From Agromyces allii (lineage in GTDB: Bacteria; Actinomycetota; Actinomycetes; Actinomycetales; Microbacteriaceae): a stretch of 64,000 bases of DNA. The stretch is taken from assembly GCF_009749385.1 (NCBI RefSeq), contig NZ_WBIN01000002.1, positions 372,001 to 436,000 on the forward strand, in the 5' to 3' direction. A program made the translations under genes and the position numbers. The notes under the pieces were generated by a model, which did not search any database, was not told where the DNA came from, and saw only the letters and a list, made by a program, of their open reading frames with translations. This document shows positions 1 through 64,000 of the stretch, piece after piece (position 1 is the stretch's first letter; each line of letters opens with the position of its first letter).

Positions 1-704
1 TCTCGCTGAAGCCCGGCAACTCGATGGTCGGCATGAAGTCCGACATGGCCGGCGCCGCGACGGTGCTGTCGGCGATCCTCGCGCTCGCCGCGCTCGACGT
101 GCCGATCCGCGTGACGGCCTGGCTCTGCCTCGCCGAGAACATGCCGTCGGGCACCGCGATCCGGCCCAACGACGTGCTCCGCATCCGCGGCGGCAAGACC
201 GTCGAGGTGCTGAACACGGATGCCGAGGGCCGCCTCGTGCTCGCCGACGGACTCGTCGCCGCGAGCGAGGAGCAGCCCGATGCCATCGTCGACGTCGCGA
301 CCCTCACCGGCGCCCAGGTCGTCGCGCTCGGCCACCGCATGAGCGGCCTCATGGGCGAGGACGCGCTCGTGGGTCGCGTCCGCGACGCGGCCGGCTCCGT
401 CGACGAGTCGTTCTGGCCGATGCCGCTGCCCGGCTACCTGAAGGCGAACCTGAAGTCGGATGTCGCCGACCTCGCCAACACGCGCCTCGGAACCACGATC
501 CCCGGCATGCTCGTCGCCGGCGTCTTCCTCCGCGAGTTCGTGGGCCGCAGGGAGGGCTCGGAGGAGCGCATCCCGTGGGCGCACCTGGACATCGCGGGCC
601 CCTCGTTCAACCAGTCCGGCGGCTGGGGACACACCGGAGCGGGCGGCACCGCGATCGGCGTCCGCACGCTCGTGGCCCTGGGCGAGGAGCTCTCCGCCGA
701 GTAG
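1..704 (+). CDS. pepA: Leucyl aminopeptidase (M17), 3' part
   Basis: Cytosolic dimetal exopeptidase that removes N-terminal residues from peptides. The reading frame is already open at base 3, so the 5' half lies outside the window. The visible C-terminal catalytic domain carries the M17 signature NTDAEGRLVLADGL with its metal-binding Asp and Glu and the Arg of the active site. The upstream stretch SMVGMKSDMAGAA contains the family's lysine and metal-ligand aspartate. About 230 residues are visible of a usual ~500. It ends about 100 bases before lpdA on the same strand, an arrangement common in Actinobacteria. The identity is secure; only the start is missing. Confidence 0.95.
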   Translation, partial: SLKPGNSMVGMKSDMAGAATVLSAILALAALDVPIRVTAWLCLAENMPSGTAIRPNDVLRIRGGKTVEVLNTDAEGRLVLADGLVAASEEQPDAIVDVATLTGAQVVALGHRMSGLMGEDALVGRVRDAAGSVDESFWPMPLPGYLKANLKSDVADLANTRLGTTIPGMLVAGVFLREFVGRREGSEERIPWAHLDIAGPSFNQSGGWGHTGAGGTAIGVRTLVALGEELSAE

Positions 705-802
705 TAAGGTCGTATGGGCGAGATCTTCGCCCTTCACTCTGCCGCCGGTCACGCATCCGGGGCAGTCCGTGTCGCAGTACAGGTGCGCAAGGGAGATTCC
801 GG

Positions 803-2176
803 TTGTCCGAGCAGAACTTTGACATTGTCATCCTCGGTGGCGGCAGCGGAGGGTACGCAGCAGCGCTGCGGGCCGTCCAGCTCGGCTTCACCGTCGGCCT
901 CATCGAGAAGGACAAGCTCGGCGGCACGTGTCTCCACCGCGGCTGCATCCCCACCAAGGCGCTGCTGCACGCCGCCGAGATCGCCGAGCACGCTCGCGAG
1001 TCCGCGAAGTTCGGCGTGCGCGCGACGTTCGACGGCATCGACGTCGCCGGGGTCACCGCGTACCGCGAGGGCATCGTCTCCAGCAAGTTCAAGGGCCTGC
1101 AGGGCCTCGTCAAGGCTCGCGGCATCACCGTCATCGAGGGCGAGGGCCGTCTGGTCGCGCCGAACGCGGTGCAGGTCGGCGACCAGCGCATCGTCGGCAA
1201 GAACGTGATCCTCGCGACCGGCTCCTACTCGCGCTCGCTTCCCGGCCTCGAGATCGGCGGCCGTGTGATCACGAGCGAGCAGGCGCTCGAGCTCGACTTC
1301 GTGCCCGGCAAGGTCGCGATCCTCGGCGGCGGCGTCATCGGCGTCGAGTTCGCCAGCGTCTGGAAGTCGTTCGGCGCCGAGGTAACGATCATCGAAGCCC
1401 TCCCCCACCTCGTTCCCAACGAGGAGGAGTCGATCTCCAAGCAGCTCGAGCGGGCGTTCCGCAAGCGCGGCATCGACTACAAGATCGGCGTCCGCTTCCA
1501 GTCGGTCGCGCAGCACGAGAACGGCGTCGTCGTGACCCTCGAGAACGGCGAGACCGTCGAGGCCGAGCTGCTGCTCGTCGCCGTCGGCCGCGGCCCGGTC
1601 ACCGCCGGGCTCGGCTACGAGGAGGTCGGCGTCGCCATGGATCGCGGCTTCGTGCTCACCGACGAGCGCCTCGCGACCAACGTGCCCGGCGTCTACGCCG
1701 TCGGCGACATCGTCCCCGGCCTGCAGCTCGCGCACCGCGGCTTCCAGCAGGGCATCTTCGTCGCCGAGGAGATCGCGGGCCTGAACCCGATCATCATCGA
1801 AGACGTCAACATCCCCAAGGTCACGTACTGCGAGCCCGAGATCGCCTCCATCGGCTACACCGAGGCGAAGGCCGGCGAGAAGTTCGGCGCAGACCAGGTC
1901 TCCTCCTACGAGTACAACCTCGCCGGCAACGGCAAGAGCCACATCCTCGAGACGAGCGGTTCGATCAAGGTCGTCCGCGTGAACGACGGCCCCATCGTCG
2001 GCGTGCACATGATCGGCGGCCGCGTCGGCGAGCTCATCGGCGAGGCCCAGCTCGCGGTGAACTGGGAGGCCTACCCCGAGGACATCGCCCCGTTCATCCA
2101 CGCGCACCCCACGCAGAACGAGGCGCTCGGCGAGGCGTTCCTCAAGCTCGCGGGCAAGCCGCTGCACGCGCTCTGA
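803..2176 (+). CDS. lpdA: Dihydrolipoyl dehydrogenase (E3)
   Basis: FAD-dependent E3 of the pyruvate and 2-oxoglutarate dehydrogenase complexes. It reoxidises E2-bound dihydrolipoamide with NAD+. The 457-residue product starts with the FAD dinucleotide fold (ILGGGSGGY) and has the redox disulfide pair C43 and C48 in GGTCLHRGCIP. A second GxGxxG NAD fold follows (ILGGGVIGVEFA), and the C-terminal dimer domain holds the HAHPTQNE His-Glu pair. The start is the TTG at 803: it is preceded by AAGGGAGA at good spacing and gives the normal N-terminus, whereas the longer open frame upstream adds sequence unrelated to the family. The E2 gene follows 66 bases later. Confidence 0.95.
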   Translation: MSEQNFDIVILGGGSGGYAAALRAVQLGFTVGLIEKDKLGGTCLHRGCIPTKALLHAAEIAEHARESAKFGVRATFDGIDVAGVTAYREGIVSSKFKGLQGLVKARGITVIEGEGRLVAPNAVQVGDQRIVGKNVILATGSYSRSLPGLEIGGRVITSEQALELDFVPGKVAILGGGVIGVEFASVWKSFGAEVTIIEALPHLVPNEEESISKQLERAFRKRGIDYKIGVRFQSVAQHENGVVVTLENGETVEAELLLVAVGRGPVTAGLGYEEVGVAMDRGFVLTDERLATNVPGVYAVGDIVPGLQLAHRGFQQGIFVAEEIAGLNPIIIEDVNIPKVTYCEPEIASIGYTEAKAGEKFGADQVSSYEYNLAGNGKSHILETSGSIKVVRVNDGPIVGVHMIGGRVGELIGEAQLAVNWEAYPEDIAPFIHAHPTQNEALGEAFLKLAGKPLHAL

Positions 2177-2242
2177 CCCTGCATCACCCACTACGACTGC
2201 AATAAGCTACAAGCGTCCCAACGCTGTGAAGGAGACAAGCGC

Positions 2243-3730
2243 ATGAGCGAATCCGTCAGCCTCCCGGCACTCGGTGAGAGTGTCACAGAGGGCACGGTCA
2301 CCCGCTGGCTGAAGAACGTCGGCGACCGTGTCGAGGTCGACGAGCCGCTGCTCGAGGTCTCGACCGACAAGGTCGACACCGAGATCCCGTCGCCCGTCGC
2401 GGGTGTCATCGAGGCGATCCTCGTCCAGGAGGACGAGACCGTCGAGGTCGGCACCGCGCTCGTGACGATCGGCGACGGCAGCGCCGCTGCGGCACCCGCA
2501 GAGGCAGCACCCGCCGAGGCAGCTCCCGAGCCCGTCGCGGCTCCGGTCGCCGAGGCACCGGCCGCACCCGCTGCGCCGGCGCCCGTCGAGGCGCCTGCTG
2601 CCCCGGCACCGGCTGCGCCTGCTCCGGTCGAAGCCCCCGCGGCCGCCCCGGCCCCGGCAGCTCCGGCTCCCGCTCCGGTCGAGGCCCCCGCGGCCGCCCC
2701 GGTGGCACCCGCCGCCCCGGCACCGGTCGAGGCTCCCGCCGCCGCTCCTGCAGCACCTGCTGCTCCTGCGGCAGCGCCCGCAGCACCGGCAGCGCCCGCA
2801 GCGCCGACCGCCCCTGCGGCGACCGGCTCGCACGCCGGCGCCCCCGGATACGTCACGCCGATCGTGCGCAAGCTCGCGAACGAGCAGGGCGTCGACCTGG
2901 CCAGCGTCACCGGTACCGGTGTCGGCGGCCGCATCCGCAAGCAGGACGTCATCTCGGCGCAGTCCGCACCCGCTGCCGAGGCCGCTCCGGCGCGCACCCC
3001 GCTCGAGCCGTCGCCGCTGCGCGGCACCACGGTTCCGATGACCCGCCTCCGCAAGGTCGTCGCGGAGCGCGCGGTCGTGTCGATGACGTCGACCGCCCAG
3101 CTCACCTCGGTCGTCGAGGTCGACGTGACGAAGGTCGCGCGCCTGCGCGACAAGGTCAAGGGCGACTTCCTCGCCAAGACCGGCAACAAGCTCAGCTTCC
3201 TGCCCTTCTTCGCGCTCGCCACCGCCGAGGCGCTCCAGGCGTTCCCGATCATCAACTCGACGGTCGACGGCGACGCCATCGTCTACCCGGCGCAGGAGAA
3301 CCTGAGCATCGCGGTCGACACCGAGCGCGGCCTGCTCACGCCGGTCATCCGCAACGCCGGCGACCTCGACATCGCAGGCCTCGCAGCCCAGATCGCCGAT
3401 CTCGCCGACCGCACCCGCAACAACCAGCTGAAGCCCGACGAGCTCTCGGGCGGCACGTTCACGCTGACCAACACCGGTTCGCGCGGCGCGCTGTTCGACA
3501 CCCCCGTGGTGTTCCTTCCGCAGTCGGCGATCCTCGGCACGGGCATCGTCGTGAAGCGGCCGGTGGTCGTGACCACCGACGGCTCCGAGGCGATCGCGAT
3601 CCGCTCGATGGTCTACCTCGCCCTGTCGTACGACCACCGAATCATCGACGGCGCCGACGCCGCGCGCTTCCTGACGGCCGTCAAGGACCGTCTCGAGTCG
3701 GGCGACTTCGAGGCCGACCTCGGCATCTAG
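2243..3730 (+). CDS. sucB: Dihydrolipoamide acyltransferase (E2) of a 2-oxoacid dehydrogenase
   Basis: E2 core enzyme that passes the acyl group from E1 to CoA through a swinging lipoyl arm. In order it has one lipoyl domain (residues 1-78, lipoylated K43 in STDKVDTE), an Ala/Pro/Val linker of about 115 residues, a peripheral subunit-binding domain ([18 protein letters not shown]), and the catalytic domain ending with the active-site motif [13 protein letters not shown] precedes the ATG. The family is usually annotated SucB. In actinobacteria such as Corynebacterium the 2-oxoglutarate E1 carries its own succinyltransferase domain and this protein serves pyruvate dehydrogenase. With lipB and lipA downstream and aceE at 20.8 kb, an AceF role is quite possible. 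Confidence 0.93.
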
Positions 3731-5385
3731 TCGAAGATCTCACGAAGACGCCAACCGGCCTCGTTCCTCACCATGAGGAGCGAGGCCGGTTCTTCGTCGT
3801 CGACTCCGGCGACGCGCACCAGCACGGCCGCCCCCATCTCGGTCACGACCTCCACGTGCGTCGTGTCGAGTGCTCGAACACCCGGACCGCCGTCGCGCGC
3901 AGCGAGCATGCGGGTCCAGTCGGCGTCCTCGATCGGCGAACCGGCCTGCGCATAGGACGCCAGGCAGGCGGGGTCCAGCTCGTCGAAGCACGACGCGCGC
4001 ACGCCCAGCAATGCGGTCGCGGCCGACCGCGGATCCTCCGCTGCGAGCTCGCCTCCGCCCGCTGCCCCTGCGGGAGCGGCAGCGGCATTCGTGCCGGTCT
4101 TCTCGTCACGCTCGCCGTCACCAGCCGCATCGCCGCCGGAATCGGAACCTGCTCCGGCATCCGCAACCGCGGTCGACGTGACCTCCGGACGGTCGGACCC
4201 TGCGCGTTCGCCCGCACCCGCCGAGGGAACGGCGGTCAACAGCAGCACGAGTGCTGCTGCACCGAGGAGCACGCCAACCACGACGGGCCTGCGGCGACTC
4301 GCGAACCAGCCGGCGAATCGGTGCCGAATCGAAGCCAGCCGATCGGTGTCGGCTTCCGCCGCCAGCTTCTCGAGCATCGGCGGCGGGAGTTCTGCGAGCT
4401 CGAGCAGGCCGGCGGCGAGGCTCTCGTGCGAACCCGACCACCGGCTCCGTGCCGGCGGCACCTCCGCTTGGGTCGGCGCCCAGCCGGTTTGGGGGGCGAG
4501 TGCACGCGTCGGGATGCGGAGCTCCCGCACCGGCGGAAGCCCGGCGACGGGCGCCGGCGAGGCCGCAGCGAACAGCGCGCGCTCGAGGTCGGCCTCGAAC
4601 GGTCGGAACGGTCGGGCGTCGAGCCCGGCCTTCGCGAGGCCGATCGGCCCGTCGAACACCCCGGCCGGGCGGACGGCCGCTGCGACCTGCTCGACGTACT
4701 CGGTGAGCGCTGCGAGCCCGTCGCGACGGAGCGCCGTGGCGTCGGCCGCGTCGGCGGGAATGCGCTCGAGCGCTCCCAGGCCGAGCAGTCGCGGTCGGCC
4801 GCTCGCATCGAGCTGGACGTCGGTCGTCATCGGCCGGGTATGCACGTAACCCGCGCCCGCGAGCCTGGCGAGCCCGCTCACGATCGGTGCGATCAGCGTC
4901 ACGGCCTCGCCGGGTTCGAGGCTCCGCTCGTGGACCAACTGCGCGACGGTCGCGCCGCCGATGCGCTCGACGACCGCGACCCGTGCACCGTCCTCGCCGA
5001 CCGAGACATCCAGCAGGGCGGGCATGCCGACCTCGGGCGCCGCGTGCATGGCCTCGATCTCGCACGCGACCGATCGATCGTCGACCTCGTCGCGATAGAT
5101 GCGCACGACGACGAGCGGCGCCGCCTCGACCGCCCCGGCGGCCGTCGCAACGCTCTCGACCGACGTGCCACCGGCGCCCGGATCGAGGTTGGTCTGCCGT
5201 CCCTCGGCGACTGCGAGGAACACCTCGGCCCGTCGCCCGGAGCCGATGCGACGCAGGATCCGGTACCCGGCGACGCCAGACCCGGTCGTCGCGAGCGACT
5301 CGCCGTCACCGCCGACGGATGCCGCGGCATCCGCCCGAGCCGTGCCCCGTCGCTGCCGGCCGCCGCGCTTCCACCCACCGTTCAT
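3727..5385 (-). CDS. Membrane-anchored protein kinase-like protein, probably a pseudokinase
   Basis: A 552-residue protein whose residues 41-260 follow the protein-kinase N-lobe/C-lobe order, beginning [18 protein letters not shown]. The catalytic residues are not retained. The VAIK lysine position reads VVVRIY (R95), the HRD loop reads HTR (182-184), and the DFG position reads LGLG (201-204). A single membrane segment spans about 367-386, followed by an Ala/Gly/Asp-rich extracytoplasmic stretch and a compact C-terminal domain with two Cys (CFDELDPAC) that resembles a small SnoaL/NTF2-like fold. It converges on the E2 gene; both stops share the CTAG at 3727-3730. A signalling or scaffolding role is inference; the substrate or partner is unknown. 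Confidence 0.8.
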
Positions 5386-5528
5386 CCGTCAACCGTGCCC
5401 GGCGCCCGGTTCCACCGCGTCGGCGATCGGCGAGGCCCGACCGGACTCGAGGCCCGGCGCGGCTGGGGAGGACGGGTCGCCGGCACGCGGGCCGCCGCGA
5501 GCGGGCCTCGGAGCCCGGCATCCGTGTC

Positions 5529-5534
5529 TAGACT
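5529..5534 (+). promoter_or_regulatory. -10 element of a leaderless lipB promoter
   Basis: TAGACT sits six bases before the ATG of lipB, so transcription would begin at or next to the start codon. No Shine-Dalgarno sequence is present. No convincing -35 is visible. Confidence 0.6.
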
Positions 5535-5540
5535 CGGTGC

Positions 5541-6182
5541 ATGCTCGACTTCGTCGTCGCGGGGCTAAGCGCCAACTCCGTGCCGTACATCGAGGGTCTC
5601 GACCTTCAGCGCGCCGTCCATCGCGCGGTCGTCGGGGGCTCACGCCCCGACACCGTCCTCCTCCTGGAGCACCCCTCCGTCTACACCGCCGGCAAGCGCA
5701 CAGCGCCCGACGAGCGGCCGACCGACGGAACCCCGGTCATCGACGTCGATCGCGGCGGCAAGATCACGTGGCACGGCCCGGGTCAGCTCGTCGGCTACCC
5801 GATCCTGCACCTCGCCGAACCCGTCGACGTCGTCGACTACGTGCGACGACTCGAGCACGTGCTCATCACCGTGCTCGCCGGTCTCGGCATCGATGGTCGT
5901 CGCGTCGACGGTCGTTCCGGCGTGTGGGTCGGCTCGCCCGGCCTCGAGAACAAGATCGCGGCGATCGGCATCCGCGTCGCCGAGGGCGTGACCTCGCACG
6001 GGTTCGCGCTCAACTGCTCGAACTCGCTCGAGCCGTACACGAAGATCGTGGCGTGCGGCATCCGCGACGCCGGCGTGACGACCGTCTCGCGCGAGCTCGG
6101 TCGCGACGTCGCTCCGACGGACCTCGTCGATGCCGTGACCGCGGCGTTCCGCACCGAGTTCGAGGCGGCGATCGCCGCATGA
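5541..6182 (+). CDS. lipB: Octanoyltransferase LipB
   Basis: Transfers octanoate from octanoyl-ACP to the lipoyl-domain lysine of E2 and related proteins, the first step of protein lipoylation. The 213-residue product has the [12 protein letters not shown] motif (residues 71-82) and the catalytic pair K138 (NKIAAIG) and C172 (VACGI). Its stop overlaps the lipA start in an ATGA, indicating coupled translation. It is probably translated from a leaderless mRNA, since a TAGACT -10 lies six bases upstream and no ribosome-binding site is seen. Its target E2 is encoded 2 kb away. Confidence 0.96.
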
Positions 6183-7168
6183 GCGCCGTTCCCGAGGGGC
6201 GCCGGATGCTGCGCCTCGAGGTCCGCAACGCCGAGACGCCCATCGAGCGCAAGCCCGAGTGGATCAAGACCCGGGCGAAGATGGGGCCCGAATACCGCCA
6301 GCTGCAGAGCCTCGTGAAGAGCGAGGAGCTCCACACGGTCTGCCAGGAGGCCGGGTGCCCGAACATCTACGAGTGCTGGGAGGACCGCGAGGCGACCTTC
6401 CTCATCGGCGGGTCGCAGTGCACGCGCCGGTGCGACTTCTGCCAGATCGACACGGGCAAGCCCGCCGGCTACGACGTCGACGAACCGCGACGCGTCGCCG
6501 AGTCGGTCGAGCGCATGCAGCTGCGCTACTCGACCGTCACCGGGGTGGCTCGCGACGACCTGCCCGACGGGGGGGCCTGGCTCTACGCGGAGACGATCCG
6601 CGAGATCCACCGCCAGTCCCCCGGTACCGGGGTCGAGATCCTCGTGCCCGACTTCAACGGCGAGCCCGACCTGCTCCGCCAGGTGTTCGACGCCCGCCCA
6701 GAGGTCTTCGCCCACAACGTCGAGACCGTACCGCGCATCTTCAAGCGCATCCGGCCGGCGTTCCGCTACGAGCGCTCGCTCGACGTCATCACCCAGGGTC
6801 GGGATGCCGGGCTCATCACCAAATCGAACCTCATCCTCGGCATGGGCGAAGAACGCGCCGAAGTGTCGCAGGCGCTCCACGACCTGCACGACGCGGGCAC
6901 CGACATCATCACGATCACCCAGTACCTGCGCCCGAGCTCGCGACATCTGCCGGTCGCCAGGTGGGTGCGGCCCGAGGAGTTCGTCGAGCTCAAGGCCGAG
7001 GCCGAGCAGATCGGCTTCCTCGGCGTGCTCGCAGGGCCGCTCGTGCGCTCCTCGTATCGCGCGGGCCGCCTCTGGGCCCAGTCGATGCACGCGAAGGGCC
7101 GCCCGATGCCCGCCGAACTGGCGCATCTGGCCGACCCCTCGCTGGGCTTCGCGCAGGCGGTCGGCTGA
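6179..7168 (+). CDS. lipA: Lipoyl synthase LipA
   Basis: Radical SAM enzyme that inserts two sulfurs into the octanoyl group placed by LipB. The 329-residue protein shows both iron-sulfur sites: the auxiliary cluster C55, C60 and C66 ([12 protein letters not shown]) and the radical SAM triad C81, C85 and C88 (CTRRCDFC). The C-terminal VRSSY contributes the serine ligand known in this family. The start is the ATG at 6179 inside the lipB stop (ATGA overlap). A stem-loop follows the gene, so lipBA is likely a two-gene operon. Confidence 0.97.
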
Positions 7169-7178
7169 GACATCCGGA

Positions 7179-7217
7179 AGCCGTCTCCGCCCTCGGTGAA
7201 CGCGGTCGGAGGCGGCT
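7179..7217 (+). terminator. Stem-loop after lipA
   Basis: Arms at 7179-7189 (AGCCGTCTCCG) and 7207-7217 (CGGAGGCGGCT) pair over 11 bp with one wobble and a 17-base loop. No U-tract follows, as is usual in high-GC actinobacteria. Confidence 0.5.
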
Positions 7218-7228
7218 CCTCGCGCCGG

Positions 7229-7234
7229 TATCCT
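7229..7234 (+). promoter_or_regulatory. -10 element of a leaderless DUF4191 gene
   Basis: TATCCT lies seven bases before the ATG at 7242, and no ribosome-binding site is present between them. Confidence 0.55.
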
Positions 7235-7241
7235 TGTGCAC

Positions 7242-7952
7242 ATGGCACGCACCAAGGATTCGTCCGCTCCGAAGGAGCCAGGGCGTCTGAAGCAGATGTG
7301 GCAGGTCTTCCAGATGACCCGCCGCTACGACTCGAGCGCGCAGTGGCTCATGCTGCTCGTGTTCCTCGCCCCCGTCATCGTCGGGCTCGGACTCGCACTG
7401 TGGCTCAGCGAGGGCAACGGCTTCACGATCGCGCTGTGGATCGTCGCCGGCGTGCTCGCGGGCCTGCTGCTCGCCCTCATCGTCCTCGGCCGCCGGGCCG
7501 AGCGTGCGGCCTACGCGCAGATCGACGGCCAGCCCGGTGCGGTCGGCGCGGTGCTGCGCAGCGGCCTCCGCGGCGGCTGGATCGGCAACGAGATGCCGGT
7601 CGCTGTCAACGGCAAGACCCAAGACGCCGTGTACCGCTCCGTCGGGCGCGGCGGCATCGCGCTCATCAGCGAGGGCCCGCAGACGCGAACCAAGCGCATG
7701 CTCGACGATGAGAAGCGCAAGGTCGCCCGGGTGCTGCCCAACGTGCCGATCACGCTCATCGCGGTGGGTCACGACGAGGGCGCCATCGAGCTGCACAAGC
7801 TCCCAGCCGCCCTGCGGAAGATCAAGCGCTCGCTGACGAAGCCCGAGGTGCTCGCGGTGTCGAACCGCCTGAACTCGCTGCAGTCGTCGCTGCCGATCCC
7901 CAAGGGCATCGACCCCATGAAGGCGCGGCCGCAGCGCGGCAAGATGCGCTGA
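7242..7952 (+). CDS. DUF4191 membrane protein
   Basis: A 236-residue actinobacterial membrane protein of unknown function with two adjacent transmembrane helices near residues 35-80 (hydrophobic runs around [18 protein letters not shown] and [18 protein letters not shown]). A basic cytoplasmic domain follows, ending in [10 protein letters not shown]. The family habitually sits downstream of lipA in Actinobacteria, which is why I recognise it. The ATG at 7242 was preferred to the in-frame GTG at 7236 because a TATCCT -10 ends seven bases before it (leaderless). A role in membrane or lipoylation biology would be guesswork. Confidence 0.85.
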
Positions 7953-7969
7953 TCTCCCACATACGCCAG

Positions 7970-8002
7970 AAAGCGGCATCCGACTCGGTCGGGTGCCGCT
8001 TT
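7970..8002. terminator. Bidirectional terminator between DUF4191 and RDD genes
   Basis: Arms 7970-7983 (AAAGCGGCATCCGA) and 7989-8002 (TCGGGTGCCGCTTT) form a 14-bp stem with one G-T wobble and a 5-base loop. A/T-rich ends lie on both sides, suiting the two convergent genes. Confidence 0.75.
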
Positions 8003-8095
8003 CGTCGTTCATCGCGTCGGCTTCCGGATGCCGTGGGTCGACCCTCGTGCCGCCTCGACCGTCGGTTGCGGCGGCGGCCGGCCGGCCGCGACGCG

Positions 8096-8530
8096 TCAGG
8101 CGCGGACGAGCACCGTGCCGGCGACCTTGTCGTGGAACCCGCGCTGGTCGGAGTCCCACACGAGCGCGGGCACGACGATCGCGAGCAGCGCGGTGCGCAC
8201 GACCGGGCGCCAGAGCCCGACCCATCCGCCGGCGACCGGGAGGATGCGCAGGCCCATGAGCCGGTGTCCGACGCTGCCGCCGATGGTCGGGATGAACACG
8301 ATCTGCATGAGCGCGAAGATGCCGAGGGTGAGCCAGGAGTGCAGCAGCGAGCTGTACTCCGCGAACAGGAGCGCGATGAGGATCGCGGCGCCCCAGTCGA
8401 TCATGATCGCCGCGATGCGGCGCCCGACGCGGGCGACCGAGTTCGGGCCCTCGTCGGGAAGCCCGAGCCGCTCACCGGGCCATCGACTCGGTTCGAGCTG
8501 GCCGAAGGTGGTGGGCGTCGCATCAGGCAT
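8096..8530 (-). CDS. RDD-family membrane protein
   Basis: A 144-residue protein with the RDD layout. A hydrophilic N-terminus precedes [15 protein letters not shown] (the Arg-Asp positions that name the family), and three hydrophobic helices follow at about 38-57, 62-82 and 105-125, with [10 protein letters not shown] between them. The function of RDD proteins is poorly known, though some act in ion transport. It converges on the DUF4191 gene and diverges from glnA. It looks leaderless: TAGAAT lies six bases upstream of its ATG. Confidence 0.85.
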
Positions 8531-8536
8531 CCCTCG

Positions 8537-8542
8537 ATTCTA
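8537..8542 (-). promoter_or_regulatory. -10 element of the leaderless RDD gene
   Basis: On the minus strand TAGAAT is followed by six bases (CGAGGG) and the ATG of the RDD gene. CGAGGG might alternatively act as a weak ribosome-binding site, but it directly abuts the start codon. Confidence 0.55.
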
Positions 8543-8557
8543 CCGATCGACCGCGGC

Positions 8558-8595
8558 GTAACACGTCTGAAACAATGGCGTCATGGCCGGGTAAC
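8558..8595 (+). promoter_or_regulatory. GlnR-type double operator upstream of glnA
   Basis: The site reads GTAAC (8558), six bases, GAAAC (8569), six bases, GTCAT (8580), six bases, GTAAC (8591). This matches the known actinobacterial GlnR pattern gTnAc-n6-GaAAc repeated as a- and b-boxes. The first box is perfect; each half of the second has one deviation. It lies 82-120 bases before the glnA start, consistent with nitrogen control of glnA. Confidence 0.75.
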
Positions 8596-8677
8596 CACCG
8601 CTCGGTACGGTCGACTACGGCTGTGCACGTCCGTCCGGCCTCGCCGGTTCAACTCGCCCCCTTGGAGATTCCACCCC

Positions 8678-10102
8678 ATGTTCAGTGATTCCTCTGAAGT
8701 GCTCAAGTTCATCAAGGAGACGGATGTCAAGTTCCTCGACATCCGCTTCACCGACCTCCCGGGTGTGCAGCAGCACTTCAACATCCCGGCGTCGACTGTC
8801 GACGAGGAGTTCTTCACGGTCGGCCAGCTCTTCGACGGCTCCTCGATTCGCGGCTTCGCGAACATCCACGAGTCCGACATGCAGCTCATCCCCGATGTGA
8901 CCACCGCGTACGTCGACCAGTTCCGCACCGCGCGCACCCTGGTGATGATCTTCGACATCTACAACCCGCGCAACGGCGAGATCTACTCGAAGGACCCGCG
9001 TCAGGTCGCCAAGAAGGCCGAGAAGTACCTCGCGTCGACCGGCATCGCCGACACCGCGTTCTTCGCCCCCGAGGCCGAGTTCTACATCTTCGACGACGTG
9101 CGCTACGAGGTCAACCAGCACTCGAGCTTCTACTCGGTCGACTCCGACGAGGGCGCCTGGAACTCCGGTCGCACCGAAGAGGGCGGCAACCTCGCCAACA
9201 AGACCCCGTACAAGGGCGGCTACTTCCCGGTCAGCCCGGTCGACAAGACGGCCGACCTGCGCGACGACATCACCCTGAACCTCATCGAGGCCGGTTTCAT
9301 CCTCGAGCGCTCGCACCACGAGGTGGGCACGGGCGGCCAGCAGGAGATCAACTACCGCTTCGACACCATGGTGCACGCGGCCGACGACATCCTGAAGTTC
9401 AAGTACATCGTCAAGAACACGTCCGAGCAGTGGGGCAAGTCCGCCACGTTCATGCCGAAGCCGCTCTTCGGCGACAACGGTTCGGGCATGCACACGCACC
9501 AGTCGCTGTGGAGCGAGGGCAAGCCCCTGTTCTACGACGAGGCCGGCTACGGCGGCCTCTCCGACCTGGCGCGCTGGTACATCGGCGGCCTCCTCAAGCA
9601 CGCTCCGGCCGTGCTCGCCTTCACGAACCCGACGGTGAACTCGTACCACCGCCTGGTTCCGGGCTTCGAGGCTCCCGTCAACCTGGTCTACTCGGCGGGC
9701 AACCGCTCGGCGGCCATCCGCATCCCGATCACGGGCACGAACCCCAAGGCCAAGCGCATCGAGTTCCGCGCTCCGGATGCCTCGGGCAACCCGTACCTCG
9801 CGTTCGCCGCGCAGCTCATGGCCGGCCTCGACGGCATCAAGAACCGCATCGAGCCGCACGAGCCGGTCGACAAGGACCTCTACGAGCTCCCGCCCGAGGA
9901 GGCCAAGACGATCCCGCAGGTTCCGGGTTCGCTCGACGCCGTGCTCGACGCGCTCGAGGCCGACCACGACTTCCTCCTCGAGGGCGGCGTGTTCACCAAG
10001 GAGCTCATCGAGACCTGGATCGACTACAAGCGCGAGAAGGAGCTGAAGCCCCTGGCTCAGCGCCCGCACCCGTTCGAGTTCGAGCTCTACTACGGCGTCT
10101 AG
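8678..10102 (+). CDS. glnA: Glutamine synthetase type I (adenylylation-controlled)
   Basis: Condenses glutamate and ammonia with ATP to glutamine, the entry point of nitrogen assimilation. The 474-residue GSI-beta subunit has FDGSSIRGF, the [10 protein letters not shown] nucleotide/metal loop, and the adenylylation tyrosine Y402 in [10 protein letters not shown], the target of GlnE encoded on the opposite strand. The ATG at 8678 follows GGAG at 10 bases and gives the family's normal N-terminus, so the open frame upstream is not coding. A GlnR-type operator lies upstream and a strong terminator downstream, making it a monocistronic, nitrogen-regulated gene. Confidence 0.97.
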
Positions 10103-10178
10103 TGAAGAACGCACTCTGACCGGAAGTTTCTGCGAACCCCCCTCCCCCTGGTCCGCAGATAGTCCGTAGGAGTCGACG

Positions 10179-10217
10179 CAGAGAACCCCCGCCAGGTCGC
10201 CCGGCGGGGGTTCTCTG
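10179..10217. terminator. Strong bidirectional terminator between glnA and glnE
   Basis: A perfect 15-bp stem (10179-10193 CAGAGAACCCCCGCC; 10203-10217 GGCGGGGGTTCTCTG) with a 9-base loop. It lies between two convergent genes. Confidence 0.9.
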
Positions 10218-10224
10218 TGTCTCC

Positions 10225-10275
10225 AGGCCGTCGTCGTGTCGCCGAGGCCGTCGTCGTGTCGCCGAGGCCGTCGTC
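10225..10275. repeat. Two and a half tandem 20-bp repeats
   Basis: The unit AGGCCGTCGTCGTGTCGCCG occurs at 10225-10244 and 10245-10264, with a partial third copy to 10275. It is non-coding, between the glnA terminator and the end of glnE. It was probably made by slippage; no function is evident. Confidence 0.8.
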
Positions 10276-10351
10276 CGCGACCCATCCCGAGGGCGAGACT
10301 CTTCGAACGGGTCGCGTGCGACGCATCGCCGACGCGGAAGCGGCCGCGACC

Positions 10352-13300
10352 TCAGCCGGTCGTCGGCTCGCGGCGCGGCTCGAGGCCGTAGAAGCCGCGC
10401 TCGAAGACCGCGCGCGCCCGGCGCGTGACCGCGAGGTAGTCGCTCTCGAGCTGCGAGGCCGATCCGGGCGGGTAGCCCATGATGCGCGAGACGCCCTCGA
10501 GCTGCGACCGCTCGACGGGCAGCACGTCGCTCGTGCGTTCGAGCCACAGGGTGAGCGCCGAACGGGCGCGGGAGGCGAAGACCCATGCGCTCCGGAGCGT
10601 CTCGGCATCGGATGCGGTGACGAGGTCGTGCTCGACCGCCGCGTCGAGCGCGTCGAGCGTCGACGTGGTGCGCAGGGCCGGCACGGCCGCCGCATGCTCG
10701 AGCTGGACGAGCTGGACGAACCATTCGACGTCGCTGAGCGAGCCTCGGCCGAGCTTCAGGTGCCGGGTGGGGTCTGCGCCCTGCGGCAACCGTTCGTTCT
10801 CGACGCGCGCCTTGATGCGCTTGACCTCGCGGATGTCGCGTTCGGAGATCTGCTCGGGGTAGCGGACGGTGTCGGCGAGTTCCGTGAAGTCCTCGAGCAG
10901 CGCCGTGTCGCCCGTGATGCCGCGCGCGCGGAGCAGCGCCTGCGCCTCCCAGGTGAGCGACCAGCGCGCGTAGTAGGCGCGATACGCATCGAGCGACCGG
11001 GCCACGACGCCGTTGCGACCCTCGGGGCGCAAGTCGGCGTCGAGCTCGAACGGCAGTCGGGCGTCTTCGCTGAGCCGCACGAGTTCGGCGACGATGCGGA
11101 GTGCCTGCGAATGCGCGGCGTCGGGTTCGGCATCCGTCGCCCGATAGACGTAGATGATGTCGGCGTCGCTGCTGATGCCAAGCTCGCGACCGCCGAACCG
11201 GCCCATGGCGATCACGGCGAACTCGATGCCGTCGGGGTTCGCGCCGCGGATCGTGCCGACGAGCGCCGCGATGTGGTTCTCGGTGACGTCGCTCAACGCC
11301 CAGCCGAGCTCCTGGACCGTGCAGACGTCGAGGATCGCCGCCAGCGCGAGCCGCAGCACCTCGCGTCGGCGGATGGCCCGGAGGATCTTCGCCGCGACCG
11401 CCGGATCGGCGTGACGTTGCAGGACTGCACCCGACTCCTCGCGGAGCGCCTCGAGCGAGCGCGGCCGGAGCTCGTCGAGGTCTTCGAGCCACGCCACGGC
11501 CTCGGGGCTGCGTTCGAGCATCTTCGCCGCGTAGCGCGAGCCCGAGAGCACCCTCGTGAGGTTGAGCGCGGCGTCGGAGGAGTCGCGGAGCAGGCCGAGA
11601 TACCAGTGCGTGGTGCCGAGCGTGTCGCTGAGGCGCCGGAACGAGAGCAGCCCGAAGTCGGGGTCTGCGCCGTCGGCGAACCACGAGATGAGCACCGGCA
11701 TGAGGTTGCGCTGGATCTGCGCGCGCCGCGAGACGCCCGAGGTGAGGGCGCCGATGTGCGCGAGCGCTCCGCGGGGATCGCGGAACCCGATCGCCGCGAG
11801 CCGCGCCTCGGCGCGTTCGCTCGTGAGCTCGAGCCCGGATGCCGGTAGCGCCGCGACGGCCGACAGCAGGGGACGGTAGAAGAGCCGCTCGTGCAGTCCG
11901 CGCACCCGCTGCCGGGTCGCCTGCCACACCTCGCCGAGACGGGCGGCGTCGGGCGCGAGGCCGGAGGCGCGCGCGAGTCGGCGGAGACCGGCGTCGTCGC
12001 GCGGCATGAGGTGCGTGCGGCGCAGCCGTTCGAGCTGCAGGCGGTGCTCGAGCACGCGGAGCAGGCGGTAGTCGCGCGAGAACTCCGCGGCCTCCTCTCG
12101 CCCCACGTAGCCGTTGTCGGCGAGGGCCTCGAGGGCGGGCAGCGTGCCGCCCTGGTGGATCGCCGCATCCGATGCGCCGTGCACGAGCTGCAGGAGCTGC
12201 ACGGTGAACTCGATGTCGCGGAGGCCGCCCGGGCCGAGCTTCAACTGCACGCCGACCTCGTCGGCGGGGATGTGCTCGGTGACGCGCTCGCGCATGCGCT
12301 GCACGGACTCGACGAAGCCCTCGCGACTGGAGCTCGTCCAGACCTTGGGCGCGACGCCGGCCGCGTATCGCGCGCCGAGCTCGGCGTCGCCGGCGAGGGG
12401 CCGCGCCTTCAGGAGCGCCTGGAACTCCCAGCTCTTGGCCCACCGGTCGTAGTACTGCAGGTGGGAGTCGAGGGTGCGCACGAGTGCGCCGTCTTTTCCT
12501 TCGGGGCGCAGGTTCGGGTCGACCTCCCACAGGGGCGGCTCGACGCCGGGCTCGGCGATGGCGCGCATGGTGAGCATCGCCAGCCGGGTCGTGATGTCGA
12601 GGGCGCGCGCGGTGGAGACGACCTCCTCGTCGGCGGACTCGCCCACGAAGATCACGTCGACGTCGCTGACGTAGTTGAGCTCGCGGGCGCCCGCCTTGCC
12701 CATGCCGATGATGGCGAGTCGGGATGCCGCGACCTCGGCCTCGGGGTACAGCCCGGGTGCGGCGGGGGCGCCTTCGGCGCGCGAGCTGAACCTGCGGGCG
12801 ATCTCGAGCGCGCCGTCGAGCGTGGCGCCCGCGAGGTCGGCGAGGCCGGCCGCGACCGTCTCGACGGCTTCGACGGCGTCGACCCGGGTGAGGTCGAAGA
12901 CCGCGACGCGCGCGAGCAGGCTGCGGTAGCGCACGCGCAGCGCCGAGGCGACGCGCTCGAACGAGACCGACGGGTGCGCCGAGGCTCCCTCGACCGCCGC
13001 GAGCAGCAGTGCGCGGGCCTCGTCGGTCGAGAACGGCGGCCCGGGCACCTCCTGCAGCAGCGCCAGCTCCGACGGATGCCGCAGCAGGAAGTCGGCGAAC
13101 CCGCGCGACGCCCCGACCAGCCGCGCGAACCGCTCGGCCGATGCCGCCGGCGCGAGCACGGCCGCGATCTCGTCGGGCGCGCGCGCATGCAGCCGCTCGG
13201 CGGCGACCAGGGCCTCGTCGGGGTCGGCGGCGTTCGCGAACGCGACGAGCAGGTGCTCCTCGTCGAGTCCGGTCAGCGTCGCGAGCGACTCGAGCCGTGC

Positions 13301-13369
13301 CGCGGCCGCGGAGAGGTCGTCGAAACCGGCACGCGCAAGACGACCGAGGGTTGGTGCTTGGCGTGACAT
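10352..13369 (-). CDS. glnE: Glutamine synthetase adenylyltransferase/deadenylylase
   Basis: Adds and removes AMP on the regulatory tyrosine of GlnA according to nitrogen status. The 1005-residue protein has the expected duplicated nucleotidyltransferase plan: an N-terminal half with GMGKAGARELNYVSDVDVIF and a C-terminal half with AMGRFGGRELGISSDADIIY, each with the metal-binding DxD-type pair and each followed by a helical PII-uridylyltransferase-like domain. It starts 10 bases after the glnA2 stop on the same strand, so glnA2-glnE is an operon. It converges with its substrate gene glnA across a shared terminator. Confidence 0.97.
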   Translation of the reverse strand: MSRQAPTLGRLARAGFDDLSAAAARLESLATLTGLDEEHLLVAFANAADPDEALVAAERLHARAPDEIAAVLAPAASAERFARLVGASRGFADFLLRHPSELALLQEVPGPPFSTDEARALLLAAVEGASAHPSVSFERVASALRVRYRSLLARVAVFDLTRVDAVEAVETVAAGLADLAGATLDGALEIARRFSSRAEGAPAAPGLYPEAEVAASRLAIIGMGKAGARELNYVSDVDVIFVGESADEEVVSTARALDITTRLAMLTMRAIAEPGVEPPLWEVDPNLRPEGKDGALVRTLDSHLQYYDRWAKSWEFQALLKARPLAGDAELGARYAAGVAPKVWTSSSREGFVESVQRMRERVTEHIPADEVGVQLKLGPGGLRDIEFTVQLLQLVHGASDAAIHQGGTLPALEALADNGYVGREEAAEFSRDYRLLRVLEHRLQLERLRRTHLMPRDDAGLRRLARASGLAPDAARLGEVWQATRQRVRGLHERLFYRPLLSAVAALPASGLELTSERAEARLAAIGFRDPRGALAHIGALTSGVSRRAQIQRNLMPVLISWFADGADPDFGLLSFRRLSDTLGTTHWYLGLLRDSSDAALNLTRVLSGSRYAAKMLERSPEAVAWLEDLDELRPRSLEALREESGAVLQRHADPAVAAKILRAIRRREVLRLALAAILDVCTVQELGWALSDVTENHIAALVGTIRGANPDGIEFAVIAMGRFGGRELGISSDADIIYVYRATDAEPDAAHSQALRIVAELVRLSEDARLPFELDADLRPEGRNGVVARSLDAYRAYYARWSLTWEAQALLRARGITGDTALLEDFTELADTVRYPEQISERDIREVKRIKARVENERLPQGADPTRHLKLGRGSLSDVEWFVQLVQLEHAAAVPALRTTSTLDALDAAVEHDLVTASDAETLRSAWVFASRARSALTLWLERTSDVLPVERSQLEGVSRIMGYPPGSASQLESDYLAVTRRARAVFERGFYGLEPRREPTTG

Positions 13370-13379
13370 CCGGAGCGCG

Positions 13380-14717
13380 TCAGAGGATCTCGAGGTTGCG
13401 GCGCAGCTCGAACGGCGTGACCTGCGAACGGTAGTCGCGCCACTCGGAGCGCTTGTTCGCGAGCACGTAGTTGAAGACCTGCTCGCCCAGCGTCTCGGCG
13501 ACGAGCTCGGACTCCTCCATGTACTCGATCGCGTGGTCGAGGCTCGCGGGCAGCGGGTTGTAGCCGAGCGCGCGGCGCTCGCTGTCGGTGAGCGCCCAGA
13601 CGTCGTCTTCGGCCTCGGCCGGCAGCTCGTAGCCCTCTTCGATGCCCTTCATGCCGGCTGCGAGCAGCAGCGAGAAGGCGAGGTACGGGTTCGCCGCAGA
13701 GTCGATGGCACGGTACTCGACCCGCGCGCTCTGGCCCTTGTTGGGCTTGTAGAGCGGCACGCGCACGAGTGCCGAGCGGTTGTTGTGGCCCCAGCAGATG
13801 AAGCTGGGGGCCTCGTCGCCGCCCCAGAGGCGCTTGTACGAGTTCACGAACTGGTTCGTGACGGCCGAGATCTCGTTCGCGTGGCGCAGGAGGCCCGCGA
13901 TGAAGTGTCGGCCGATCTTCGAGAGCTGGTACTGCGAGCCCGCCTCGTAGAAGGCGTTCGCATCGCCCTCGAACAGCGAGAGGTGCGTGTGCATGCCGCT
14001 GCCCGGGAACTGCGAGAACGGCTTCGGCATGAACGTCGCGTAGACGCCCTGCTCGATCGCGACCTCCTTGATGACCGTGCGGAAGGTCATGATGTTGTCC
14101 GCCGTGGTGAGCGCATCGGCGTAGCGGAGGTCGATCTCGTTCTGGCCGGGGCCCGCCTCGTGGTGGCTGAACTCGACCGAGATGCCGAGGTCTTCGAGCA
14201 TGCGGACCGAACGGCGGCGGAAGTCGTGCGCGGTGCCGCCCGGCACGTTGTCGAAGTACCCGGCGGAGTCGACCGGCTCGGGGCCTGCCTCGCCGAACTT
14301 CGACGACTTCAGCAGGTAGAACTCGATCTCGGGGTGCGTGTAGAACGTGAAGCCGCGATCGGCGGCGCGCGCGAGCGTGCGCTTGAGCACGTTGCGCGGG
14401 TCGGAGACCGCCGGCTCGCCGTCGGGCGTCGTGATGTCGCAGAACATGCGCGCCGTCGGATCGATGTCGCCCCGCCACGGGAGCGTCTGGAACGTCGTGG
14501 GATCGGGGTACGCCAGCAGGTCGGACTCGTACGTGCGGCTGAGCCCCTCGATGGCCGAGCCGTCGAAGCCGATGCCCTCGGTGAACGCGCCCTCGACCTC
14601 GGCCGGGGCGATGGCCACCGACTTGAGGGTGCCGACGACGTCGGTGAACCAGAGCCTGACGAACTTGACCCCCCGCTCTTCGATCGTCCGAAGAACGAAG
14701 TCACGCTGCTTGTCCAT
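13380..14717 (-). CDS. glnA2: Glutamine synthetase family protein GlnA2
   Basis: A 445-residue GSI-alpha-type glutamine synthetase, the second copy typical of Actinobacteria. It has GFDGSAIEG, the PGSGMHTHLS loop and NPYLAFSLLLAAG, but lacks the NLYDLPPEE-type adenylylation tyrosine (the site reads GYELPAEAED). It is therefore probably not modified by GlnE despite sharing its operon. Some GlnA2-like proteins are gamma-glutamylpolyamine synthetases, so the true substrate is open. The ATG at 14717 (MDKQRDF) was chosen over the GTG two codons upstream because AGAGAGGG is well spaced for it and MDKQ is the usual N-terminus. Confidence 0.93.
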   Translation of the reverse strand: MDKQRDFVLRTIEERGVKFVRLWFTDVVGTLKSVAIAPAEVEGAFTEGIGFDGSAIEGLSRTYESDLLAYPDPTTFQTLPWRGDIDPTARMFCDITTPDGEPAVSDPRNVLKRTLARAADRGFTFYTHPEIEFYLLKSSKFGEAGPEPVDSAGYFDNVPGGTAHDFRRRSVRMLEDLGISVEFSHHEAGPGQNEIDLRYADALTTADNIMTFRTVIKEVAIEQGVYATFMPKPFSQFPGSGMHTHLSLFEGDANAFYEAGSQYQLSKIGRHFIAGLLRHANEISAVTNQFVNSYKRLWGGDEAPSFICWGHNNRSALVRVPLYKPNKGQSARVEYRAIDSAANPYLAFSLLLAAGMKGIEEGYELPAEAEDDVWALTDSERRALGYNPLPASLDHAIEYMEESELVAETLGEQVFNYVLANKRSEWRDYRSQVTPFELRRNLEIL

Positions 14718-14804
14718 CCACACCCTCTCTCGCTCCTCTCAGGGTAGCGGTAAGCGGGCGCTCGGCGGGGCCTTCGCCGCTGGCGCGTGTGCGAGACTGC
14801 CATC

Positions 14805-15740
14805 ATGTCCGAGCAGCCCGCCTCCCCCGCATCCGCTGACGCGCAGAACACCGGCGCACCGAGCCCCGCCCCGGCGAACGCCGGGCAGGCAGAGCCGGTG
14901 ACCGAGACCACGCCCTACGGCGGCGGCGCGGCGCCCGGCGGCCCGAAGCGCGTGCGCACCCGGCACTTCCAGAACGCCAAGCGCGACGGCATCAAGATCA
15001 CGGGCCTCACGAGCTACGACCAGCTCACGGCGCGCATCTTCGACGAGGCCGGCATCGACTTCCTGCTCGTCGGCGACTCGTCGGGCAACAACGTCTTCGG
15101 CTACGAGACGACACTCCCGGTCACGGTCGACGAGCTCATCCCGCTGACCCGCGCGGTCGCAGGCGCGGTGAAGCGCGCCTTCGTCATCGCCGACATGCCG
15201 TTCGGTTCCTACGAGGTCGGCGCCGAAGAGGCGCTGCACACCGCGATCCGCTTCATGAAGGAGACGGGCGCGCACGCGGTCAAGCTCGAGGGCGGCGTGC
15301 GCAGCGCCGAGCAGATCCGTCGCGTCGTGCAGGCCGGAATCCCGGTCATGGCGCACATCGGCTACACGCCGCAGAGCGAGCACGGGCTCGGCGGGCACAT
15401 CATCCAGGGCCGCGGCGAGGGCGTGCAGCAGTTGCTCGCCGACGCCGAGGCGGTTCAGGATGCCGGTGCGTTCGCCGTCGTGCTCGAGATGGTGCCCTCC
15501 GATGCGGCGCGCCAGGTGACCGAGCGACTCGACATCCCGACCATCAGCGTCGGCGCCGGCCCGCACACCGACGGGCAGCTGCTCGTCTGGACCGACTGGG
15601 CGGGCCTCACGGTCGGCCGCGTGCCGAAGTTCGTGCGGCAGTACGCCGACCTCGCGGGCATCCTCGGCAAGGCGGCCGTCGAATGGCGCACCGACGTCGC
15701 GAGCGGCGAGTACCCCAGCGCCGAGCACAGCTACGAGTGA
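14805..15740 (+). CDS. panB: 3-Methyl-2-oxobutanoate hydroxymethyltransferase
   Basis: First committed step of pantothenate (vitamin B5 and CoA) synthesis: it transfers a hydroxymethyl group from methylene-tetrahydrofolate to 2-oxoisovalerate. A Pro/Ala-rich N-terminal tail of about 50 residues precedes the TIM barrel. The barrel shows FLLVGDSSGNNVFGYETTLP (metal-binding Asp), DMPFGSYE, VKLEGG and HIGYTPQS. The tail is longer than in E. coli PanB but usual in actinobacteria. ATG at 14805 was chosen because an upstream GTG adds only MCETAI without a ribosome-binding site. It diverges from glnA2 across about 90 bases. Confidence 0.95.
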   Translation: MSEQPASPASADAQNTGAPSPAPANAGQAEPVTETTPYGGGAAPGGPKRVRTRHFQNAKRDGIKITGLTSYDQLTARIFDEAGIDFLLVGDSSGNNVFGYETTLPVTVDELIPLTRAVAGAVKRAFVIADMPFGSYEVGAEEALHTAIRFMKETGAHAVKLEGGVRSAEQIRRVVQAGIPVMAHIGYTPQSEHGLGGHIIQGRGEGVQQLLADAEAVQDAGAFAVVLEMVPSDAARQVTERLDIPTISVGAGPHTDGQLLVWTDWAGLTVGRVPKFVRQYADLAGILGKAAVEWRTDVASGEYPSAEHSYE

Positions 15741-15761
15741 GCGGCGCCGTCTGAACGGCCC

Positions 15762-15777
15762 CGCCGGCCCCCCGGCG
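15762..15777. terminator. Small GC hairpin between panB and the SPOR-like gene
   Basis: CGCCGG and CCGGCG pair over 6 bp around four C residues, between two convergent genes. It is a weak candidate with no U-tract. Confidence 0.35.
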
Positions 15778-15784
15778 TCGCAGC

Positions 15785-15970
15785 TCAGTCGTCGGCGGCG
15801 TCTTCTTCGGCCCACTTCGCGCTGTTCGCGCGGAGCTTCTCGAGCGCGTGCTCGGCCTCTTCGCGCGTGTCGAAGGGGCCAGCCCGATCGACCGACTGCG
15901 AGACGAAGCCCTGCTCGACGGCGCCCGTCTTGAGGTTGTACCAGAAGCGGTGTTCGATGTCCTCGGCCAT
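15785..15970 (-). CDS. Small SPOR-domain-like protein
   Basis: A 61-residue acidic soluble protein beginning with an aromatic stretch (HRFWYNLKTGAVEQG) followed by GPFDTREEAEHALEKLRAN. This is the beta-hairpin and GpF-x-s-r-e-eA-x-xxl pattern of a minimal SPOR/sporulation-related repeat. Short proteins of this form are widespread in Actinobacteria next to map and panB; their function is unknown. Translation begins only 11 bases from the divergent map ATG, and the -10 elements of the two genes overlap each other's start codons. Confidence 0.8.
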   Translation of the reverse strand: MAEDIEHRFWYNLKTGAVEQGFVSQSVDRAGPFDTREEAEHALEKLRANSAKWAEEDAADD

Positions 15971-15982
15971 AGGCTGATCCTA
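15970..15982. promoter_or_regulatory. Divergent overlapping -10 elements of two leaderless genes
   Basis: TAGGCT (15970-15975, plus) precedes the map ATG by six bases. TAGGAT (15982-15977, minus) precedes the SPOR-like ATG by six bases. The T of one start codon's complement begins each -10 box, so the entire intergenic region is the 11 bases 15971-15981. Confidence 0.65.
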
Positions 15983-16845
15983 TGCCGAAGGATGCCGCTG
16001 GCCACCTGATTCCCGGACGACTCTCGCCCCTGCGCCAGGTTCCGTCGTCGATCGCGCGCCCCGAGTACGTCGGGCGCGCGGCGCCCGCGCAGAACACCGG
16101 CGGCGACCGGTACTCCCCCGAGGAGGTCGAGAAGATCCGCGCCGCGGGGCGCATCGCGGCCCGCGCCATCGAGGCTGCGGCGGCCGCGATCCGGCCGGGT
16201 GTCACGACCGACGAGCTCGACCGCATCGCGCACGAGTTCGTGGTCGGCCACGGCGCGTATCCGTCGACCCTCGGCTACCGGGGCTACCCGAAGTCCTCGT
16301 GCACCTCGGTCAACGAGGTCATCTGCCACGGCATCCCCGACGACACCGTGCTCGCCGACGGCGATCTCGTGAACATCGACGTCACGGCGTACCTCGACGG
16401 GTACCACGGCGACCTCAACCACACCTTCCTGGTGGGCGAGGCGAGCGACGAGGCGACGCAGCTCGTCGAGCGCACGCGCGAGGCGCTCGCCCGCGGCATC
16501 CGCGCCGTCGCCCCCGGTCGGCAGGTGAACGTGATCGGCCGAGCCATCGAGGCGTACGCGAAGCGGTTCGGCTACGGCGTCGTGCGCGACTACACCGGCC
16601 ACGGCGTCGGCCGGGCGTTCCACACGGGGCTCATCATCCCGCACTACGACGCGCCCCAGTACGACACCGTGATCGAACCGGGCATGGTGTTCACCATCGA
16701 GCCCATGCTCACGCTCGGTTCGATCGAGTGGGACGTCTGGGCCGACGACTGGACCGTCGTGACGAGCGACCGTTCGCTCACCGCCCAGTTCGAGCACACG
16801 CTCGTCGTGACCGAACGCGGCGCCGAGGTGCTCACGCTGCCGTGA
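15982..16845 (+). CDS. map: Methionine aminopeptidase, type I
   Basis: Removes the initiator methionine from nascent proteins at the ribosome. The 287-residue protein has the pita-bread metal ligands D133 and D144 ([14 protein letters not shown]), H207 (TGHGVG), E240 (TIEPM) and E271 (QFEHT), plus H116. The N-terminal extension of about 40 residues contains SPLRQVP, the proline-rich segment seen in actinobacterial MetAP1c enzymes. It is leaderless: TAGGCT lies six bases before the ATG and there is no room for a ribosome-binding site because the divergent SPOR-like gene starts 11 bases away. Confidence 0.96.
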
Positions 16846-16889
16846 CCCGCGGCGACTCGCCGTGACGCCTCCTCGCAGGAAAGCCGCGA

Positions 16890-16895
16890 TAGTGT
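16890..16895 (+). promoter_or_regulatory. -10 element of a leaderless ppgK promoter
   Basis: TAGTGT ends six bases before the ppgK ATG, and no ribosome-binding site lies between. AGGAAA at 16877-16882 is too far upstream to serve translation well. Confidence 0.5.
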
Positions 16896-16901
16896 GGCCG
16901 C

Positions 16902-17657
16902 ATGGCGACTCAGCACGCGATCGGGATCGACATCGGCGGAACGGGCATCAAGGGGGCGGTCGTCGACCTGTCCACCGGTGCACTCGTCACCGAACGACGC
17001 AAGGTGCTCACGCCGGACGGCGGTGAACCCGACGCGATCATCGCCTCGTCGACCGAGCTGCTCGAGCAGATCGGCGACGAGTTCGACATCGAGGGCCTGC
17101 CCCTCGGCGTGTGCTTCCCCGCGATCGTGAAGCGCGGGCACACCCTCTCGGCCGCGAACGTGTCGAAGAAGTGGATCGGGCTGCCCGCCGAGGAGCTCTT
17201 CGAGAAGGCGCTCGGCCGCGACATCCACTTCATCAACGATGCGGATGCCGCCGGCGTCGCCGAACTGCGGTACGGCGCGGCGAAGGACGTCGACGGGCTC
17301 GTCATCCTGACGACGCTCGGCACGGGCATCGGCTCGGCGCTGATCTACGACGGCGTGCTCATTCCGAACTCCGAGCTCGGCCACCTCGAGATCGACGACG
17401 ACGACGCCGAGCACCGCGCCGCCTACTCGGCGATGGAGCGCGAGGACCTCGACTGGAAGCACTGGGCGAAGCGCCTGCAGCGCTACTACTCGCACGTCGA
17501 GTTCATCTTCTCGCCCGACCTGTTCGTGGTCGGCGGCGGCGTGTCGAAGCACCAGGAGCAGTTCCTTCCCCTGCTCGACCTGAAGACCCCGATCGTGCCG
17601 GCCGTGCACCGCAACAACGCGGGCATCATCGGCGCGGCGGCACTCGCGCTCGGCTGA
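16902..17657 (+). CDS. ppgK: Polyphosphate glucokinase
   Basis: Phosphorylates glucose using polyphosphate (and often ATP), a characteristic actinobacterial glucokinase of the ROK superfamily. The 251-residue protein has the phosphate loop IGIDIGGTGIKGAVVD, the catalytic Asp in HFINDADAAG, LGTGIGSALI, and the PpgK-type ending FVVGGGVSKHQ. It lacks the zinc-binding Cys motif of repressor-type ROK proteins, as expected. It lies 56 bases after map on the same strand and has its own likely promoter. Confidence 0.94.
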   Translation: MATQHAIGIDIGGTGIKGAVVDLSTGALVTERRKVLTPDGGEPDAIIASSTELLEQIGDEFDIEGLPLGVCFPAIVKRGHTLSAANVSKKWIGLPAEELFEKALGRDIHFINDADAAGVAELRYGAAKDVDGLVILTTLGTGIGSALIYDGVLIPNSELGHLEIDDDDAEHRAAYSAMEREDLDWKHWAKRLQRYYSHVEFIFSPDLFVVGGGVSKHQEQFLPLLDLKTPIVPAVHRNNAGIIGAAALALG

Positions 17658-17739
17658 ATCGCCCCGACACGCGTCGACCCGATCGCGGTACGGTGGCCGG
17701 ACGGCCGCGATGGTCGCGCCGTGGCGGAGGTGGAACGAC

Positions 17740-17856
17740 ATGAGCAACAAGACGCCCGAAGAGGAGAAGATCCGCGAGGAGCGCGAGCGGCGCGAGCAGC
17801 AGCGCGAACGCGAGGAGCGCCAAGAGGAGTCGCGCCTCGACGACGAGGATCGCTGA
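17740..17856 (+). CDS. Small, very charged coiled-coil peptide
   Basis: A 38-residue open frame with GGAGG at 17725-17729, ten bases before its ATG. After MSNKTPEEEKIREE it is almost wholly Glu, Arg and Gln, so a single long charged helix is expected. It lies between ppgK and the 3' end of rnpB. Good ribosome-binding site and helical composition favour translation, but I recognise no family and it could be spurious. Confidence 0.45.
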   Translation: MSNKTPEEEKIREERERREQQREREERQEESRLDDEDR

Positions 17857-17857
17857 C

Positions 17858-17872
17858 CGTCGGATCCCGACG
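17858..17872 (-). terminator. Short hairpin after rnpB
   Basis: CGTCGG, three-base loop, CCGACG, located 9 bases beyond the 3' end of the RNase P RNA. A small candidate rnpB terminator. Confidence 0.35.
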
Positions 17873-17880
17873 ATCGAGGT

Positions 17881-18262
<382 letters not shown>

Positions 18263-18351
18263 ACGCCAAGCGTACAGGCCGCGGCTGGACGGGAACGCCG
18301 CGTGCGCTCCGGGAGACCGGTGCGCACGCGGCGGGATGCGTCAGGGGCCGG

Positions 18352-19089
18352 TCAGATGCCCGACTCGTCGGTGCGCACGAGGATGCGGTCGCACTCGGGG
18401 CAGAGCAGCACCTCGTCGGGGGCCGCGCGGCGCACGACGTCGAGGTCGGAGCCCGTGAGCGTCATGGTGCAGCCGCCGCACGTGCGCTGGCGCAGGAGCG
18501 CCGCACCGATGCCGGCACCGCGCGCGCGCCGCTGCTCGAAGTACGCGAGCAGCTCGGCGGGAACCTCGGAGGCGACGACGCCGCGGTCGCGCTCGGCGCC
18601 GTCGCGCTCGACCACGAGGCCTTCGGACGCCTCGTTGCGCTCGGCCTCGAGCACGGCCGTCTGGGCGGCGATCTCGGCTCGTTCGGTGTCGATGCCGGCG
18701 ACGACGCCCTCGGCGGCCTCGACACGCTCCATGACGATGAGCTCCTGGTCTTCGAGGTCGCTCAGGCGCTTGGCCAGCGAGGCGAGCTCGGACTCGAGCG
18801 CGGCGACGTCCTTGGTCGACGACGTGTGCTGCAGGCGGTCGCCGTCGCGCGCGATGCGAGCCTCGACGACCGCGACGTCGGACTCGATGCGCTTCAGCTC
18901 GGCACGGGCGTCTTCGAGCGTGCCCTGCGCCTCGGCGCGACGCGAACGCACGGCCGCGTCTCGGGCCGCGAGCTCGGCGATGGGGCCCGACTGGGGCAGG
19001 CTTCCGAGCCGGTGCGCGATCTGCTGAAGTCGGGTGTCGACGGCCTGGAGGCGCAGAAGTTGCTGCTGGTCGGCGGGGCTTGCCTTCAC
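18352..19089 (-). CDS. Coiled-coil C4 zinc-ribbon protein (CT398-like)
   Basis: A 245-residue protein with a long coiled coil (about residues 1-175, heptads rich in Leu, Ala, Glu and Arg) followed by a C-terminal zinc ribbon with CGGC and CPEC Cys pairs. This layout defines the DUF164/CT398 family, a proposed nucleic-acid-associated or secretion-related protein; its job in actinobacteria is unknown. The GTG at 19089 is preceded by AAGGAG at six bases and is far better supported than the longer frame overlapping Nif3. It follows the Nif3 gene by 37 bases, a conserved actinobacterial pairing. Confidence 0.9.
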   Translation of the reverse strand: MKASPADQQQLLRLQAVDTRLQQIAHRLGSLPQSGPIAELAARDAAVRSRRAEAQGTLEDARAELKRIESDVAVVEARIARDGDRLQHTSSTKDVAALESELASLAKRLSDLEDQELIVMERVEAAEGVVAGIDTERAEIAAQTAVLEAERNEASEGLVVERDGAERDRGVVASEVPAELLAYFEQRRARGAGIGAALLRQRTCGGCTMTLTGSDLDVVRRAAPDEVLLCPECDRILVRTDESGI

Positions 19090-19126
19090 GTGGTGCTCCT
19101 TGTGGGATTCGCGGTGGGAATGGTCA

Positions 19127-19957
19127 TCATTGCACGACCTGGAAGTCCCAGGGGTCGGTGCGGAGCTCGCTGACGCGGAGCTCGAGTTCGGGGTGGGCCT
19201 CGCGCAGTTGTTCGGCCGCGGCATCCAGCCAGAGCCATTCGCTGGCCCAGTGCGACACGTCGATGAGCGCGGGGCCGCCGGTGAGCTTGGACTGCTCGCG
19301 GGATTCGGAGGCCGGGTGGTGCCGGAGATCGGCCGTGATGTAGGCGTCGGCGGCCCGCACCGCGGGGTCGCCGATCAGCGAGTCGCCCGCGCCTCCGCAG
19401 AGCGCGACGGTCTCGACGGGGTCGTCGAAGCCGCCCGCGACGCGCACGCCCGTCGCCGTCGGCGGCAGGATCTCGGCGAGCTGCCGCGCGAGCCGGCCGA
19501 CCGTGGTGGGTTGCGCGAGTCGGCCGACGCGGCCGAGGCCGTGGCCGGCTTCGCCGCCCGGGCCCGCGCTCGGCACGATCGGGCGGCCGTCGACCAGTCC
19601 GAGGCGCTCGGCGAGCACCGCGGACGTGCCCCGCTCGACGACGTCGGCGTTCGTGTGCGCCGCGACGAGCGCGCAGCCGCCGCGGATGAGTCGCGCGAGG
19701 ATCGCGCCCTTGTACCGGTCTTCGGCGACCGTCGTGACGCCGCGGAGCAGCAGCGGATGGTGCGCGATCACGAGGTCGGCGCCCCATTCGAGCGCCTCGT
19801 CGACGGTCTCGCCGACCGCGTCGACCGTGAGCAGCACGCGCCGAACCGTCGCGGCGGGATCGCCCGTGACGAGTCCGACCGAGTCCCAGCCCTCTGCACC
19901 CGAGACGGGCCAGAGCCGTTCGATCGTGGAGAGGACGTCGGCGAGGTCTGCTGGCAC
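19127..19957 (-). CDS. Nif3-like dinuclear metal-centre protein
   Basis: A 276-residue member of the NIF3/YbgI/DUF34 family: it has the N-terminal AEGWDSVGLV, the metal-binding IAHHPLLLRG, AAHTNADVV and the C-terminal DVSHWASE. It lies in the usual operon with the C4 zinc-ribbon gene. The biochemical role is unsettled; a GTP cyclohydrolase-related or metal-homeostasis role has been proposed for the family. Translation starts at GTG 19957, six bases after TAGGCT on the minus strand, with no ribosome-binding site, so the mRNA is probably leaderless. Confidence 0.93.
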   Translation of the reverse strand: MPADLADVLSTIERLWPVSGAEGWDSVGLVTGDPAATVRRVLLTVDAVGETVDEALEWGADLVIAHHPLLLRGVTTVAEDRYKGAILARLIRGGCALVAAHTNADVVERGTSAVLAERLGLVDGRPIVPSAGPGGEAGHGLGRVGRLAQPTTVGRLARQLAEILPPTATGVRVAGGFDDPVETVALCGGAGDSLIGDPAVRAADAYITADLRHHPASESREQSKLTGGPALIDVSHWASEWLWLDAAAEQLREAHPELELRVSELRTDPWDFQVVQ

Positions 19958-19963
19958 CCGCCC

Positions 19964-19969
19964 AGCCTA
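19964..19969 (-). promoter_or_regulatory. -10 element of the leaderless Nif3 gene
   Basis: Minus-strand TAGGCT is followed by six bases and the GTG start. It is the same hexamer and spacing as in front of map. Confidence 0.55.
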
Positions 19970-20024
19970 CCGTCGCAGCCTGCGCGGAGTCTCGGCTGCG
20001 CGAAGGTGCCGTCGAGTTCTGGAG

Positions 20025-20097
20025 TGGGCCCTGCCGGGCTCGAACCGACGACATCCACGGTGTAAACGTGGCGCTCTACCAACTGAGCTAAAGGCCC
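20025..20097 (-). tRNA. tRNA-Val, anticodon TAC
   Basis: A 73-nt cloverleaf on the minus strand. The acceptor stem GGGCCTT pairs with AGGGCCC with discriminator A and no encoded CCA. The anticodon stem-loop is CCACG-TTTACAC-CGTGG, reading TAC, and the T arm is GTCGG-TTCGAGC-CCGGC. No duplicated tRNA end or integrase is seen nearby, so it has not obviously been used as an attachment site. Confidence 0.97.
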
Positions 20098-20171
20098 GCC
20101 GCGTGAGCGACGCATCCGCAATGCTATCGCCCGATCGAGGGCGGACGAGACGGATGCCGCGCGCCGCCGCC

Positions 20172-20639
20172 TCAGCGCGAGGCGAGGGTCGCGAGCGCCT
20201 CGCGGTACTGGTCGAGGCTCCGGGGCTCGCCGGGGGGCGTCGCGAAGCTCCCGCGGATCACCCCGTCGACGTCGATCACGAAGGTGGCCCGAGCCGCGTA
20301 CCCGCGCTCATCGAGGAACGCGTCGTACGCACGCGCGACCTCGCCGTGCGGCCAGAAGTCGGAGAGGAGCGGGAACGTGTAGCCCTGCTCCTCGGCCCAC
20401 GCCCGGAGCGCGAACTTCGAGTCGACCGAGACGCCGACCAGCTGCACGCCGGCCTCGGCGAACACCTCGAGGTCGTCGCGCAGCGCGCACAACTCCCCCT
20501 CGCACGTGCGCGAGAACGCGAGCGGGAAGAACACGAGCACCACGGGCGAGGCCCGCCTCAGCTCGGACAGCCGCACCGCCCGGCCGAGGTGGTCGGCAAG
20601 TTCGAAGTCGGGGGCGGGAGCACCGGCGGGAAGCGGCAT
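20172..20639 (-). CDS. Peroxiredoxin, AhpE/BCP-like
   Basis: A 155-residue thiol peroxidase of the AhpC/TSA superfamily that reduces peroxides through the Cys in FSRTCEGELC. PLAFSRTCEGEL matches the AhpE signature, and a second Cys lies four residues after it. It has the conserved VVLVFFP strand before the active site and WPHGEVARAYDAF later. The ATG at 20639, preceded by AGGAG at seven bases, gives MPLPAGAPAPDFEL, the normal start of this family. It diverges from aceE across 170 bases; TATGCT at 20686-20681 is a candidate -10. Confidence 0.92.
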   Translation of the reverse strand: MPLPAGAPAPDFELADHLGRAVRLSELRRASPVVLVFFPLAFSRTCEGELCALRDDLEVFAEAGVQLVGVSVDSKFALRAWAEEQGYTFPLLSDFWPHGEVARAYDAFLDERGYAARATFVIDVDGVIRGSFATPPGEPRSLDQYREALATLASR

Positions 20640-20808
20640 CCGTTCACTCCTCTGCTTTGTCGAACGCTGAGCGAAGGCACAGCATACCGAGCCGAAACGT
20701 TGTGCGAATGTCACTAGTATGGCCAAGTGTGATCGGTCGAAACCCGGCCGTTCGTCGTGCGCGCGGAACGCCGCGCCCGGCATGATCTGCCGTAGAGAAA
20801 GGTCGAGT

Positions 20809-23535
20809 GTGACTGTCAACGACCAGGACCCGTACTCCGTCGAGGCGCTGGATTCCGACCCGGATGAGACATCCGAATGGGCCGAATCCCTCGACGCCCT
20901 CGTGACGGCGAAGGGACATCAGCGCGGTCGCGAGATCATGCTGAGCCTGCTCAAGCGTTCGAAGGAGCTCCACCTCGGAGTGCCGATGGTTCCGACCACG
21001 GACTACCTGAACACGATCGCCCCCGAGAACGAGCCCGAGTTCCCGGGCGACGAGGAGATCGAGCGCCGCTACCGCGCCTGGCTCCGCTGGAACGCCGCGA
21101 TCCTCGTGCACCGCTCGCAGCGCCCCGAGATCGGCGTCGGCGGACACATCTCCACCTATGCAGGCGCCGCCTCGCTCTACGAGGTCGGCCTCAACCACTT
21201 CTTCCGCGGCCAGGACCACCCCGGCGGCGGAGACCAGGTCTTCTTCCAGGGCCACGCCTCCCCCGGCATGTACGCCCGCGCCTTCCTCGAGGGGCGTCTG
21301 AGCGACGCCGACCTCGACGGCTTCCGCCAGGAGAAGTCGCGTGCGCCGCACGGCCTGTCGTCGTACCCGCACCCGCGCCTCATGCCGGAGTTCTGGCAGT
21401 TCCCGACCGTGTCGATGGGCCTCGGCCCGATCAACGCGATCTACCAGGCCCAGCTCAACCGCTACCTCACCAACCGCGGCATCAAGGACGCCTCCGACCA
21501 GCAGGTCTGGGCGTTCCTCGGCGACGGCGAGATGGACGAGGTCGAGAGCCGCGGCCAGCTGCAGGTCGCCGCCAACGAGGGCCTCGACAACCTCAACTTC
21601 GTGATCAACTGCAACCTGCAGCGTCTCGACGGCCCCGTGCGCGGCAACGGCAAGATCATCCAGGAGCTCGAGAGCTTCTTCCGCGGCGCCGGCTGGAACG
21701 TCATCAAGGTCGTGTGGGGTCGCGAGTGGGACTCGCTGCTGGCCGCCGACCACGACGGCGCGCTCCGCAACCTCATGAACGTCACGCCCGACGGCGACTA
21801 CCAGACGTACAAGACGGAGTCGGGCGCCTACGTGCGCGAGAACTTCTTCGGCCGCGACCCGCGCGCCCTCGAGCTCGTGTCGCACCTCAGCGACGACGAG
21901 GTCTGGGGCCTCAAGCGCGGCGGTCACGACTACCGCAAGATCTACGCGGCGTTCAAGGCCGCCACCGAGCACAAGGGTCAGCCGACGGTCATCCTCGCGA
22001 AGACCATCAAGGGCTACGGCCTGGGCAAGTCCTTCGAGGGGCGCAACGCGACGCACCAGATGAAGAAGATGACCCTCGACAACCTCAAGACGTTCCGCGA
22101 CGAGATGCGCATCCCGATCTCCGACGCGCAGCTCGAGGAGAACCCGTACCTTCCGCCGTACTACCACCCCGGTCAGGGCGACGAGGCGATCCAGTACCTG
22201 CAGGAGCGCCGTCGCGCGCTCGGCGGCTACGTGCCCGAGCGCCGCTCGAAGCACGTCGAGATCTCGCTGCCCGACGACTCGGCGTACGCGATCTCGAAGA
22301 AGGGCTCCGGCACGCAGGAGATCGCCACGACCATGGCGTTCGTGCGACTGCTGAAGGACCTCATCCGCTCGAAGGACTTCGGCCACCGCATCGTGCCGAT
22401 CATCCCCGACGAGGCGCGCACCTTCGGCATCGACGCGTTCTTCCCGACCGCGAAGATCTACAACCCGAACGGCCAGCACTACACGTCGGTCGACCGCGAA
22501 CTGCTGCTCGCCTACAAGGAGAGCCCGCAGGGCCAGATCGTGCACGTCGGCATCAACGAGGCCGGCGCGTTCGCGGCCTTCACGAACATCGGCACGTCGT
22601 ACGCCACGCAGGGCGAGCCCCTGATCCCCGTGTACGTCTTCTACTCGATGTTCGGCTTCCAGCGCACGGGCGACGCGATGTGGGCCGCCGGCGACCAGAT
22701 GGCGCGCGGCTTCATCATCGGCGCGACCGCGGGCCGCACCACCCTCACGGGTGAGGGCCTCCAGCACGCCGACGGCCACTCGCCGCTGCTCGCGTCGACC
22801 AACCCGGCCGTGGTCAGCTACGACCCCGCGTACGGCTACGAGATCGGGCACATCATGCGCGCCGGCCTCGAGCGCATGTACGGCGGCACCCACGCCGACC
22901 CGAACGTCATGTACTACCTCACGGTGTACAACGAGCCGATCGTGCAGCCGGCCGAGCCAGAGGGCACCGACGTCGACGGCATCCTGCGGGGCATCCACAA
23001 GATCTCGAACGGCAACGGCAACGGCCCGTCGGCGCAGCTGCTCGCCTCGGGCGTCGCGGTGCCGTGGGCCCTCGAAGCCCAGCAGCTGCTGGCCGAGGAC
23101 TGGGGCGTCTCCGCCGACGTCTGGTCGGTCACGAGCTGGGCCGAGCTCCGCCGCGACGGACTCGCCGCGCAGGAGCACAACTTCCTCAACCCCGACGACG
23201 AGCCGCGCGTGCCGTACCTCACGAGCAAGCTCTCGGGCGCGAACGGCCCGTTCGTCGCGGTGTCCGACTACATGCACGCCGTGCCCGACCAGATCCGCGC
23301 CTTCGTGCCCGGCGACTTCGCGACGCTCGGCGCCGACGACTTCGGCTTCTCCGACACGCGTGCCGCCGCTCGCCGCTACTTCAAGATCGACGGTCCGTCG
23401 CTCGTGGTGCGTGCGCTCGAGCAGCTCGTCGCCCGCGGCGAGATCGACCGCTCGGTGCCGGCTCAGGCCATCGCGAAGTACCGCCTGCACGACGTCAACG
23501 CCGGAACCACCGGTTCCGCCGGCGGCGAGAGCTAA
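20809..23535 (+). CDS. aceE: Pyruvate dehydrogenase E1 component, homodimeric type
   Basis: Thiamine-diphosphate enzyme that decarboxylates pyruvate and acetylates the E2 lipoyl group. The 908-residue product is of full family length. It has [15 protein letters not shown], the ThDP motif starting [12 protein letters not shown] and ending INCNLQ, and the transketolase-like second half ([30 protein letters not shown]). The GTG at 20809 has AAAGG at seven bases upstream and gives [15 protein letters not shown], the expected N-terminus. A gene for its fatty-acid-pathway regulator starts 6 bases after its stop. Confidence 0.96.
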
Positions 23536-23541
23536 CCCGAG

Positions 23542-24747
23542 GTGGCGAAACCCCGTACCAAGGCAGAGACCCTCGCATGGTTGCGAACCATCGCGGGTGA
23601 GTTGTCGACCCAGACGCTGAAGCGCCTGGAAGACACGCTGTCCTGGTACGGGGACATGCCCCCGAGCCGGCGCTCGGCCGTCGGGCTCGTCGCCCAGGCC
23701 GGCATCTCGTCGTTCATCGCCTGGTTCGAGGACCCCCGTTCCACACCGTGGATCGCGGCCGACGTGTTCGGTGCGGCACCGCGCGAGCTGCTGCGCTCGG
23801 TGAGCCTGCAGCAGACGCTCCAGCTCATCCGCGTCACGGTCGAGGTCGTCGAGGACCGTGTGAAAGACGGAGGCGAGCCGCTCCGCGAGGCGATCCTGCT
23901 CTACTCGCGCGAGATCGCGTTCGCCGCGGCCGACGTCTACGCCCGCGCCGCAGAGGCCCGCGGTCTGTGGGACGCCCGCCTCGAGGCCCTCGTCGTCGAC
24001 TCGATCCTCTCGGGCGAGTACGACGACGAACTGCCGAGCCGCATCGCGGCCCTCGGCTGGCACGGTCACGGCGAGGTCGCGGTGCTCGTGGGCACCGCAC
24101 CCAAGCAGCTCGACGTCGACCACGTGCGCCGGGTCGCCCGGCACATGCAGGCCGACGTGCTCATCGGCGTGCAGGGCAACCGTCTCGTGCTCGTGATCGG
24201 CCGGTCCGAGCAGCTCGGGCGACAGCCCGACGAGGTCGGCACCTCGCCCGCCATGACGTTCATGGAGTTCGCGACGCAGCTCGAGAGCCACTTCGGGCCG
24301 GGGCACCTCGTGCTCGGCCACGAGGTGCCGAACCTCGTCGACGCGTCGAAGAGCGCGAAGGCCGCCCTCGCCGGGTTCGCCGTCGCTCGGTCGTGGCGGC
24401 ACGCGCCGCGGCCGGTGCACGCCGACGACCTGCTGCCCGAGCGCGCGCTCGCGGGCGACCCGCTCGCACGCGCGACGCTCGTGCACCGCATCTACCGTCC
24501 GCTGCAGGCGCACTCGACCGAGCTGCTGACGACGCTCTGGAGCTACCTCGACAACGGCCGGTCGCTCGAGGCGACCGCGCGCGAGCTCTTCGTGCACCCG
24601 AACACCGTGCGCTACCGCCTCAAGCGCGTCTCCGACGTGATCGGGTGGGACGCCACGGGCGCCCGCGAGGCGCTCATCCTGCAGTCCGCGCTCATCATCG
24701 GGTCGATGAGCGACCACGAGCACCCCACGAGGCGACGACCGTCCTGA
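23542..24747 (+). CDS. fasR: PucR/CdaR-family regulator, FasR-like
   Basis: A 401-residue DNA-binding protein with an N-terminal regulatory region, a GGDEF-like middle domain, and a C-terminal helix-turn-helix of the PucR type (SLEATARELFVHPNTVRYRLKRVSDVIGWD at about 340-370, here abbreviated to its core). In Streptomyces the gene in this same position, directly before fabD-fabH-acpP-fabF, encodes FasR, an activator of the fatty acid synthase operon. Assignment rests on domain type and synteny. The GTG start at 23542 has only GAG nearby and lies 6 bases after aceE, so translation is probably coupled to aceE. Confidence 0.8.
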   Translation: MAKPRTKAETLAWLRTIAGELSTQTLKRLEDTLSWYGDMPPSRRSAVGLVAQAGISSFIAWFEDPRSTPWIAADVFGAAPRELLRSVSLQQTLQLIRVTVEVVEDRVKDGGEPLREAILLYSREIAFAAADVYARAAEARGLWDARLEALVVDSILSGEYDDELPSRIAALGWHGHGEVAVLVGTAPKQLDVDHVRRVARHMQADVLIGVQGNRLVLVIGRSEQLGRQPDEVGTSPAMTFMEFATQLESHFGPGHLVLGHEVPNLVDASKSAKAALAGFAVARSWRHAPRPVHADDLLPERALAGDPLARATLVHRIYRPLQAHSTELLTTLWSYLDNGRSLEATARELFVHPNTVRYRLKRVSDVIGWDATGAREALILQSALIIGSMSDHEHPTRRRPS

Positions 24748-24818
24748 GCAACCGCTGCCCGCGGCCTCCGCTGGGCTGTGCAGCGATGCCCGACCGGGAC
24801 ATCGACTGTGGGACGCGC

Positions 24819-24842
24819 ACAAGCCTTTCCGCGAGAGCTTGT
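24819..24842. promoter_or_regulatory. Inverted repeat upstream of fabD, possible FasR operator
   Basis: ACAAGC (24819-24824) and GCTTGT (24837-24842) form 6-bp inverted arms 12 bases apart, about 50 bases before the fabD GTG. Position suits an activator site. The arms are short enough to arise by chance. Confidence 0.35.
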
Positions 24843-24888
24843 CGTATCGGCACACACGGGAGACCGGCGTCATTGACAGACTAGGGAC

Positions 24889-25809
24889 GTGATCGTCGTC
24901 GTCTGCCCTGGTCAGGGCTCCCAGACCCCCGGATTCCTCGCTCCTTGGCTCGCGGACTCCGCCCGTGCCGAGCAGCTCGACGCCTACTCGCAGGCCGCGG
25001 GCGTCGATCTCGCGCTGCACGGCACCGAGAGCGACGCGGACACGATCCGCGACACCGCGATCGCGCAGCCGCTCATCGTCGCGGCCGGACTGCTCACGCT
25101 CGACGCCCTGCTGGCCGACGGCCGCGGCGAGAAGATCGGCGGCATCGCCGGGCACTCGGTCGGCGAGATCACGGCCGCGGCCGGCGCGGGCGTGCTGTCC
25201 TCCGCCGACGCGCTGCGCTTCGTGGGCGAGCGCGGTCGCGCGATGTCGGATGCCGCGGCGCAGACGCCGACCGGCATGAGCGCCGTCCTCGGCGGCGACG
25301 AGTCCGCGCTGCTCGCGCGACTCGCCGAGCTCGGCCTCGAGCCCGCGAACTTCAACGGCGGCGGCCAGATCGTCGTCGCCGGAGCCCTCGACGCCCTCGA
25401 GACGCTGAAGGCCGAGCCGCCCGCCGGCTCCCGCGTGATCCCGCTCCAGGTCGCCGGCGCGTTCCACACGCGCTACATGGCTCCCGCCGTCGCGCACCTC
25501 ACCGACGTCGCCGCCACGCTGAGCCCCGCCGACCCCGCGCAGACGCTCTGGACGAACAACGACGGCCGGGTCGTGACATCCGGAACCGAGTTCGTCGACC
25601 TGCTGGTCGGCCAGGTCTCGTCGCCCGTGCGCTGGGACCTCTGCATGGCGTCGTTCGCCGATGCGGGCGTCACCGGCATCATCGAGGTCGCCCCGGCAGG
25701 CGCCCTCGTGGGGCTCGCCAAGCGTGCGCTCAAGGGCGTGCCGACCGTCGCCGTGAAGACCCCCGACGACCTGCCCGCGGCGATCGAACTCATCGAACAG
25801 GCCGCCTGA
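24889..25809 (+). CDS. fabD: Malonyl-CoA:ACP transacylase
   Basis: Loads malonyl groups from CoA onto acyl carrier protein for fatty acid elongation. The 306-residue protein has the N-terminal PGQGSQ loop, nucleophile S90 in GHSVGE, and catalytic H193 in GAFHTRYM. The GTG at 24889 is preceded by CAGACT ending six bases away, compatible with a leaderless start, though AGGGA lies between and could also help. First gene of fabD-fabH-acpP-fabF on the plus strand. Confidence 0.96.
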   Translation: MIVVVCPGQGSQTPGFLAPWLADSARAEQLDAYSQAAGVDLALHGTESDADTIRDTAIAQPLIVAAGLLTLDALLADGRGEKIGGIAGHSVGEITAAAGAGVLSSADALRFVGERGRAMSDAAAQTPTGMSAVLGGDESALLARLAELGLEPANFNGGGQIVVAGALDALETLKAEPPAGSRVIPLQVAGAFHTRYMAPAVAHLTDVAATLSPADPAQTLWTNNDGRVVTSGTEFVDLLVGQVSSPVRWDLCMASFADAGVTGIIEVAPAGALVGLAKRALKGVPTVAVKTPDDLPAAIELIEQAA

Positions 25810-25847
25810 TTCGCCGCACGGCCGAACGCACCGAGAGAATGTCGAAC

Positions 25848-26852
25848 ATGACCAAGCCCACCCTGCAGCAGTCGCACGGCCCCGCCTACACGCGCATCTA
25901 CGCCGTCGGCGCCGCGCGCGGCGAGAACGCCGTGCCGAACGACGACCTCATCGGCCCCATCGACTCCTCCGACGAGTGGATCCAGCAGCGCACCGGCATC
26001 ATCACGCGCACGCGCGCCGGTGCCGACGTCTCGGCGCTCGACCTGGCGACCGATGCGGCACGCGAGGCGATCGAGAAGTCGGGCGTCGCACCCGAGCTCA
26101 TCGACCTCGTCATCGTCGCGACGATCTCGAACGTGCAGCAGACGCCGTCGATGGCCGCCGTCGTCGCCGACCGCGTCGGCGCGAACCCCGCTGCGGCCTA
26201 CGACGCGAACGCGGCCTGCGCGGGCTACGCCTACGCGGTGGCCCAGGCCGACGCGCTCATCCGCACGGGCGTCGCGCACTACGCGCTCGTCATCGGCGCC
26301 GAGAAGCTCTCCGACGTCGTCGACCCGACCGACCGCACGATCTCGTTCCTGCTCGGCGACGGTGCGGGCGCTGTCGTGATCGGCCCGAGCGACTTCCCGG
26401 GCATCGCGCGCACCGTGTGGGGCTCCGACGGATCGAAGGCCGGCGCAGTCGGCATGAACGGCACGCTCGTCGACTTCCGCGACGGCGCCGCCGAGTGGCC
26501 GACCCTCCGCCAGGAGGGGCAGACCGTCTTCCGCTGGGCGGTCTGGGACATGGCGAAGGTCGCGAAGCAGGCGCTCGACGCCGCAGGCGTCACCGCCGCC
26601 GACCTGGCCGCGTTCATCCCCCACCAGGCGAACATGCGCATCATCGACGAGTTCGCCAAGCAGCTGAAGCTGCCCGAGACGGTCGCGATCGCCCGCGACA
26701 TCGCGACGACGGGCAACACCTCCGCGGCGTCCATCCCCCTCGCGACCCACCGTCTGCTCGAGGAGCACCCTGAACTTTCCGGAGGTCTCGCCCTCCAGAT
26801 CGGCTTCGGCGCCGGCCTCGTGTTCGGCGCCCAAGTGGTGGTTCTGCCGTGA
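25848..26852 (+). CDS. fabH: 3-Oxoacyl-ACP synthase III (KAS III)
   Basis: Starts each fatty acid chain by condensing a short acyl-CoA with malonyl-ACP. The 334-residue protein has the Cys-His-Asn triad C124 (NAACAGYAYA), H259 (PHQANMRI) and N290 (TTGNTSAAS). In bacteria making branched-chain lipids this enzyme uses branched primers; the sequence alone does not settle primer choice. The ATG at 25848 (MTKPTLQQ) was preferred to the ATG three codons earlier because GAGAGA is nine bases away rather than touching it. It follows fabD by 38 bases. Confidence 0.95.
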   Translation: MTKPTLQQSHGPAYTRIYAVGAARGENAVPNDDLIGPIDSSDEWIQQRTGIITRTRAGADVSALDLATDAAREAIEKSGVAPELIDLVIVATISNVQQTPSMAAVVADRVGANPAAAYDANAACAGYAYAVAQADALIRTGVAHYALVIGAEKLSDVVDPTDRTISFLLGDGAGAVVIGPSDFPGIARTVWGSDGSKAGAVGMNGTLVDFRDGAAEWPTLRQEGQTVFRWAVWDMAKVAKQALDAAGVTAADLAAFIPHQANMRIIDEFAKQLKLPETVAIARDIATTGNTSAASIPLATHRLLEEHPELSGGLALQIGFGAGLVFGAQVVVLP

Positions 26853-26872
26853 ACCGCCGACCTCTGTCCATC

Positions 26873-26878
26873 TAGACT
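26873..26878 (+). promoter_or_regulatory. Candidate internal -10 element before acpP
   Basis: TAGACT lies 39 bases before the acpP ATG, in the gap after fabH. It would allow extra acyl carrier protein expression, which is needed in excess over the enzymes. No clear -35 is seen. Confidence 0.4.
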
Positions 26879-26917
26879 GACTCTCGGTCAAACGAGACAC
26901 CCTCAAGGAGAAGAACC

Positions 26918-27166
26918 ATGGCATTGTCCACCGAAGAAGTGCTTGCCGGCCTGGCCGAGCTCATCAACGACGAGACCGGCATCGCAACCGACACGGTTGA
27001 GCTGGACAAGTCGTTCACCGACGACCTCGACATCGACTCGATCTCGATGATGACCATCGTCGTCAACGCAGAAGAGAAGTTCGACGTCAAGATCCCCGAC
27101 GAAGAGGTCAAGAACCTCAAGACCGTCGGCGACGCCGTCGACTTCATCGTCAAGGCCTCGGCCTAG
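26918..27166 (+). CDS. acpP: Acyl carrier protein
   Basis: Carries growing acyl chains on a phosphopantetheine arm. An 82-residue acidic four-helix protein with the attachment serine S41 in DLDIDSISMM, where Ile replaces the usual Leu of DSL as in many actinobacterial ACPs. AAGGAG precedes the ATG by about ten bases. It is the third gene of the fab cluster, between fabH and fabF. Confidence 0.97.
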   Translation: MALSTEEVLAGLAELINDETGIATDTVELDKSFTDDLDIDSISMMTIVVNAEEKFDVKIPDEEVKNLKTVGDAVDFIVKASA

Positions 27167-27247
27167 TCGCTGCCCGGAGCGGGCCGGCGCATCGCGCCCG
27201 GCCCGCTCGCTCAGCCTGACCGTTTCCTCCATCGGAGTGTTTCTCGT

Positions 27248-28483
27248 ATGACCAAGAAGATCGTGATCACCGGCATCGGTGCGAGCTCGCCCCTCGGCGG
27301 CACCGCACGCGACAGCTGGAATGCCCTGCTCGCCGGCGAATCCGGTGCTCGCACGCTCGAGCACGACTGGGTCGCCGAATACGACCTGCCCGTGCACTTC
27401 GCGGCACCGGCGAAGGTCCGCCCCGAGGAGGTGCTCGAGCGCCCCGTCGCCAAGCGCCTCGACCCGTCGAGCCAGTTCGCGCTGATCTCGGCGATGGAGG
27501 CCTGGGCCGACGCGGGTGCTCCCGACGTCGCCCCCGAACGCCTCGGCGTCGACTACGCGACCGGCATCGGCGGCATCTGGACCCTGCTCGACGCGTGGGA
27601 CACCCTGCGCGAGCGCGGCCCCCGCCGCGTGCTGCCCATGACCGTGCCGATGCTGATGCCGAACGCGGCGTCCGCGGCGATCTCGATGCACTTCGAGGCC
27701 CGTGCGTTCGCGCGCACCGTCGCCTCGGCGTGCGCGTCGAGCACCGAGTCGCTCGCGAACGCCTACGAGCACCTGCAGCTCGGCCTCGCCGACGTCGTCA
27801 TCGCGGGAGGTTCCGAGTCGGCGATCCACCCGATCACCCTCGCGTCCTTCTCGTCGATGCAGGCGCTCTCCAAGCGCAATGACGACCCGGCGCACGCGTC
27901 GCGGCCGTACAGCGTCGACCGTGACGGCTTCGTCATGGGCGAAGGCGCGGCGAGCCTCGTCATCGAGACCGAGGAGCACGCGCTCGCGCGCGGCGCCCGC
28001 ATCTACGCCGAGCTCGCAGGCGGCGCGGTGAGCGCCGACTCGTACCACATCACCGCCAACGACCCTGAGGGCCGCGGCGCCAGCCGTGCCGTGCTCGACG
28101 CGCTCGCGCAGGCCGGCGCCACGCCCGACGAGGTCACGCACATCAACGCGCACGCCACGAGCACGCCCGTCGGCGACATCGCCGAGTACACGGCGCTCCG
28201 CAGCGTGTTCGGCGACCGCGTGCACGAGATCCCCGTCTCGGCGACCAAGGCCTCCACCGGGCACCTGCTCGGCGGAACGGGCGCGCTCGAGGCCGTCTTC
28301 ACGGTGCTCGCGCTCGAGAGCCGCCTCGCTCCCCCGACGATCAACCTCACCACGCAGGACCCGGCGATCCCGCTGCTCGTCTCGGGTGAGCCGCAGCCGC
28401 TCGGCGACGGCCCGCAGGTCGCGATCTCGAACTCGTTCGGGTTCGGCGGCCACAACGCGGTCGCGGTCTTCCGTTCGGTGTAG
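27248..28483 (+). CDS. fabF: 3-Oxoacyl-ACP synthase II (KAS II)
   Basis: Elongating condensing enzyme of fatty acid synthesis. The 411-residue thiolase-fold protein carries the triad C162 (ASACASSTE), H302 (NAHATSTP) and H339 (STGHLLGG), and ends GFGGHNAVAVFRS as usual. It is the last gene of the fab cluster; a perfect 18-bp terminator follows immediately. There is no fabG in the window, so the reductase steps are encoded elsewhere. Confidence 0.97.
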   Translation: MTKKIVITGIGASSPLGGTARDSWNALLAGESGARTLEHDWVAEYDLPVHFAAPAKVRPEEVLERPVAKRLDPSSQFALISAMEAWADAGAPDVAPERLGVDYATGIGGIWTLLDAWDTLRERGPRRVLPMTVPMLMPNAASAAISMHFEARAFARTVASACASSTESLANAYEHLQLGLADVVIAGGSESAIHPITLASFSSMQALSKRNDDPAHASRPYSVDRDGFVMGEGAASLVIETEEHALARGARIYAELAGGAVSADSYHITANDPEGRGASRAVLDALAQAGATPDEVTHINAHATSTPVGDIAEYTALRSVFGDRVHEIPVSATKASTGHLLGGTGALEAVFTVLALESRLAPPTINLTTQDPAIPLLVSGEPQPLGDGPQVAISNSFGFGGHNAVAVFRSV

Positions 28484-28490
28484 TCGGCGA

Positions 28491-28508
28491 CGGATGCCGC
28501 GGCATCCG
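28491..28508. repeat. 18-bp perfect palindrome, also present at 5316-5333
   Basis: CGGATGCCGCGGCATCCG occurs here between fabF and its terminator and again, identically, inside the pseudokinase gene at 5316-5333. See findings for the wider CGGATGY word bias. Confidence 0.8.
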
Positions 28509-28513
28509 CTCGT

Positions 28514-28554
28514 GAGAAGGCCCCCGGTGTCAGTGCGACACCGGGGGCCTTCTC
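28514..28554. terminator. Strong terminator of the fab operon
   Basis: A perfect 18-bp stem (28514-28531 and 28537-28554, sequence GAGAAGGCCCCCGGTGTC and its complement) with a 5-base loop. It lies between convergent fabF and DUF3145 and can serve both. Confidence 0.92.
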
Positions 28555-28642
28555 GTCGACGGCCGGCGGGTTTCGTCCGTGCGTTCACCGGGAGCGACTC
28601 TCCGACGATCGCGGGACGCCAGCACGCGGGCCGAGGCTCTGC

Positions 28643-29164
28643 TCACCCCACCTGGTGCAACCAGACGACCGGGGCGAAGTCGCTCGCGTGGCGGAAGGGT
28701 TCGAGCTCGTCGTCCCATGCCTGGCCGAGGGCGAGTCGCAGTTCGCGATGCAGCTCGACCGGGTCGGACCCGGCGATCTCCATCGCGTAGCGGATGCGGT
28801 CCTCGCCGATGACGGTGTTGCCGGCGATGTCGGTCTGCGCGAAGTACACGCCGAGCTCGGGCGTGTGCATCCAGCGGGCGCCGTCGGAGCCCGGCGTGGG
28901 GTCTTCACTCACCTCGTACCGCAGCTGCTCCCAGCCGCGCAGCGCCGAGGCGATCCTCGCTCCCGAGCCGGCGTCGCCCTCCCAGTGGAACTCGGCGCGC
29001 ATCAGTCCGCGATAGACGGGCTGATCGCTCCAGTCGAAGTTCACGGCGGTGCCGAGGGCGCGACCGGCGGCCCACTCGACATGCGGGCACAGCGCGCGCG
29101 GTGCGGAGTGCACGAACAGCACTCCCTGCGCGGGGCGCACGACCCGCGACATCGTCTCTGCCAT
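28643..29164 (-). CDS. DUF3145 protein
   Basis: A 173-residue soluble protein recognised as DUF3145, an actinobacterial family with typical segments GVLFVHSAPRALCPHVEWA, FDWSDQPVYRGLMRAE and RWMHTPELGVYFAQTD. The function is unknown. It commonly sits just downstream of, and convergent with, the fab operon, so an indirect link to lipid metabolism is possible. GGAG sits close to the ATG. Confidence 0.88.
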   Translation of the reverse strand: MAETMSRVVRPAQGVLFVHSAPRALCPHVEWAAGRALGTAVNFDWSDQPVYRGLMRAEFHWEGDAGSGARIASALRGWEQLRYEVSEDPTPGSDGARWMHTPELGVYFAQTDIAGNTVIGEDRIRYAMEIAGSDPVELHRELRLALGQAWDDELEPFRHASDFAPVVWLHQVG

Positions 29165-29438
29165 CTCCGTCTCCGTTCTCGAGGTGCGTCTTCCCCTACG
29201 ACCTCGGGAGCCACGGATGGCTGGATATTCGATTGTGGACGTGAACCGTCACCGGCGATTATGCCGCGGATCCGGCGTTCTGACAAGGTTCGCGCCGCGC
29301 GTGGCCGGTCGCCGAGCGCGCGGGCCACGGAACTGTATGCTCGGTGAAACGTTCCGTGCTCGTCGACTTCGCTCCGTCGCCCGAGTTCGGGATCCCGTTC
29401 CGAGTCGTTCCGAAGTCCCGTCCGCCGAAGGAGGCGTC

Positions 29439-30158
29439 ATGGCCGTGCGCGATGCAGTGCTCGCCCTGCTCACGATGGGTCCGGCCTACGGATTCGCCCT
29501 GCACGGCGGACTCGCCGAGCGCACCGGCGGCCGGCGCACCGTGAACGTCGGGCAGACCTACGCGACGATCGAACGCCTGACCAAGCAGCGACTCGTCGAA
29601 CCCGCCGGCACGACCGACGACGGACTCCCCCTGCACCGCCTGACCGAGGCCGGTCGCCTCGCGGCCGAGGCATGGCTCGCCGGGGCGGATGCCGCGGGCG
29701 CCGACCCGTGGGACGAGACGGTCGACCGCGTGCTCGTCGCCGCGTCGCTGCCCGGCGTCGACGCGGCCTCGGTGGTCGACGCCGAAGCACGTCGCTGGCG
29801 GGAGCGTCGCGACCTCGCGCGGGGGCAGGCCGCGGATTCCGGGCCGGTGGCCGACGGCGAACCGGCCGCGGCAGCAGGAACGGAGCCGACGCGGAGTACG
29901 CCGGCCACGGCACCCGGCGCGGCGGCGATGGCCGGGCTCGCCCGACTCGCGGCATCCGCGGACCTGGCCAGAGCCGAGGGCGCGCTCGCCTGGCTCGCGG
30001 ACGCGGGGCCGATCGTCGAGCACGGCGGGCTCGCCTTCGAGCCGAACGCGACCCGCCCGCGGCGTGGCCGTCGGCCCGGCAGGGCGGCGACGCCGCTGGT
30101 CGAGGCGCCCGCGGTCGAGGGCGCCGCGACGCCGGCTCAGGCGTCGGCCGACGCGTAG
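29439..30158 (+). CDS. PadR-family transcriptional regulator
   Basis: A 239-residue protein with an N-terminal PadR winged helix (AVLALLTMGPAYGFALHGGL, then VGQTYATIERLTKQRLVEPA) and a long Ala/Pro-rich C-terminal part that probably dimerises. The ligand and targets are unknown. A consensus AAGGAGG precedes the ATG. It converges with the DNA polymerase-like gene and the two coding ends overlap by 22 bases. A TATGCT -10 candidate lies near 29337, and GTTCCGA occurs twice between it and the gene. Confidence 0.87.
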   Translation: MAVRDAVLALLTMGPAYGFALHGGLAERTGGRRTVNVGQTYATIERLTKQRLVEPAGTTDDGLPLHRLTEAGRLAAEAWLAGADAAGADPWDETVDRVLVAASLPGVDAASVVDAEARRWRERRDLARGQAADSGPVADGEPAAAAGTEPTRSTPATAPGAAAMAGLARLAASADLARAEGALAWLADAGPIVEHGGLAFEPNATRPRRGRRPGRAATPLVEAPAVEGAATPAQASADA

Positions 30159-31954
30159 CTCTCGACGACCGCGAGATCGAGCGGGAACTCGATCGGGAAC
30201 CCGCCGAAGAGCAGCCGACCCGCCGTGACGGCCGACGCGCGCACGGCGTCGGCGACCGCCTCGGCGTGCTCGACCGGCGTGTGCACGATGATCTCGTCGT
30301 GGAGGAAGTACACGAGGTGCGGTGCGCGATCGAAGACGGGTCCGGATGCCGCGGCCGGCCGCCGCGCCGACGTCTCCGTGTCGGCGACGCCGAGCGCGTG
30401 CAGCCGCGCCCTCAGGTCGGCCATCCAGCACAACGCCCACTCGGCGGCGCTGCCCTGCACGACGAAGTTGCGGGTGAACCGACCCCAGTCGCGCGCCGAG
30501 GACCGGGCCCGGCGCTCGTCGGCGGCGCTCGCATCGGGCTGGCTGGCACTCGCCTGGGTGGCGCGCCACTCGGCGGGCGGCAGCGGTGACGAACGCCCGA
30601 GGAGCGTGGTGACCTGCAGGCCGCGCTCGCCGTCGCGGGCGGCTGCGTCGACGAGCCGCATGGCCTTCGGGAAGGCACGCGCGAGCCGCGGCACGAGCCG
30701 GCCGCTGTCACCGGTCGTCGCGCCGTACATGGCGCCGAGGATCGCGATCTTCGCCTCGTCGCGCGTCGCCACGACGCCCGAGTCGACGAGTCCGCGGTAG
30801 AGGTCGCGCCCGTGACCCGCACGCTCCATGGCCTCGTCGCGGGACATGCCCGTGAGCACGCGCGGCTCGAGTTGGGCCGCGTCGGCGACGACGAGGGTCC
30901 ACCCGGGGTCGGCGACCACCGCGCTGCGCACGAGCTTCGGCAGTTGCAGCGCGCCGCCGCCGGAGGTCGCCCAGCGGCCGGTCGCGGTGCCGCCCGGCAC
31001 ATACTCGGGGCGGAACCGGTCGTCGCGCACCCATTCCTCGATCCAGACCCAGCCGTTCGCGCTCAGGAGCCTCGCGAGCTTCTTGTAGGCCAGCAGCGGC
31101 TCGATGGCCGGGTGCTCGTGCTCCTGGAGTTCCCACTTCGAGGTGGACGAGGTCTGCACGCCCGCCGTGCGCAACGCGCGCAGCACGTCGACCTGCGAGT
31201 CGAGGTTGAGCGCCGGCGCCCCGAGTTCGGCACGCACGATCGCGGCAGTCTGCTCCATGCGCGCGGGCTTGCGCCCCGACGCCGGGCGGGGCCCGAGCTC
31301 GGCCTCGAGCACGGACTCGTGCACGCGTCGACTCCACGGCAGGCCCGCGGCCCGCATCTCGGCGCCGATGAGCGCCCCGGCGGACTCGGCGGCGGTCAGG
31401 AGGCGCAGGGCGGCCGGGGCGCCGGCGGCCTCGATGAGCCCGAGCTGCCGGCGGTACTCGTCGGCGACGGATGCCGCCGACGGGCGCCCGCCCGGGGCAT
31501 CCGCCCGCTCGGAGGGGACCGATTCGGCGCCGTCGCCACCGGCGACGGACCCGCGCGCGTCGTCGAACCCGTCGAGATCGAACAGCGGCTCATGGCGCTG
31601 CGCCGCAGGTGACGGCTCGAACGCCGCCTCGGCCATCGTCGGGCCGGGCGGCAGCCACGCCGGCGCCGTGGGCGCGCCATGAGCGCGGGCGTCGGCCGTG
31701 AACGTCGAGTGGTCGAGGATCGCCCCGCACAGGCGCAGATCGTGGCACCGCGCGAGCCGGACCCCGCTCGCGAGCAGCGCCGGGTACCACTGCCGGGTGT
31801 CGGCCCACACCCAGCGCGGGCCGTGCTCGCGCTCGAGGCGCTCGAACATCGGGGCGGATGCCGCGTGCTCGGCCTCGGCGAGGGGCGCGCCCGGCCGGTC
31901 GGGGTCGACGAACTGCACGCGACCGCCGTCGCCGACGCCCACGGCGATCTGCAT
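30137..31954 (-). CDS. DNA polymerase I-like protein (family A polymerase, degenerate exonuclease)
   Basis: A 605-residue family A polymerase without the 5' nuclease domain, a type often annotated bifunctional 3'-5' exonuclease/DNA polymerase in Actinobacteria. Polymerase motif A (VVADAAQLEPRVL), motif B (RDEAKIAILGAMYG) and motif C (HDEIIVHTP) keep the metal Asp, Arg, Lys, Tyr and HDE. The N-terminal third shows no clear DxE exonuclease motif. The O-helix Phe position (NFG in Pol I) reads ILG. It is smaller than PolA and likely a repair or lesion-tolerance enzyme rather than the main PolA; that is inference. It diverges from the zinc-ribbon nuclease-like gene. Confidence 0.85.
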   Translation of the reverse strand: MQIAVGVGDGGRVQFVDPDRPGAPLAEAEHAASAPMFERLEREHGPRWVWADTRQWYPALLASGVRLARCHDLRLCGAILDHSTFTADARAHGAPTAPAWLPPGPTMAEAAFEPSPAAQRHEPLFDLDGFDDARGSVAGGDGAESVPSERADAPGGRPSAASVADEYRRQLGLIEAAGAPAALRLLTAAESAGALIGAEMRAAGLPWSRRVHESVLEAELGPRPASGRKPARMEQTAAIVRAELGAPALNLDSQVDVLRALRTAGVQTSSTSKWELQEHEHPAIEPLLAYKKLARLLSANGWVWIEEWVRDDRFRPEYVPGGTATGRWATSGGGALQLPKLVRSAVVADPGWTLVVADAAQLEPRVLTGMSRDEAMERAGHGRDLYRGLVDSGVVATRDEAKIAILGAMYGATTGDSGRLVPRLARAFPKAMRLVDAAARDGERGLQVTTLLGRSSPLPPAEWRATQASASQPDASAADERRARSSARDWGRFTRNFVVQGSAAEWALCWMADLRARLHALGVADTETSARRPAAASGPVFDRAPHLVYFLHDEIIVHTPVEHAEAVADAVRASAVTAGRLLFGGFPIEFPLDLAVVESYASADA

Positions 31955-32048
31955 GCCTCCATTCTCCTGCCGGGCACCGACATGCGCCGGTCACGGATGT
32001 CGGAGGTCCGGAGCATGATCATCGCATGCCCCGACCGAAGGAGTGCCC

Positions 32049-32810
32049 GTGGTCGCCGTGAGCTTCCACTGCGGACACGGTGCCGATCCCGCCGACCCCG
32101 GCGCGCTCGCCCTGCGCCGCCCGTGCCCGCTCTGCATGCTCATCGCCGAGACGCACCGTTCGCGCGCCGAGCTGCTGCGCAAGGTCGCTCCCCCGCAGCG
32201 CGCCGCGCTCGCCGTCGAGACCCGCCTCGGAGCCGAGTACCAGTGGCAGTGCCCTCGTGGGCACGACCGCTACCCCGCCACCGTGAACGAGGTGCTCACC
32301 GGCACCGGCTGTGCGAAGTGCCGCGCGAACGCCGCGGCGCCGGCCGCCATGCGCGAAGCCGGGCTCGCGTTCATGAAGCCCGGGCTCCGCACCCGCACCT
32401 CGATGACCGAGCAGCGGCTCCGAGCGATGCTGGGCGAGCGCATCCGCCTGCACCATCGCGTGAACGCCGTGCACATCGCCCGGACCTTCTTCGGACGCAG
32501 CGAGGTCTGGCCCGACATCCTCGTGCCGCAACTCCGCATCGCGATCGAGTACGACGACCCGGGCCGTTCGCGACGAGCGCACCTCGGGCTGAAGGAGGCC
32601 TCCGACCTCGAGAAGGACGAGGCGCTCGCCGAGGTCGGCTGGGAGGTCATCCGCATCCGCGCCGGCGGGCTCGAGTCGATCGGCGCGAACAGCATCGTAT
32701 GCCGTTCGCTCACGGCTTCGATCGTCGACGAGGTCGTCGAGCGCATGCGGCGACTGCGGGGAGACGCGGCGGTCGACGCGATCGCCGTGACGGGGTCGGT
32801 CGCATCGTGA
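32049..32810 (+). CDS. Zinc-ribbon plus Vsr/DUF559-like endonuclease-fold protein
   Basis: About 253 residues. The N-terminal region holds Cys pairs (HCGH; CPLC at 26-29; CPRGH at 68; CAKC at 88-91) that look like two zinc knuckles. The C-terminal half matches the restriction-endonuclease-like Vsr/DUF559 pattern: MTEQRLRAML helix, then WPDILVPQLRIAIEYDD (D156, E167, D169), H178, and a final EVGWEVIRIRAGGL. A nucleic-acid cleaving or binding role is inferred; no partner methylase is present. AAGGAG at 32038-32043 favours the GTG at 32049 over the in-frame GTG it overlaps. Confidence 0.7.
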   Translation: MVAVSFHCGHGADPADPGALALRRPCPLCMLIAETHRSRAELLRKVAPPQRAALAVETRLGAEYQWQCPRGHDRYPATVNEVLTGTGCAKCRANAAAPAAMREAGLAFMKPGLRTRTSMTEQRLRAMLGERIRLHHRVNAVHIARTFFGRSEVWPDILVPQLRIAIEYDDPGRSRRAHLGLKEASDLEKDEALAEVGWEVIRIRAGGLESIGANSIVCRSLTASIVDEVVERMRRLRGDAAVDAIAVTGSVAS

Positions 32811-32963
32811 CCGGGTCGTGCCGCGAGACGGTCGCGGCACGACCTCGGCCGGCGCGATGGACGGCCGGCATGTGGAGAGCCGGAGCATCGTCTCCGCTTG
32901 CCCGGTAGAGTTGGCGGACCCGTGCGCTCCCGTGCGGTCTCGCGCGCGCAGAAGGGCCAGCGG

Positions 32964-33434
32964 ATGCTCCTCCCGTTCCTCATCGTCGGCGGAGTGGGCC
33001 TCGTGCTCCTCCTCATCTCGCTGGTGCTCGGGGACATCCTCGACCACTTCGACGTCGGCGACGGGGCGATCTCCGGCACGGCGCTCTCGGTCGGGCTCGT
33101 CGTCTTCGGCGCCTCCGGCGCGCTCATCGCCACGACCGGCCTCGACCTCGTCTGGGCCTACGTGCTCGCCATCGTGCTCGGCATCGTCGCCTACGCGCTC
33201 TCGGCGCTCGTCGTGCGCAACCTCACGAACTCCTCCGACGGCGTGCCCGCCTCGGCCATCGGCCTCTCGGGCGTCGCGCGGTCGGACGTCTCCACCTCCG
33301 GCGGCGAGGTGAGCCTCGACGGCCCCGGCGAGATCGAACGCCGACTGGCCTACTCCGACGAGCCGATCGCCGAGGGCAGCCGCGTCGTCGTCGTCGAGCA
33401 CGTCGGCACGCGCGTCAAGGTCGCCGCGAACTGA
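32964..33434 (+). CDS. NfeD-like membrane protein
   Basis: A 156-residue protein with three closely spaced transmembrane segments (about 3-23, 40-58 and 64-86) and a C-terminal OB-fold-like domain (EIERRLAYSDEPIAEGSRVVVVEHVGTRVKV is its region). This is the short NfeD form that pairs with flotillins. It lies 100 bases before a flotillin gene. ATG 32964 follows GAAGGG at seven bases. NfeD proteins are thought to anchor or regulate flotillin/SPFH assemblies. Confidence 0.85.
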   Translation: MLLPFLIVGGVGLVLLLISLVLGDILDHFDVGDGAISGTALSVGLVVFGASGALIATTGLDLVWAYVLAIVLGIVAYALSALVVRNLTNSSDGVPASAIGLSGVARSDVSTSGGEVSLDGPGEIERRLAYSDEPIAEGSRVVVVEHVGTRVKVAAN

Positions 33435-33534
33435 CCCGACCCGGCTGACGCCCCGCCCGATCCGCCCCGATCGGCCGCGGTGCCTCAGGCCGGCTGCACC
33501 ACCCGCCCCACCCGCCAACCCGAAAGGCACCATC

Positions 33535-34992
33535 TTGCCGCTGGACACGACCATGATCCAGGTGATCTCGATCATCGCGATCGTCATCGCCCTGCTCTCC
33601 CTGCTGGTCTTCATCGCGCGTCGCATCCGCCGCGTCCCGCCGAACGAGGCCCTCGTGATCGTCGGCCGCGGCGCCGGTCGCAACAACGCCGAGTCGAACA
33701 CCGGCCAGCGCGTCGTGATCGGCGGGCGCACGTTCGTCTGGCCGATCCTGCAGCAGGGCTTCTCGATCTCGCTCGAGCAGCGCCAGATCGGCATCACCGT
33801 CGAGGGCGTCGACAAGAACCGCATCAAGATCGCGATCAAGGCCTCGATCAACTTCAAGGTGAGCGGCACCGAAGACGGCGTGCGCCGTGCCGCGCAGCGC
33901 TTCCTCTCGCAGCAGGAGCTGCTCACCGAGATCATCAAGGAGTCGCTCGAGGGCTCGCTCCGCTCGATCGTCGGCGACATGACCATCGAGCAGATCATCT
34001 CCGACCGCAAGAGCCTGTCCGACCGGGTCGTCGCCGAGACGAAGACCGACCTCGTCGAGCAGGGCCTGCAGGTCGACCTGCTGAACATCTCCGACATCTC
34101 GACCCCCGGCAGCGACTACCTCGCCAACCTCGGTCGTGCCGAGGCCGCCCGCGCGCGCCAGGTCGCCGAGGTCAGCGAGGCCGAGGCGGCACGCGCGAGC
34201 GAGTTCGCCCGCATCGAGGCCGCCGAGCAGATCGCCGAGCGCCAGAAGGCCCTGAGCCTGAAGCAGGCCATCATCAAGGCCGAGACCGACCGCGCGAACG
34301 CCGAGGCCGATGCCGCCGGCCAGCTCGCGACGGCCGAGCAGGACAAGCTCGTCGCCGTGCAGGAGCGCGACGCGCTGCAGGAGCAGGCGCTCGTCACCCA
34401 GGAGCGCCTCGACATCGAGATCCGCAAGCCCGCCGAGGCCGAGGCCTACGCCGAGGTGCAGCGAGCCACCGCCAAGCGCGACGCGGCCAATGCGAGCACC
34501 GAGGCCGAGGCCTTCAAGCGCACCAAGATCGCCGAGGCGAACAAGGTCGCCGCCGTGCAGGACGCCGAGGCGGCCGCCACGTCCGTCCGCTTCGCGGGTG
34601 AGGCCGAGCGCGACCGTAAGGTCGCCCTCGCGGCCGGTGTGCGCGCCGAGGGCGAGGCTCGCGCCGCCGCGATCGAGGCCGAGGGTCTCGCCGAGGCGAC
34701 GGCGACCGATGCCAAGGCGCTGGCCCTGCAGAAGTACGGCGAGGCGGCCCTCGCGCAGGAGATCATCTCGCGCCTGCCCGAGATCGTCCGCGCCGCGGCC
34801 GAACCGATCTCGAACATCGACACGCTCACGGTCGTCTCGACCGACGGCGCGAGCGCGGTCACGAAGACCGTCGGCCAGGTGCTCGGCGAGGGCACCGAGG
34901 TCGTCAAGTCGCTCACCGGTCTCGACGTCAGCGCGATCCTCTCGGGTCTCGCGGGCGGCAAGCTCGTGAAGAGCGCCGACGCGGCCAAGTAG
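33535..34992 (+). CDS. floA: Flotillin (SPFH-domain protein)
   Basis: A 485-residue membrane-microdomain scaffold: an N-terminal membrane helix (about 7-27), the SPFH/band 7 domain (VPPNEALVIVGRGAGR to DISTPGSDYLANLGRAEAARARQ), a long Ala/Glu coiled-coil region (about 200-400), and a conserved C-terminal helix region (AALAQEIISRLPEIVRAAAEPI). It is a full-length flotillin with EA repeats. The gene symbol is generic. The TTG at 33535 has AAAGG seven bases upstream. With the NfeD-like gene it forms an operon ended by an 18-bp terminator. Confidence 0.92.
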   Translation: MPLDTTMIQVISIIAIVIALLSLLVFIARRIRRVPPNEALVIVGRGAGRNNAESNTGQRVVIGGRTFVWPILQQGFSISLEQRQIGITVEGVDKNRIKIAIKASINFKVSGTEDGVRRAAQRFLSQQELLTEIIKESLEGSLRSIVGDMTIEQIISDRKSLSDRVVAETKTDLVEQGLQVDLLNISDISTPGSDYLANLGRAEAARARQVAEVSEAEAARASEFARIEAAEQIAERQKALSLKQAIIKAETDRANAEADAAGQLATAEQDKLVAVQERDALQEQALVTQERLDIEIRKPAEAEAYAEVQRATAKRDAANASTEAEAFKRTKIAEANKVAAVQDAEAAATSVRFAGEAERDRKVALAAGVRAEGEARAAAIEAEGLAEATATDAKALALQKYGEAALAQEIISRLPEIVRAAAEPISNIDTLTVVSTDGASAVTKTVGQVLGEGTEVVKSLTGLDVSAILSGLAGGKLVKSADAAK

Positions 34993-35001
34993 CGCAGTCC
35001 C

Positions 35002-35048
35002 CGTACGACGAAGCGCCGGATGCCTCGCACCCGGCGCTTCGTCGTACG
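35002..35048. terminator. Strong terminator after flotillin
   Basis: A perfect 18-bp stem (35002-35019 CGTACGACGAAGCGCCGG and its complement at 35031-35048) with an 11-base loop. Confidence 0.9.
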
Positions 35049-35175
35049 CACCCCGCGTGCCAGGTGCCCGCGGGTCGCGGCGCGCGTCGGGCACGGCCGA
35101 CCACGCCATTCGTTTCGCCTGGGCATCGCCACCCGCGACCCGGCATCCGCTCTCGCTCTGTCGCTTCGTCCTCAA

Positions 35176-35209
35176 TTTACTTACACATAGCACCCTATCT
35201 GTTAGTAAA
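35176..35209. promoter_or_regulatory. AT-rich 34-bp palindromic operator before the Fic gene
   Basis: Arms TTTACTTACACATAG (35176-35190) and CTATCTGTTAGTAAA (35195-35209) match as an inverted repeat at 13 of 15 positions around CACC. It ends nine bases before the Fic ATG and is strikingly AT-rich for this genome. It is probably both promoter and operator; the Fic protein's own winged helix is the obvious candidate binder. Confidence 0.7.
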
Positions 35210-35217
35210 CTGTCGCC

Positions 35218-36474
35218 ATGGCTGCAGATGAGCGACGAGTCGATACCGCCGCCGGAATCGCGATCCCGGCGGTCACGACCGAGCCCCACGACTGGAGGCC
35301 GCGGAATCCCGCGGGCTTCTCCAACGCCGAGGTGCTGCGGCAGACCGGGCGCTACGAGTCGGCACGCACCGCCGCGATCGAGCACTGGTCTCCCCGCCTC
35401 TCGGCCATCGACATCGCCGACATCGAGGAGGCCGCACTCGCCCTGGCCGACTTCGACCGCTACGCGCTCATCAAGCTCGGTGCCGAGCACCCCGCGCTCG
35501 GCCCGATGTCGGCGATCCTGCTGCGCACCGAGAGCGCCTCGAGCAGCCAGATCGAACAGCTCACCGCGTCGGCACGGCAACTCGCCCTCGCCGAGATCGA
35601 CGAGGGCGACCGGGCGAACGCAGCGACCGTCATCGGCAACGTCCGCGCGATGGAGGCCGCGCTCGCCCTCTCGGAGCGGCTGGATGCGACCAGCATCCTC
35701 TCGATGCACCGCGAGCTGCTCAGTCGTCAGCCCGGATTCGAAGATCAGGCCGGACGCTTCCGCGACGAGCTCGTCTGGATCGGCGGCCGAGACAATGCCG
35801 GCCCACGAGGCGCCGACTACATCGCTCCGCAGCCCGGCCAGGTTCCCGGCGCGATCCTGGATCTCGTCGCCTTCGCCGGCCGCGTCGACCTGCCCGCGTT
35901 GCTCCAGATCGCCGTCGCCCACGCGCAGTTCGAGTCGATCCACCCGTTCGTCGACGGCAACGGCCGCACCGGCCGTGCCCTCGCGCAGGCGCTCCTGCGG
36001 GGCAAGGGCCTCTCGACGCACACGACCGTGCCGCTGTCCGCCGGACTCCTCACCGACGTCGTGCGCTACTTCGACGCGCTCCGCGCCTTCCGGGCCGGGG
36101 ATGCCGGCCCGATCGCGCACAGCTTCGCGGACGCCTCGCGGTTCGCCGCGACATCCGGCCGCACGCTCGTCGACGCGCTCTCGGAGCAGTTGGAGGAATC
36201 CCGCGAGAAGCTCGCGGGCGTCCGCTCGGTCTCCCGCGCCTGGACGCTGCTCCCCCGCCTGATCGCCCAGCCGATCGTGAACAGCCGATACCTGACGCAG
36301 CAGCTCGGGTACAACGACGTGACCGCGAAGCGGACGATCGAGACCCTCGTCGACCGCGGCATCCTCGTCGAGCGATCCGGACGCGCACGCAATCGGGTCT
36401 GGCAGCATAGCGGCATCCTCGATGCCCTCGACGAGTACGCCGCGGGCATCAGGCGATCGACCCGACACCGGTGA
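35218..36474 (+). CDS. Fic-family AMP transferase-like protein with winged helix
   Basis: Fic proteins transfer AMP or related groups to proteins. This 418-residue protein has the full active-site motif HPFVDGNGRTGR (242-253), so it is probably catalytically competent. An upstream inhibitory-helix-like motif SSSQIEQ (108-114) keeps the Glu (E113) that clamps the active site in class II Fic proteins. A C-terminal winged helix (NSRYLTQQLGYNDVTAKRTI, about 350-400) suggests DNA binding. The gene is preceded by a 34-bp AT-rich palindrome, pointing to autoregulation. No antitoxin partner gene is adjacent. Confidence 0.93.
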   Translation: MAADERRVDTAAGIAIPAVTTEPHDWRPRNPAGFSNAEVLRQTGRYESARTAAIEHWSPRLSAIDIADIEEAALALADFDRYALIKLGAEHPALGPMSAILLRTESASSSQIEQLTASARQLALAEIDEGDRANAATVIGNVRAMEAALALSERLDATSILSMHRELLSRQPGFEDQAGRFRDELVWIGGRDNAGPRGADYIAPQPGQVPGAILDLVAFAGRVDLPALLQIAVAHAQFESIHPFVDGNGRTGRALAQALLRGKGLSTHTTVPLSAGLLTDVVRYFDALRAFRAGDAGPIAHSFADASRFAATSGRTLVDALSEQLEESREKLAGVRSVSRAWTLLPRLIAQPIVNSRYLTQQLGYNDVTAKRTIETLVDRGILVERSGRARNRVWQHSGILDALDEYAAGIRRSTRHR

Positions 36475-36559
36475 TCGGCGCCGGAACCGCGCCTTCCGAC
36501 GCGCCCGGGCAACGGCCCACGATTCATCTCGACCGCCCGACACCCGTTAGCGTGGGGAG

Positions 36560-37708
36560 GTGCATTCGCCTGTCAACGCCGTCATCGACGGACACCTCGG
36601 CCGTCTCAGTCTCAATCGACCCGAGTCGGTCAATGCCATCGACCTCGAGATGATGCACGCCATGACCGAGGCGCTCGACGCCTGGGCCGACGATGCGACG
36701 GTCACCGCCGTGCTCCTCGACGGCATCGGCGACTACGGATTCTGCGCCGGCGGCGACTTCCGTGAGATCATGGCGCGCGCGGCCGAAGGCATGACGATCG
36801 GCGCCGTCTTCTTCCGCGACGAGTACCGCCTCATCGCGAAGCTCGCCGAGTACCCCAAGCCGATCGTGTCGATCATGCACGGCATGACGATGGGCGGCGG
36901 AATCTCCCTCGCCGGGCACGTCTCCACCCGCGTCGTGACCGACCGCGTGAAGCTCGGACAGCCCGAGACCGGCTACGGCTTCGCCCCCGACGGCGGCGCG
37001 ACGTGGCGGCTCGCGCGCACCCCCGGCGAGATCGGCACCTACCTGGCGCTGAACTCGGTCGATCTCCGCGCCGCCGACGCGATCGCCCTCGGCTTCGCCG
37101 ACGTGATGGTGCCCGCCGAGAACGTCGGCGACGTCGCCGAGGCACTGCTCGATGCGGATGACGCGGCCGCACCCGACGAGAAGGTCCGCCGGTTCGCGGT
37201 CGACCCCGGCCCGTCGTCGGTGCTCGACCACCGCGACTGGATCGACGCCTGCTACGCCGCGGAGAGCGTCGAGGCGATCCTCGAACGACTCTGGGCGTTC
37301 TCGAACGGCGACGAGGTCGCCGGGCTGCGCGCGGCCGACTCCGCCGACCCCGAGGCCGCGGCGAACGCGGCTGCAGCCGCCGACACGCTGCTGCGCCTCT
37401 CGCCGACGGCGCTCGTCGCGACCCTGCGCTCGGTGCGGGCCGCACGCGACGGGGAGACCCTCCGCGAGGCCCTCGAGCGAGAGCTGCGACTCGCCCGCTG
37501 GTTCACGACCCAGCCCGACCTCTTCACCGGCGTGCAGGCCCTCGTCGAGCAGAACACCGGTTCGCTGCACCAGGACTCCGTGCCCGACTGGATGCCCGCC
37601 GACCTCGGGGACGTCGACGTCACCGACATCGCGGCGGCCATGGACACCCAGCTGCGCCACAGCGTGTTCTCGCGCGGACTCGCCATTCCCGAGGAAGAAG
37701 AGGCCTGA
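36560..37708 (+). CDS. Enoyl-CoA hydratase/isomerase, 3-hydroxyisobutyryl-CoA hydrolase type
   Basis: A 382-residue crotonase-fold enzyme whose length and sequence (GFCAGGDFREIM, HGMTMGGGISLAGH, LGQPETGYGFAPDGGATWRL) fit the 3-hydroxyisobutyryl-CoA hydrolase branch of valine catabolism. The oxyanion-hole Gly-Gly is kept in MGGG and the catalytic Glu in PETGYG. The GTG at 36560 touches GGGGAGG, but a TTAGCG -10-like hexamer lies seven bases upstream, so the start may be leaderless. No other valine-degradation gene is in the window. Confidence 0.85.
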   Translation: MHSPVNAVIDGHLGRLSLNRPESVNAIDLEMMHAMTEALDAWADDATVTAVLLDGIGDYGFCAGGDFREIMARAAEGMTIGAVFFRDEYRLIAKLAEYPKPIVSIMHGMTMGGGISLAGHVSTRVVTDRVKLGQPETGYGFAPDGGATWRLARTPGEIGTYLALNSVDLRAADAIALGFADVMVPAENVGDVAEALLDADDAAAPDEKVRRFAVDPGPSSVLDHRDWIDACYAAESVEAILERLWAFSNGDEVAGLRAADSADPEAAANAAAAADTLLRLSPTALVATLRSVRAARDGETLREALERELRLARWFTTQPDLFTGVQALVEQNTGSLHQDSVPDWMPADLGDVDVTDIAAAMDTQLRHSVFSRGLAIPEEEEA

Positions 37709-37803
37709 CCCGAGAGGCGGCCGCACGACGGCAGGCGGCCGCACGCGGCATCCGCATGCCCGATGGCGCGGACTGCCCGACGGCCGGCCCGGTGGGCGTC
37801 GCC

Positions 37804-37998
37804 TCAGCGCCCCGCCGAACCGCCTCGCTCGCCGCGCTGCACGAGCGAGCGCAGCACGAAGAAGACGACGACGGCGACCAGCGCCACGATCACGGCCTTC
37901 ACCAGGAACCACACGACGCTGAACACGACATCGACGAGGACCCAGGCGATGACGACCGCGGCGATGACGCCGAGCACGGTCCAGACGGTGCGACTCAT
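37804..37998 (-). CDS. Small two-helix membrane protein
   Basis: A 64-residue hydrophobic protein with two predicted membrane helices (about 6-28 and 30-52) and a basic tail (RSLVQRGERGGSAGR). I recognise no named family. It resembles the short hydrophobic proteins common in actinobacterial genomes. It lies downstream of the PHB-depolymerase-like gene, beyond that gene's terminator. Confidence 0.7.
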   Translation of the reverse strand: MSRTVWTVLGVIAAVVIAWVLVDVVFSVVWFLVKAVIVALVAVVVFFVLRSLVQRGERGGSAGR

Positions 37999-38016
37999 GT
38001 CTCGAGGCTATCCGAA

Positions 38017-38050
38017 CGGCCGCACGCCGATCTGCGGCGGCGTGCGGCCG
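38017..38050 (-). terminator. Terminator of the esterase gene
   Basis: A perfect 13-bp stem (38017-38029 CGGCCGCACGCCG; 38038-38050 CGGCGTGCGGCCG) with an 8-base loop, 31 bases beyond the esterase stop. Confidence 0.85.
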
Positions 38051-38081
38051 GAGGGGGACGCCTTACCTGGATTCCTCGGGA

Positions 38082-39413
38082 TCAACCGCAGGCGGCGACC
38101 TTCGTGTACGTGCCCGGCGCGGTCGCCCGGAGTGTCGTGACCGTCGCGTCGCCCTGGCCGAGGTAGTCGAGGGTTCCGAGCGCGTAGTAGGGGTTGTACG
38201 GATTCACGCCGTACGACGTCGCGCGGCCGGCCGCCTTGTGCTCGGCGTTCGTCGCGGTGATGCACGACGGATCGGGCGTCGGGGTCGGCGTCGGGGTGGG
38301 GGTCGGCGTCGGGGTCGGCGTCGGGGTCGGAGTCGGCGTGCCCGTGCGGTCGACGCGACGGTTGTTGGCGAAGAAGAACGACGTCACGTAGGCCGGGTAG
38401 TCGACGCTGTTCGCGGAGATGTAGGTGCCGCCGGCACCTGCGCCGGCCGGCCAGTTGTGCCCGAGCCCGGTGTTCTGCACGATCGACACGCGTGGGCCCG
38501 CGGCATCCGAGTACAGCGTGCCTGAGCCGTTCGTGTTCGCGCCCGCGAGCCCGGCGAGGCTGAAGGTCGACGACGTTCCCGCACCGTAGAGCTCGGCCAT
38601 GATCTGCCCGTTCAGCGTGTTGTACCCGGTGGCGACCGTCGAGTCGTTGCTGCCGTAGACCACCGAGGCCACCTGGGTCGAGAACGCACTCGAGGTCGAT
38701 CCGGCGAACGTGCGGCAGGTCGAGACGCCCTGCGCCTTCGAGACGGCGACGCTGCCGATCTGGCCCGACGTGGTGCCCACGGTCGGCCCGGCGTTGATGC
38801 CGATGCCGGCGAACACGTCGGGTGCGAGGCATCCCATGACCATCGTCTCGCCGCCGCCCGAGGACAGACCGGACACGTAGACCTGGTTCCCGTCGATGCC
38901 GAGCCCGGTACGCGAACGGAGCGCGCTCGCGAGGTCGAGCAGGTTGTCGTCGTGCCGCGACGGTGCGGTGCGGGAGTGGTTCGAGTCGTAGTAGTCCCAG
39001 CAGCCGAGGACCACGCCGCCGTTCGGCGCGTCGGGCAGCGCGACGACCATGCCGTAGGCGTCGGCGGCGGCCGCCCAGTTGCCGGCCGTCTGGAGGTCGG
39101 ACGCCTTCTGCGCGCAGCCGTGGAGGCTCACCATGAGCGCACGACCGGCGGGCAGGGCGGCCGCGGTGGTCGGCGTGTAGAGCCGCACGCTCATGCCGGC
39201 GATCGTCTCGGTGGTCCAGGTGCCGGTCGTCGTCGACCCGCCGGTGCCTCCCCCGCCGCCTCCACCGGTGTTCGTGCAGCCCGGAAGGGTCTCGAAGCCG
39301 GGCGGGCAGGTGATCGCCTGCGCGGCGGGACTGAGGGCGAAGACGCCGCCCGTGATGAGAAGGGCGGCGGCGAGTGTCGCGGTGATCCGCGCTCGGATGG
39401 ACCTGTGGTGCAT
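38082..39413 (-). CDS. Secreted PHB depolymerase-family esterase
   Basis: An exported alpha/beta hydrolase of the polyhydroxybutyrate depolymerase/feruloyl esterase (LpqC-like) family. It has a signal peptide (about 1-33, ending SPAAQA), the oxyanion motif VSLHGCAQ, nucleophile S184 in GLSSGGG, a likely catalytic D257 (YGSND) and H319 (GLGHNWP). A (Thr-Pro)n linker of about 25 residues leads to a 60-residue C-terminal module ending VAACG, perhaps a substrate-binding domain. The ATG at 39413 was chosen over the ATG two codons upstream because GAAGGAG is six bases away instead of touching it. The polymer attacked is not determined. Confidence 0.88.
   Translation of the reverse strand: MHHRSIRARITATLAAALLITGGVFALSPAAQAITCPPGFETLPGCTNTGGGGGGGTGGSTTTGTWTTETIAGMSVRLYTPTTAAALPAGRALMVSLHGCAQKASDLQTAGNWAAAADAYGMVVALPDAPNGGVVLGCWDYYDSNHSRTAPSRHDDNLLDLASALRSRTGLGIDGNQVYVSGLSSGGGETMVMGCLAPDVFAGIGINAGPTVGTTSGQIGSVAVSKAQGVSTCRTFAGSTSSAFSTQVASVVYGSNDSTVATGYNTLNGQIMAELYGAGTSSTFSLAGLAGANTNGSGTLYSDAAGPRVSIVQNTGLGHNWPAGAGAGGTYISANSVDYPAYVTSFFFANNRRVDRTGTPTPTPTPTPTPTPTPTPTPTPDPSCITATNAEHKAAGRATSYGVNPYNPYYALGTLDYLGQGDATVTTLRATAPGTYTKVAACG
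38274..38340 (-). repeat. Tandem 6/12-bp repeats encoding the Thr-Pro linker
   Basis: GGCGTC and GGGGTC alternate about a dozen times, giving a coding microsatellite within the esterase gene. Copy number may vary among strains through slippage, changing linker length without frameshift. Confidence 0.8.
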
Positions 39414-39551
39414 CGGCATCTCCTTCGATGGCAGCGATGTGGCACGTCGTCGTGCTGGATCGCACGGTACCTGACGACTGATTCACCTGCCATGTTCAGT
39501 TCCGCACCCTGCGTGTGCGCGCATGCACACGCGTGGCCGCCGACGACCTCC

Positions 39552-42500
39552 TCAGGCCGACGGCAGCTCCACCGAGTCGCCGTAGACGATGCGGCGGCCG
39601 CGGAGGCGCTGGAGGAGCATGAAGGGCGGCAGTCCGATGGAGTCGCCCTCGTGCAACTCGTACTCGGCGAGGCGCACGCGAACGCGATCGCCGGGTGCGC
39701 GCTCGGGCACCGACACCGCGCCCGCCCACTCGACCGCCCCGAACCGCTCGGCGCGCAGGGCGCCCAGTCCGAGCCGCACATCGAGCTCGACGGGCTCGCC
39801 GATCCGTTCCCAGTCCAGGTCGGTCGGGGCATCCGCCCGCAGCCGCTCGACCCAGGCCTCGACTCGCCGCGACGCCCGGATCTCCGCAGCGAGGTTCGGC
39901 AGTTCGCGCGCGTGCTCCGGCACGCCGACGGGACCGGCGAGGGTGATGACGACGGCGAGTCCGTCGGGCGTGGCGACGAACGTCGCGTCACGTCGCGGCA
40001 GCGGTTGCACGAAGTCGGCCTTCACGACGGGCGACAGCTCGACGCCCGCGAGCGAGTGGGGCTGGTAACGGGCGAGGGCGAGCTGCACCATCGGCGTGTA
40101 CGCGTCTCCGGACTCGAGCGCGATGTCGCAGAACCACAGTCGCCGCTCGGCATCGAACTCGGGCTGATGGCCGACGACCGTGACCCGGTCGTCGACCTCG
40201 GCGAGCCGCACGGTGCCGACGGCGGTACGGCGCGGAAGGTGATGCGCGAACGGCCCATACGGCACCGGCTCGCCGGCGAACACCGGGTCGGCGCCCCACG
40301 AACTCGTGAACCGACGCCCCTCGGGCCCGGTCGAGGAGAACAACGGGAGGAACTCGGTGACGAGCCCGCTCGCGACATCCGTCTCGATCGCGGAGATCAA
40401 GTCGGGGTCGAGCGCACGACGGGCGACCGTCTGCAGTTCGGATTCGACGAGGAACCGGTCGAAGGCACCGCGGGCCCTGGCGGCACGCGGTCGAGGACCG
40501 GCCCGACGCAACTCCGCCGCCACCGACGCCACATGCGCCTGGAACCGGGCCGCCGGCGCCGCGTCGGGTTCGCCGCCGACGCCGCCCCGGCGTTCGAGCA
40601 CCTGCTCGGCCCAGGCATCGGCGAGGGCGCGCGATGCGACGTCGCCCAGCACACCGCGCTCGACGTCGATCGGCCAGGTGATCCACGGCTGCCGCGCGAG
40701 GACGACCCCGAGCAGCTCATCCGGTCCGCTCGAGAACCACGGCCGGCCGAGGTAGACGCGGAGGCCGCCGGCCGTCCGCACCCGCCGCACGCCGAACGTG
40801 CCGTCGACGTCGAGTCGTTCGGTGCGCCACTCCCAGTAGGGCATGAGATAGCGAACCTCAGGCGGCGCCGGGCGGGCGCTGGAGGGCACGTCGACGCGCA
40901 GCGTCGGCCCGGTCGAGGTGATGAGTTCTGGCTGGTCGGTGATCTGGGGCGGGAAGTATTCGCGGAACCGGGTCGTCGCGGTCGGCGTGTAGTCGACCCA
41001 GCGGTGCCGGGTGTCGCCGAACTCGTGGCGTGCGGCGTGGCGCGGTCCGAACGGCCCGGCGGCCGGGCCGTTCACCGGCCAGAGCTGCGCGTCGACCTCG
41101 CTCGGCTCCAGCAGGAAATCGGTCACGTGGGCCTGCTTGCCCTCCTCGCGCGGTGCGGGTTCGAGGATGTCGTCGACGGGGTCGTTCCATGCGGCCGTGA
41201 TGTCGAGACGCCCGGTGCTGGCGGCGTGGTTGTGCACGACACCCGGCAGGAGCGAGAACGTCGCGCCGAGATCGCGCGGCGTGCCGGCCGAGAGCCGGAT
41301 CTCGGGCGGTTCGAGCGGCATCTCGACGGCGTGCACGAGTGTGAGGTCGGCGAACGGGCTGATCATCCAGTGCAGGCCACGGCGAACGGTCTCGAGCTGG
41401 GCGGGCGTGGCCGGCGCCTGGTGCTCGTCGATCAGATGCCAGATCCGCATGAGCTCGATGTCGGGCAGGTCGAGGAAGGAGCTCAGCCGCACCGTCTGCA
41501 TGGTCGCCTTCGGAAGCGACACCGTGAGCGTGCGCGCCGCGGCGTCGAACGCGGGAAGGTCGGCGCCCTCGACGATGCGCAGGAGCACCGGCTGCCGGTC
41601 GAACCAGGTCGCCGCGGCATCCGAATCGCCCGGCCAGCGGAGCAACCGAGTCGCCGGCGCGCCGACCACCTCGCCGCCCGCGTCGCCGGCGTCGCCGGCA
41701 CCCCCGCCCGCCACGTCGCCCGGCAGGCTCGTGAAGGAGATGCCGCGCGCGACCGGGTCGGGCAGGTACGGGAGCGTCAGAGCGCGGTTCGCATGCACGA
41801 CGTACTGGCCGTCGGGCAGCACCTGCTCCTTCGTGCCGTCGAGCACGGTCGGCGGGCCGGAGGGGTTCACCGCTCGCGCGCCGGGCAGCGTGAGGTAGCT
41901 GCCCGCCTCGCGGCCCGCGATCGCGAACTGCGCGGCGACGGCCGCCGGGTCGCCGGCGAGCGCGGCGTCGAACCGTCCGTGCGTCTCGGCGAGCTGCACG
42001 CTGCCGATCGGCGCGGCGAGGTTTCGCTCGTTCTCGACCCGGTAGACGACGCCGAGGTCTCCGGATGTCTCGTGCCCGGGCAGGTCCCGCACGCGCGCGA
42101 GCGCGACGTAGTCGGCGACCGGCACGTCGAGGGTCGACCGGATCACCATCCGCATGAGCGATTCGCCCTCGGTGTACTCGGTCAGCGGCACGACCGCAGG
42201 CGAGGGCACCGGTTCCCAGCGCTGGTAGGTGCGCGGCAGGTCGCGTTCGTGCGCCTCGTCGAGCTGGTCGTCGGGAATCGACCCGCCCGACAGGTCGACG
42301 GCGCGGATGCGCACCCGGTACTGCCGTCCGAACCGCAGCCGCGGCAGCGAGCCGGGCAGCACCCGGAACCGTGCGGCGAGCGGGAACCCGGTGTCGGCGA
42401 CGTCGGGCGGGTTCTCCTCGGGGTCGACGGGGTGCGTCTCGTCGACGACCTTTCCCGGGCGCTTCACCGCGAGCGACCAGCCGTCCCACCCGGCGAGCGT

Positions 42501-43997
42501 CTCGTGGAGCCATTGGTCGGCGGTGGGGTCGGCCTCGTTGCTCGACGTGCTCGCCGCCTTCAGATAGCCCTCGTCGGGCTTCGGCTGCACGGGGAGCGGT
42601 TGCCGTGGCCCGGCTGGCGCGCCGGGCTCGACGAGTTCGTAGTCGCCCTCGCGCCGGTGCAGCGACCGACACTCGCGCGGGTCGGCGCTCTCGTCGCGGA
42701 TGTCGACGCGCCACCCCCGCGTCACGTCGGCGGCGTGCAGCACGGCGGATGCCCCGGCCGTGCGCTGCTGCTCGTGATCGGCGGATCGGTCGAACTGCTC
42801 GACCAGCGCGGCCGATCGTTCCTGGCGCACGACGATGAGGCCGGTGGAGCGCAGCGCGGGAAGCGACGAGGCGTCGTCGGTCATCGAGGGCGCCTGGTTG
42901 TTGCGGGCCGCACTGTCGTTCAGGTCGCGGTCGGTGCGCACCAGCCCATCGAGGAGGTTGGCGACCTTGAGCGCCGCGCCGTCGGGGTCGAGCTGGTCGA
43001 GCCCGAATCGGCGGGTTTCGTCGATGACGAGGCTGCCGTCGACGATGTCCGGGAGTTCGACGCGCGAGGACGGCGCCCACACCCGGTCGGAGTAGTGGGC
43101 GTTCGTGATGGGGCGGGCGTCGGCGCCAGCGACGAGTCCGTCGACGAGCGGGCCGCCGGCTCCGGCGGCCACGACCTGGATCGTCGTCTGCTCGAGGATG
43201 CCGCCGTCATCGGGAATCCAGAGGTCGACGGCGAGCCCGAGCCGCCTCAGCAGTTCGGGGAAGTCGGCGCATCGGGCGACGAAGCTGTGGAACTCGGGCG
43301 CGACGGGCTCCGGCGGCTTCGCGGTGGACGTCGCCTCGTCCCACGGGTCGTCGGTGCGGTCGTAGAACGCCCGGGCCGCGGCGAGCGCGACGGCCGGTCG
43401 TTGGGCCGGCGGCACGCTGTCGATGCGAAGGAATCTGCCCTGCTGGTCGGATCCCGCACGCAGGTCGGCGAGGTATCGCTTGATCTCCCGGCGATGGCCC
43501 TGCTCCCACCGCTCGAGGATGCTCCGCGGCGACTGGAGCTCGCGGATCTTGCCGGCCAGTGGGCCGCGGGTGATCGCCGGGAACGACGACGGGCTCGTGA
43601 CCGCGATCGTCGCGTACAGGTCGGTGACGGCGGCCGCGACCTCGGCGACGGGGTAGGAGTGCACGACGGCCTGCTCGAAGTGCTGGAACGGGGCTTCGCC
43701 GACGGCCGTGCGACCGAACAGTCGCTCCCAGAGGTCGGGGTCGGGCGGGACGGGATCGTCGAGCGGCATCCCGTCGACCTGGCCGATGCCCGCGACGTCG
43801 AAGACCCATCGCGCTTCGGCCACGGCCTTGGGCCAGTTGGCGAACGCCTCGAAGGCGGGCAGTTCGACGAGCACGCCCGTGCCGGGGGGCTCGTCGGTCG
43901 ACAGCTTCGGCGTGACGAAGACGGTCACCTTCAGTTGTCCGTTCTCGGGGAGCCTGCCGGCGGGGATGGCGGTGAAGACCGCACGCTCGGTGACCAT
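39552..43997 (-). CDS. Giant protein of unknown function (second of a coupled pair)
   Basis: A 1481-residue protein that I cannot assign. It has no signal peptide or membrane helix. The composition suggests many beta-sandwich modules: a segment near residue 565 (YRVRIRAVDLSGG) reads like a fibronectin-type strand, and segments near 650 (YRVENERNLAAPIG) and 1080 (GGLRVYLGRPWF) are well-formed strands. A Gly/Ala/Asp-rich hinge lies near 765. It begins one base after the stop of the upstream giant gene (TGA-C-ATG), so the two are translationally coupled and probably form one complex. Codon use matches the neighbours, and there is no sign of decay over 4.4 kb. Confidence 0.85.
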   Translation of the reverse strand: MVTERAVFTAIPAGRLPENGQLKVTVFVTPKLSTDEPPGTGVLVELPAFEAFANWPKAVAEARWVFDVAGIGQVDGMPLDDPVPPDPDLWERLFGRTAVGEAPFQHFEQAVVHSYPVAEVAAAVTDLYATIAVTSPSSFPAITRGPLAGKIRELQSPRSILERWEQGHRREIKRYLADLRAGSDQQGRFLRIDSVPPAQRPAVALAAARAFYDRTDDPWDEATSTAKPPEPVAPEFHSFVARCADFPELLRRLGLAVDLWIPDDGGILEQTTIQVVAAGAGGPLVDGLVAGADARPITNAHYSDRVWAPSSRVELPDIVDGSLVIDETRRFGLDQLDPDGAALKVANLLDGLVRTDRDLNDSAARNNQAPSMTDDASSLPALRSTGLIVVRQERSAALVEQFDRSADHEQQRTAGASAVLHAADVTRGWRVDIRDESADPRECRSLHRREGDYELVEPGAPAGPRQPLPVQPKPDEGYLKAASTSSNEADPTADQWLHETLAGWDGWSLAVKRPGKVVDETHPVDPEENPPDVADTGFPLAARFRVLPGSLPRLRFGRQYRVRIRAVDLSGGSIPDDQLDEAHERDLPRTYQRWEPVPSPAVVPLTEYTEGESLMRMVIRSTLDVPVADYVALARVRDLPGHETSGDLGVVYRVENERNLAAPIGSVQLAETHGRFDAALAGDPAAVAAQFAIAGREAGSYLTLPGARAVNPSGPPTVLDGTKEQVLPDGQYVVHANRALTLPYLPDPVARGISFTSLPGDVAGGGAGDAGDAGGEVVGAPATRLLRWPGDSDAAATWFDRQPVLLRIVEGADLPAFDAAARTLTVSLPKATMQTVRLSSFLDLPDIELMRIWHLIDEHQAPATPAQLETVRRGLHWMISPFADLTLVHAVEMPLEPPEIRLSAGTPRDLGATFSLLPGVVHNHAASTGRLDITAAWNDPVDDILEPAPREEGKQAHVTDFLLEPSEVDAQLWPVNGPAAGPFGPRHAARHEFGDTRHRWVDYTPTATTRFREYFPPQITDQPELITSTGPTLRVDVPSSARPAPPEVRYLMPYWEWRTERLDVDGTFGVRRVRTAGGLRVYLGRPWFSSGPDELLGVVLARQPWITWPIDVERGVLGDVASRALADAWAEQVLERRGGVGGEPDAAPAARFQAHVASVAAELRRAGPRPRAARARGAFDRFLVESELQTVARRALDPDLISAIETDVASGLVTEFLPLFSSTGPEGRRFTSSWGADPVFAGEPVPYGPFAHHLPRRTAVGTVRLAEVDDRVTVVGHQPEFDAERRLWFCDIALESGDAYTPMVQLALARYQPHSLAGVELSPVVKADFVQPLPRRDATFVATPDGLAVVITLAGPVGVPEHARELPNLAAEIRASRRVEAWVERLRADAPTDLDWERIGEPVELDVRLGLGALRAERFGAVEWAGAVSVPERAPGDRVRVRLAEYELHEGDSIGLPPFMLLQRLRGRRIVYGDSVELPSA

Positions 43998-43998
43998 G

Positions 43999-46900
43999 TC
44001 AGGCTCCCGCTTCGGCGGCGAACGCGCCGCAGTACTCGGCCCACGGGTCGCGGGCGGCCCCGACCTCGTCGGTGTACGGACCCATGGTGTCCAGGAAGGT
44101 GGGATCGCCGCCGGAGCCGGCGAACTGCTTCTCGCAGCTCACCGAGACCGAGAACGAGAGGAAGCACACCGACACCTCGATCGAGATCGACGCCTTGCCG
44201 ACGGCCTTCGCGCTGTCGTCGCCCGGCCCGGGTTCGGGACCGGAGATCGACCGGTAGCTGAGCTCGAGGTAGAGCTCGATCGATGCGGAGATCAGCCCGA
44301 GCACGTCGACCTCCCCGCGGGCGCGGAAGTAGCCGGTGAGCTGCACGCTCTGGGTGTCGCCGTCGATCTCGAGGCGGAAGTAGATGCCCGCCATGACCGA
44401 CAGGCTTCCGGATGCCACGACGAAGCTCATCTCGACGGCGGCACCGAACTCGAACGCCGCCTCGATGACCTTGAGGCCCTTCGGGGAGATCGTGATGGCG
44501 AAGAAGCCGCCCCCGGCGAAGAACGCGACCTGCAACCGGAACGGGTTCTCACGGGTCGCGAAGAAGAACCGGAACTCGAGGGATTCGCCGATGAACGGCA
44601 CGGAGAGCTCGGCGCCGACGTGGATGTTCGTGAGGGCGAAGACGCCGACGGCGAGATCGGGGATCTCGAGGTCGAACCCGGCCTTGAGCCCGCTGGCGGC
44701 GACGTCGAGGTAGGGCGGGTCGCTGAACCCGTCGAACGGGATGATCTCCTTCAGCGTCTCGACGAACGCCAGCGGGCCGAGGAACTCGATGCCCTGGGGG
44801 CGCCCCTCCTTGCCGTCGGCGAGTTCGACGTTCACGTCGGTCTTGCGCCCCGGCGCGACCGAGAACTCCATGACGGTGACGTGGATGGCGATGAACTGCG
44901 TGCTGCCGAGCAGCGTCACGGTGAACGGCGGCAGCGAGCACGAGACGAGCGACTCGGGCACTCCCCCGTGGAGCGGCGCCTGCACCTCGGCGACGAGGCG
45001 CAGCATCCGGTCGCCCTCGGGTTGGAAGACCGGCGGGGTCACGCCGCCGGGCGCCCACGGCACGAGTTCGGTCGACCAGTCGAGCCTGGCGCTCACCTGT
45101 TCGGGCAGGAGCGCACCCGTGGCGAAGGCCTGGATCTGGTCGGCGAGGGGTCCGGCCTGGGCCACCAGGTCGGCGAGCCGGCGGAGCAGTCCGAGCGCAC
45201 GCTCGAGGTCGGGGCGCGGAATCGGCAGGTCGGCACCGGTCGCGCCGAGCGCGTCGGCGAGGGTCTTCGCGGCCGTGCCGATGCCGGCGAGGATGCCGGC
45301 GAAGTCCTGCGGCGGGTTGGGCGGCTGCGCCACGAGTGCGAGCGCGTCGGTGAAGTCCTCGCCTCGGGCCAGGAGGTCGGCGGCGGCCTGCTGCACGGCC
45401 GCACCCTGCGCGGGGAGTGCGCCGGCCTGCTGCGTGAGGAAGGCGCGGGCTTCGTTCACCGACTGCCCGAGTCCGACGACCGCGTTGACGGCCTGGGTGA
45501 CGAACGCAGGCAGCGGGCTGCCGGTCGCGGGCAGCAGGTCGGAGAGCGGCAGGATGCCGAACAGCTTCGCCGCATCGAGCCCGAACATGCCGCCGACGTC
45601 GAAGCCCGCGGCGTCGGACGCGAGCGCGGCGAGGTCTCCGCCGACCGGTCCGACCCGTCGTGCGAGCGCGGACACCTCGACGCTCGGACTCACGAATCCG
45701 CCGGACTTCTGCGACTGCGTCGAGAACCCCATGGTCGGCACGTCGCCCGGAGCGATGGGCGCGCCGTCCGCCTTCGCGAGCTGGAGGAAGAGGCCACCCT
45801 CGTTGCCCGTGTGCGCGGGACCGGTGCCGACGCCCGCAGTCCGGTAGGCGGTCGCGTAGGTCAGCGCCAGCGGTTCGGTCTGCCCGGTGAACGCCGACAT
45901 CGCCGGCACCGGCGCCCGGGCGACCCGCATGACGGGCAGCACGAAGTTCACGGCGCGGTCGCTCGTCGCCGTGTCGAACTCGGCATCGAAGCGGATGTCG
46001 GTGGTCGCCAGCGTCGTGTCGTCGGGGTCGAGCGGCGGGGCGTACGCGACCCGCTGCCCGCCGAGGTCGTACGTCGTGTTCGCGAGGTTCGCCGCGATGC
46101 GCGCCATGTCGCGGCCCGCCGGATCGGTGAAGACGGTCTTCTCGACGAACACGAGCGGGCCCTCCCACTCGACGAGCCGGTTCGAGATGTCGTTCGCGAG
46201 GAACCGGAACCGGAACGGCACCTGCCCCGGCACGGGCGAACCGCCGACGGCCCCGTCGACGGAGGCGACCTCCGGCACGAAGATCTGGCCCTTGGCCGGC
46301 GGCGCTCCCGGGATACCCGACGAGAGCTTCACCGGGGCGGCGAGCGGTGGCGTCGACGCGGTCAGGATGCGCACCCAGCGGAACGGCATCCGGTTGTCGA
46401 ACGTGGCCTTCCCCGAAGCGAGGAATCGGCGCTCGGGCTGGCGCACGATGACGAACAGCCGCTGGTAGAGCGTCGCCCGACCGTCGTCCTTGACCCGGCG
46501 CTCGGTGATCTTCACGAGCGAGGCCCGGTGCCCGAACGGCAGCAGCACGCCCTGATAGACGACCTTGACGTAGTGGTCGCGACCGAGCGTCGCGCGATGC
46601 CGCCACTCCTCGATCGAGAGCCCGTCGGCGCGCAGCGGGTCGAAGTGCGCCTCGAGGGCGAGCCACCCGCCGGCGGACGTGAGCATGAGATGCTCGACCG
46701 CCGCAGGCGCCGGCTTGTACCGCGGCCATCGATGGTTCGAGGTCAGGTGCACGAGCTGCATGCGGTCGCGCACCGACAGCGTCGCCCGGAACGGCCGCAG
46801 CCGCTCGGCCGGCGGCGCGGCAGCCTGATCCCCGAAGTCCTCCTCGGGGAATGCGGCAGCGCCCTGGGCCGGGCCGTTGCCGTCGGTGAAGTCGCGCGTC

Positions 46901-48033
46901 CAGACTGCGCGCACGGTGCGACCGGCCGCCTGCTGCTCGTCGACCGGAGGCGCGGCCTGCGGATCGAGGTCGGCTGCGGCATCCGTTCGGGAGGCGAGCC
47001 TGGAGTGCCAGAGTTCGACGCGACCGTCGTGATCGACGGGGTCGAGCGCATGGGTGAACGCCCCGCGCGACGGCGGACTGAGCTGCAGCCGCCACGGCAG
47101 TTCGAGTGCGGTCTCGGTCGAGGCCGGCTCTCGCGGGATCGGCGGCCGCAGGTCGAGCGGGAAGCGCGGCCCGAGTTCGACGCCCGCACGCACGTCGGTC
47201 GTCACGGCCGACACGGCGGACGTCGCGCCGAACCGGGTCTCGAGCTCGGCCGCCGTGCGCCGGAGCCTGGCGACCTCGGAGAGGTCGGTGAGCGCGACTC
47301 CCGCGTCGATGATCCTGCCGACGGCGGCCGCGCGACGAGCAGGCGGCAGGACGACCACCCCACGAGCCCGCTCCGCTCCCGCACGACGCCCGAACCGTCG
47401 ACGGGCGGCGACGCCGACCTCGCTCACGCGGTCGACGACCGAGGTGATCGCACCCAACTGCTCGGCCAGGTCGAACCAGCGGATGATCGCCGGAGCGCCC
47501 TCGGCGTGCGGCACGACGCTGAGCGGAAGGACGCGCATGGCGTGCAGGAGCCCTGCCTCGGTGTAGGGCACGCGTTCGGTCGTCACCGTGTACGCGATGC
47601 GGCTGCTCCTCGCGATGCGCGCCTCGACGGGATACGTCGGAGGTTCGGAGCCGCCGGGGAGCTTGACGCGCTTCTGCTCCACCGGTGACACCGGCGCCTC
47701 GGTCTTGAACGTGCTCTCCGGCCCGGCCGCGTCGAAGAACGCCCGCTCGAGCAGATGCTGCGGCCCCACGTCCGCGACGAGGAACGCGGGCCGCTCGGGC
47801 GTCCGGCGCACGAGATGCGGTCGGCCGTCGACATCGACCCGGTCGAGCCCGATGAACCGGAACTCGATGCGGAGCAGGTCTTCGGGCCTGAAGACGGCGA
47901 CCCGCGGCAACGACTCCGCCGGTGCGGCCTGCCCGCCGATCTCGAGCACCTCGCCGAACGGCAGTTCGACCCGTTCGGCCCGCGCGAAGACGCGCCCCAT
48001 CGCCGCGAGCAGATTCGGATCGACGCCGGCCAT
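43999..48033 (-). CDS. Giant protein of unknown function (first of a coupled pair)
   Basis: A 1344-residue protein of unrecognised family. The N-terminal 800 residues look beta-rich. Residues about 820-980 are Ala/Gln-rich amphipathic helix (for example QSVNEARAFLTQQAGAL). Residues about 1125-1265 are a run of alternating hydrophobic/polar strands (VGVFALTNIHVGAELSVPF, AAFEFGAAVEMSFVVASGSL). The tail has paired cysteines (VCFLSFSVSVSCEKQF) and a short acidic end. No signal peptide is seen. The ATG at 48033 was chosen because GAGGGG is six bases upstream; the longer open frame lacks support. The 5' leader contains a strong hairpin. Confidence 0.85.
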   Translation of the reverse strand: MAGVDPNLLAAMGRVFARAERVELPFGEVLEIGGQAAPAESLPRVAVFRPEDLLRIEFRFIGLDRVDVDGRPHLVRRTPERPAFLVADVGPQHLLERAFFDAAGPESTFKTEAPVSPVEQKRVKLPGGSEPPTYPVEARIARSSRIAYTVTTERVPYTEAGLLHAMRVLPLSVVPHAEGAPAIIRWFDLAEQLGAITSVVDRVSEVGVAARRRFGRRAGAERARGVVVLPPARRAAAVGRIIDAGVALTDLSEVARLRRTAAELETRFGATSAVSAVTTDVRAGVELGPRFPLDLRPPIPREPASTETALELPWRLQLSPPSRGAFTHALDPVDHDGRVELWHSRLASRTDAAADLDPQAAPPVDEQQAAGRTVRAVWTRDFTDGNGPAQGAAAFPEEDFGDQAAAPPAERLRPFRATLSVRDRMQLVHLTSNHRWPRYKPAPAAVEHLMLTSAGGWLALEAHFDPLRADGLSIEEWRHRATLGRDHYVKVVYQGVLLPFGHRASLVKITERRVKDDGRATLYQRLFVIVRQPERRFLASGKATFDNRMPFRWVRILTASTPPLAAPVKLSSGIPGAPPAKGQIFVPEVASVDGAVGGSPVPGQVPFRFRFLANDISNRLVEWEGPLVFVEKTVFTDPAGRDMARIAANLANTTYDLGGQRVAYAPPLDPDDTTLATTDIRFDAEFDTATSDRAVNFVLPVMRVARAPVPAMSAFTGQTEPLALTYATAYRTAGVGTGPAHTGNEGGLFLQLAKADGAPIAPGDVPTMGFSTQSQKSGGFVSPSVEVSALARRVGPVGGDLAALASDAAGFDVGGMFGLDAAKLFGILPLSDLLPATGSPLPAFVTQAVNAVVGLGQSVNEARAFLTQQAGALPAQGAAVQQAAADLLARGEDFTDALALVAQPPNPPQDFAGILAGIGTAAKTLADALGATGADLPIPRPDLERALGLLRRLADLVAQAGPLADQIQAFATGALLPEQVSARLDWSTELVPWAPGGVTPPVFQPEGDRMLRLVAEVQAPLHGGVPESLVSCSLPPFTVTLLGSTQFIAIHVTVMEFSVAPGRKTDVNVELADGKEGRPQGIEFLGPLAFVETLKEIIPFDGFSDPPYLDVAASGLKAGFDLEIPDLAVGVFALTNIHVGAELSVPFIGESLEFRFFFATRENPFRLQVAFFAGGGFFAITISPKGLKVIEAAFEFGAAVEMSFVVASGSLSVMAGIYFRLEIDGDTQSVQLTGYFRARGEVDVLGLISASIELYLELSYRSISGPEPGPGDDSAKAVGKASISIEVSVCFLSFSVSVSCEKQFAGSGGDPTFLDTMGPYTDEVGAARDPWAEYCGAFAAEAGA

Positions 48034-48074
48034 GTGCTGCCCCTCACCGCGTGCGCACGCCCGACACCTGTCAC

Positions 48075-48094
48075 GGCGAGCGAAGACGCTCGCC
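48075..48094 (-). other. Hairpin in the leader of the giant gene pair
   Basis: GGCGAGCG and CGCTCGCC pair over 8 bp with a four-base loop (TCTT on the transcribed strand), about 40-60 bases before the start codon. A TAGCGT -10 candidate lies just upstream at 48137-48132. It may stabilise or regulate the message. Confidence 0.5.
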
Positions 48095-48153
48095 GGGGGC
48101 GCCGGACGGCCCGACGCGGTCGAGCGCGTCAACGCTACTCTCCGAGCTTCCGG

Positions 48154-48207
48154 GCGGCGGCCCCCGAACGGGGGAGGGCGAGAGCGGACCGGAGCACGGG
48201 CCGCCGC
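48154..48207 (-). terminator. Terminator after the histidine kinase gene
   Basis: Outer arms GCGGCGGCCC (48154-48163) and GGGCCGCCGC (48198-48207) enclose the sequence; an alternative inner hairpin is CCCCC-GAAC-GGGGG (48161-48174). It would separate the two-component operon from the giant genes downstream. Confidence 0.55.
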
Positions 48208-48225
48208 CGCACCGTCCGACCGCGG

Positions 48226-49593
48226 CTACTCGCTTGCGCCGGCGATCGGCGGCAGGACCACGACGACCGTGAGTCCTTCGCCCGGGCGATTGTCGAGTCG
48301 GATGTCTCCCCCGGCGCTCTTCACGATCGCGTCGACGATGGCGAGCCCGAGTCCGACGCCGTTGCTTCCAACCCTGGATGCGTCGGCTCTGCTGAACCGG
48401 TCGAGCGCAGTCGGAGCGAACGCGGGATCGAGCCCGCCGCCGGTGTCGGCGACCGAAAGCGTCAGGTCGCCGCCGTCGAGCCGCAACGAGATCTCTACGC
48501 TGCCCTCGTCACGCACCGCGCGGAGGGAGTTGTTCGCGAGGTTGTCGACGAGTCGACCGAAGTCCTCGGCGCGGACGCCGTAGCGGAGTCCGCTCGGCCA
48601 GGGGCCGTTGAAGCTCCGGTACGAGACCACCACGTCGGCGCCCACGACTCGGGCCCGTTCGACGGCGTCGGCCGTCTCGCGCTCGAGCTCGGGCGCCGAC
48701 GACGCACCCGCACGACCGACCGCATCGATCTCGGAGAGCTCGAGCAACGACGAGACCAGGCGGGAGAGCCGCATGACGTTGCGCTGGGCACCCCGCACAT
48801 CGGAGAGCATCTGGTCGACCGACGCGGATTCGGCGATCGCCACCTGGAGCTGCGTGTTAACGAGCGCGAGCGGGGTGCGCAGTTCATGACTGGCATCGGC
48901 GACGAACTGGCGCTCCCTCGCGGCCGAGGCGCGCAGCCGTTCGACCAGGTCGTTGAGCGTTCGAGCGAGTTCGGCGATCTCGTCGTTCGTCTCGCCGACG
49001 GGCAGCAGCTCCGTCGTCGAGGACTCGCTCAGCTCCTCTGCGGCCGTACGGAGGCGCTCCACCGGCGCGAGCGAGATCGAGGTCAGCAGCCAGGCCGCCA
49101 CCGCGGTGCCCGCCGAGATGACGGCGAGACCGACGATCAGCAACAACCGCATCTGCGTGAGGATCGTGTTCTCGGCCTCGGCATGACGGGCGGCGACGAC
49201 CGTCCACTCGTCGGCACCGACCTGCAACTGCGTCGCCTTGACGAGGTACGGGGTGCCGTCGGCGTCGGCTTCGCTCGTCCGCTCGAGCGTCGTGAGCTGC
49301 GGGAGCATGTCGGACAGCGGGGACGGAAGCGAATCCACCGGTGTCGACCCGTCGGGGGCGACGACGGCGACGAGTTGCGACGGGCCCGGCGCGTCGAACG
49401 GCTCGGACGGCTCGGTCTCGAGTGCCACGACGTACGGGGCGCTGTCGCTGCGCAGCACGGCGGTCGTCCCCTCGCGCACGATGCGCTCGATCTGCGAGTT
49501 GATGACGATGCCGGCCGCGACCGAGATGAGGATCGCGATGAGGAGGCTGCCGCCCGCGATCCGGGCACGGATGCCGCGTCGCCCGCGCATCAC
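48226..49593 (-). CDS. Sensor histidine kinase
   Basis: A 455-residue membrane kinase: first membrane helix about 13-33, an extracytoplasmic sensor domain of about 120 residues, second helix about 150-172, a HAMP linker, the phosphoacceptor His in FVADASHELRTPL, and an ATPase domain with NLANNSLRAV (N box), DTGGGLD and GVGLGLAIVDAIV. The signal is unknown. Its start overlaps the response-regulator stop by four bases (ATGA), a tight operon with coupled translation. Confidence 0.93.
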   Translation of the reverse strand: MMRGRRGIRARIAGGSLLIAILISVAAGIVINSQIERIVREGTTAVLRSDSAPYVVALETEPSEPFDAPGPSQLVAVVAPDGSTPVDSLPSPLSDMLPQLTTLERTSEADADGTPYLVKATQLQVGADEWTVVAARHAEAENTILTQMRLLLIVGLAVISAGTAVAAWLLTSISLAPVERLRTAAEELSESSTTELLPVGETNDEIAELARTLNDLVERLRASAARERQFVADASHELRTPLALVNTQLQVAIAESASVDQMLSDVRGAQRNVMRLSRLVSSLLELSEIDAVGRAGASSAPELERETADAVERARVVGADVVVSYRSFNGPWPSGLRYGVRAEDFGRLVDNLANNSLRAVRDEGSVEISLRLDGGDLTLSVADTGGGLDPAFAPTALDRFSRADASRVGSNGVGLGLAIVDAIVKSAGGDIRLDNRPGEGLTVVVVLPPIAGASE

Positions 49594-50273
49594 GCCGGCG
49601 CCGGCACCGTGTCGAGTCGGAATCCGACGCCGCGCACCGTCGCGATGCGCACGCGGGCGTCGACCCGGTCGAGCTTGCGCCGCAGGTAGCTGACGTACTG
49701 GTCGACGACATTGGAGTCGATGTGCGCCGGAGTGTCCCAGACCTCCTCGAGGATCGCGGCGCGGGATCGGACCTCGTTCGGCTTGGCGGCCAGGCTCCAG
49801 AGCACGTCGAACTCGGTGCGACTCATTGGGATCTCCTGCTCGCCGGCCCGCACGCGATGGCGGTGCAGGTCGAGCGCGAGGCCGCCCACCTCGAGACGCA
49901 CCGGCGCATGGAGGGTGTCACGGCGCCGGACCGCCCGGATGCGCGCGGACAGCTCGGCGAGATCGAACGGCTTGACCATGTAGTCGTCGGCGCCCGAATC
50001 CAGACCTCGGACCCGATCGTCGACCGCGTGCCGTGCCGTCAGCAGGATGACGGCGATCGTCGAGTCGAACTCCTTGACCCTGCGGCAGAGCTCGAGACCC
50101 GACATGCCCGGGAGCATGAGGTCGACGACGGCGAGATCGAACCGCCCGTCGCGGACGGAGCCCATCGCGGCGATGCCGTCGTGCGCCTGCGTCACGTGAT
50201 GGCCCTCGGTCGCCAGACCACGGGCGAGGAGTTCGGTCATCTCCGTTTCATCGTCGACGACGAGGATGCGCAT
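49590..50273 (-). CDS. OmpR-family response regulator
   Basis: A 227-residue regulator with an intact receiver domain (acidic pair DDE near the start, phosphoacceptor D51 in VVDLMLPG, K in MVKPFD) and a C-terminal winged helix (SRTEFDVLWSLAAKPNEVRS; YVSYLRRKLD; TVRGVGFRLD). It is cotranscribed with the histidine kinase. A -10 candidate TAGGAT lies about 35 bases upstream (minus strand), with GAGAGGGG as ribosome-binding site. Confidence 0.94.
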   Translation of the reverse strand: MRILVVDDETEMTELLARGLATEGHHVTQAHDGIAAMGSVRDGRFDLAVVDLMLPGMSGLELCRRVKEFDSTIAVILLTARHAVDDRVRGLDSGADDYMVKPFDLAELSARIRAVRRRDTLHAPVRLEVGGLALDLHRHRVRAGEQEIPMSRTEFDVLWSLAAKPNEVRSRAAILEEVWDTPAHIDSNVVDQYVSYLRRKLDRVDARVRIATVRGVGFRLDTVPAPA

Positions 50274-50326
50274 CGCTCAACCCCTCTCGAACGGGTGCCC
50301 CCCATCCTAGAACCGGCCCTGCTCGG

Positions 50327-51154
50327 TCACGGGGTCGCGAGTCGGGGATCCTCGTCGACCAGCGCACGCCGGTCCGCCGCGATGCGGATGCTCATGAAGA
50401 TCACCAATCCGACGATCACGATCAGGAACACGGCGCTCGTCACGGTCGTGCCCAGACCCAGTCCGCCGTCGGCCACGGGCTGCGAGGCGAGATCGCCGAG
50501 CGAGGCTCCCAACGGCCGGGTGAGCACGTACGCGATCCAGAAGCAGACCACCGCGCTCGCGCGGAAGACGGAGTACGCCAGTGCGACGGCCGCGATGAGG
50601 ACCGCGAAGAGGATCGAGGCGACCAGGTAGCCGAGTCCCAGCGCCTCGGACACGAGGTCGCCCGCCGCCGTGCCGAGCGCGAACGTGAAGAGGATCGCCA
50701 GCCAGTAGTACGCCTCGCGTCGACGCGTGACGATGGAGTGGATCGAGAGCGTGCGTTCCCGCGCGTACCAGACCACGAAGGTCACGGCCAGGAGCGCCGA
50801 GAAGACGAGCGTCGAGAGCCCGAGCGGCACGCCCGCGGCATCCGTCAGGTTGTCGGTGATGAGCGTGCCGACGACGCTGATGAGCACGACCGTGATCCAG
50901 TACACGGCCGGGACGTACCGACGCGTCCAGAACTGCGCGCCGAGTGCGACGAGGAACAGCGCGCCCGTGACGATCGAGGTCGCGGTCAGGCCGAACCCGA
51001 GCGTGGCGTTCAGGTAGTCGGCCGCGGTCTCCCCGACCGTCGTCGAGAAGACCTTGATGATCCAGAAGGCGAGGGTGATCTGCGGCACCTTGCTGTACAG
51101 CAGGTCGCTGATGCGCGTCGATTCGACGGTGACGGGTGCGGTGTCGGTTGTCAT
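50327..51154 (-). CDS. Four-repeat membrane protein (COG4705-like)
   Basis: A 275-residue integral membrane protein with about eight helices, recognised as the COG4705 uncharacterised membrane-anchored family. Four internal repeats are visible, each an aromatic-Trp start and a Gly-x3/4-Asp motif: FWIIKVFSTTVGETAADYL, YWITVVLISVVGTLITDNL, YYWLAILFTFALGTAAGDL and FWIAYVLTRPLGASLGDL. The Asp in every repeat suggests ion or metal handling, but no substrate is established. It lies 50 bases upstream of a response regulator on the same strand, so it may be in that operon. Confidence 0.8.
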   Translation of the reverse strand: MTTDTAPVTVESTRISDLLYSKVPQITLAFWIIKVFSTTVGETAADYLNATLGFGLTATSIVTGALFLVALGAQFWTRRYVPAVYWITVVLISVVGTLITDNLTDAAGVPLGLSTLVFSALLAVTFVVWYARERTLSIHSIVTRRREAYYWLAILFTFALGTAAGDLVSEALGLGYLVASILFAVLIAAVALAYSVFRASAVVCFWIAYVLTRPLGASLGDLASQPVADGGLGLGTTVTSAVFLIVIVGLVIFMSIRIAADRRALVDEDPRLATP

Positions 51155-51342
51155 GCGCTCACCGTTCCGGCCGTGCCTGAGGCGAACCTGTGGCGGGCGC
51201 CGGCTTCCCTGAACGTGTTCTCAGAGAGATCGCCCTCGGATGCGACTCTGTACGAACCCTCAGAGATCGGCCCGCTTCCGACACCGCTCACACATCCTGG
51301 GCTCCCACCCTGAACAGACACCGGTTCGGAATCGAGTCCACC

Positions 51343-52896
51343 ATGACGAGCACGCTCAGCCCTGCTCAGGCCGCCGCGGCTCCAAGCGCGGCTGCGAGCG
51401 CGGACCCGGCCGCGCACCCGACTGCGCCACCCGCACCGAACCGGCGACGTCTTGCCGCGCCGGCCGTCGGGCTCCTCGCGGGGCTGATCGCCGTGGCCGG
51501 GGCCGGCATCCCGTCGTACTGGGGCGACGAGGCCGCGAGCGTGCTCTCGGCCTCGCGCAGCCTGCCGAGCCTCTTCGCCCTGCTCGGGCACATCGACGCC
51601 GTCCACGGAACCTACTACCTGTTCCTCCACGTCTGGACGGGCCTGTTCGGCACGTCCGAGGCGGTCGTGCGCCTGCCGAGCGCCATGGCCGTCGGCATGG
51701 CCGCAGCGGGCACGGTCGTGCTCGGCGGACGGCTGTACGACCGGCGGCTCGGCGTGCTCGCGGGCCTGGTGTTCGCGATCCTCCCCGAGGTGACGCGCAT
51801 GGGAGTGGAGGCACGCTCCTACGCCTTCGCGATGGCCGCGGCCGTCTGGCTGACCGCGTGGTTCGTCGCACTCGTGCGGCGCGGAGAGACCCGTCGCCGG
51901 ATCTGGCTGCTCTTCGGCGTCGCCGCGGCCGGGGCGGTCTACGTCTTCCTGTACCTGGCACTGCTGCTGGTCGCGCAGCTCGTGTTCCTCCTCGCCTGCC
52001 GCGCCGACCGTGCCGTCGTGCGCAGGTGGCTCGAGGCGGTGACGCTCGCCGCGCTGCTCGCCGCACCCATCGTGGCCGCGGCGCTCGACCAACGCGCACA
52101 GATCCGCTTCCTCGCCGAACGCGACTACGCCACCCCGGCATCGGTCCTCGTGGGCCAGTGGTTCGCGACCCCGGTCTTCGCATGCTTCGCCTGGGCGTTC
52201 ATCGTCGTCGCGCTGGTCGCCGGGTTCTGGTCCGACCGCCGACGCCACTTCAGTTCATTCGCGCTCGTGCTGACGTGGTTCGCCGCTCCGACGCTGCTGA
52301 TCCTCGCGGGGAACGCCTGGGTCTCCCCCATGTACAACCTCCGCTACCCGTCGTTCTGCGCCCCGGCCGTGGCCCTGCTGATCGCGCTCGGCATCGACCG
52401 CGCGGCATCCGTCGCTCGGGACGGCCGCTGGCGCACGGTCGGGCGCATCGCAGCGACGGTCGTCCTGGTCGCCGTGGCGGCACCGCAGTACGCGGCCCAA
52501 CGCGGGCCGTACGCGAAGGACGGAGGCGCGGATCTCCGGCAGACCGCGGAGGTCGTGGCGGCGCATGCGACATCCGGCGACGGCATCGTCTTCGACCCGT
52601 CAGTCAAGCCGTCTCGCAGGCCGCGCCTCTCGATCGACCTCTACCCGGAGCGGTTCGCGGGCCTCGCGGACCTCGCGCTCGTGAAGCCCTATGGGGGGCG
52701 AACCTCGCTCTGGGATCGCGTCGCCCCGGTCGATGCGATCGCGAATGCGATCCGGCAGCACGACACCGTCTGGGTGGTCGAGAGCGGAGCCGATCGGACC
52801 GAGGTCGATGCCGTTCGCTCGCTCGGATACGTCGTGCGCCGGGCACTCCCGGTGCACCGCACGACCGTCTACGAACTGACCAGGGAGCAGCCATGA
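51343..52896 (+). CDS. GT39-like membrane glycosyltransferase
   Basis: A 517-residue polytopic protein with about ten membrane helices. The first extracytoplasmic loop has SYWGDEAASVLSA, the conserved acidic catalytic pair of GT-C (protein mannosyl-/arabinosyltransferase-type) enzymes, followed by HGTYYLFLHVWTGLFG. Such enzymes use polyprenyl-phosphate sugars at the outer face of the membrane; donor and acceptor are unknown. Downstream lies a GtrA protein, a family implicated in flipping polyprenyl-phosphate sugars, supporting a joint cell-envelope glycosylation role. No clear ribosome-binding site precedes the ATG. Confidence 0.85.
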   Translation: MTSTLSPAQAAAAPSAAASADPAAHPTAPPAPNRRRLAAPAVGLLAGLIAVAGAGIPSYWGDEAASVLSASRSLPSLFALLGHIDAVHGTYYLFLHVWTGLFGTSEAVVRLPSAMAVGMAAAGTVVLGGRLYDRRLGVLAGLVFAILPEVTRMGVEARSYAFAMAAAVWLTAWFVALVRRGETRRRIWLLFGVAAAGAVYVFLYLALLLVAQLVFLLACRADRAVVRRWLEAVTLAALLAAPIVAAALDQRAQIRFLAERDYATPASVLVGQWFATPVFACFAWAFIVVALVAGFWSDRRRHFSSFALVLTWFAAPTLLILAGNAWVSPMYNLRYPSFCAPAVALLIALGIDRAASVARDGRWRTVGRIAATVVLVAVAAPQYAAQRGPYAKDGGADLRQTAEVVAAHATSGDGIVFDPSVKPSRRPRLSIDLYPERFAGLADLALVKPYGGRTSLWDRVAPVDAIANAIRQHDTVWVVESGADRTEVDAVRSLGYVVRRALPVHRTTVYELTREQP

Positions 52897-52916
52897 GCGA
52901 GACCTCCGGTCGATGA
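52893..52916 (+). CDS. Seven-residue overlapping relay ORF
   Basis: ATG at 52893 overlaps the glycosyltransferase stop as ATGA, encodes MSETSGR, and its TGA overlaps another ATG (52913, again ATGA) in frame with GtrA. AGGGAG lies six bases upstream. It could relay ribosomes from one gene to the next; peptide function is unlikely. Confidence 0.4.
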   Translation: MSETSGR

Positions 52917-52927
52917 GGAGTCCCGCC

Positions 52928-53392
52928 ATGCGCGGTGAGCGCCTCGTGCCCGAACTGGTCCAGTTCGGGCTCGTCGGCGGCGCGGGCTTCCTGCTGGATG
53001 TCGGGCTGTTCAACCTGCTGAGCCTGACGGTGCTGTCGGCGCACGCCGTGCACGGTGGCCCGCTGTACGCCAAGGTCGCCTCCACGATCGTTGCGATCGC
53101 CGCGAACTGGGTCGGCAACCGGTGGCTCACGTTCCGCGACCGCCGCCGACCCGATTGGCTGCGTGAGGCGATCGAGTTCGGGCTCGTCAGCATCGGCGGC
53201 AGCCTGCTCGCGATCGGATGCCTCGGGCTGTCGCACTACCTGCTGCACCTCACCTCGCCGATCGCCGACAACGTCTCGGCGAACGTGGTCGGACTCGCGC
53301 TCGGTTCCGCGTTCCGCTTCGTCGCGTACCGCTACTGGGTGTACGGACCCCGCGCGGTGCCGGTTGCCGCGCGGGCCGACGCGTCCATATGA
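52928..53392 (+). CDS. GtrA-family membrane protein
   Basis: A 154-residue protein with four membrane helices typical of GtrA (ELVQFGLVGGAGFLLDVGLF, then NWVGNRWLTFRDR, EFGLVSIGGSLLAIG and FRFVAYRYWVYG). GtrA proteins are thought to translocate polyprenyl-phosphate-linked sugars. It lies directly after the GT39-like gene. AGGAG seven bases upstream supports ATG 52928. ATG 52913, five codons earlier, would be used if translation is coupled through the seven-residue ORF. Confidence 0.88.
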   Translation: MRGERLVPELVQFGLVGGAGFLLDVGLFNLLSLTVLSAHAVHGGPLYAKVASTIVAIAANWVGNRWLTFRDRRRPDWLREAIEFGLVSIGGSLLAIGCLGLSHYLLHLTSPIADNVSANVVGLALGSAFRFVAYRYWVYGPRAVPVAARADASI

Positions 53393-53421
53393 TCCGAGCA
53401 TCGGCCCGTCTCCAGCTGGCC

Positions 53422-53449
53422 TTCAGCTGGGCTTCAGCGGCACGCTGAA
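53422..53449 (+). promoter_or_regulatory. TTCAG repeats before the response regulator gene
   Basis: TTCAG starts at 53422 and 53433, an 11-base helical-turn spacing typical of OmpR/PhoP-type sites. A third inverted copy gives TTCAGCG-GCA-CGCTGAA (53433-53449). The same 11-base spaced TTCAG pair occurs before the PepSY gene. Confidence 0.6.
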
Positions 53450-53475
53450 CGCTTGGACCACGGAGAGGAGGCTGC

Positions 53476-54153
53476 ATGCGCCTGTTGATCGTCGAGGACG
53501 AGACCCGGCTCGCCGACGGCATGAAGCGCGGCCTGGAGGCCGAGGGGTTCGCGGTCGACATCGCCGCGAACGGCGTCGACGGGCTGTGGCTCGCCGAGCA
53601 GCAGCCGTACGCGGCCATCCTGCTCGACCTCATGCTGCCGGGGTACAGCGGTTTCGAGGTCTGTCGACGGCTCCGCGAGCAGGACAACTGGACTCCCGTG
53701 CTCGTGCTCACGGCGAAGGACGGCGTCTTCGACCAGGTCGAGGCGCTCGAGACGGGTGCCGACGACTTCCTCACGAAGCCGTACGCCTTCGCGATCCTCG
53801 TCGCACGACTCCACGCCCTGATCAGGCGCGGCACCTCGCCGCGCCCGCCGGTGCTCCGAGTCGGCGACCTCTCGTTGGACCCGGCGACCCGCCGGGTCGA
53901 ACGAGGCGGCGCGAGCATCGACCTGACGGCGCGCGAGTTCGCGGTGCTCGAGTTCCTGTTCCGCCGACCCGGCGAGGTCCTCGGAAAACGCGCGATCCTC
54001 GACGGCGTCTGGGACTTCGAGTTCGACGGCGACCCGAACATCGTCGAGGTCTACATCCGCCACCTGCGCAACAAGATCGACCGGCCGTTCGGGCGTGCGA
54101 GCATCGAGACCCTTCGTGGTGCCGGGTATCGGCTGCATGATGACCGCCCCTGA
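53476..54153 (+). CDS. OmpR-family response regulator
   Basis: A 225-residue regulator with intact receiver residues (VEDE, phosphoacceptor D51 in LLDLMLPG, K in LTKPYA) and a C-terminal winged helix (LTAREFAVLEFLFRRPGEVLG; YIRHLRNKID; TLRGAGYRLH). GAGAGGAGG precedes the ATG. It overlaps the kinase gene by 17 bases. TTCAG repeats in its promoter suggest autoregulation. Confidence 0.94.
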   Translation: MRLLIVEDETRLADGMKRGLEAEGFAVDIAANGVDGLWLAEQQPYAAILLDLMLPGYSGFEVCRRLREQDNWTPVLVLTAKDGVFDQVEALETGADDFLTKPYAFAILVARLHALIRRGTSPRPPVLRVGDLSLDPATRRVERGGASIDLTAREFAVLEFLFRRPGEVLGKRAILDGVWDFEFDGDPNIVEVYIRHLRNKIDRPFGRASIETLRGAGYRLHDDRP

Positions 54154-55477
54154 GCCGAACCGGCGCCGCGCCGGCGTCAGACTTCGGGTCACGGCGTTCG
54201 CGACCTCCGTCGTCGCCGCGGCGCTCGTGCTCGGGGCCGTCGCGCTCTGGGCCGTCGTGCGCGCGTCGCTCTACGACGGGCTCCTCGACGGCGCCGGCCA
54301 GGACGCCTCGGCGGTCGCCTCCCAGCTCGAGGAGAGCGGGACCGGCTCGCTCGGAGAGCTCGACGACGACCGGCTCCTGCAGGTGGTCGACTCGAGCGGC
54401 ACCGTGGTCTCGCGGAGCGAAGGGGCGCCGTCGCATCCCGTCACCTCGGTCGAGGATCCCGCCGAGATCGTCCAGGTCGACGGCACGTCGTACGTCGTCG
54501 CGGTCGAGGAGGCCGACGGCGGAACCTTCGTGATCGCCGGCCGGGAGACCACCGACGTCGATGCCACGGTGGGCATCATGACCATGGCGCTGGCCGTCGG
54601 CATCCCGCTGCTGGTCGCACTCGTCGGCGTGGTCGGTTGGCTCAGCGTGGGGCGTGCACTCGCACCCGTCGAACGGATGCGCCGGCAGGTCGGCGACGTG
54701 ACCGCGGCGAGCTTGAACCGGCGGGTCGACGAACCCGGAACCGGCGACGAGATCGATCGCCTGTCGCGCACGCTCAACGCGATGCTCACCCGATTGGACC
54801 TCGCCCAGATCTCGCAGCGGCGGTTCATCTCGGATGCCTCGCACGAGCTGAAGTCGCCGCTCGCGGTGCTTCGCCAGCACGCCGAGCTCGCCCTCACCCA
54901 CCCCGACCGCGTGCCGCCTGCCGAACTCTCCGCCACCGTGCTCGAAGAGGGAGCACGACTCGAAGCCCTGGTCAGGGGCATGCTGCTGCTCGCGCGCGCC
55001 GACGAGGCGGCGCTCGAGGTCGAGCGCCGCGACGTCGATCTCGACGACCTGCTGCTCGACGAGGCGGCCAGGCTCCGCACCACGACGACGCTCGTGGTGG
55101 ACACCACGGGCATCGGGGCCGTGCGGGTTCGGGGAGACGAGGCCCTGCTCGCCCAGGTGGTGCGCAATCTCGTCGACAACGCGCGCGGGCACGCCGACGC
55201 GCGGGTGGCGCTGTCGGCAGCGGCCTCGGCGGGGCTCGCGACCGTGACGGTCGCCGACGACGGGCCCGGCATAGCCGTGGCCGACCGTGAGCGGGTCATG
55301 CACCGGTTCGTGCGTCTCGACGAAGCCCGTGCACGGCACGACGGAGGCACGGGACTCGGACTGGCCATCGTCGACGAGATCGCGCGGGCCCACGGCGGCA
55401 GTGTTCGGCTCGACCGCGACCCGGTGCTCGGCGGTGCGCGATTCGTCGTCGAGCTGCCCGTGGCCGAAGACGGCTGA
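54137..55477 (+). CDS. Sensor histidine kinase
   Basis: A 446-residue kinase with membrane helices at about 17-39 and 147-170, a short extracytoplasmic domain between them, a HAMP region, the phosphoacceptor His in FISDASHELKSPL, and the ATPase boxes NLVDNARGHAD, DDGPGI and GTGLGLAIVDEIA. The ATG at 54137 lies inside the end of the response-regulator gene. Its likely regulon includes the PepSY gene 91 bases downstream. Confidence 0.93.
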   Translation: MMTAPEPNRRRAGVRLRVTAFATSVVAAALVLGAVALWAVVRASLYDGLLDGAGQDASAVASQLEESGTGSLGELDDDRLLQVVDSSGTVVSRSEGAPSHPVTSVEDPAEIVQVDGTSYVVAVEEADGGTFVIAGRETTDVDATVGIMTMALAVGIPLLVALVGVVGWLSVGRALAPVERMRRQVGDVTAASLNRRVDEPGTGDEIDRLSRTLNAMLTRLDLAQISQRRFISDASHELKSPLAVLRQHAELALTHPDRVPPAELSATVLEEGARLEALVRGMLLLARADEAALEVERRDVDLDDLLLDEAARLRTTTTLVVDTTGIGAVRVRGDEALLAQVVRNLVDNARGHADARVALSAAASAGLATVTVADDGPGIAVADRERVMHRFVRLDEARARHDGGTGLGLAIVDEIARAHGGSVRLDRDPVLGGARFVVELPVAEDG

Positions 55478-55506
55478 GTCCGGCCCCATCGAGGTCGAAG
55501 CTCCGC

Positions 55507-55522
55507 TTCAGCGTCGCTTCAG
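55507..55522 (+). promoter_or_regulatory. TTCAG direct repeat before the PepSY gene
   Basis: TTCAG starts at 55507 and 55518, the same 11-base spacing as before the response regulator gene at 53422. It lies about 50-60 bases before the PepSY start, a good activator position. Confidence 0.6.
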
Positions 55523-55568
55523 TGCCCGCGGCCGACACTGGGGGCACCTCGAGAAAGGACAGACACTC

Positions 55569-55985
55569 ATGAGGAGACGACTGATCGTCATCACCGCGGC
55601 CGCAGCAGGCGCACTGCTCGTCGCAGGAGGAACCGTGGCGGCCGTCGCCGTCACCGGCGGCACCGGCGACGAGAGTGATTCGCACGAGGATTCCTCGACC
55701 GCGATCACGGGCACGGCGCTCGACCAAGCGACCGCAGCGGCCATCGCCGCGGCCGGTGCGGGCACGGTGACCGAATCCGAGGCCGGCGGCGACGAGGCGG
55801 CCTACGAGATCGAACTGAAGCTGGATTCCGGCGGATCCGTCGATGTCAGGCTCGACGACCACTTCACCGTGGTCGACGTGAGCCCCAACTCCGACCAGGG
55901 TGACGGCGACGGCGAGAGCGCCGACGACTCCACCCAGCAGAACGAGGGCCCGCAGGGAGACGGCGACGGCGAGACGGCGGACTGA
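55569..55985 (+). CDS. Secreted or membrane-anchored PepSY-domain protein
   Basis: A 138-residue protein with an N-terminal export signal or anchor (about 3-30, RRRLIVITAAAAGALLVAGG). A small PepSY-type domain follows (ALDQATAAAIAAAGAGTVTE, then YEIELKLDSGGSVDVRLDDHFTV region), and the tail is very acidic and repetitive (GDGDGES, GDGDGET). PepSY proteins next to two-component genes are often their targets or modulators of extracytoplasmic proteases. AAAGGA lies ahead of the ATG. A good terminator follows. Confidence 0.82.
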   Translation: MRRRLIVITAAAAGALLVAGGTVAAVAVTGGTGDESDSHEDSSTAITGTALDQATAAAIAAAGAGTVTESEAGGDEAAYEIELKLDSGGSVDVRLDDHFTVVDVSPNSDQGDGDGESADDSTQQNEGPQGDGDGETAD

Positions 55986-56020
55986 CCGACGCGATCGCGG
56001 CGTCCGGTCGGACGTCGAAA

Positions 56021-56046
56021 TGGAGCCGCCCCGTTGGGCGGCTCCA
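56021..56046 (+). terminator. Terminator after the PepSY gene
   Basis: A perfect 10-bp stem (TGGAGCCGCC and GGCGGCTCCA) with a 6-base loop, followed by CCTTTCTC. Confidence 0.75.
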
Positions 56047-56160
56047 CCTTTCTCTGGGGCACCGCGCGCGACGCTCATCCTGCCGAGGTCTACGATTGCC
56101 GTGAACGCGGCGCTCGGCGCGAGCGTCGCGACCCGACGATGACGTTCAGGGGGTCGCGAG

Positions 56161-57000
56161 ATGTGTCGTTGGCTGGCCTACTCAGGCGAACCGCTCCAAC
56201 CGTCGATCCTGGTGCTCGACGCGCAGCATTCGCTCGTCGCCCAGTCGCTGGACTCGCCGCTCGGCGCGGAGACCGTCAACGGCGACGGCTTCGGATTCGG
56301 GTGGTACCCCGCCAGCGCGGCACAGGGGTCGACGCCCCACCTGTTCCACAGCACGGAACCGGCCTGGAACGACGAGAACCTCCGAGAACTCACCCAGGCC
56401 GTCGAGAGCCCGCTGTTCTTCAGCCACGTCAGGGCGGCCGCCGGCCCGCCGATCCAGCAGACCAACTGCCACCCGTTCCGCCACGACCGCTGGCTGTTCA
56501 TGCACAACGGCTCGATCGCCCAGTTCGGCCGGCTCAAGCGCGACCTCACGTTCGCGGTCGACCCTGCGCTCTATCCGAGCATCCGCGGCACCACCGACTC
56601 CGAGGTGCTCTTCCATCTGGCGCTGACCTTCGGCCTGCAGGACGACCCGGTGGGCGGCATGCGCAAGGCCATCCGATTCGTCGAGGAGACCGGTGAGGCC
56701 GCCGGTGTGCGGTTCCCGATGCAGGGCACCGTCGCGGTCTCCGACGGCATCACGCTCTGGGCGTTCCGGTACTCGACGCAGGGCCGCAGTCGTTCGCTGT
56801 TCCACTCAGCCGACATCCCGACGCTCCGTGAGATGTACCCCGACGCCGAACGGCTCTCGTCGTTCGGCGATCGTGCACACGTGGTGGTCTCCGAACCGCT
56901 CAACGACCTTCCGGGTGCGTTCCTCGAGGTGCCCGAGTCGACGGTCGTGATCCTCGACGACACGGGCTACCACCACGAGCCGTTCCTGCCGCACGACTGA
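56161..57000 (+). CDS. Class II glutamine amidotransferase
   Basis: A 279-residue YafJ/EgtC-type enzyme whose N-terminal nucleophile is Cys2 (MCRWLAYSG) after Met removal. It has GDGFGFGWY, FFSHVRAA and MHNGSI, which form the glutaminase pocket. It lacks a synthetase domain, so the acceptor of the ammonia or the true substrate is unknown. It is not in an ergothioneine cluster here. AGGGGG eight bases before the ATG acts as ribosome-binding site. Confidence 0.9.
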   Translation: MCRWLAYSGEPLQPSILVLDAQHSLVAQSLDSPLGAETVNGDGFGFGWYPASAAQGSTPHLFHSTEPAWNDENLRELTQAVESPLFFSHVRAAAGPPIQQTNCHPFRHDRWLFMHNGSIAQFGRLKRDLTFAVDPALYPSIRGTTDSEVLFHLALTFGLQDDPVGGMRKAIRFVEETGEAAGVRFPMQGTVAVSDGITLWAFRYSTQGRSRSLFHSADIPTLREMYPDAERLSSFGDRAHVVVSEPLNDLPGAFLEVPESTVVILDDTGYHHEPFLPHD

Positions 57001-57078
57001 CCGCAGTGCGTCCGGAGTGTTCATGACCGATCGCGACCCCTCGCGCTGTTAGCCTGACGAGGATCATTGGGGGGGACG

Positions 57079-58245
57079 ATGGCGCAAGAGGGCGACTCGG
57101 GCGAGCCGCAGAGCACCATCGAGCCCGCAGAGGACGCGAGCGCTCCACCGGCGACCGGCGACGACTCACCCGCCGTCGCGCCTGCCGGCGGATGGCCGAA
57201 CCTCCCCCGCTGGGTGATCGCCAGCGCCGCTGCCGGAGTCGCGCTGCTCCTCCTCGCCGGAGGCTTCATCGCCGGAACGATCACCGCGATCGCGCTGAGC
57301 AGCGGCAACGGGTCCTGCGACGCGAAGTCCGTGGCGGACCGCGTGCTGCCCACCATCGTGACGATCGTCGTCGAATCGCGCGATGGCTCGAGCAACGGGA
57401 GCGGCCAGATCATCACGAGCGATGGGTACATCCTCACCAACAACCACGTGGTCTCGCCCGCCGTCGCGTCGGGACGTGTCGCCGCCAGGTTCAGCGACGG
57501 TCAGTTGTTGCCGGCTCGCATCGTCGGCCGTGATCCGAAGACCGACCTCGCCGTGATCAAGGTCGACAGCGACGAGGATCTCCCGGTGATCGACGAAGGC
57601 GATTCGGGCTCGCTGTCCGTCGGTCAGCCGGTCGTCGCGCTCGGCGCACCGCTCGGCCTCTCCAGTACCGTGACCGCCGGAATCGTCAGCGCGCTCGGCC
57701 GCACCGTGCCCGTGCCGAGCGACGACGACCGGAACGCCATCCTGGTCGGGGCGATCCAGACCGATGCGTCGATCAATCCGGGCAACTCGGGCGGTGCGCT
57801 CGTCGACTGCCGCGGACGGCTCATCGGGGTGAACACCGCGATCGCGACGGTCCCGGGTGCGAGCGGACAGATCAGCACCGGCAGCGTCGGCATCGGATTC
57901 GCCGTTCCGCAGTCGGTCGCCGTGCCGATCGCCCACCAGCTCATCGAGCACGGAGAGGTGACGTACCCGAACATCGGCGCCGACCTCATCCCGATCCCCC
58001 ACGCCGTGGCGGCGCACTACGGCGTGCCCAACGGGCTCTTCGTCCAGGCGGTGACGAGCCGGGGTCCTGCGGACGCTGCCGGGATCCGACCGGGCGATGT
58101 CATCACCTCGATCAACGGCCAGCCGGCGACGAGCCTCGACGTGCTGACGCACATCCAGCTCACGAGCGCCGCAGGCGACACCATCACGGTCGACTACCTG
58201 CGTGGCCGCACGCAGTACACGACGACCGTGACCCTGGCGGACTGA
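57079..58245 (+). CDS. Membrane-anchored trypsin-like serine protease with PDZ domain
   Basis: A 388-residue HtrA/DegP-like protease. An acidic, Pro-rich cytoplasmic tail of about 44 residues precedes a single membrane helix (about 45-72) and an extracytoplasmic trypsin domain with triad H123 (LTNNHVV), D156 (KTDLAVIKV) and S237 (NPGNSGGAL). A C-terminal PDZ domain follows (about 300-388, SRGPADAAGIRPGDVITSIN). All catalytic residues are intact. It likely degrades or processes damaged envelope proteins. ATG 57079 follows a G-run ribosome-binding site. Confidence 0.93.
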   Translation: MAQEGDSGEPQSTIEPAEDASAPPATGDDSPAVAPAGGWPNLPRWVIASAAAGVALLLLAGGFIAGTITAIALSSGNGSCDAKSVADRVLPTIVTIVVESRDGSSNGSGQIITSDGYILTNNHVVSPAVASGRVAARFSDGQLLPARIVGRDPKTDLAVIKVDSDEDLPVIDEGDSGSLSVGQPVVALGAPLGLSSTVTAGIVSALGRTVPVPSDDDRNAILVGAIQTDASINPGNSGGALVDCRGRLIGVNTAIATVPGASGQISTGSVGIGFAVPQSVAVPIAHQLIEHGEVTYPNIGADLIPIPHAVAAHYGVPNGLFVQAVTSRGPADAAGIRPGDVITSINGQPATSLDVLTHIQLTSAAGDTITVDYLRGRTQYTTTVTLAD

Positions 58246-58320
58246 CCGCACGGACCGACTGGTCGGGGATGCTTCGCCGACGCTGAATCGACGCCTGGCA
58301 GGCCGGTTCGGAGCGCTGGT

Positions 58321-58794
58321 CTATTCGTAGTGGGAGTGTTCCGGTCGGAACCTCGTGTCTCCGGGCCGGAAGTCGATGCGCTTCGCAGCCTCCAGGATGA
58401 TCCCGGCCCGTTGCGCCTCATCGCGTGCCTGGGCGGCGGACGTGGCGTCCAGTTCGCGCTGGTGCTCGTTCGCACGCGTGCCGATGTCGAGCAGGATCTC
58501 CCCGACGAGCGAGGCGAGACCGCCGGCGAGTTCAGCGAGATTCGTGTGTTCGATGACGAGGCGGCGATCCACTGGTTTCAGAACGACCTGCGGGTAGCCT
58601 GCGTCGTGCAGTTGCGCCTCCACGGCCGGGGCACCGAGCAACTGCAACTCGGCCGGTGTCGGGCGGCGGGTGAAGACCGCCGAGACGCTGTAGCGCTCGG
58701 GTTCGTCCGGTGTGCCGAGCGTCGCAGGCAACTCGTTGACCAGGACGTGCGTGACTCCGAACGGTTCGTCGCCGGAAACCTGCGAGGAGACCAT
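58321..58794 (-). CDS. Hypothetical soluble protein
   Basis: A 157-residue acidic protein I do not recognise. It has a mixed alpha/beta N-terminal half (GVTHVLVNELPATLG, then RYSVSAVFTRRPTPAELQLL) and a helical, charged C-terminal half (LGEILLDIG region to AKRIDFRPGD) and no membrane helix. The start codon lacks a strong ribosome-binding site, so the true N-terminus may differ slightly. It converges with the protease gene. Confidence 0.65.
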   Translation of the reverse strand: MVSSQVSGDEPFGVTHVLVNELPATLGTPDEPERYSVSAVFTRRPTPAELQLLGAPAVEAQLHDAGYPQVVLKPVDRRLVIEHTNLAELAGGLASLVGEILLDIGTRANEHQRELDATSAAQARDEAQRAGIILEAAKRIDFRPGDTRFRPEHSHYE

Positions 58795-58900
58795 CAGGAC
58801 CTGGCTTCGGACGGTGCCGGGATTTCGTGAATGAGCTTCATTTTCGGAGTATGGGCGCCCAACATGTACCTGCTCACAGGTTCAGTCGGCGCCACCGGTC

Positions 58901-58918
58901 GTGCATGCTCTCATGCAC
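58901..58918. other. Perfect 7-bp hairpin
   Basis: GTGCATG, four bases (CTCT), CATGCAC. It lies just beyond the thiolase remnant and upstream of the hypothetical gene; it might be a relic terminator or an operator. Confidence 0.35.
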
Positions 58919-58966
58919 ACGAAACGCAGTCCGTGCAGACCGGAGCCGCGGATGCCACGGACTCAT

Positions 58967-59570
58967 TCACACCCGTTCGAACACCGCCGCGATCGCCTGG
59001 CCGCCGCCGATGCACATGGTCTCGAGGGCGAGCGATCCGTCGAGCGCCGGGAGTTCGTGCGCGAGGGTCGCGAGCACCTGCACGGCGAAGGCCTCGTTCA
59101 GCTCGATGACGTCCAGATGGTCGAACCGGATGCCGGCGCGCCGAATGGCGAGGTTCGCGGCGGGAACGGGCGCGACGCCGAAGCGCAGCGGGTCGTCGCC
59201 CGCGACCGCCCACGAGACGAGCCTGGGTATCGGCACGAGCCCGAGCTCGGCGGCGCGAGCCGGCGTCGTGACGATGCACGCGGCCGCGGCGTCGTTCTGT
59301 CCGCTCGAGTTGCCCGCGGTGACCGTCGCCTCGGGGTCTCGACGCAGGATCGGGCGCAGTGCCGCGAGCGCGTCGGCCCCATTCGGTCCATTCCCCGAGC
59401 AGGCGATGCGCGGTCGACAGGGGCAGCCACGCACGTTCGGCGACCTCGCTGAGCGTCAGTTCGTCGCCGCGGTCGAAGGCATCGGCGATCGCGAAGAGCT
59501 ACTGCGCCACCCGGCGATCATCGTCACCCCGCGGCATCGTCGCCCCCAGTCGCGTCGCTCGCATCGGCGA
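58967..59570 (-). pseudogene. Decayed IclR regulator/thiolase deletion scar
   Basis: On the minus strand, about 59498-59370 encodes an IclR-type DNA-binding segment (FAIADAFDRGDELTLSEVAE, then PLSTAHRLLGEW) preceded in frame by a TAG. It runs out of frame into a thiolase C-terminal part (from GADALAALRPILRRDPEATV to MCIGGGQAIAAVFERV). The thiolase lacks its N-terminal half with the nucleophilic Cys, and between NEAFAVQVLA and TLAHELPAL it lacks the segment with the GHP catalytic His. No functional product is expected. The junction suggests a deletion from within a regulator gene into a downstream thiolase gene, an order known from pcaR-pcaF. Confidence 0.8.
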
Positions 59571-59661
59571 CCGAGGCGAGGACGTTCGCGTCGAAACGCC
59601 AGAGGGAACGATCGGACACGGCGGTGTGCTTTCGGATGGGAAGGCGCGGGGCTCGAGCGTA

Positions 59662-60465
59662 TCAACCCTCGCGATGGGCCGGCGCACCCGACCGGAGGGC
59701 GCGACGGACCGTTCGCCTCCGAAGCGCGAGGAAGACCTCGGGCGCGACGAGCACGGCGAGGATGTTCGCGACGACGTGCACCGCGATCGCGAACTCGAGT
59801 CGTTCGGTCGCGAGGTAGACCACGGTGCACGCGAGTCCGATGAGCGCCGCGTTCGTGATGCCCGTCCACCGCTGGTCGATGTGCGCGAGCGCGAAGAGGA
59901 GCCAGGGAGCCAGGATCGCGACGGTGAGGCTCCCGGTGAAGGCGTAGACGGCGGCCGGCAGCACGGCGCGGAAGATGAACTCCTCGCCGATGCCGCCCGC
60001 CAGGATCGCGGAGGTGGCGTGGACGAATCGCTCGGCCCGCCCGGTGGTGAGGCCGATGCGGTCGGCGAGCATCCTTCTGCGGCGACGCCCGAACGCCCGG
60101 AACAGCACGTACTGGGCGAGGATCGCGAGCACCGCCGTCAGCGCGAGCAGGACCACGATCCCGGGTTGCCGTCCGGACCCCTCGGCGAGTGCGCTCCGCG
60201 CCCAGCTGACGACGGCAATCTTTCCGGCGGCCTCCAGATAGTCGGGGACGAGCCCGCCCCAGACCAGCAGGAGTCCGCCGACGACGACGGCCGATGCCAG
60301 CACGGTCAGCGTCTCACGCGCGACCAGCCGCGGCATCCGCTCGGATGCGATCGCGAACAGCGCGGGTTTCGCGGCCTCCAGCATGCGGTGCAACAGGCCG
60401 GGAACCACGATCAGGGCCACTCCGAGCGCACCGACGAGGACGAGCTGGTACGGGTCAGCGGGCAT
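59662..60465 (-). CDS. CPBP-family intramembrane glutamic endopeptidase
   Basis: A 267-residue protein with about seven membrane helices and the CPBP/CAAX-protease motifs: EEFIFR (E161, E162, R166), FALAH (H195) and HVVAN (H230, N234). All proposed catalytic residues are intact. Substrates in bacteria are mostly unknown. The ATG at 60465 lies 11 bases inside the preceding gene, so translation is coupled to the ClpN-SRPBCC protein. The remnant thiolase lies downstream. Confidence 0.87.
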   Translation of the reverse strand: MPADPYQLVLVGALGVALIVVPGLLHRMLEAAKPALFAIASERMPRLVARETLTVLASAVVVGGLLLVWGGLVPDYLEAAGKIAVVSWARSALAEGSGRQPGIVVLLALTAVLAILAQYVLFRAFGRRRRRMLADRIGLTTGRAERFVHATSAILAGGIGEEFIFRAVLPAAVYAFTGSLTVAILAPWLLFALAHIDQRWTGITNAALIGLACTVVYLATERLEFAIAVHVVANILAVLVAPEVFLALRRRTVRRALRSGAPAHREG

Positions 60466-61465
60466 CGCGCGGCCGTTCCGGCGTCGGGCCGCCCGGCATC
60501 CAGCCGGCGTCCAACAGGTCGCGCGCACGGTGCATCCGGCCGCGGGTCTGCGCACTCCACCCGGCGATCAGGGAGGCGGCTAGAGGCCACCGAGCGTAGT
60601 CGCCCTCCATCAGCAGCTCGCACCGCCAGTGCGTCTCCTCGCCCATCGGCGTCAGCTCGTTCACGGCGACCGTCGGCAGCAGATCGGTCGGCGCGAGCAC
60701 CCGGGTCCGCTCGCGTCGGCCGGGTACCTCGACGACGCTCTCGTATCGATGCGTGACCTCGCCGGACGGCGTTCGATGCCGGACCTCCTCGATCAGGACG
60801 CCGTCGGCCTCCGAGACGACCGCGCCGTGCACGATGGACTCCGACAGGAGGGGCGCATTCCGGACCGGGTGCACGAGCGACCAGACCAGGGGCGCCGGAT
60901 GCGGCACTCGGAGGTCGACGCGCTCGACGACCTCGCCGCTCCCGGAACGCCGCTCGTCGTCGGTCACCCCGTGCACCTCGGTCGCGGTGACGACGGCGCG
61001 CTTGAGCGCCCGAGTGCGAACGCCCAGCGCCGCCAGGATGGACACCGCGACGGAGTCGGGTTCGTCCAAGAGCCCCAGCAGGAGATGCCCGGTCGTGACC
61101 GCCGCGCCGCCCGCATAGGCCACTGCCGTCAGGAGGGCACGAGCGGTCATCGGTGCGAACGTCGGCTCGGTGCCGCCGGCGTTCGTGTCGGGCGCGAGCG
61201 CTTCGGCGGCCACGAGCAGGTCGGCCGGCTCCACTCCCCTGGCCGCCAGCGCACGGCCACCGATGCCATCGTCGAAGGCGAGCGACAGCAGCAACGCCTC
61301 GGTGCCGATGCGTCCACGACGGCTCCCGGCCTGCGCAGCGAGCACGACGACTCGTCTCGAACGCGACGTCCACCGTTCCGGGTGCATGGGATTCGACGGA
61401 TCTCGCAGTGCCGGAGCCGCGTCCGAGAGGAACCCGGCGGTCACCGGCGAGAGCGACCCGCGCAT
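60455..61465 (-). CDS. ClpN-repeat plus SRPBCC fusion protein
   Basis: A 336-residue soluble protein with two Clp N-terminal (Clp R) repeats (RRGRIGTEALLLSLAFDDGI, then TTGHLLLGLLDEPDSVAVSI) at about 35-165. A SRPBCC/polyketide-cyclase-like domain follows (from RVDLRVPHPAPLVWSLV, about 185-310, with a terminal long helix). There is no AAA ATPase domain, so it may be an adaptor or ligand-binding protein rather than a chaperone. ATG 61465 is preceded by AAGGAG at six bases and was preferred to a TTG 16 codons upstream. It overlaps the CPBP protease start. Confidence 0.72.
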   Translation of the reverse strand: MRGSLSPVTAGFLSDAAPALRDPSNPMHPERWTSRSRRVVVLAAQAGSRRGRIGTEALLLSLAFDDGIGGRALAARGVEPADLLVAAEALAPDTNAGGTEPTFAPMTARALLTAVAYAGGAAVTTGHLLLGLLDEPDSVAVSILAALGVRTRALKRAVVTATEVHGVTDDERRSGSGEVVERVDLRVPHPAPLVWSLVHPVRNAPLLSESIVHGAVVSEADGVLIEEVRHRTPSGEVTHRYESVVEVPGRRERTRVLAPTDLLPTVAVNELTPMGEETHWRCELLMEGDYARWPLAASLIAGWSAQTRGRMHRARDLLDAGWMPGGPTPERPRDAR

Positions 61466-61688
61466 TCCTGCTCCTTCGACGGATACGTCCAGTCCGGGCA
61501 CTGGATCGGCCAAACACTAGCGGTCGGGGATGTCGCGCCAGGGCCGGCATCTCGTTCGACGGTCATCCGCCACTCGACGGCCACCTCTCCTCAAGCCCTT
61601 CGACACCTCAGCGGTCGCGATGTAGCGTCGGTCACGTCGAGGTGCCCGTGACGCGCAGAGCCGGCACCCTGAATCGGAGGAGAGCCTC

Positions 61689-62270
61689 GTGGGCAAGGTG
61701 GTCCTGTACAGCTCGGTCTCGGTCGACGGCTTCATCGCAGATGAGGACGACCAGCCCGGGCCACTCTTCGACTGGTTGACCAGCGGTGACGTGCCGTTGG
61801 ACGAGAGCGGCTTCCTGAAGGTCTCGCAGGCGTCGTACGACCACACCCGGCCGTACTGGGACCAGATCGGGGCGACCATCGTCGGCCGCCACGTCTTCGA
61901 CCTGACCGACGGCTGGGACGGCGAACCTCCCGGCGGGGTCGACCACGTGGTCGTCGTGACGCACCGGCCGAAACCCGAGGGCTGGAACCCGGAGGCGCCG
62001 TTCCACTTCGTCGACGGCGTCGAGGCGGCCATGACCCTGGCGCAGGAGCTCGCGGGCGACCGCATCGTCGAGGTCGCCGCCGGCGACGTGGGCGGCCAGG
62101 TGCTCGCCGCCGGCCTCGTCGATGAGGTGCGAATGGATGTCGCCCCCGTCGTGCTCGGCTCGGGCAAGCGCTACTTCGGGTCGGCCGAAGGGCAGCACCT
62201 GCTGGAGGACCCGGTCGCGGTGGTCCAGGGCGAGCGGGTGCTGCACCTGCGCTATCCGGTGCGTCGCTGA
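61689..62270 (+). CDS. RibD C-terminal/dihydrofolate reductase-like protein
   Basis: A 193-residue protein of the RibD_C/DHFR superfamily: YSSVSVDGFIADEDD at the N-terminus, GATIVGRHVFDL as the NADPH loop, and DEVRMDVAPVVLGSGKRYF near the end. Such stand-alone YyaP/YwjB-like reductases bind NADPH; the physiological substrate is unknown and it is unlikely to be the main DHFR. GGAGGAG six bases before the GTG supports the start. Confidence 0.87.
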   Translation: MGKVVLYSSVSVDGFIADEDDQPGPLFDWLTSGDVPLDESGFLKVSQASYDHTRPYWDQIGATIVGRHVFDLTDGWDGEPPGGVDHVVVVTHRPKPEGWNPEAPFHFVDGVEAAMTLAQELAGDRIVEVAAGDVGGQVLAAGLVDEVRMDVAPVVLGSGKRYFGSAEGQHLLEDPVAVVQGERVLHLRYPVRR

Positions 62271-62286
62271 CTCAGAGGGAATTGCT

Positions 62287-63081
62287 GTGTTCTCCGATGC
62301 GGAAGTCGCGGTGCACGCGGCCCAGGCAGGCGCGGCGGTCGCCCGCGCACGGTTCGGCACCGAGTCGCACCGCATCAGAGACACCGGAGTCGACTTCACC
62401 ACGGACGCGGACGTTGAGGCAGAGCGCGCGATCCGTGCGGTGCTCGCGAAGCATCGACCGGACGACGGAGTTCTCGGCGAGGAGTTCGGAGGAAGCAACG
62501 ACCGCCCCCGTCGATGGCTGGTCGATCCCATCTGCGGCACCCTGAACCACGCCGCGGGCGTGCCGCTGTACGCCGTCAACGTCAGCCTCGAGATCGATGG
62601 CGTGACATCAGCAGCCGCGATCGCAGACCCTGCGGCCGGACAGACGTTCTGGACCGACGGCATCGAAGCACGGCGGCGAGATGGTCCTTCGCGGGGCCAG
62701 GAGTCCGACGTGGACGTTCCCATCGCACCGGCCCCGACGTCGCGCATCGTCACGGTCAACCTCGAGAGCCACTACCCCGGATCGATCGCCGACCGACTGC
62801 TCTTCGACGCGACGTTCCGCGAACAGTTCAGCCCGAGGTGTCTCTCGACCACGCTGGCGCTCTCCTGGGTCGCCACCGGGCAACACGCCGGGTACATCAC
62901 CGGTGGAGACCTTCGAAGCAGTGTGCACTGGTCCGCCGGCATCGCATTGTGTCGTGCGGCCGGTGCGCGCGTGACCAATCTGACGGGCGGCGACCTGCAT
63001 ACCGGCGCACACGGCCTGATCGCCGCCGCCGACGCAGAGACGCACGCCCGCATGCTGGCCGTACTGAACACGATGCGATAG
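62287..63081 (+). CDS. Inositol-monophosphatase-like protein lacking key metal ligands
   Basis: A 264-residue IMPase-superfamily protein: DFTTDADVEAERAIR, GEEFGG (E65 and E66), and WLVDPICGTLNHAAG, where the usual DPxDGT has Cys83 in place of the second metal-binding Asp. The C-terminal WDxAAG motif reads WSAG (S216). Two of the canonical metal ligands are therefore missing, so phosphatase activity may be lost or altered. The GTG at 62287 follows AGAGGGA closely. It lies 17 bases after the reductase gene in a likely two-gene operon. Confidence 0.8.
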   Translation: MFSDAEVAVHAAQAGAAVARARFGTESHRIRDTGVDFTTDADVEAERAIRAVLAKHRPDDGVLGEEFGGSNDRPRRWLVDPICGTLNHAAGVPLYAVNVSLEIDGVTSAAAIADPAAGQTFWTDGIEARRRDGPSRGQESDVDVPIAPAPTSRIVTVNLESHYPGSIADRLLFDATFREQFSPRCLSTTLALSWVATGQHAGYITGGDLRSSVHWSAGIALCRAAGARVTNLTGGDLHTGAHGLIAAADAETHARMLAVLNTMR

Positions 63082-63237
63082 GCAGACGCGAGCCGCCCGT
63101 GCCCACGAAGATGGTGCGCCCGACCCGACCTCGGCATCCGTCGCCCATCCGAACTTCCGTGCGCGTCCGTGCGGGCGTCCGGGGCGCTCGGGGTCGCGGG
63201 CGTCTCGCTCGACATCACGCAGCCTCGATCGACGTGG

Positions 63238-63726
63238 TCAGAGGCTGACGGTCTCGTTCTCGCCGCCGTCGTAGCGCTCGCCGGTGATCTTCGCCTTCAC
63301 GAAGCTGATCAGGGTCGCGATGCGCCCGCCCGGGGTGTCCCAGAACTCGCCGGATTCCGCGGTGACGCGGATAAGGACGGCGTTCGGACTCTGGGGGCCG
63401 TCGGGCAACCAGGCCTCGACCGCCGCGTCCCACAGCTCGTCCTTCTTCGCGTGATCGTCGACGATCTCGGCGGTGCCGGCGAACGAGACGAACGTCGATC
63501 CGGAGTTCAGGGTCACCCCCACGGTCCGGTTCGCGGTGATCTCGCTGACGTCGCGCGAGTCGCGCTCGGCGAAGTACCAGAGCTCACCGGCATCCGTCAC
63601 CTCGCGAGGCGCCATGGGCCGCGAGACGAGTCGACCTTCGCCGTTGATGGTCGTCAGCCATCCGTAGGGGATGCCGCGGGCGAGTTCGATGATTCGTTCA
63701 GCGGGGGTCTTCTCGGTGTCGGGCAT
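63238..63726 (-). CDS. PPOX-family general stress protein (flavin-binding split barrel)
   Basis: A 162-residue protein of the pyridoxamine-phosphate-oxidase-like split barrel, general stress protein 26 type. It has YGWLTTINGEGRLVSRPMAP, LWYFAERDSRDVSEI, TFVSFAGTAEIVDD and the C-terminal FWDTPGGRIATLISFVKAKI. It likely binds FMN or F420; the reaction is unknown. ATG 63726 is preceded by AAGGAGG at six bases. It overlaps the end of the gene upstream by 29 bases. Confidence 0.88.
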   Translation of the reverse strand: MPDTEKTPAERIIELARGIPYGWLTTINGEGRLVSRPMAPREVTDAGELWYFAERDSRDVSEITANRTVGVTLNSGSTFVSFAGTAEIVDDHAKKDELWDAAVEAWLPDGPQSPNAVLIRVTAESGEFWDTPGGRIATLISFVKAKITGERYDGGENETVSL

Positions 63727-63973
63727 GTGCCCCTCCTTCGATCGATGTCGCCGATTCGACGCGAGGCGGACCGGCGTTGGGCGAGTCGGCCGCCGATGCT
63801 GCGCGGCGGACAAGCTCTTCGAGGCGGTCTTCGCCGACGCTGATCCCGGCATCCTCCAGGCGCTGGCGAAGCAGTTCGCGCGCCTGCAGGCCAGGACTTT
63901 GCGTGAGGTCGGCCCGCGTCTGCACGACGATGCCGTCGAGCGCCTCGTCGATCGTCCGGTCGTTCTGCTCCAT
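63698..63973 (-). CDS. Small hypothetical protein at the window edge
   Basis: About 91 residues from ATG 63973, beginning MEQNDRTIDEALDGIVVQTR. A Leu/Glu-rich helical body (ARELLRQRLEDAGISVGEDR) is followed by a disordered tail overlapping the next gene. I recognise no named family. The frame stays open to the end of the window and a GTG at 63991 is also in frame, so the start could lie beyond the window. Confidence 0.6.
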   Translation of the reverse strand: MEQNDRTIDEALDGIVVQTRADLTQSPGLQARELLRQRLEDAGISVGEDRLEELVRRAASAADSPNAGPPRVESATSIEGGAHARHREDPR

Positions 63974-64000
63974 CACCGGGGTGTCCCGCACCGTCTCGGA

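What the first reader, a model, noticed from the sequence alone, without database searches (positions are those of the whole stretch)
39552..48033. Coupled pair of giant unassigned proteins (1344 and 1481 residues)
Two intact, adjacent, GC-typical genes span 8.5 kb. They are joined as TGA-C-ATG, so they are made together in near-equal amounts. Neither has a signal peptide, membrane helix or motif I can name. Both look built of many beta-sandwich modules, and the first adds an amphipathic helical region (about 820-980) and a strand-rich region (about 1125-1265) with paired cysteines near the end. Their size, coupling and leader hairpin suggest a large structural or secreted assembly. A two-component system lies just upstream on the same strand and a secreted esterase downstream. 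This is the best candidate here for an undescribed system; the link to neighbours is inference.
Basis: partly seen in the sequence, partly recalled or inferred. Interest (0 to 1): 0.78.

Follow-up and report, generated by a model that had tools for sequence, protein, structure and literature searches.

The report
Undescribed giant two-protein export module
Two giant neighbouring genes that match no family in the libraries searched sit side by side in 91 of 94 fetched relatives from several bacterial phyla; their proteins likely form one complex that is predicted to work outside the cell, where a predicted two-faced beta-barrel would hold on to membrane or other greasy material.

The parts
43999..48033 (-). 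gene A, 1344 aa, no known family
   Evidence: ORF; 105 homologues at E<=0.001, itself included; no hit in Pfam, NCBIfam, PHROGs, PADLOC
39552..43997 (-). gene B, 1481 aa, no known family; modelled residues 1-1110 are multi-domain, weakly FnIII-like
43995..44001 (-). junction TGA-C-ATG between A and B
   Evidence: sequence
44098..44727 (-). A residues about 1103-1312: predicted amphipathic beta-barrel/sheet, in the most conserved part
   Evidence: homologue model 862-1054 matches OmpG-type barrels; faces KD +2.34 vs -1.27; score 31.9 vs shuffle maximum 18.0; coordinates mapped from P0131 through the alignment, approximate
45121..45489 (-). A residues about 849-971: amphipathic helical region before the C-terminal beta part
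   Evidence: helices 629-746 of the P0131 model; the 60 of 195 PDB sequence matches shown are helical stretches at this place; mapped through conserved residues, approximate

Best explanation
A and B are a two-gene unit, kept side by side in 91 of 94 fetched loci and inherited together, whose products likely bind each other and are predicted to work outside the cytoplasm, with A's predicted C-terminal two-faced beta-barrel likely inserting into a membrane or holding lipid and B likely serving as an extended beta-sandwich scaffold on it. Shown: adjacency and order, congruent trees, twin-arginine leaders on A in 15 of 94 loci with none on B, strong face segregation of the predicted barrel strands, no known family. 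Inferred: A and B assemble in the cytoplasm as they are made from one message; in the lineages with a leader B leaves with A as a passenger; in lineages without one (the window's included) the route is unknown. A's N-terminus is where lineages attach different anchors (Tat leader, LysM), and in a minority of loci a hydrolase or oxidase gene is placed right next to the pair, which would make the complex a surface platform for acting on greasy or polymeric material.
Against: The window's A and B have no leader of any kind, and 79 of 94 A loci show no twin-arginine motif (a few of these are cut at their N-terminus by the contig end). A plus B (about 300 kDa by length) exceeds the 150 kDa Tat cargo size given in PMC6708511 (passage seen), so a passenger model may fail. 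Leader-bearing L060, L070 and L076 do not have the two extra Bacteroidota genes in the clusters. Of the trypsin-like neighbours, L019 and L078 gave 0 Pfam families; they are called so from TAGHC/GDSG-type motifs by eye, and L022 and L030 by clustering with them. The outer-membrane-like partner also has 0 Pfam families in L014 and L015. The control barrels, one annotated porin and three of those predicted outer-membrane partners, score only 12.9-17.2 on the amphipathic score, so the score does not recognise ordinary outer-membrane barrels and the membrane reading rests on the fold match alone. In one search the apolar face was defined as the more apolar parity of each strand, which inflates the contrast; the shuffles are the control for that. 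The apolar face is slightly more conserved than the polar one (entropy 1.17 vs 1.51), which would also fit a buried core. The co-varying Cys pair C1032/C1300 (48 both, 18 neither, 8 discordant) is not enriched in leader-bearing As (2 of 13 have both). 56 of 81 loci have no same-strand gene within 100 nt 3' of B, so partner enzymes are optional. No interface was predicted.
Confidence: 0.4

Rival explanations
1. A large pore-forming or delivery complex used against other cells: A's barrel would insert into a target membrane and the neighbouring proteases, lipases or amidases would be the payload.
For: Barrel fold match; variable enzymes beside some pairs, one with a Pfam peptidoglycan-binding domain (L043), one an amidase (L109); sporadic distribution, 8 of 296 class genomes and 2 of 150 family genomes, the own genome counted in both; a UniRef name for homologue P0207 mentions a Tc toxin domain.
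Against: No toxin family hit; P0207 matches 0 Pfam families up to E 10. 56 of 81 loci have no same-strand gene close behind B. No immunity-like partner was noticed, but this was not searched for systematically.
Confidence: 0.2
2. A lipid-carrying complex in the style of large lipid transfer proteins: the two-faced sheet lines a lipid cavity and the amphipathic helices cover it.
For: Foldseek's first two rows for A are microsomal triglyceride transfer protein (E 7.2e-5, prob 0.33) and the fourth is lipovitellin; the order beta-helical-beta is similar (recalled for MTP); patatin, lipase-like and PHB-depolymerase-like neighbours in single loci; the helical part matches apolipoproteins among many other helical chains.
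Against: TM-scores 0.09-0.10 and rmsd 30 A or more for these rows: no global superposition. The 50 VIA rows shown are membrane beta-barrels. No Pfam vitellogenin domain at E<=0.1 in 36 members. Helical matches are of the kind any coiled coil gives.
Confidence: 0.2
3. A soluble cytoplasmic structural pair: the barrel is an ordinary hydrophobic-core domain and the twin-arginine versions are lineage-specific add-ons.
For: No leader in 79 of 94 loci, window included; apolar face more conserved than the polar one; several adjacent enzymes have no Sec signal by eye.
Against: Leaders are found on A in three phyla, LysM motifs on A in L055 and L059, and the partners in seven Bacteroidota-type loci look exported; small residues (G, A, V) on the apolar face of a wide sheet would leave it unfilled (inference).
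Confidence: 0.2

Closest known systems
Gram-negative outer-membrane beta-barrels (OmpG, autotransporter beta domains)
   Different: It is one domain of a 1344-aa protein without signal peptide, in a lineage whose close relatives by name (Microbacterium, Agromyces) have no outer membrane (established knowledge); faces far more segregated than in the control porin
Large lipid transfer proteins (MTP, vitellogenin, apoB)
   Same: Amphipathic beta-sheet plus amphipathic helices; weak Foldseek similarity
   Different: No sequence family hit, no global superposition, bacterial, paired with B
Tat substrates that carry a leaderless partner out (hydrogenase/DMSO-reductase type, recalled)
   Same: Leader on one of two adjacent gene products in 15 of 94 loci
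   Different: Pair about 300 kDa, above the 150 kDa cited in PMC6708511; most lineages lack any leader
Extracellular contractile injection systems
   Same: LysM domains and hydrolase-type toxins also occur there (PMC8213781 passages)
   Different: Pair mostly stands alone; no sheath/tube/baseplate gene was noticed among the neighbours read, but no systematic scan was made

Membership tests
Outer-membrane beta-barrel protein | Antiparallel meander barrel fold | tested here: met
Outer-membrane beta-barrel protein | Sec signal peptide on the precursor | tested here: not met
   Window A starts MAGVDPNLLAAMGRVFARAERVEL, no signal-like apolar run (read by eye)
Outer-membrane beta-barrel protein | Inserted in an outer membrane by BAM | not testable with these tools
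   Needs cell fractionation; nearest relatives by name are monoderm actinobacteria
Large lipid transfer protein (vitellogenin/MTP/apoB) | Recognisable LLT/vitellogenin domain by sequence | tested here: not met
   0 Pfam families for A at E<=1; not among the 7 families found in 36 members at E<=0.1
Large lipid transfer protein (vitellogenin/MTP/apoB) | Lipid cavity walled by amphipathic sheets | tested here: inconclusive
   Sheet is amphipathic; Foldseek rows TM 0.09-0.10 only; no cavity could be measured
Tc toxin complex (name given by UniRef to homologue P0207) | Tc-family domains by sequence | tested here: not met
   P0207: 0 Pfam families up to E 10; A and B: 0 families. Fold-level relation not tested with a Tc structure
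Tat-exported protein | Twin-arginine motif followed by apolar run at the N-terminus | tested here: inconclusive
   Present in 15 of 94 A homologues; absent in the window's A
FnIII/complement-like multi-domain protein (for B) | Tandem immunoglobulin-like beta-sandwiches | tested here: inconclusive
Extracellular contractile injection system | Sheath, tube and baseplate genes in the same locus | not tested
   Neighbour genes were read by eye and only some scanned with Pfam
Anti-phage defence system | Match to a PADLOC model | tested here: not met
   0 families for A and B at E<=1

The most novel reading that the evidence does not exclude
A previously unrecognised class of bacterial two-protein machine in which bacteria without an outer membrane make an outer-membrane-type barrel, dock it on a giant beta-sandwich scaffold, and deploy it outside the cell as a lipid-handling or membrane-piercing platform onto which lineages clip their own anchors (Tat leader, LysM) and hydrolases.
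Probability: 0.25. Interest if true: 0.88.

Novelty: categorically new. Interest (0 to 1): 0.62.

Why it matters
A pair of 1300-1500-residue proteins kept together across several phyla, with 1891 proteins sharing A's C-terminal domain in one capped search, has no family name in the libraries searched and no paper found in the searches made, apart from passing mentions of one member, Rmet_4688, in metal-resistance work. If the barrel is real, it would be an outer-membrane-type fold used by monoderm bacteria, which bears on how such barrels fold and act without BAM and an outer membrane. The leader-bearing and leader-less versions make the export question directly testable.

Tried and rejected
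Rejected: the two-component system and esterase as members (immediate 5' gene differs in L004, L005, L006, L007, L010; immediate 3' gene differs in L005, L006, L007, L010, the contig of L004 ending inside B). The leader hairpin. Tc toxin membership from a UniRef name. Known family by Pfam, NCBIfam, PHROGs, PADLOC. Phage origin: no match for A in 50,697 phage records. PDB sequence search with A: the 60 of 195 matches shown are helical stretches; with B two weak odorant-binding matches (E 0.56 and 0.6). Foldseek for B against PDB gave nothing at E<=0.001 and against viral models three weak rows at E<=0.001, two of them named fibronectin type III and minor tail protein. No sigma-70-like promoter or terminator pattern in 37900-50400. 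The co-varying Cys pair as an export marker: not tied to leaders. In one search, seven Pfam families hit 36 A members at E<=0.1: Baculo_PEP_C in 3 (best E 2.2e-5, in the helical region as far as one search shows), the rest in one each, one of them the outer-membrane family PorP_SprF (E 0.054); none was taken further.

Limits: one search confirmed 217 stretches but kept 80 (79 distinct loci), so 94 loci is what was examined, not everything. L003/L005 and L016/L113 look like the same genes twice, and L047/L048 and L055/L056 are near-duplicates, so counts are of loci, not of independent events. 17 of 94 loci did not pass the length filter for the tree comparison. 13 of 94 loci were not evaluable for the 3' neighbour count, and my gene caller missed the protease-like gene in L031. 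The adjacency count uses 400 nt from the end of A's frame to the conserved start of B.

Full report
What is there. The two ORFs are as described: A 43999-48033 and B 39552-43997 on the minus strand, joined TGA-C-ATG. Gene calling with codon usage trained on A and B places them between a histidine kinase (48226-49590) and, 132 bp further 3', a PHB-depolymerase-like esterase (38082-39419) with a signal-like start. The own genome (4.36 Mb, 23 contigs) gave one match each for B and A.

No known family. A and B match nothing in Pfam, NCBIfam, PHROGs and PADLOC at E<=1. Of 36 aligned A homologues, seven Pfam families hit at E<=0.1, one in three members (Baculo_PEP_C), the others in one each.

Relatives. 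Protein searches returned 105 A homologues and 61 B homologues, the window's own counted, with candidate caps reached. A third search with A residues 1040-1344 returned 1891 proteins, 120 listed; this C-terminal part stays near 60% identical in homologues that are near 42% identical overall (compare). A scan of GTDB-species contigs confirmed 217 places and kept 80: mainly actinobacteria, with Bacteroidota, Chlorobiota, Kapabacteria, proteobacteria, a Nannocystis and a Thermoanaerobaculia by record title. It is sparse: 2 of 150 genomes of the window's family (query the window's A) and 8 of 296 of the class (query P0111, one of the eight a 72-residue match), the own genome counted in both; lower bounds. 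Plasmids: 15 of 72,556 records; phages: none of 50,697.

The pair holds together. I examined the 94 A loci fetched (L003-L088, L106-L113). In 91, B's conserved start lies within 400 nt 3' of A on the same strand. The other three: L061 (contig ends), L084 (A is split) and L088 (B is split). Gaps by my gene caller are mostly -4 to about 100 nt, commonly 1-13; larger values go with split genes or uncertain starts. Distances on the A and B trees agree, Mantel r 0.874 on 77 pairs, 0 of 2000 permutations as high.

Location. In 15 of 94 loci A begins with a twin-arginine motif and an apolar run: 11 Bacteroidota-type loci, one Agrobacterium plasmid, and three actinobacterial loci (contexts; scans; the 15 are my reading of these, after dropping L028, L042 and L035 as false). 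No B has one. In 14 of these 15 loci B's conserved domain begins close to a plausible start, leaving no room for a leader (by eye; B is split in L088). A of L055 (Williamsia) and of L059 (Mycolicibacterium) carries two LysM stretches. Seven Bacteroidota-type loci have the same two further genes beside the pair, in three gene orders: one secreted-looking protein (weak Ig-like hit in L012, RCC1 repeats in L047 and L053) and one that looks like an outer-membrane protein by eye (0 Pfam families in L014 and L015). Leader-bearing L060, L070 and L076 lack them in the clusters. Of 81 loci that could be evaluated, 25 have a same-strand gene within 100 nt 3' of B. Among these Pfam supports trypsin in L033 and L111, phosphoesterase in L036, GMC oxidoreductase in L035, tyrosinase in L055 and patatin in L083; L019, L022, L030 and L078 are trypsin-like by eye or by clustering (L019 and L078 gave 0 Pfam families), and L074 has an HExxH motif by eye. 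Thirty-five loci have an opposite-strand gene next and 21 a same-strand gene further off, so most pairs stand alone. The window's A and B have no leader: export of these two is an inference from relatives.

Mechanism. I commit to an exported A-B complex with a membrane- or lipid-contacting barrel on A, at 0.4. Shown: pairing, co-inheritance, leaders on A only, face segregation. Inferred: physical complex, passenger export of B, lipid contact, function of partner enzymes. The size of the pair (about 300 kDa) against the 150 kDa Tat cargo quoted in PMC6708511 (passage seen) is the main difficulty.

Literature. Nine searches found no description of the pair. The C. metallidurans member lies directly 3' of rpoQ-rsqA; PMC10304878 names Rmet_4688 in its Figure 3 legend for that region (passages), and PMC7019866 lists Rmet_4688 as hypothetical (passages). 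That A is Rmet_4688 follows from coordinates; that B is Rmet_4689 only from order.

Verdict. Novelty is at the level of family and pairing; parts use familiar folds.

Noticed in passing
window 35218-36474 (+): Intact Fic-domain protein (PF02661, E 1.1e-18) with a weak winged-helix-type hit near its C-terminus.
   Followed up: no
L088:12001-20988 and 27299-31440: Agrobacterium vitis plasmid carries a 2995-aa version of A with twin-arginine leader and a split B, a little before dpdE/dpdF genes (as annotated) and near transposases.
   Followed up: partly
L074:9233-22892: Nocardia abscessus has A-B, an HExxH protein (by eye), then a second, shorter A and the start of a second B.
   Followed up: partly
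L110, L111 (G392): One 2.4 Mb unnamed actinobacterial genome holds two copies of the pair, both As with twin-arginine leaders, one B followed at 30 nt by a trypsin with a weak fn3 hit.
   Followed up: partly
L112:13781-16424, L109:4579-5616: Look-alike proteins of about 250-345 aa follow B, three in tandem in L112; the two scanned have no Pfam hit.
   Followed up: no
L083:10691-14661: In Cupriavidus metallidurans the pair lies next to gigPABT and rpoQ-rsqA; strain BS1 lacks the island that ends at Rmet_4687 (PMC7019866 passages).
   Followed up: partly
L043:17930-19210, L055:17422-19194, L074:17474-18397: Genes behind B share a peptidoglycan-binding-like N-terminus without Sec signal (Pfam hit in L043 only, by eye in the others) in front of a metalloprotease-like, tyrosinase or HExxH part; a possible shared targeting domain.
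   Followed up: no
L049:17712-17981: 89-aa ORF with two chitin-binding-like motifs (recalled pattern, not scanned) 48 nt 3' of B in a Cellulomonas.
   Followed up: no
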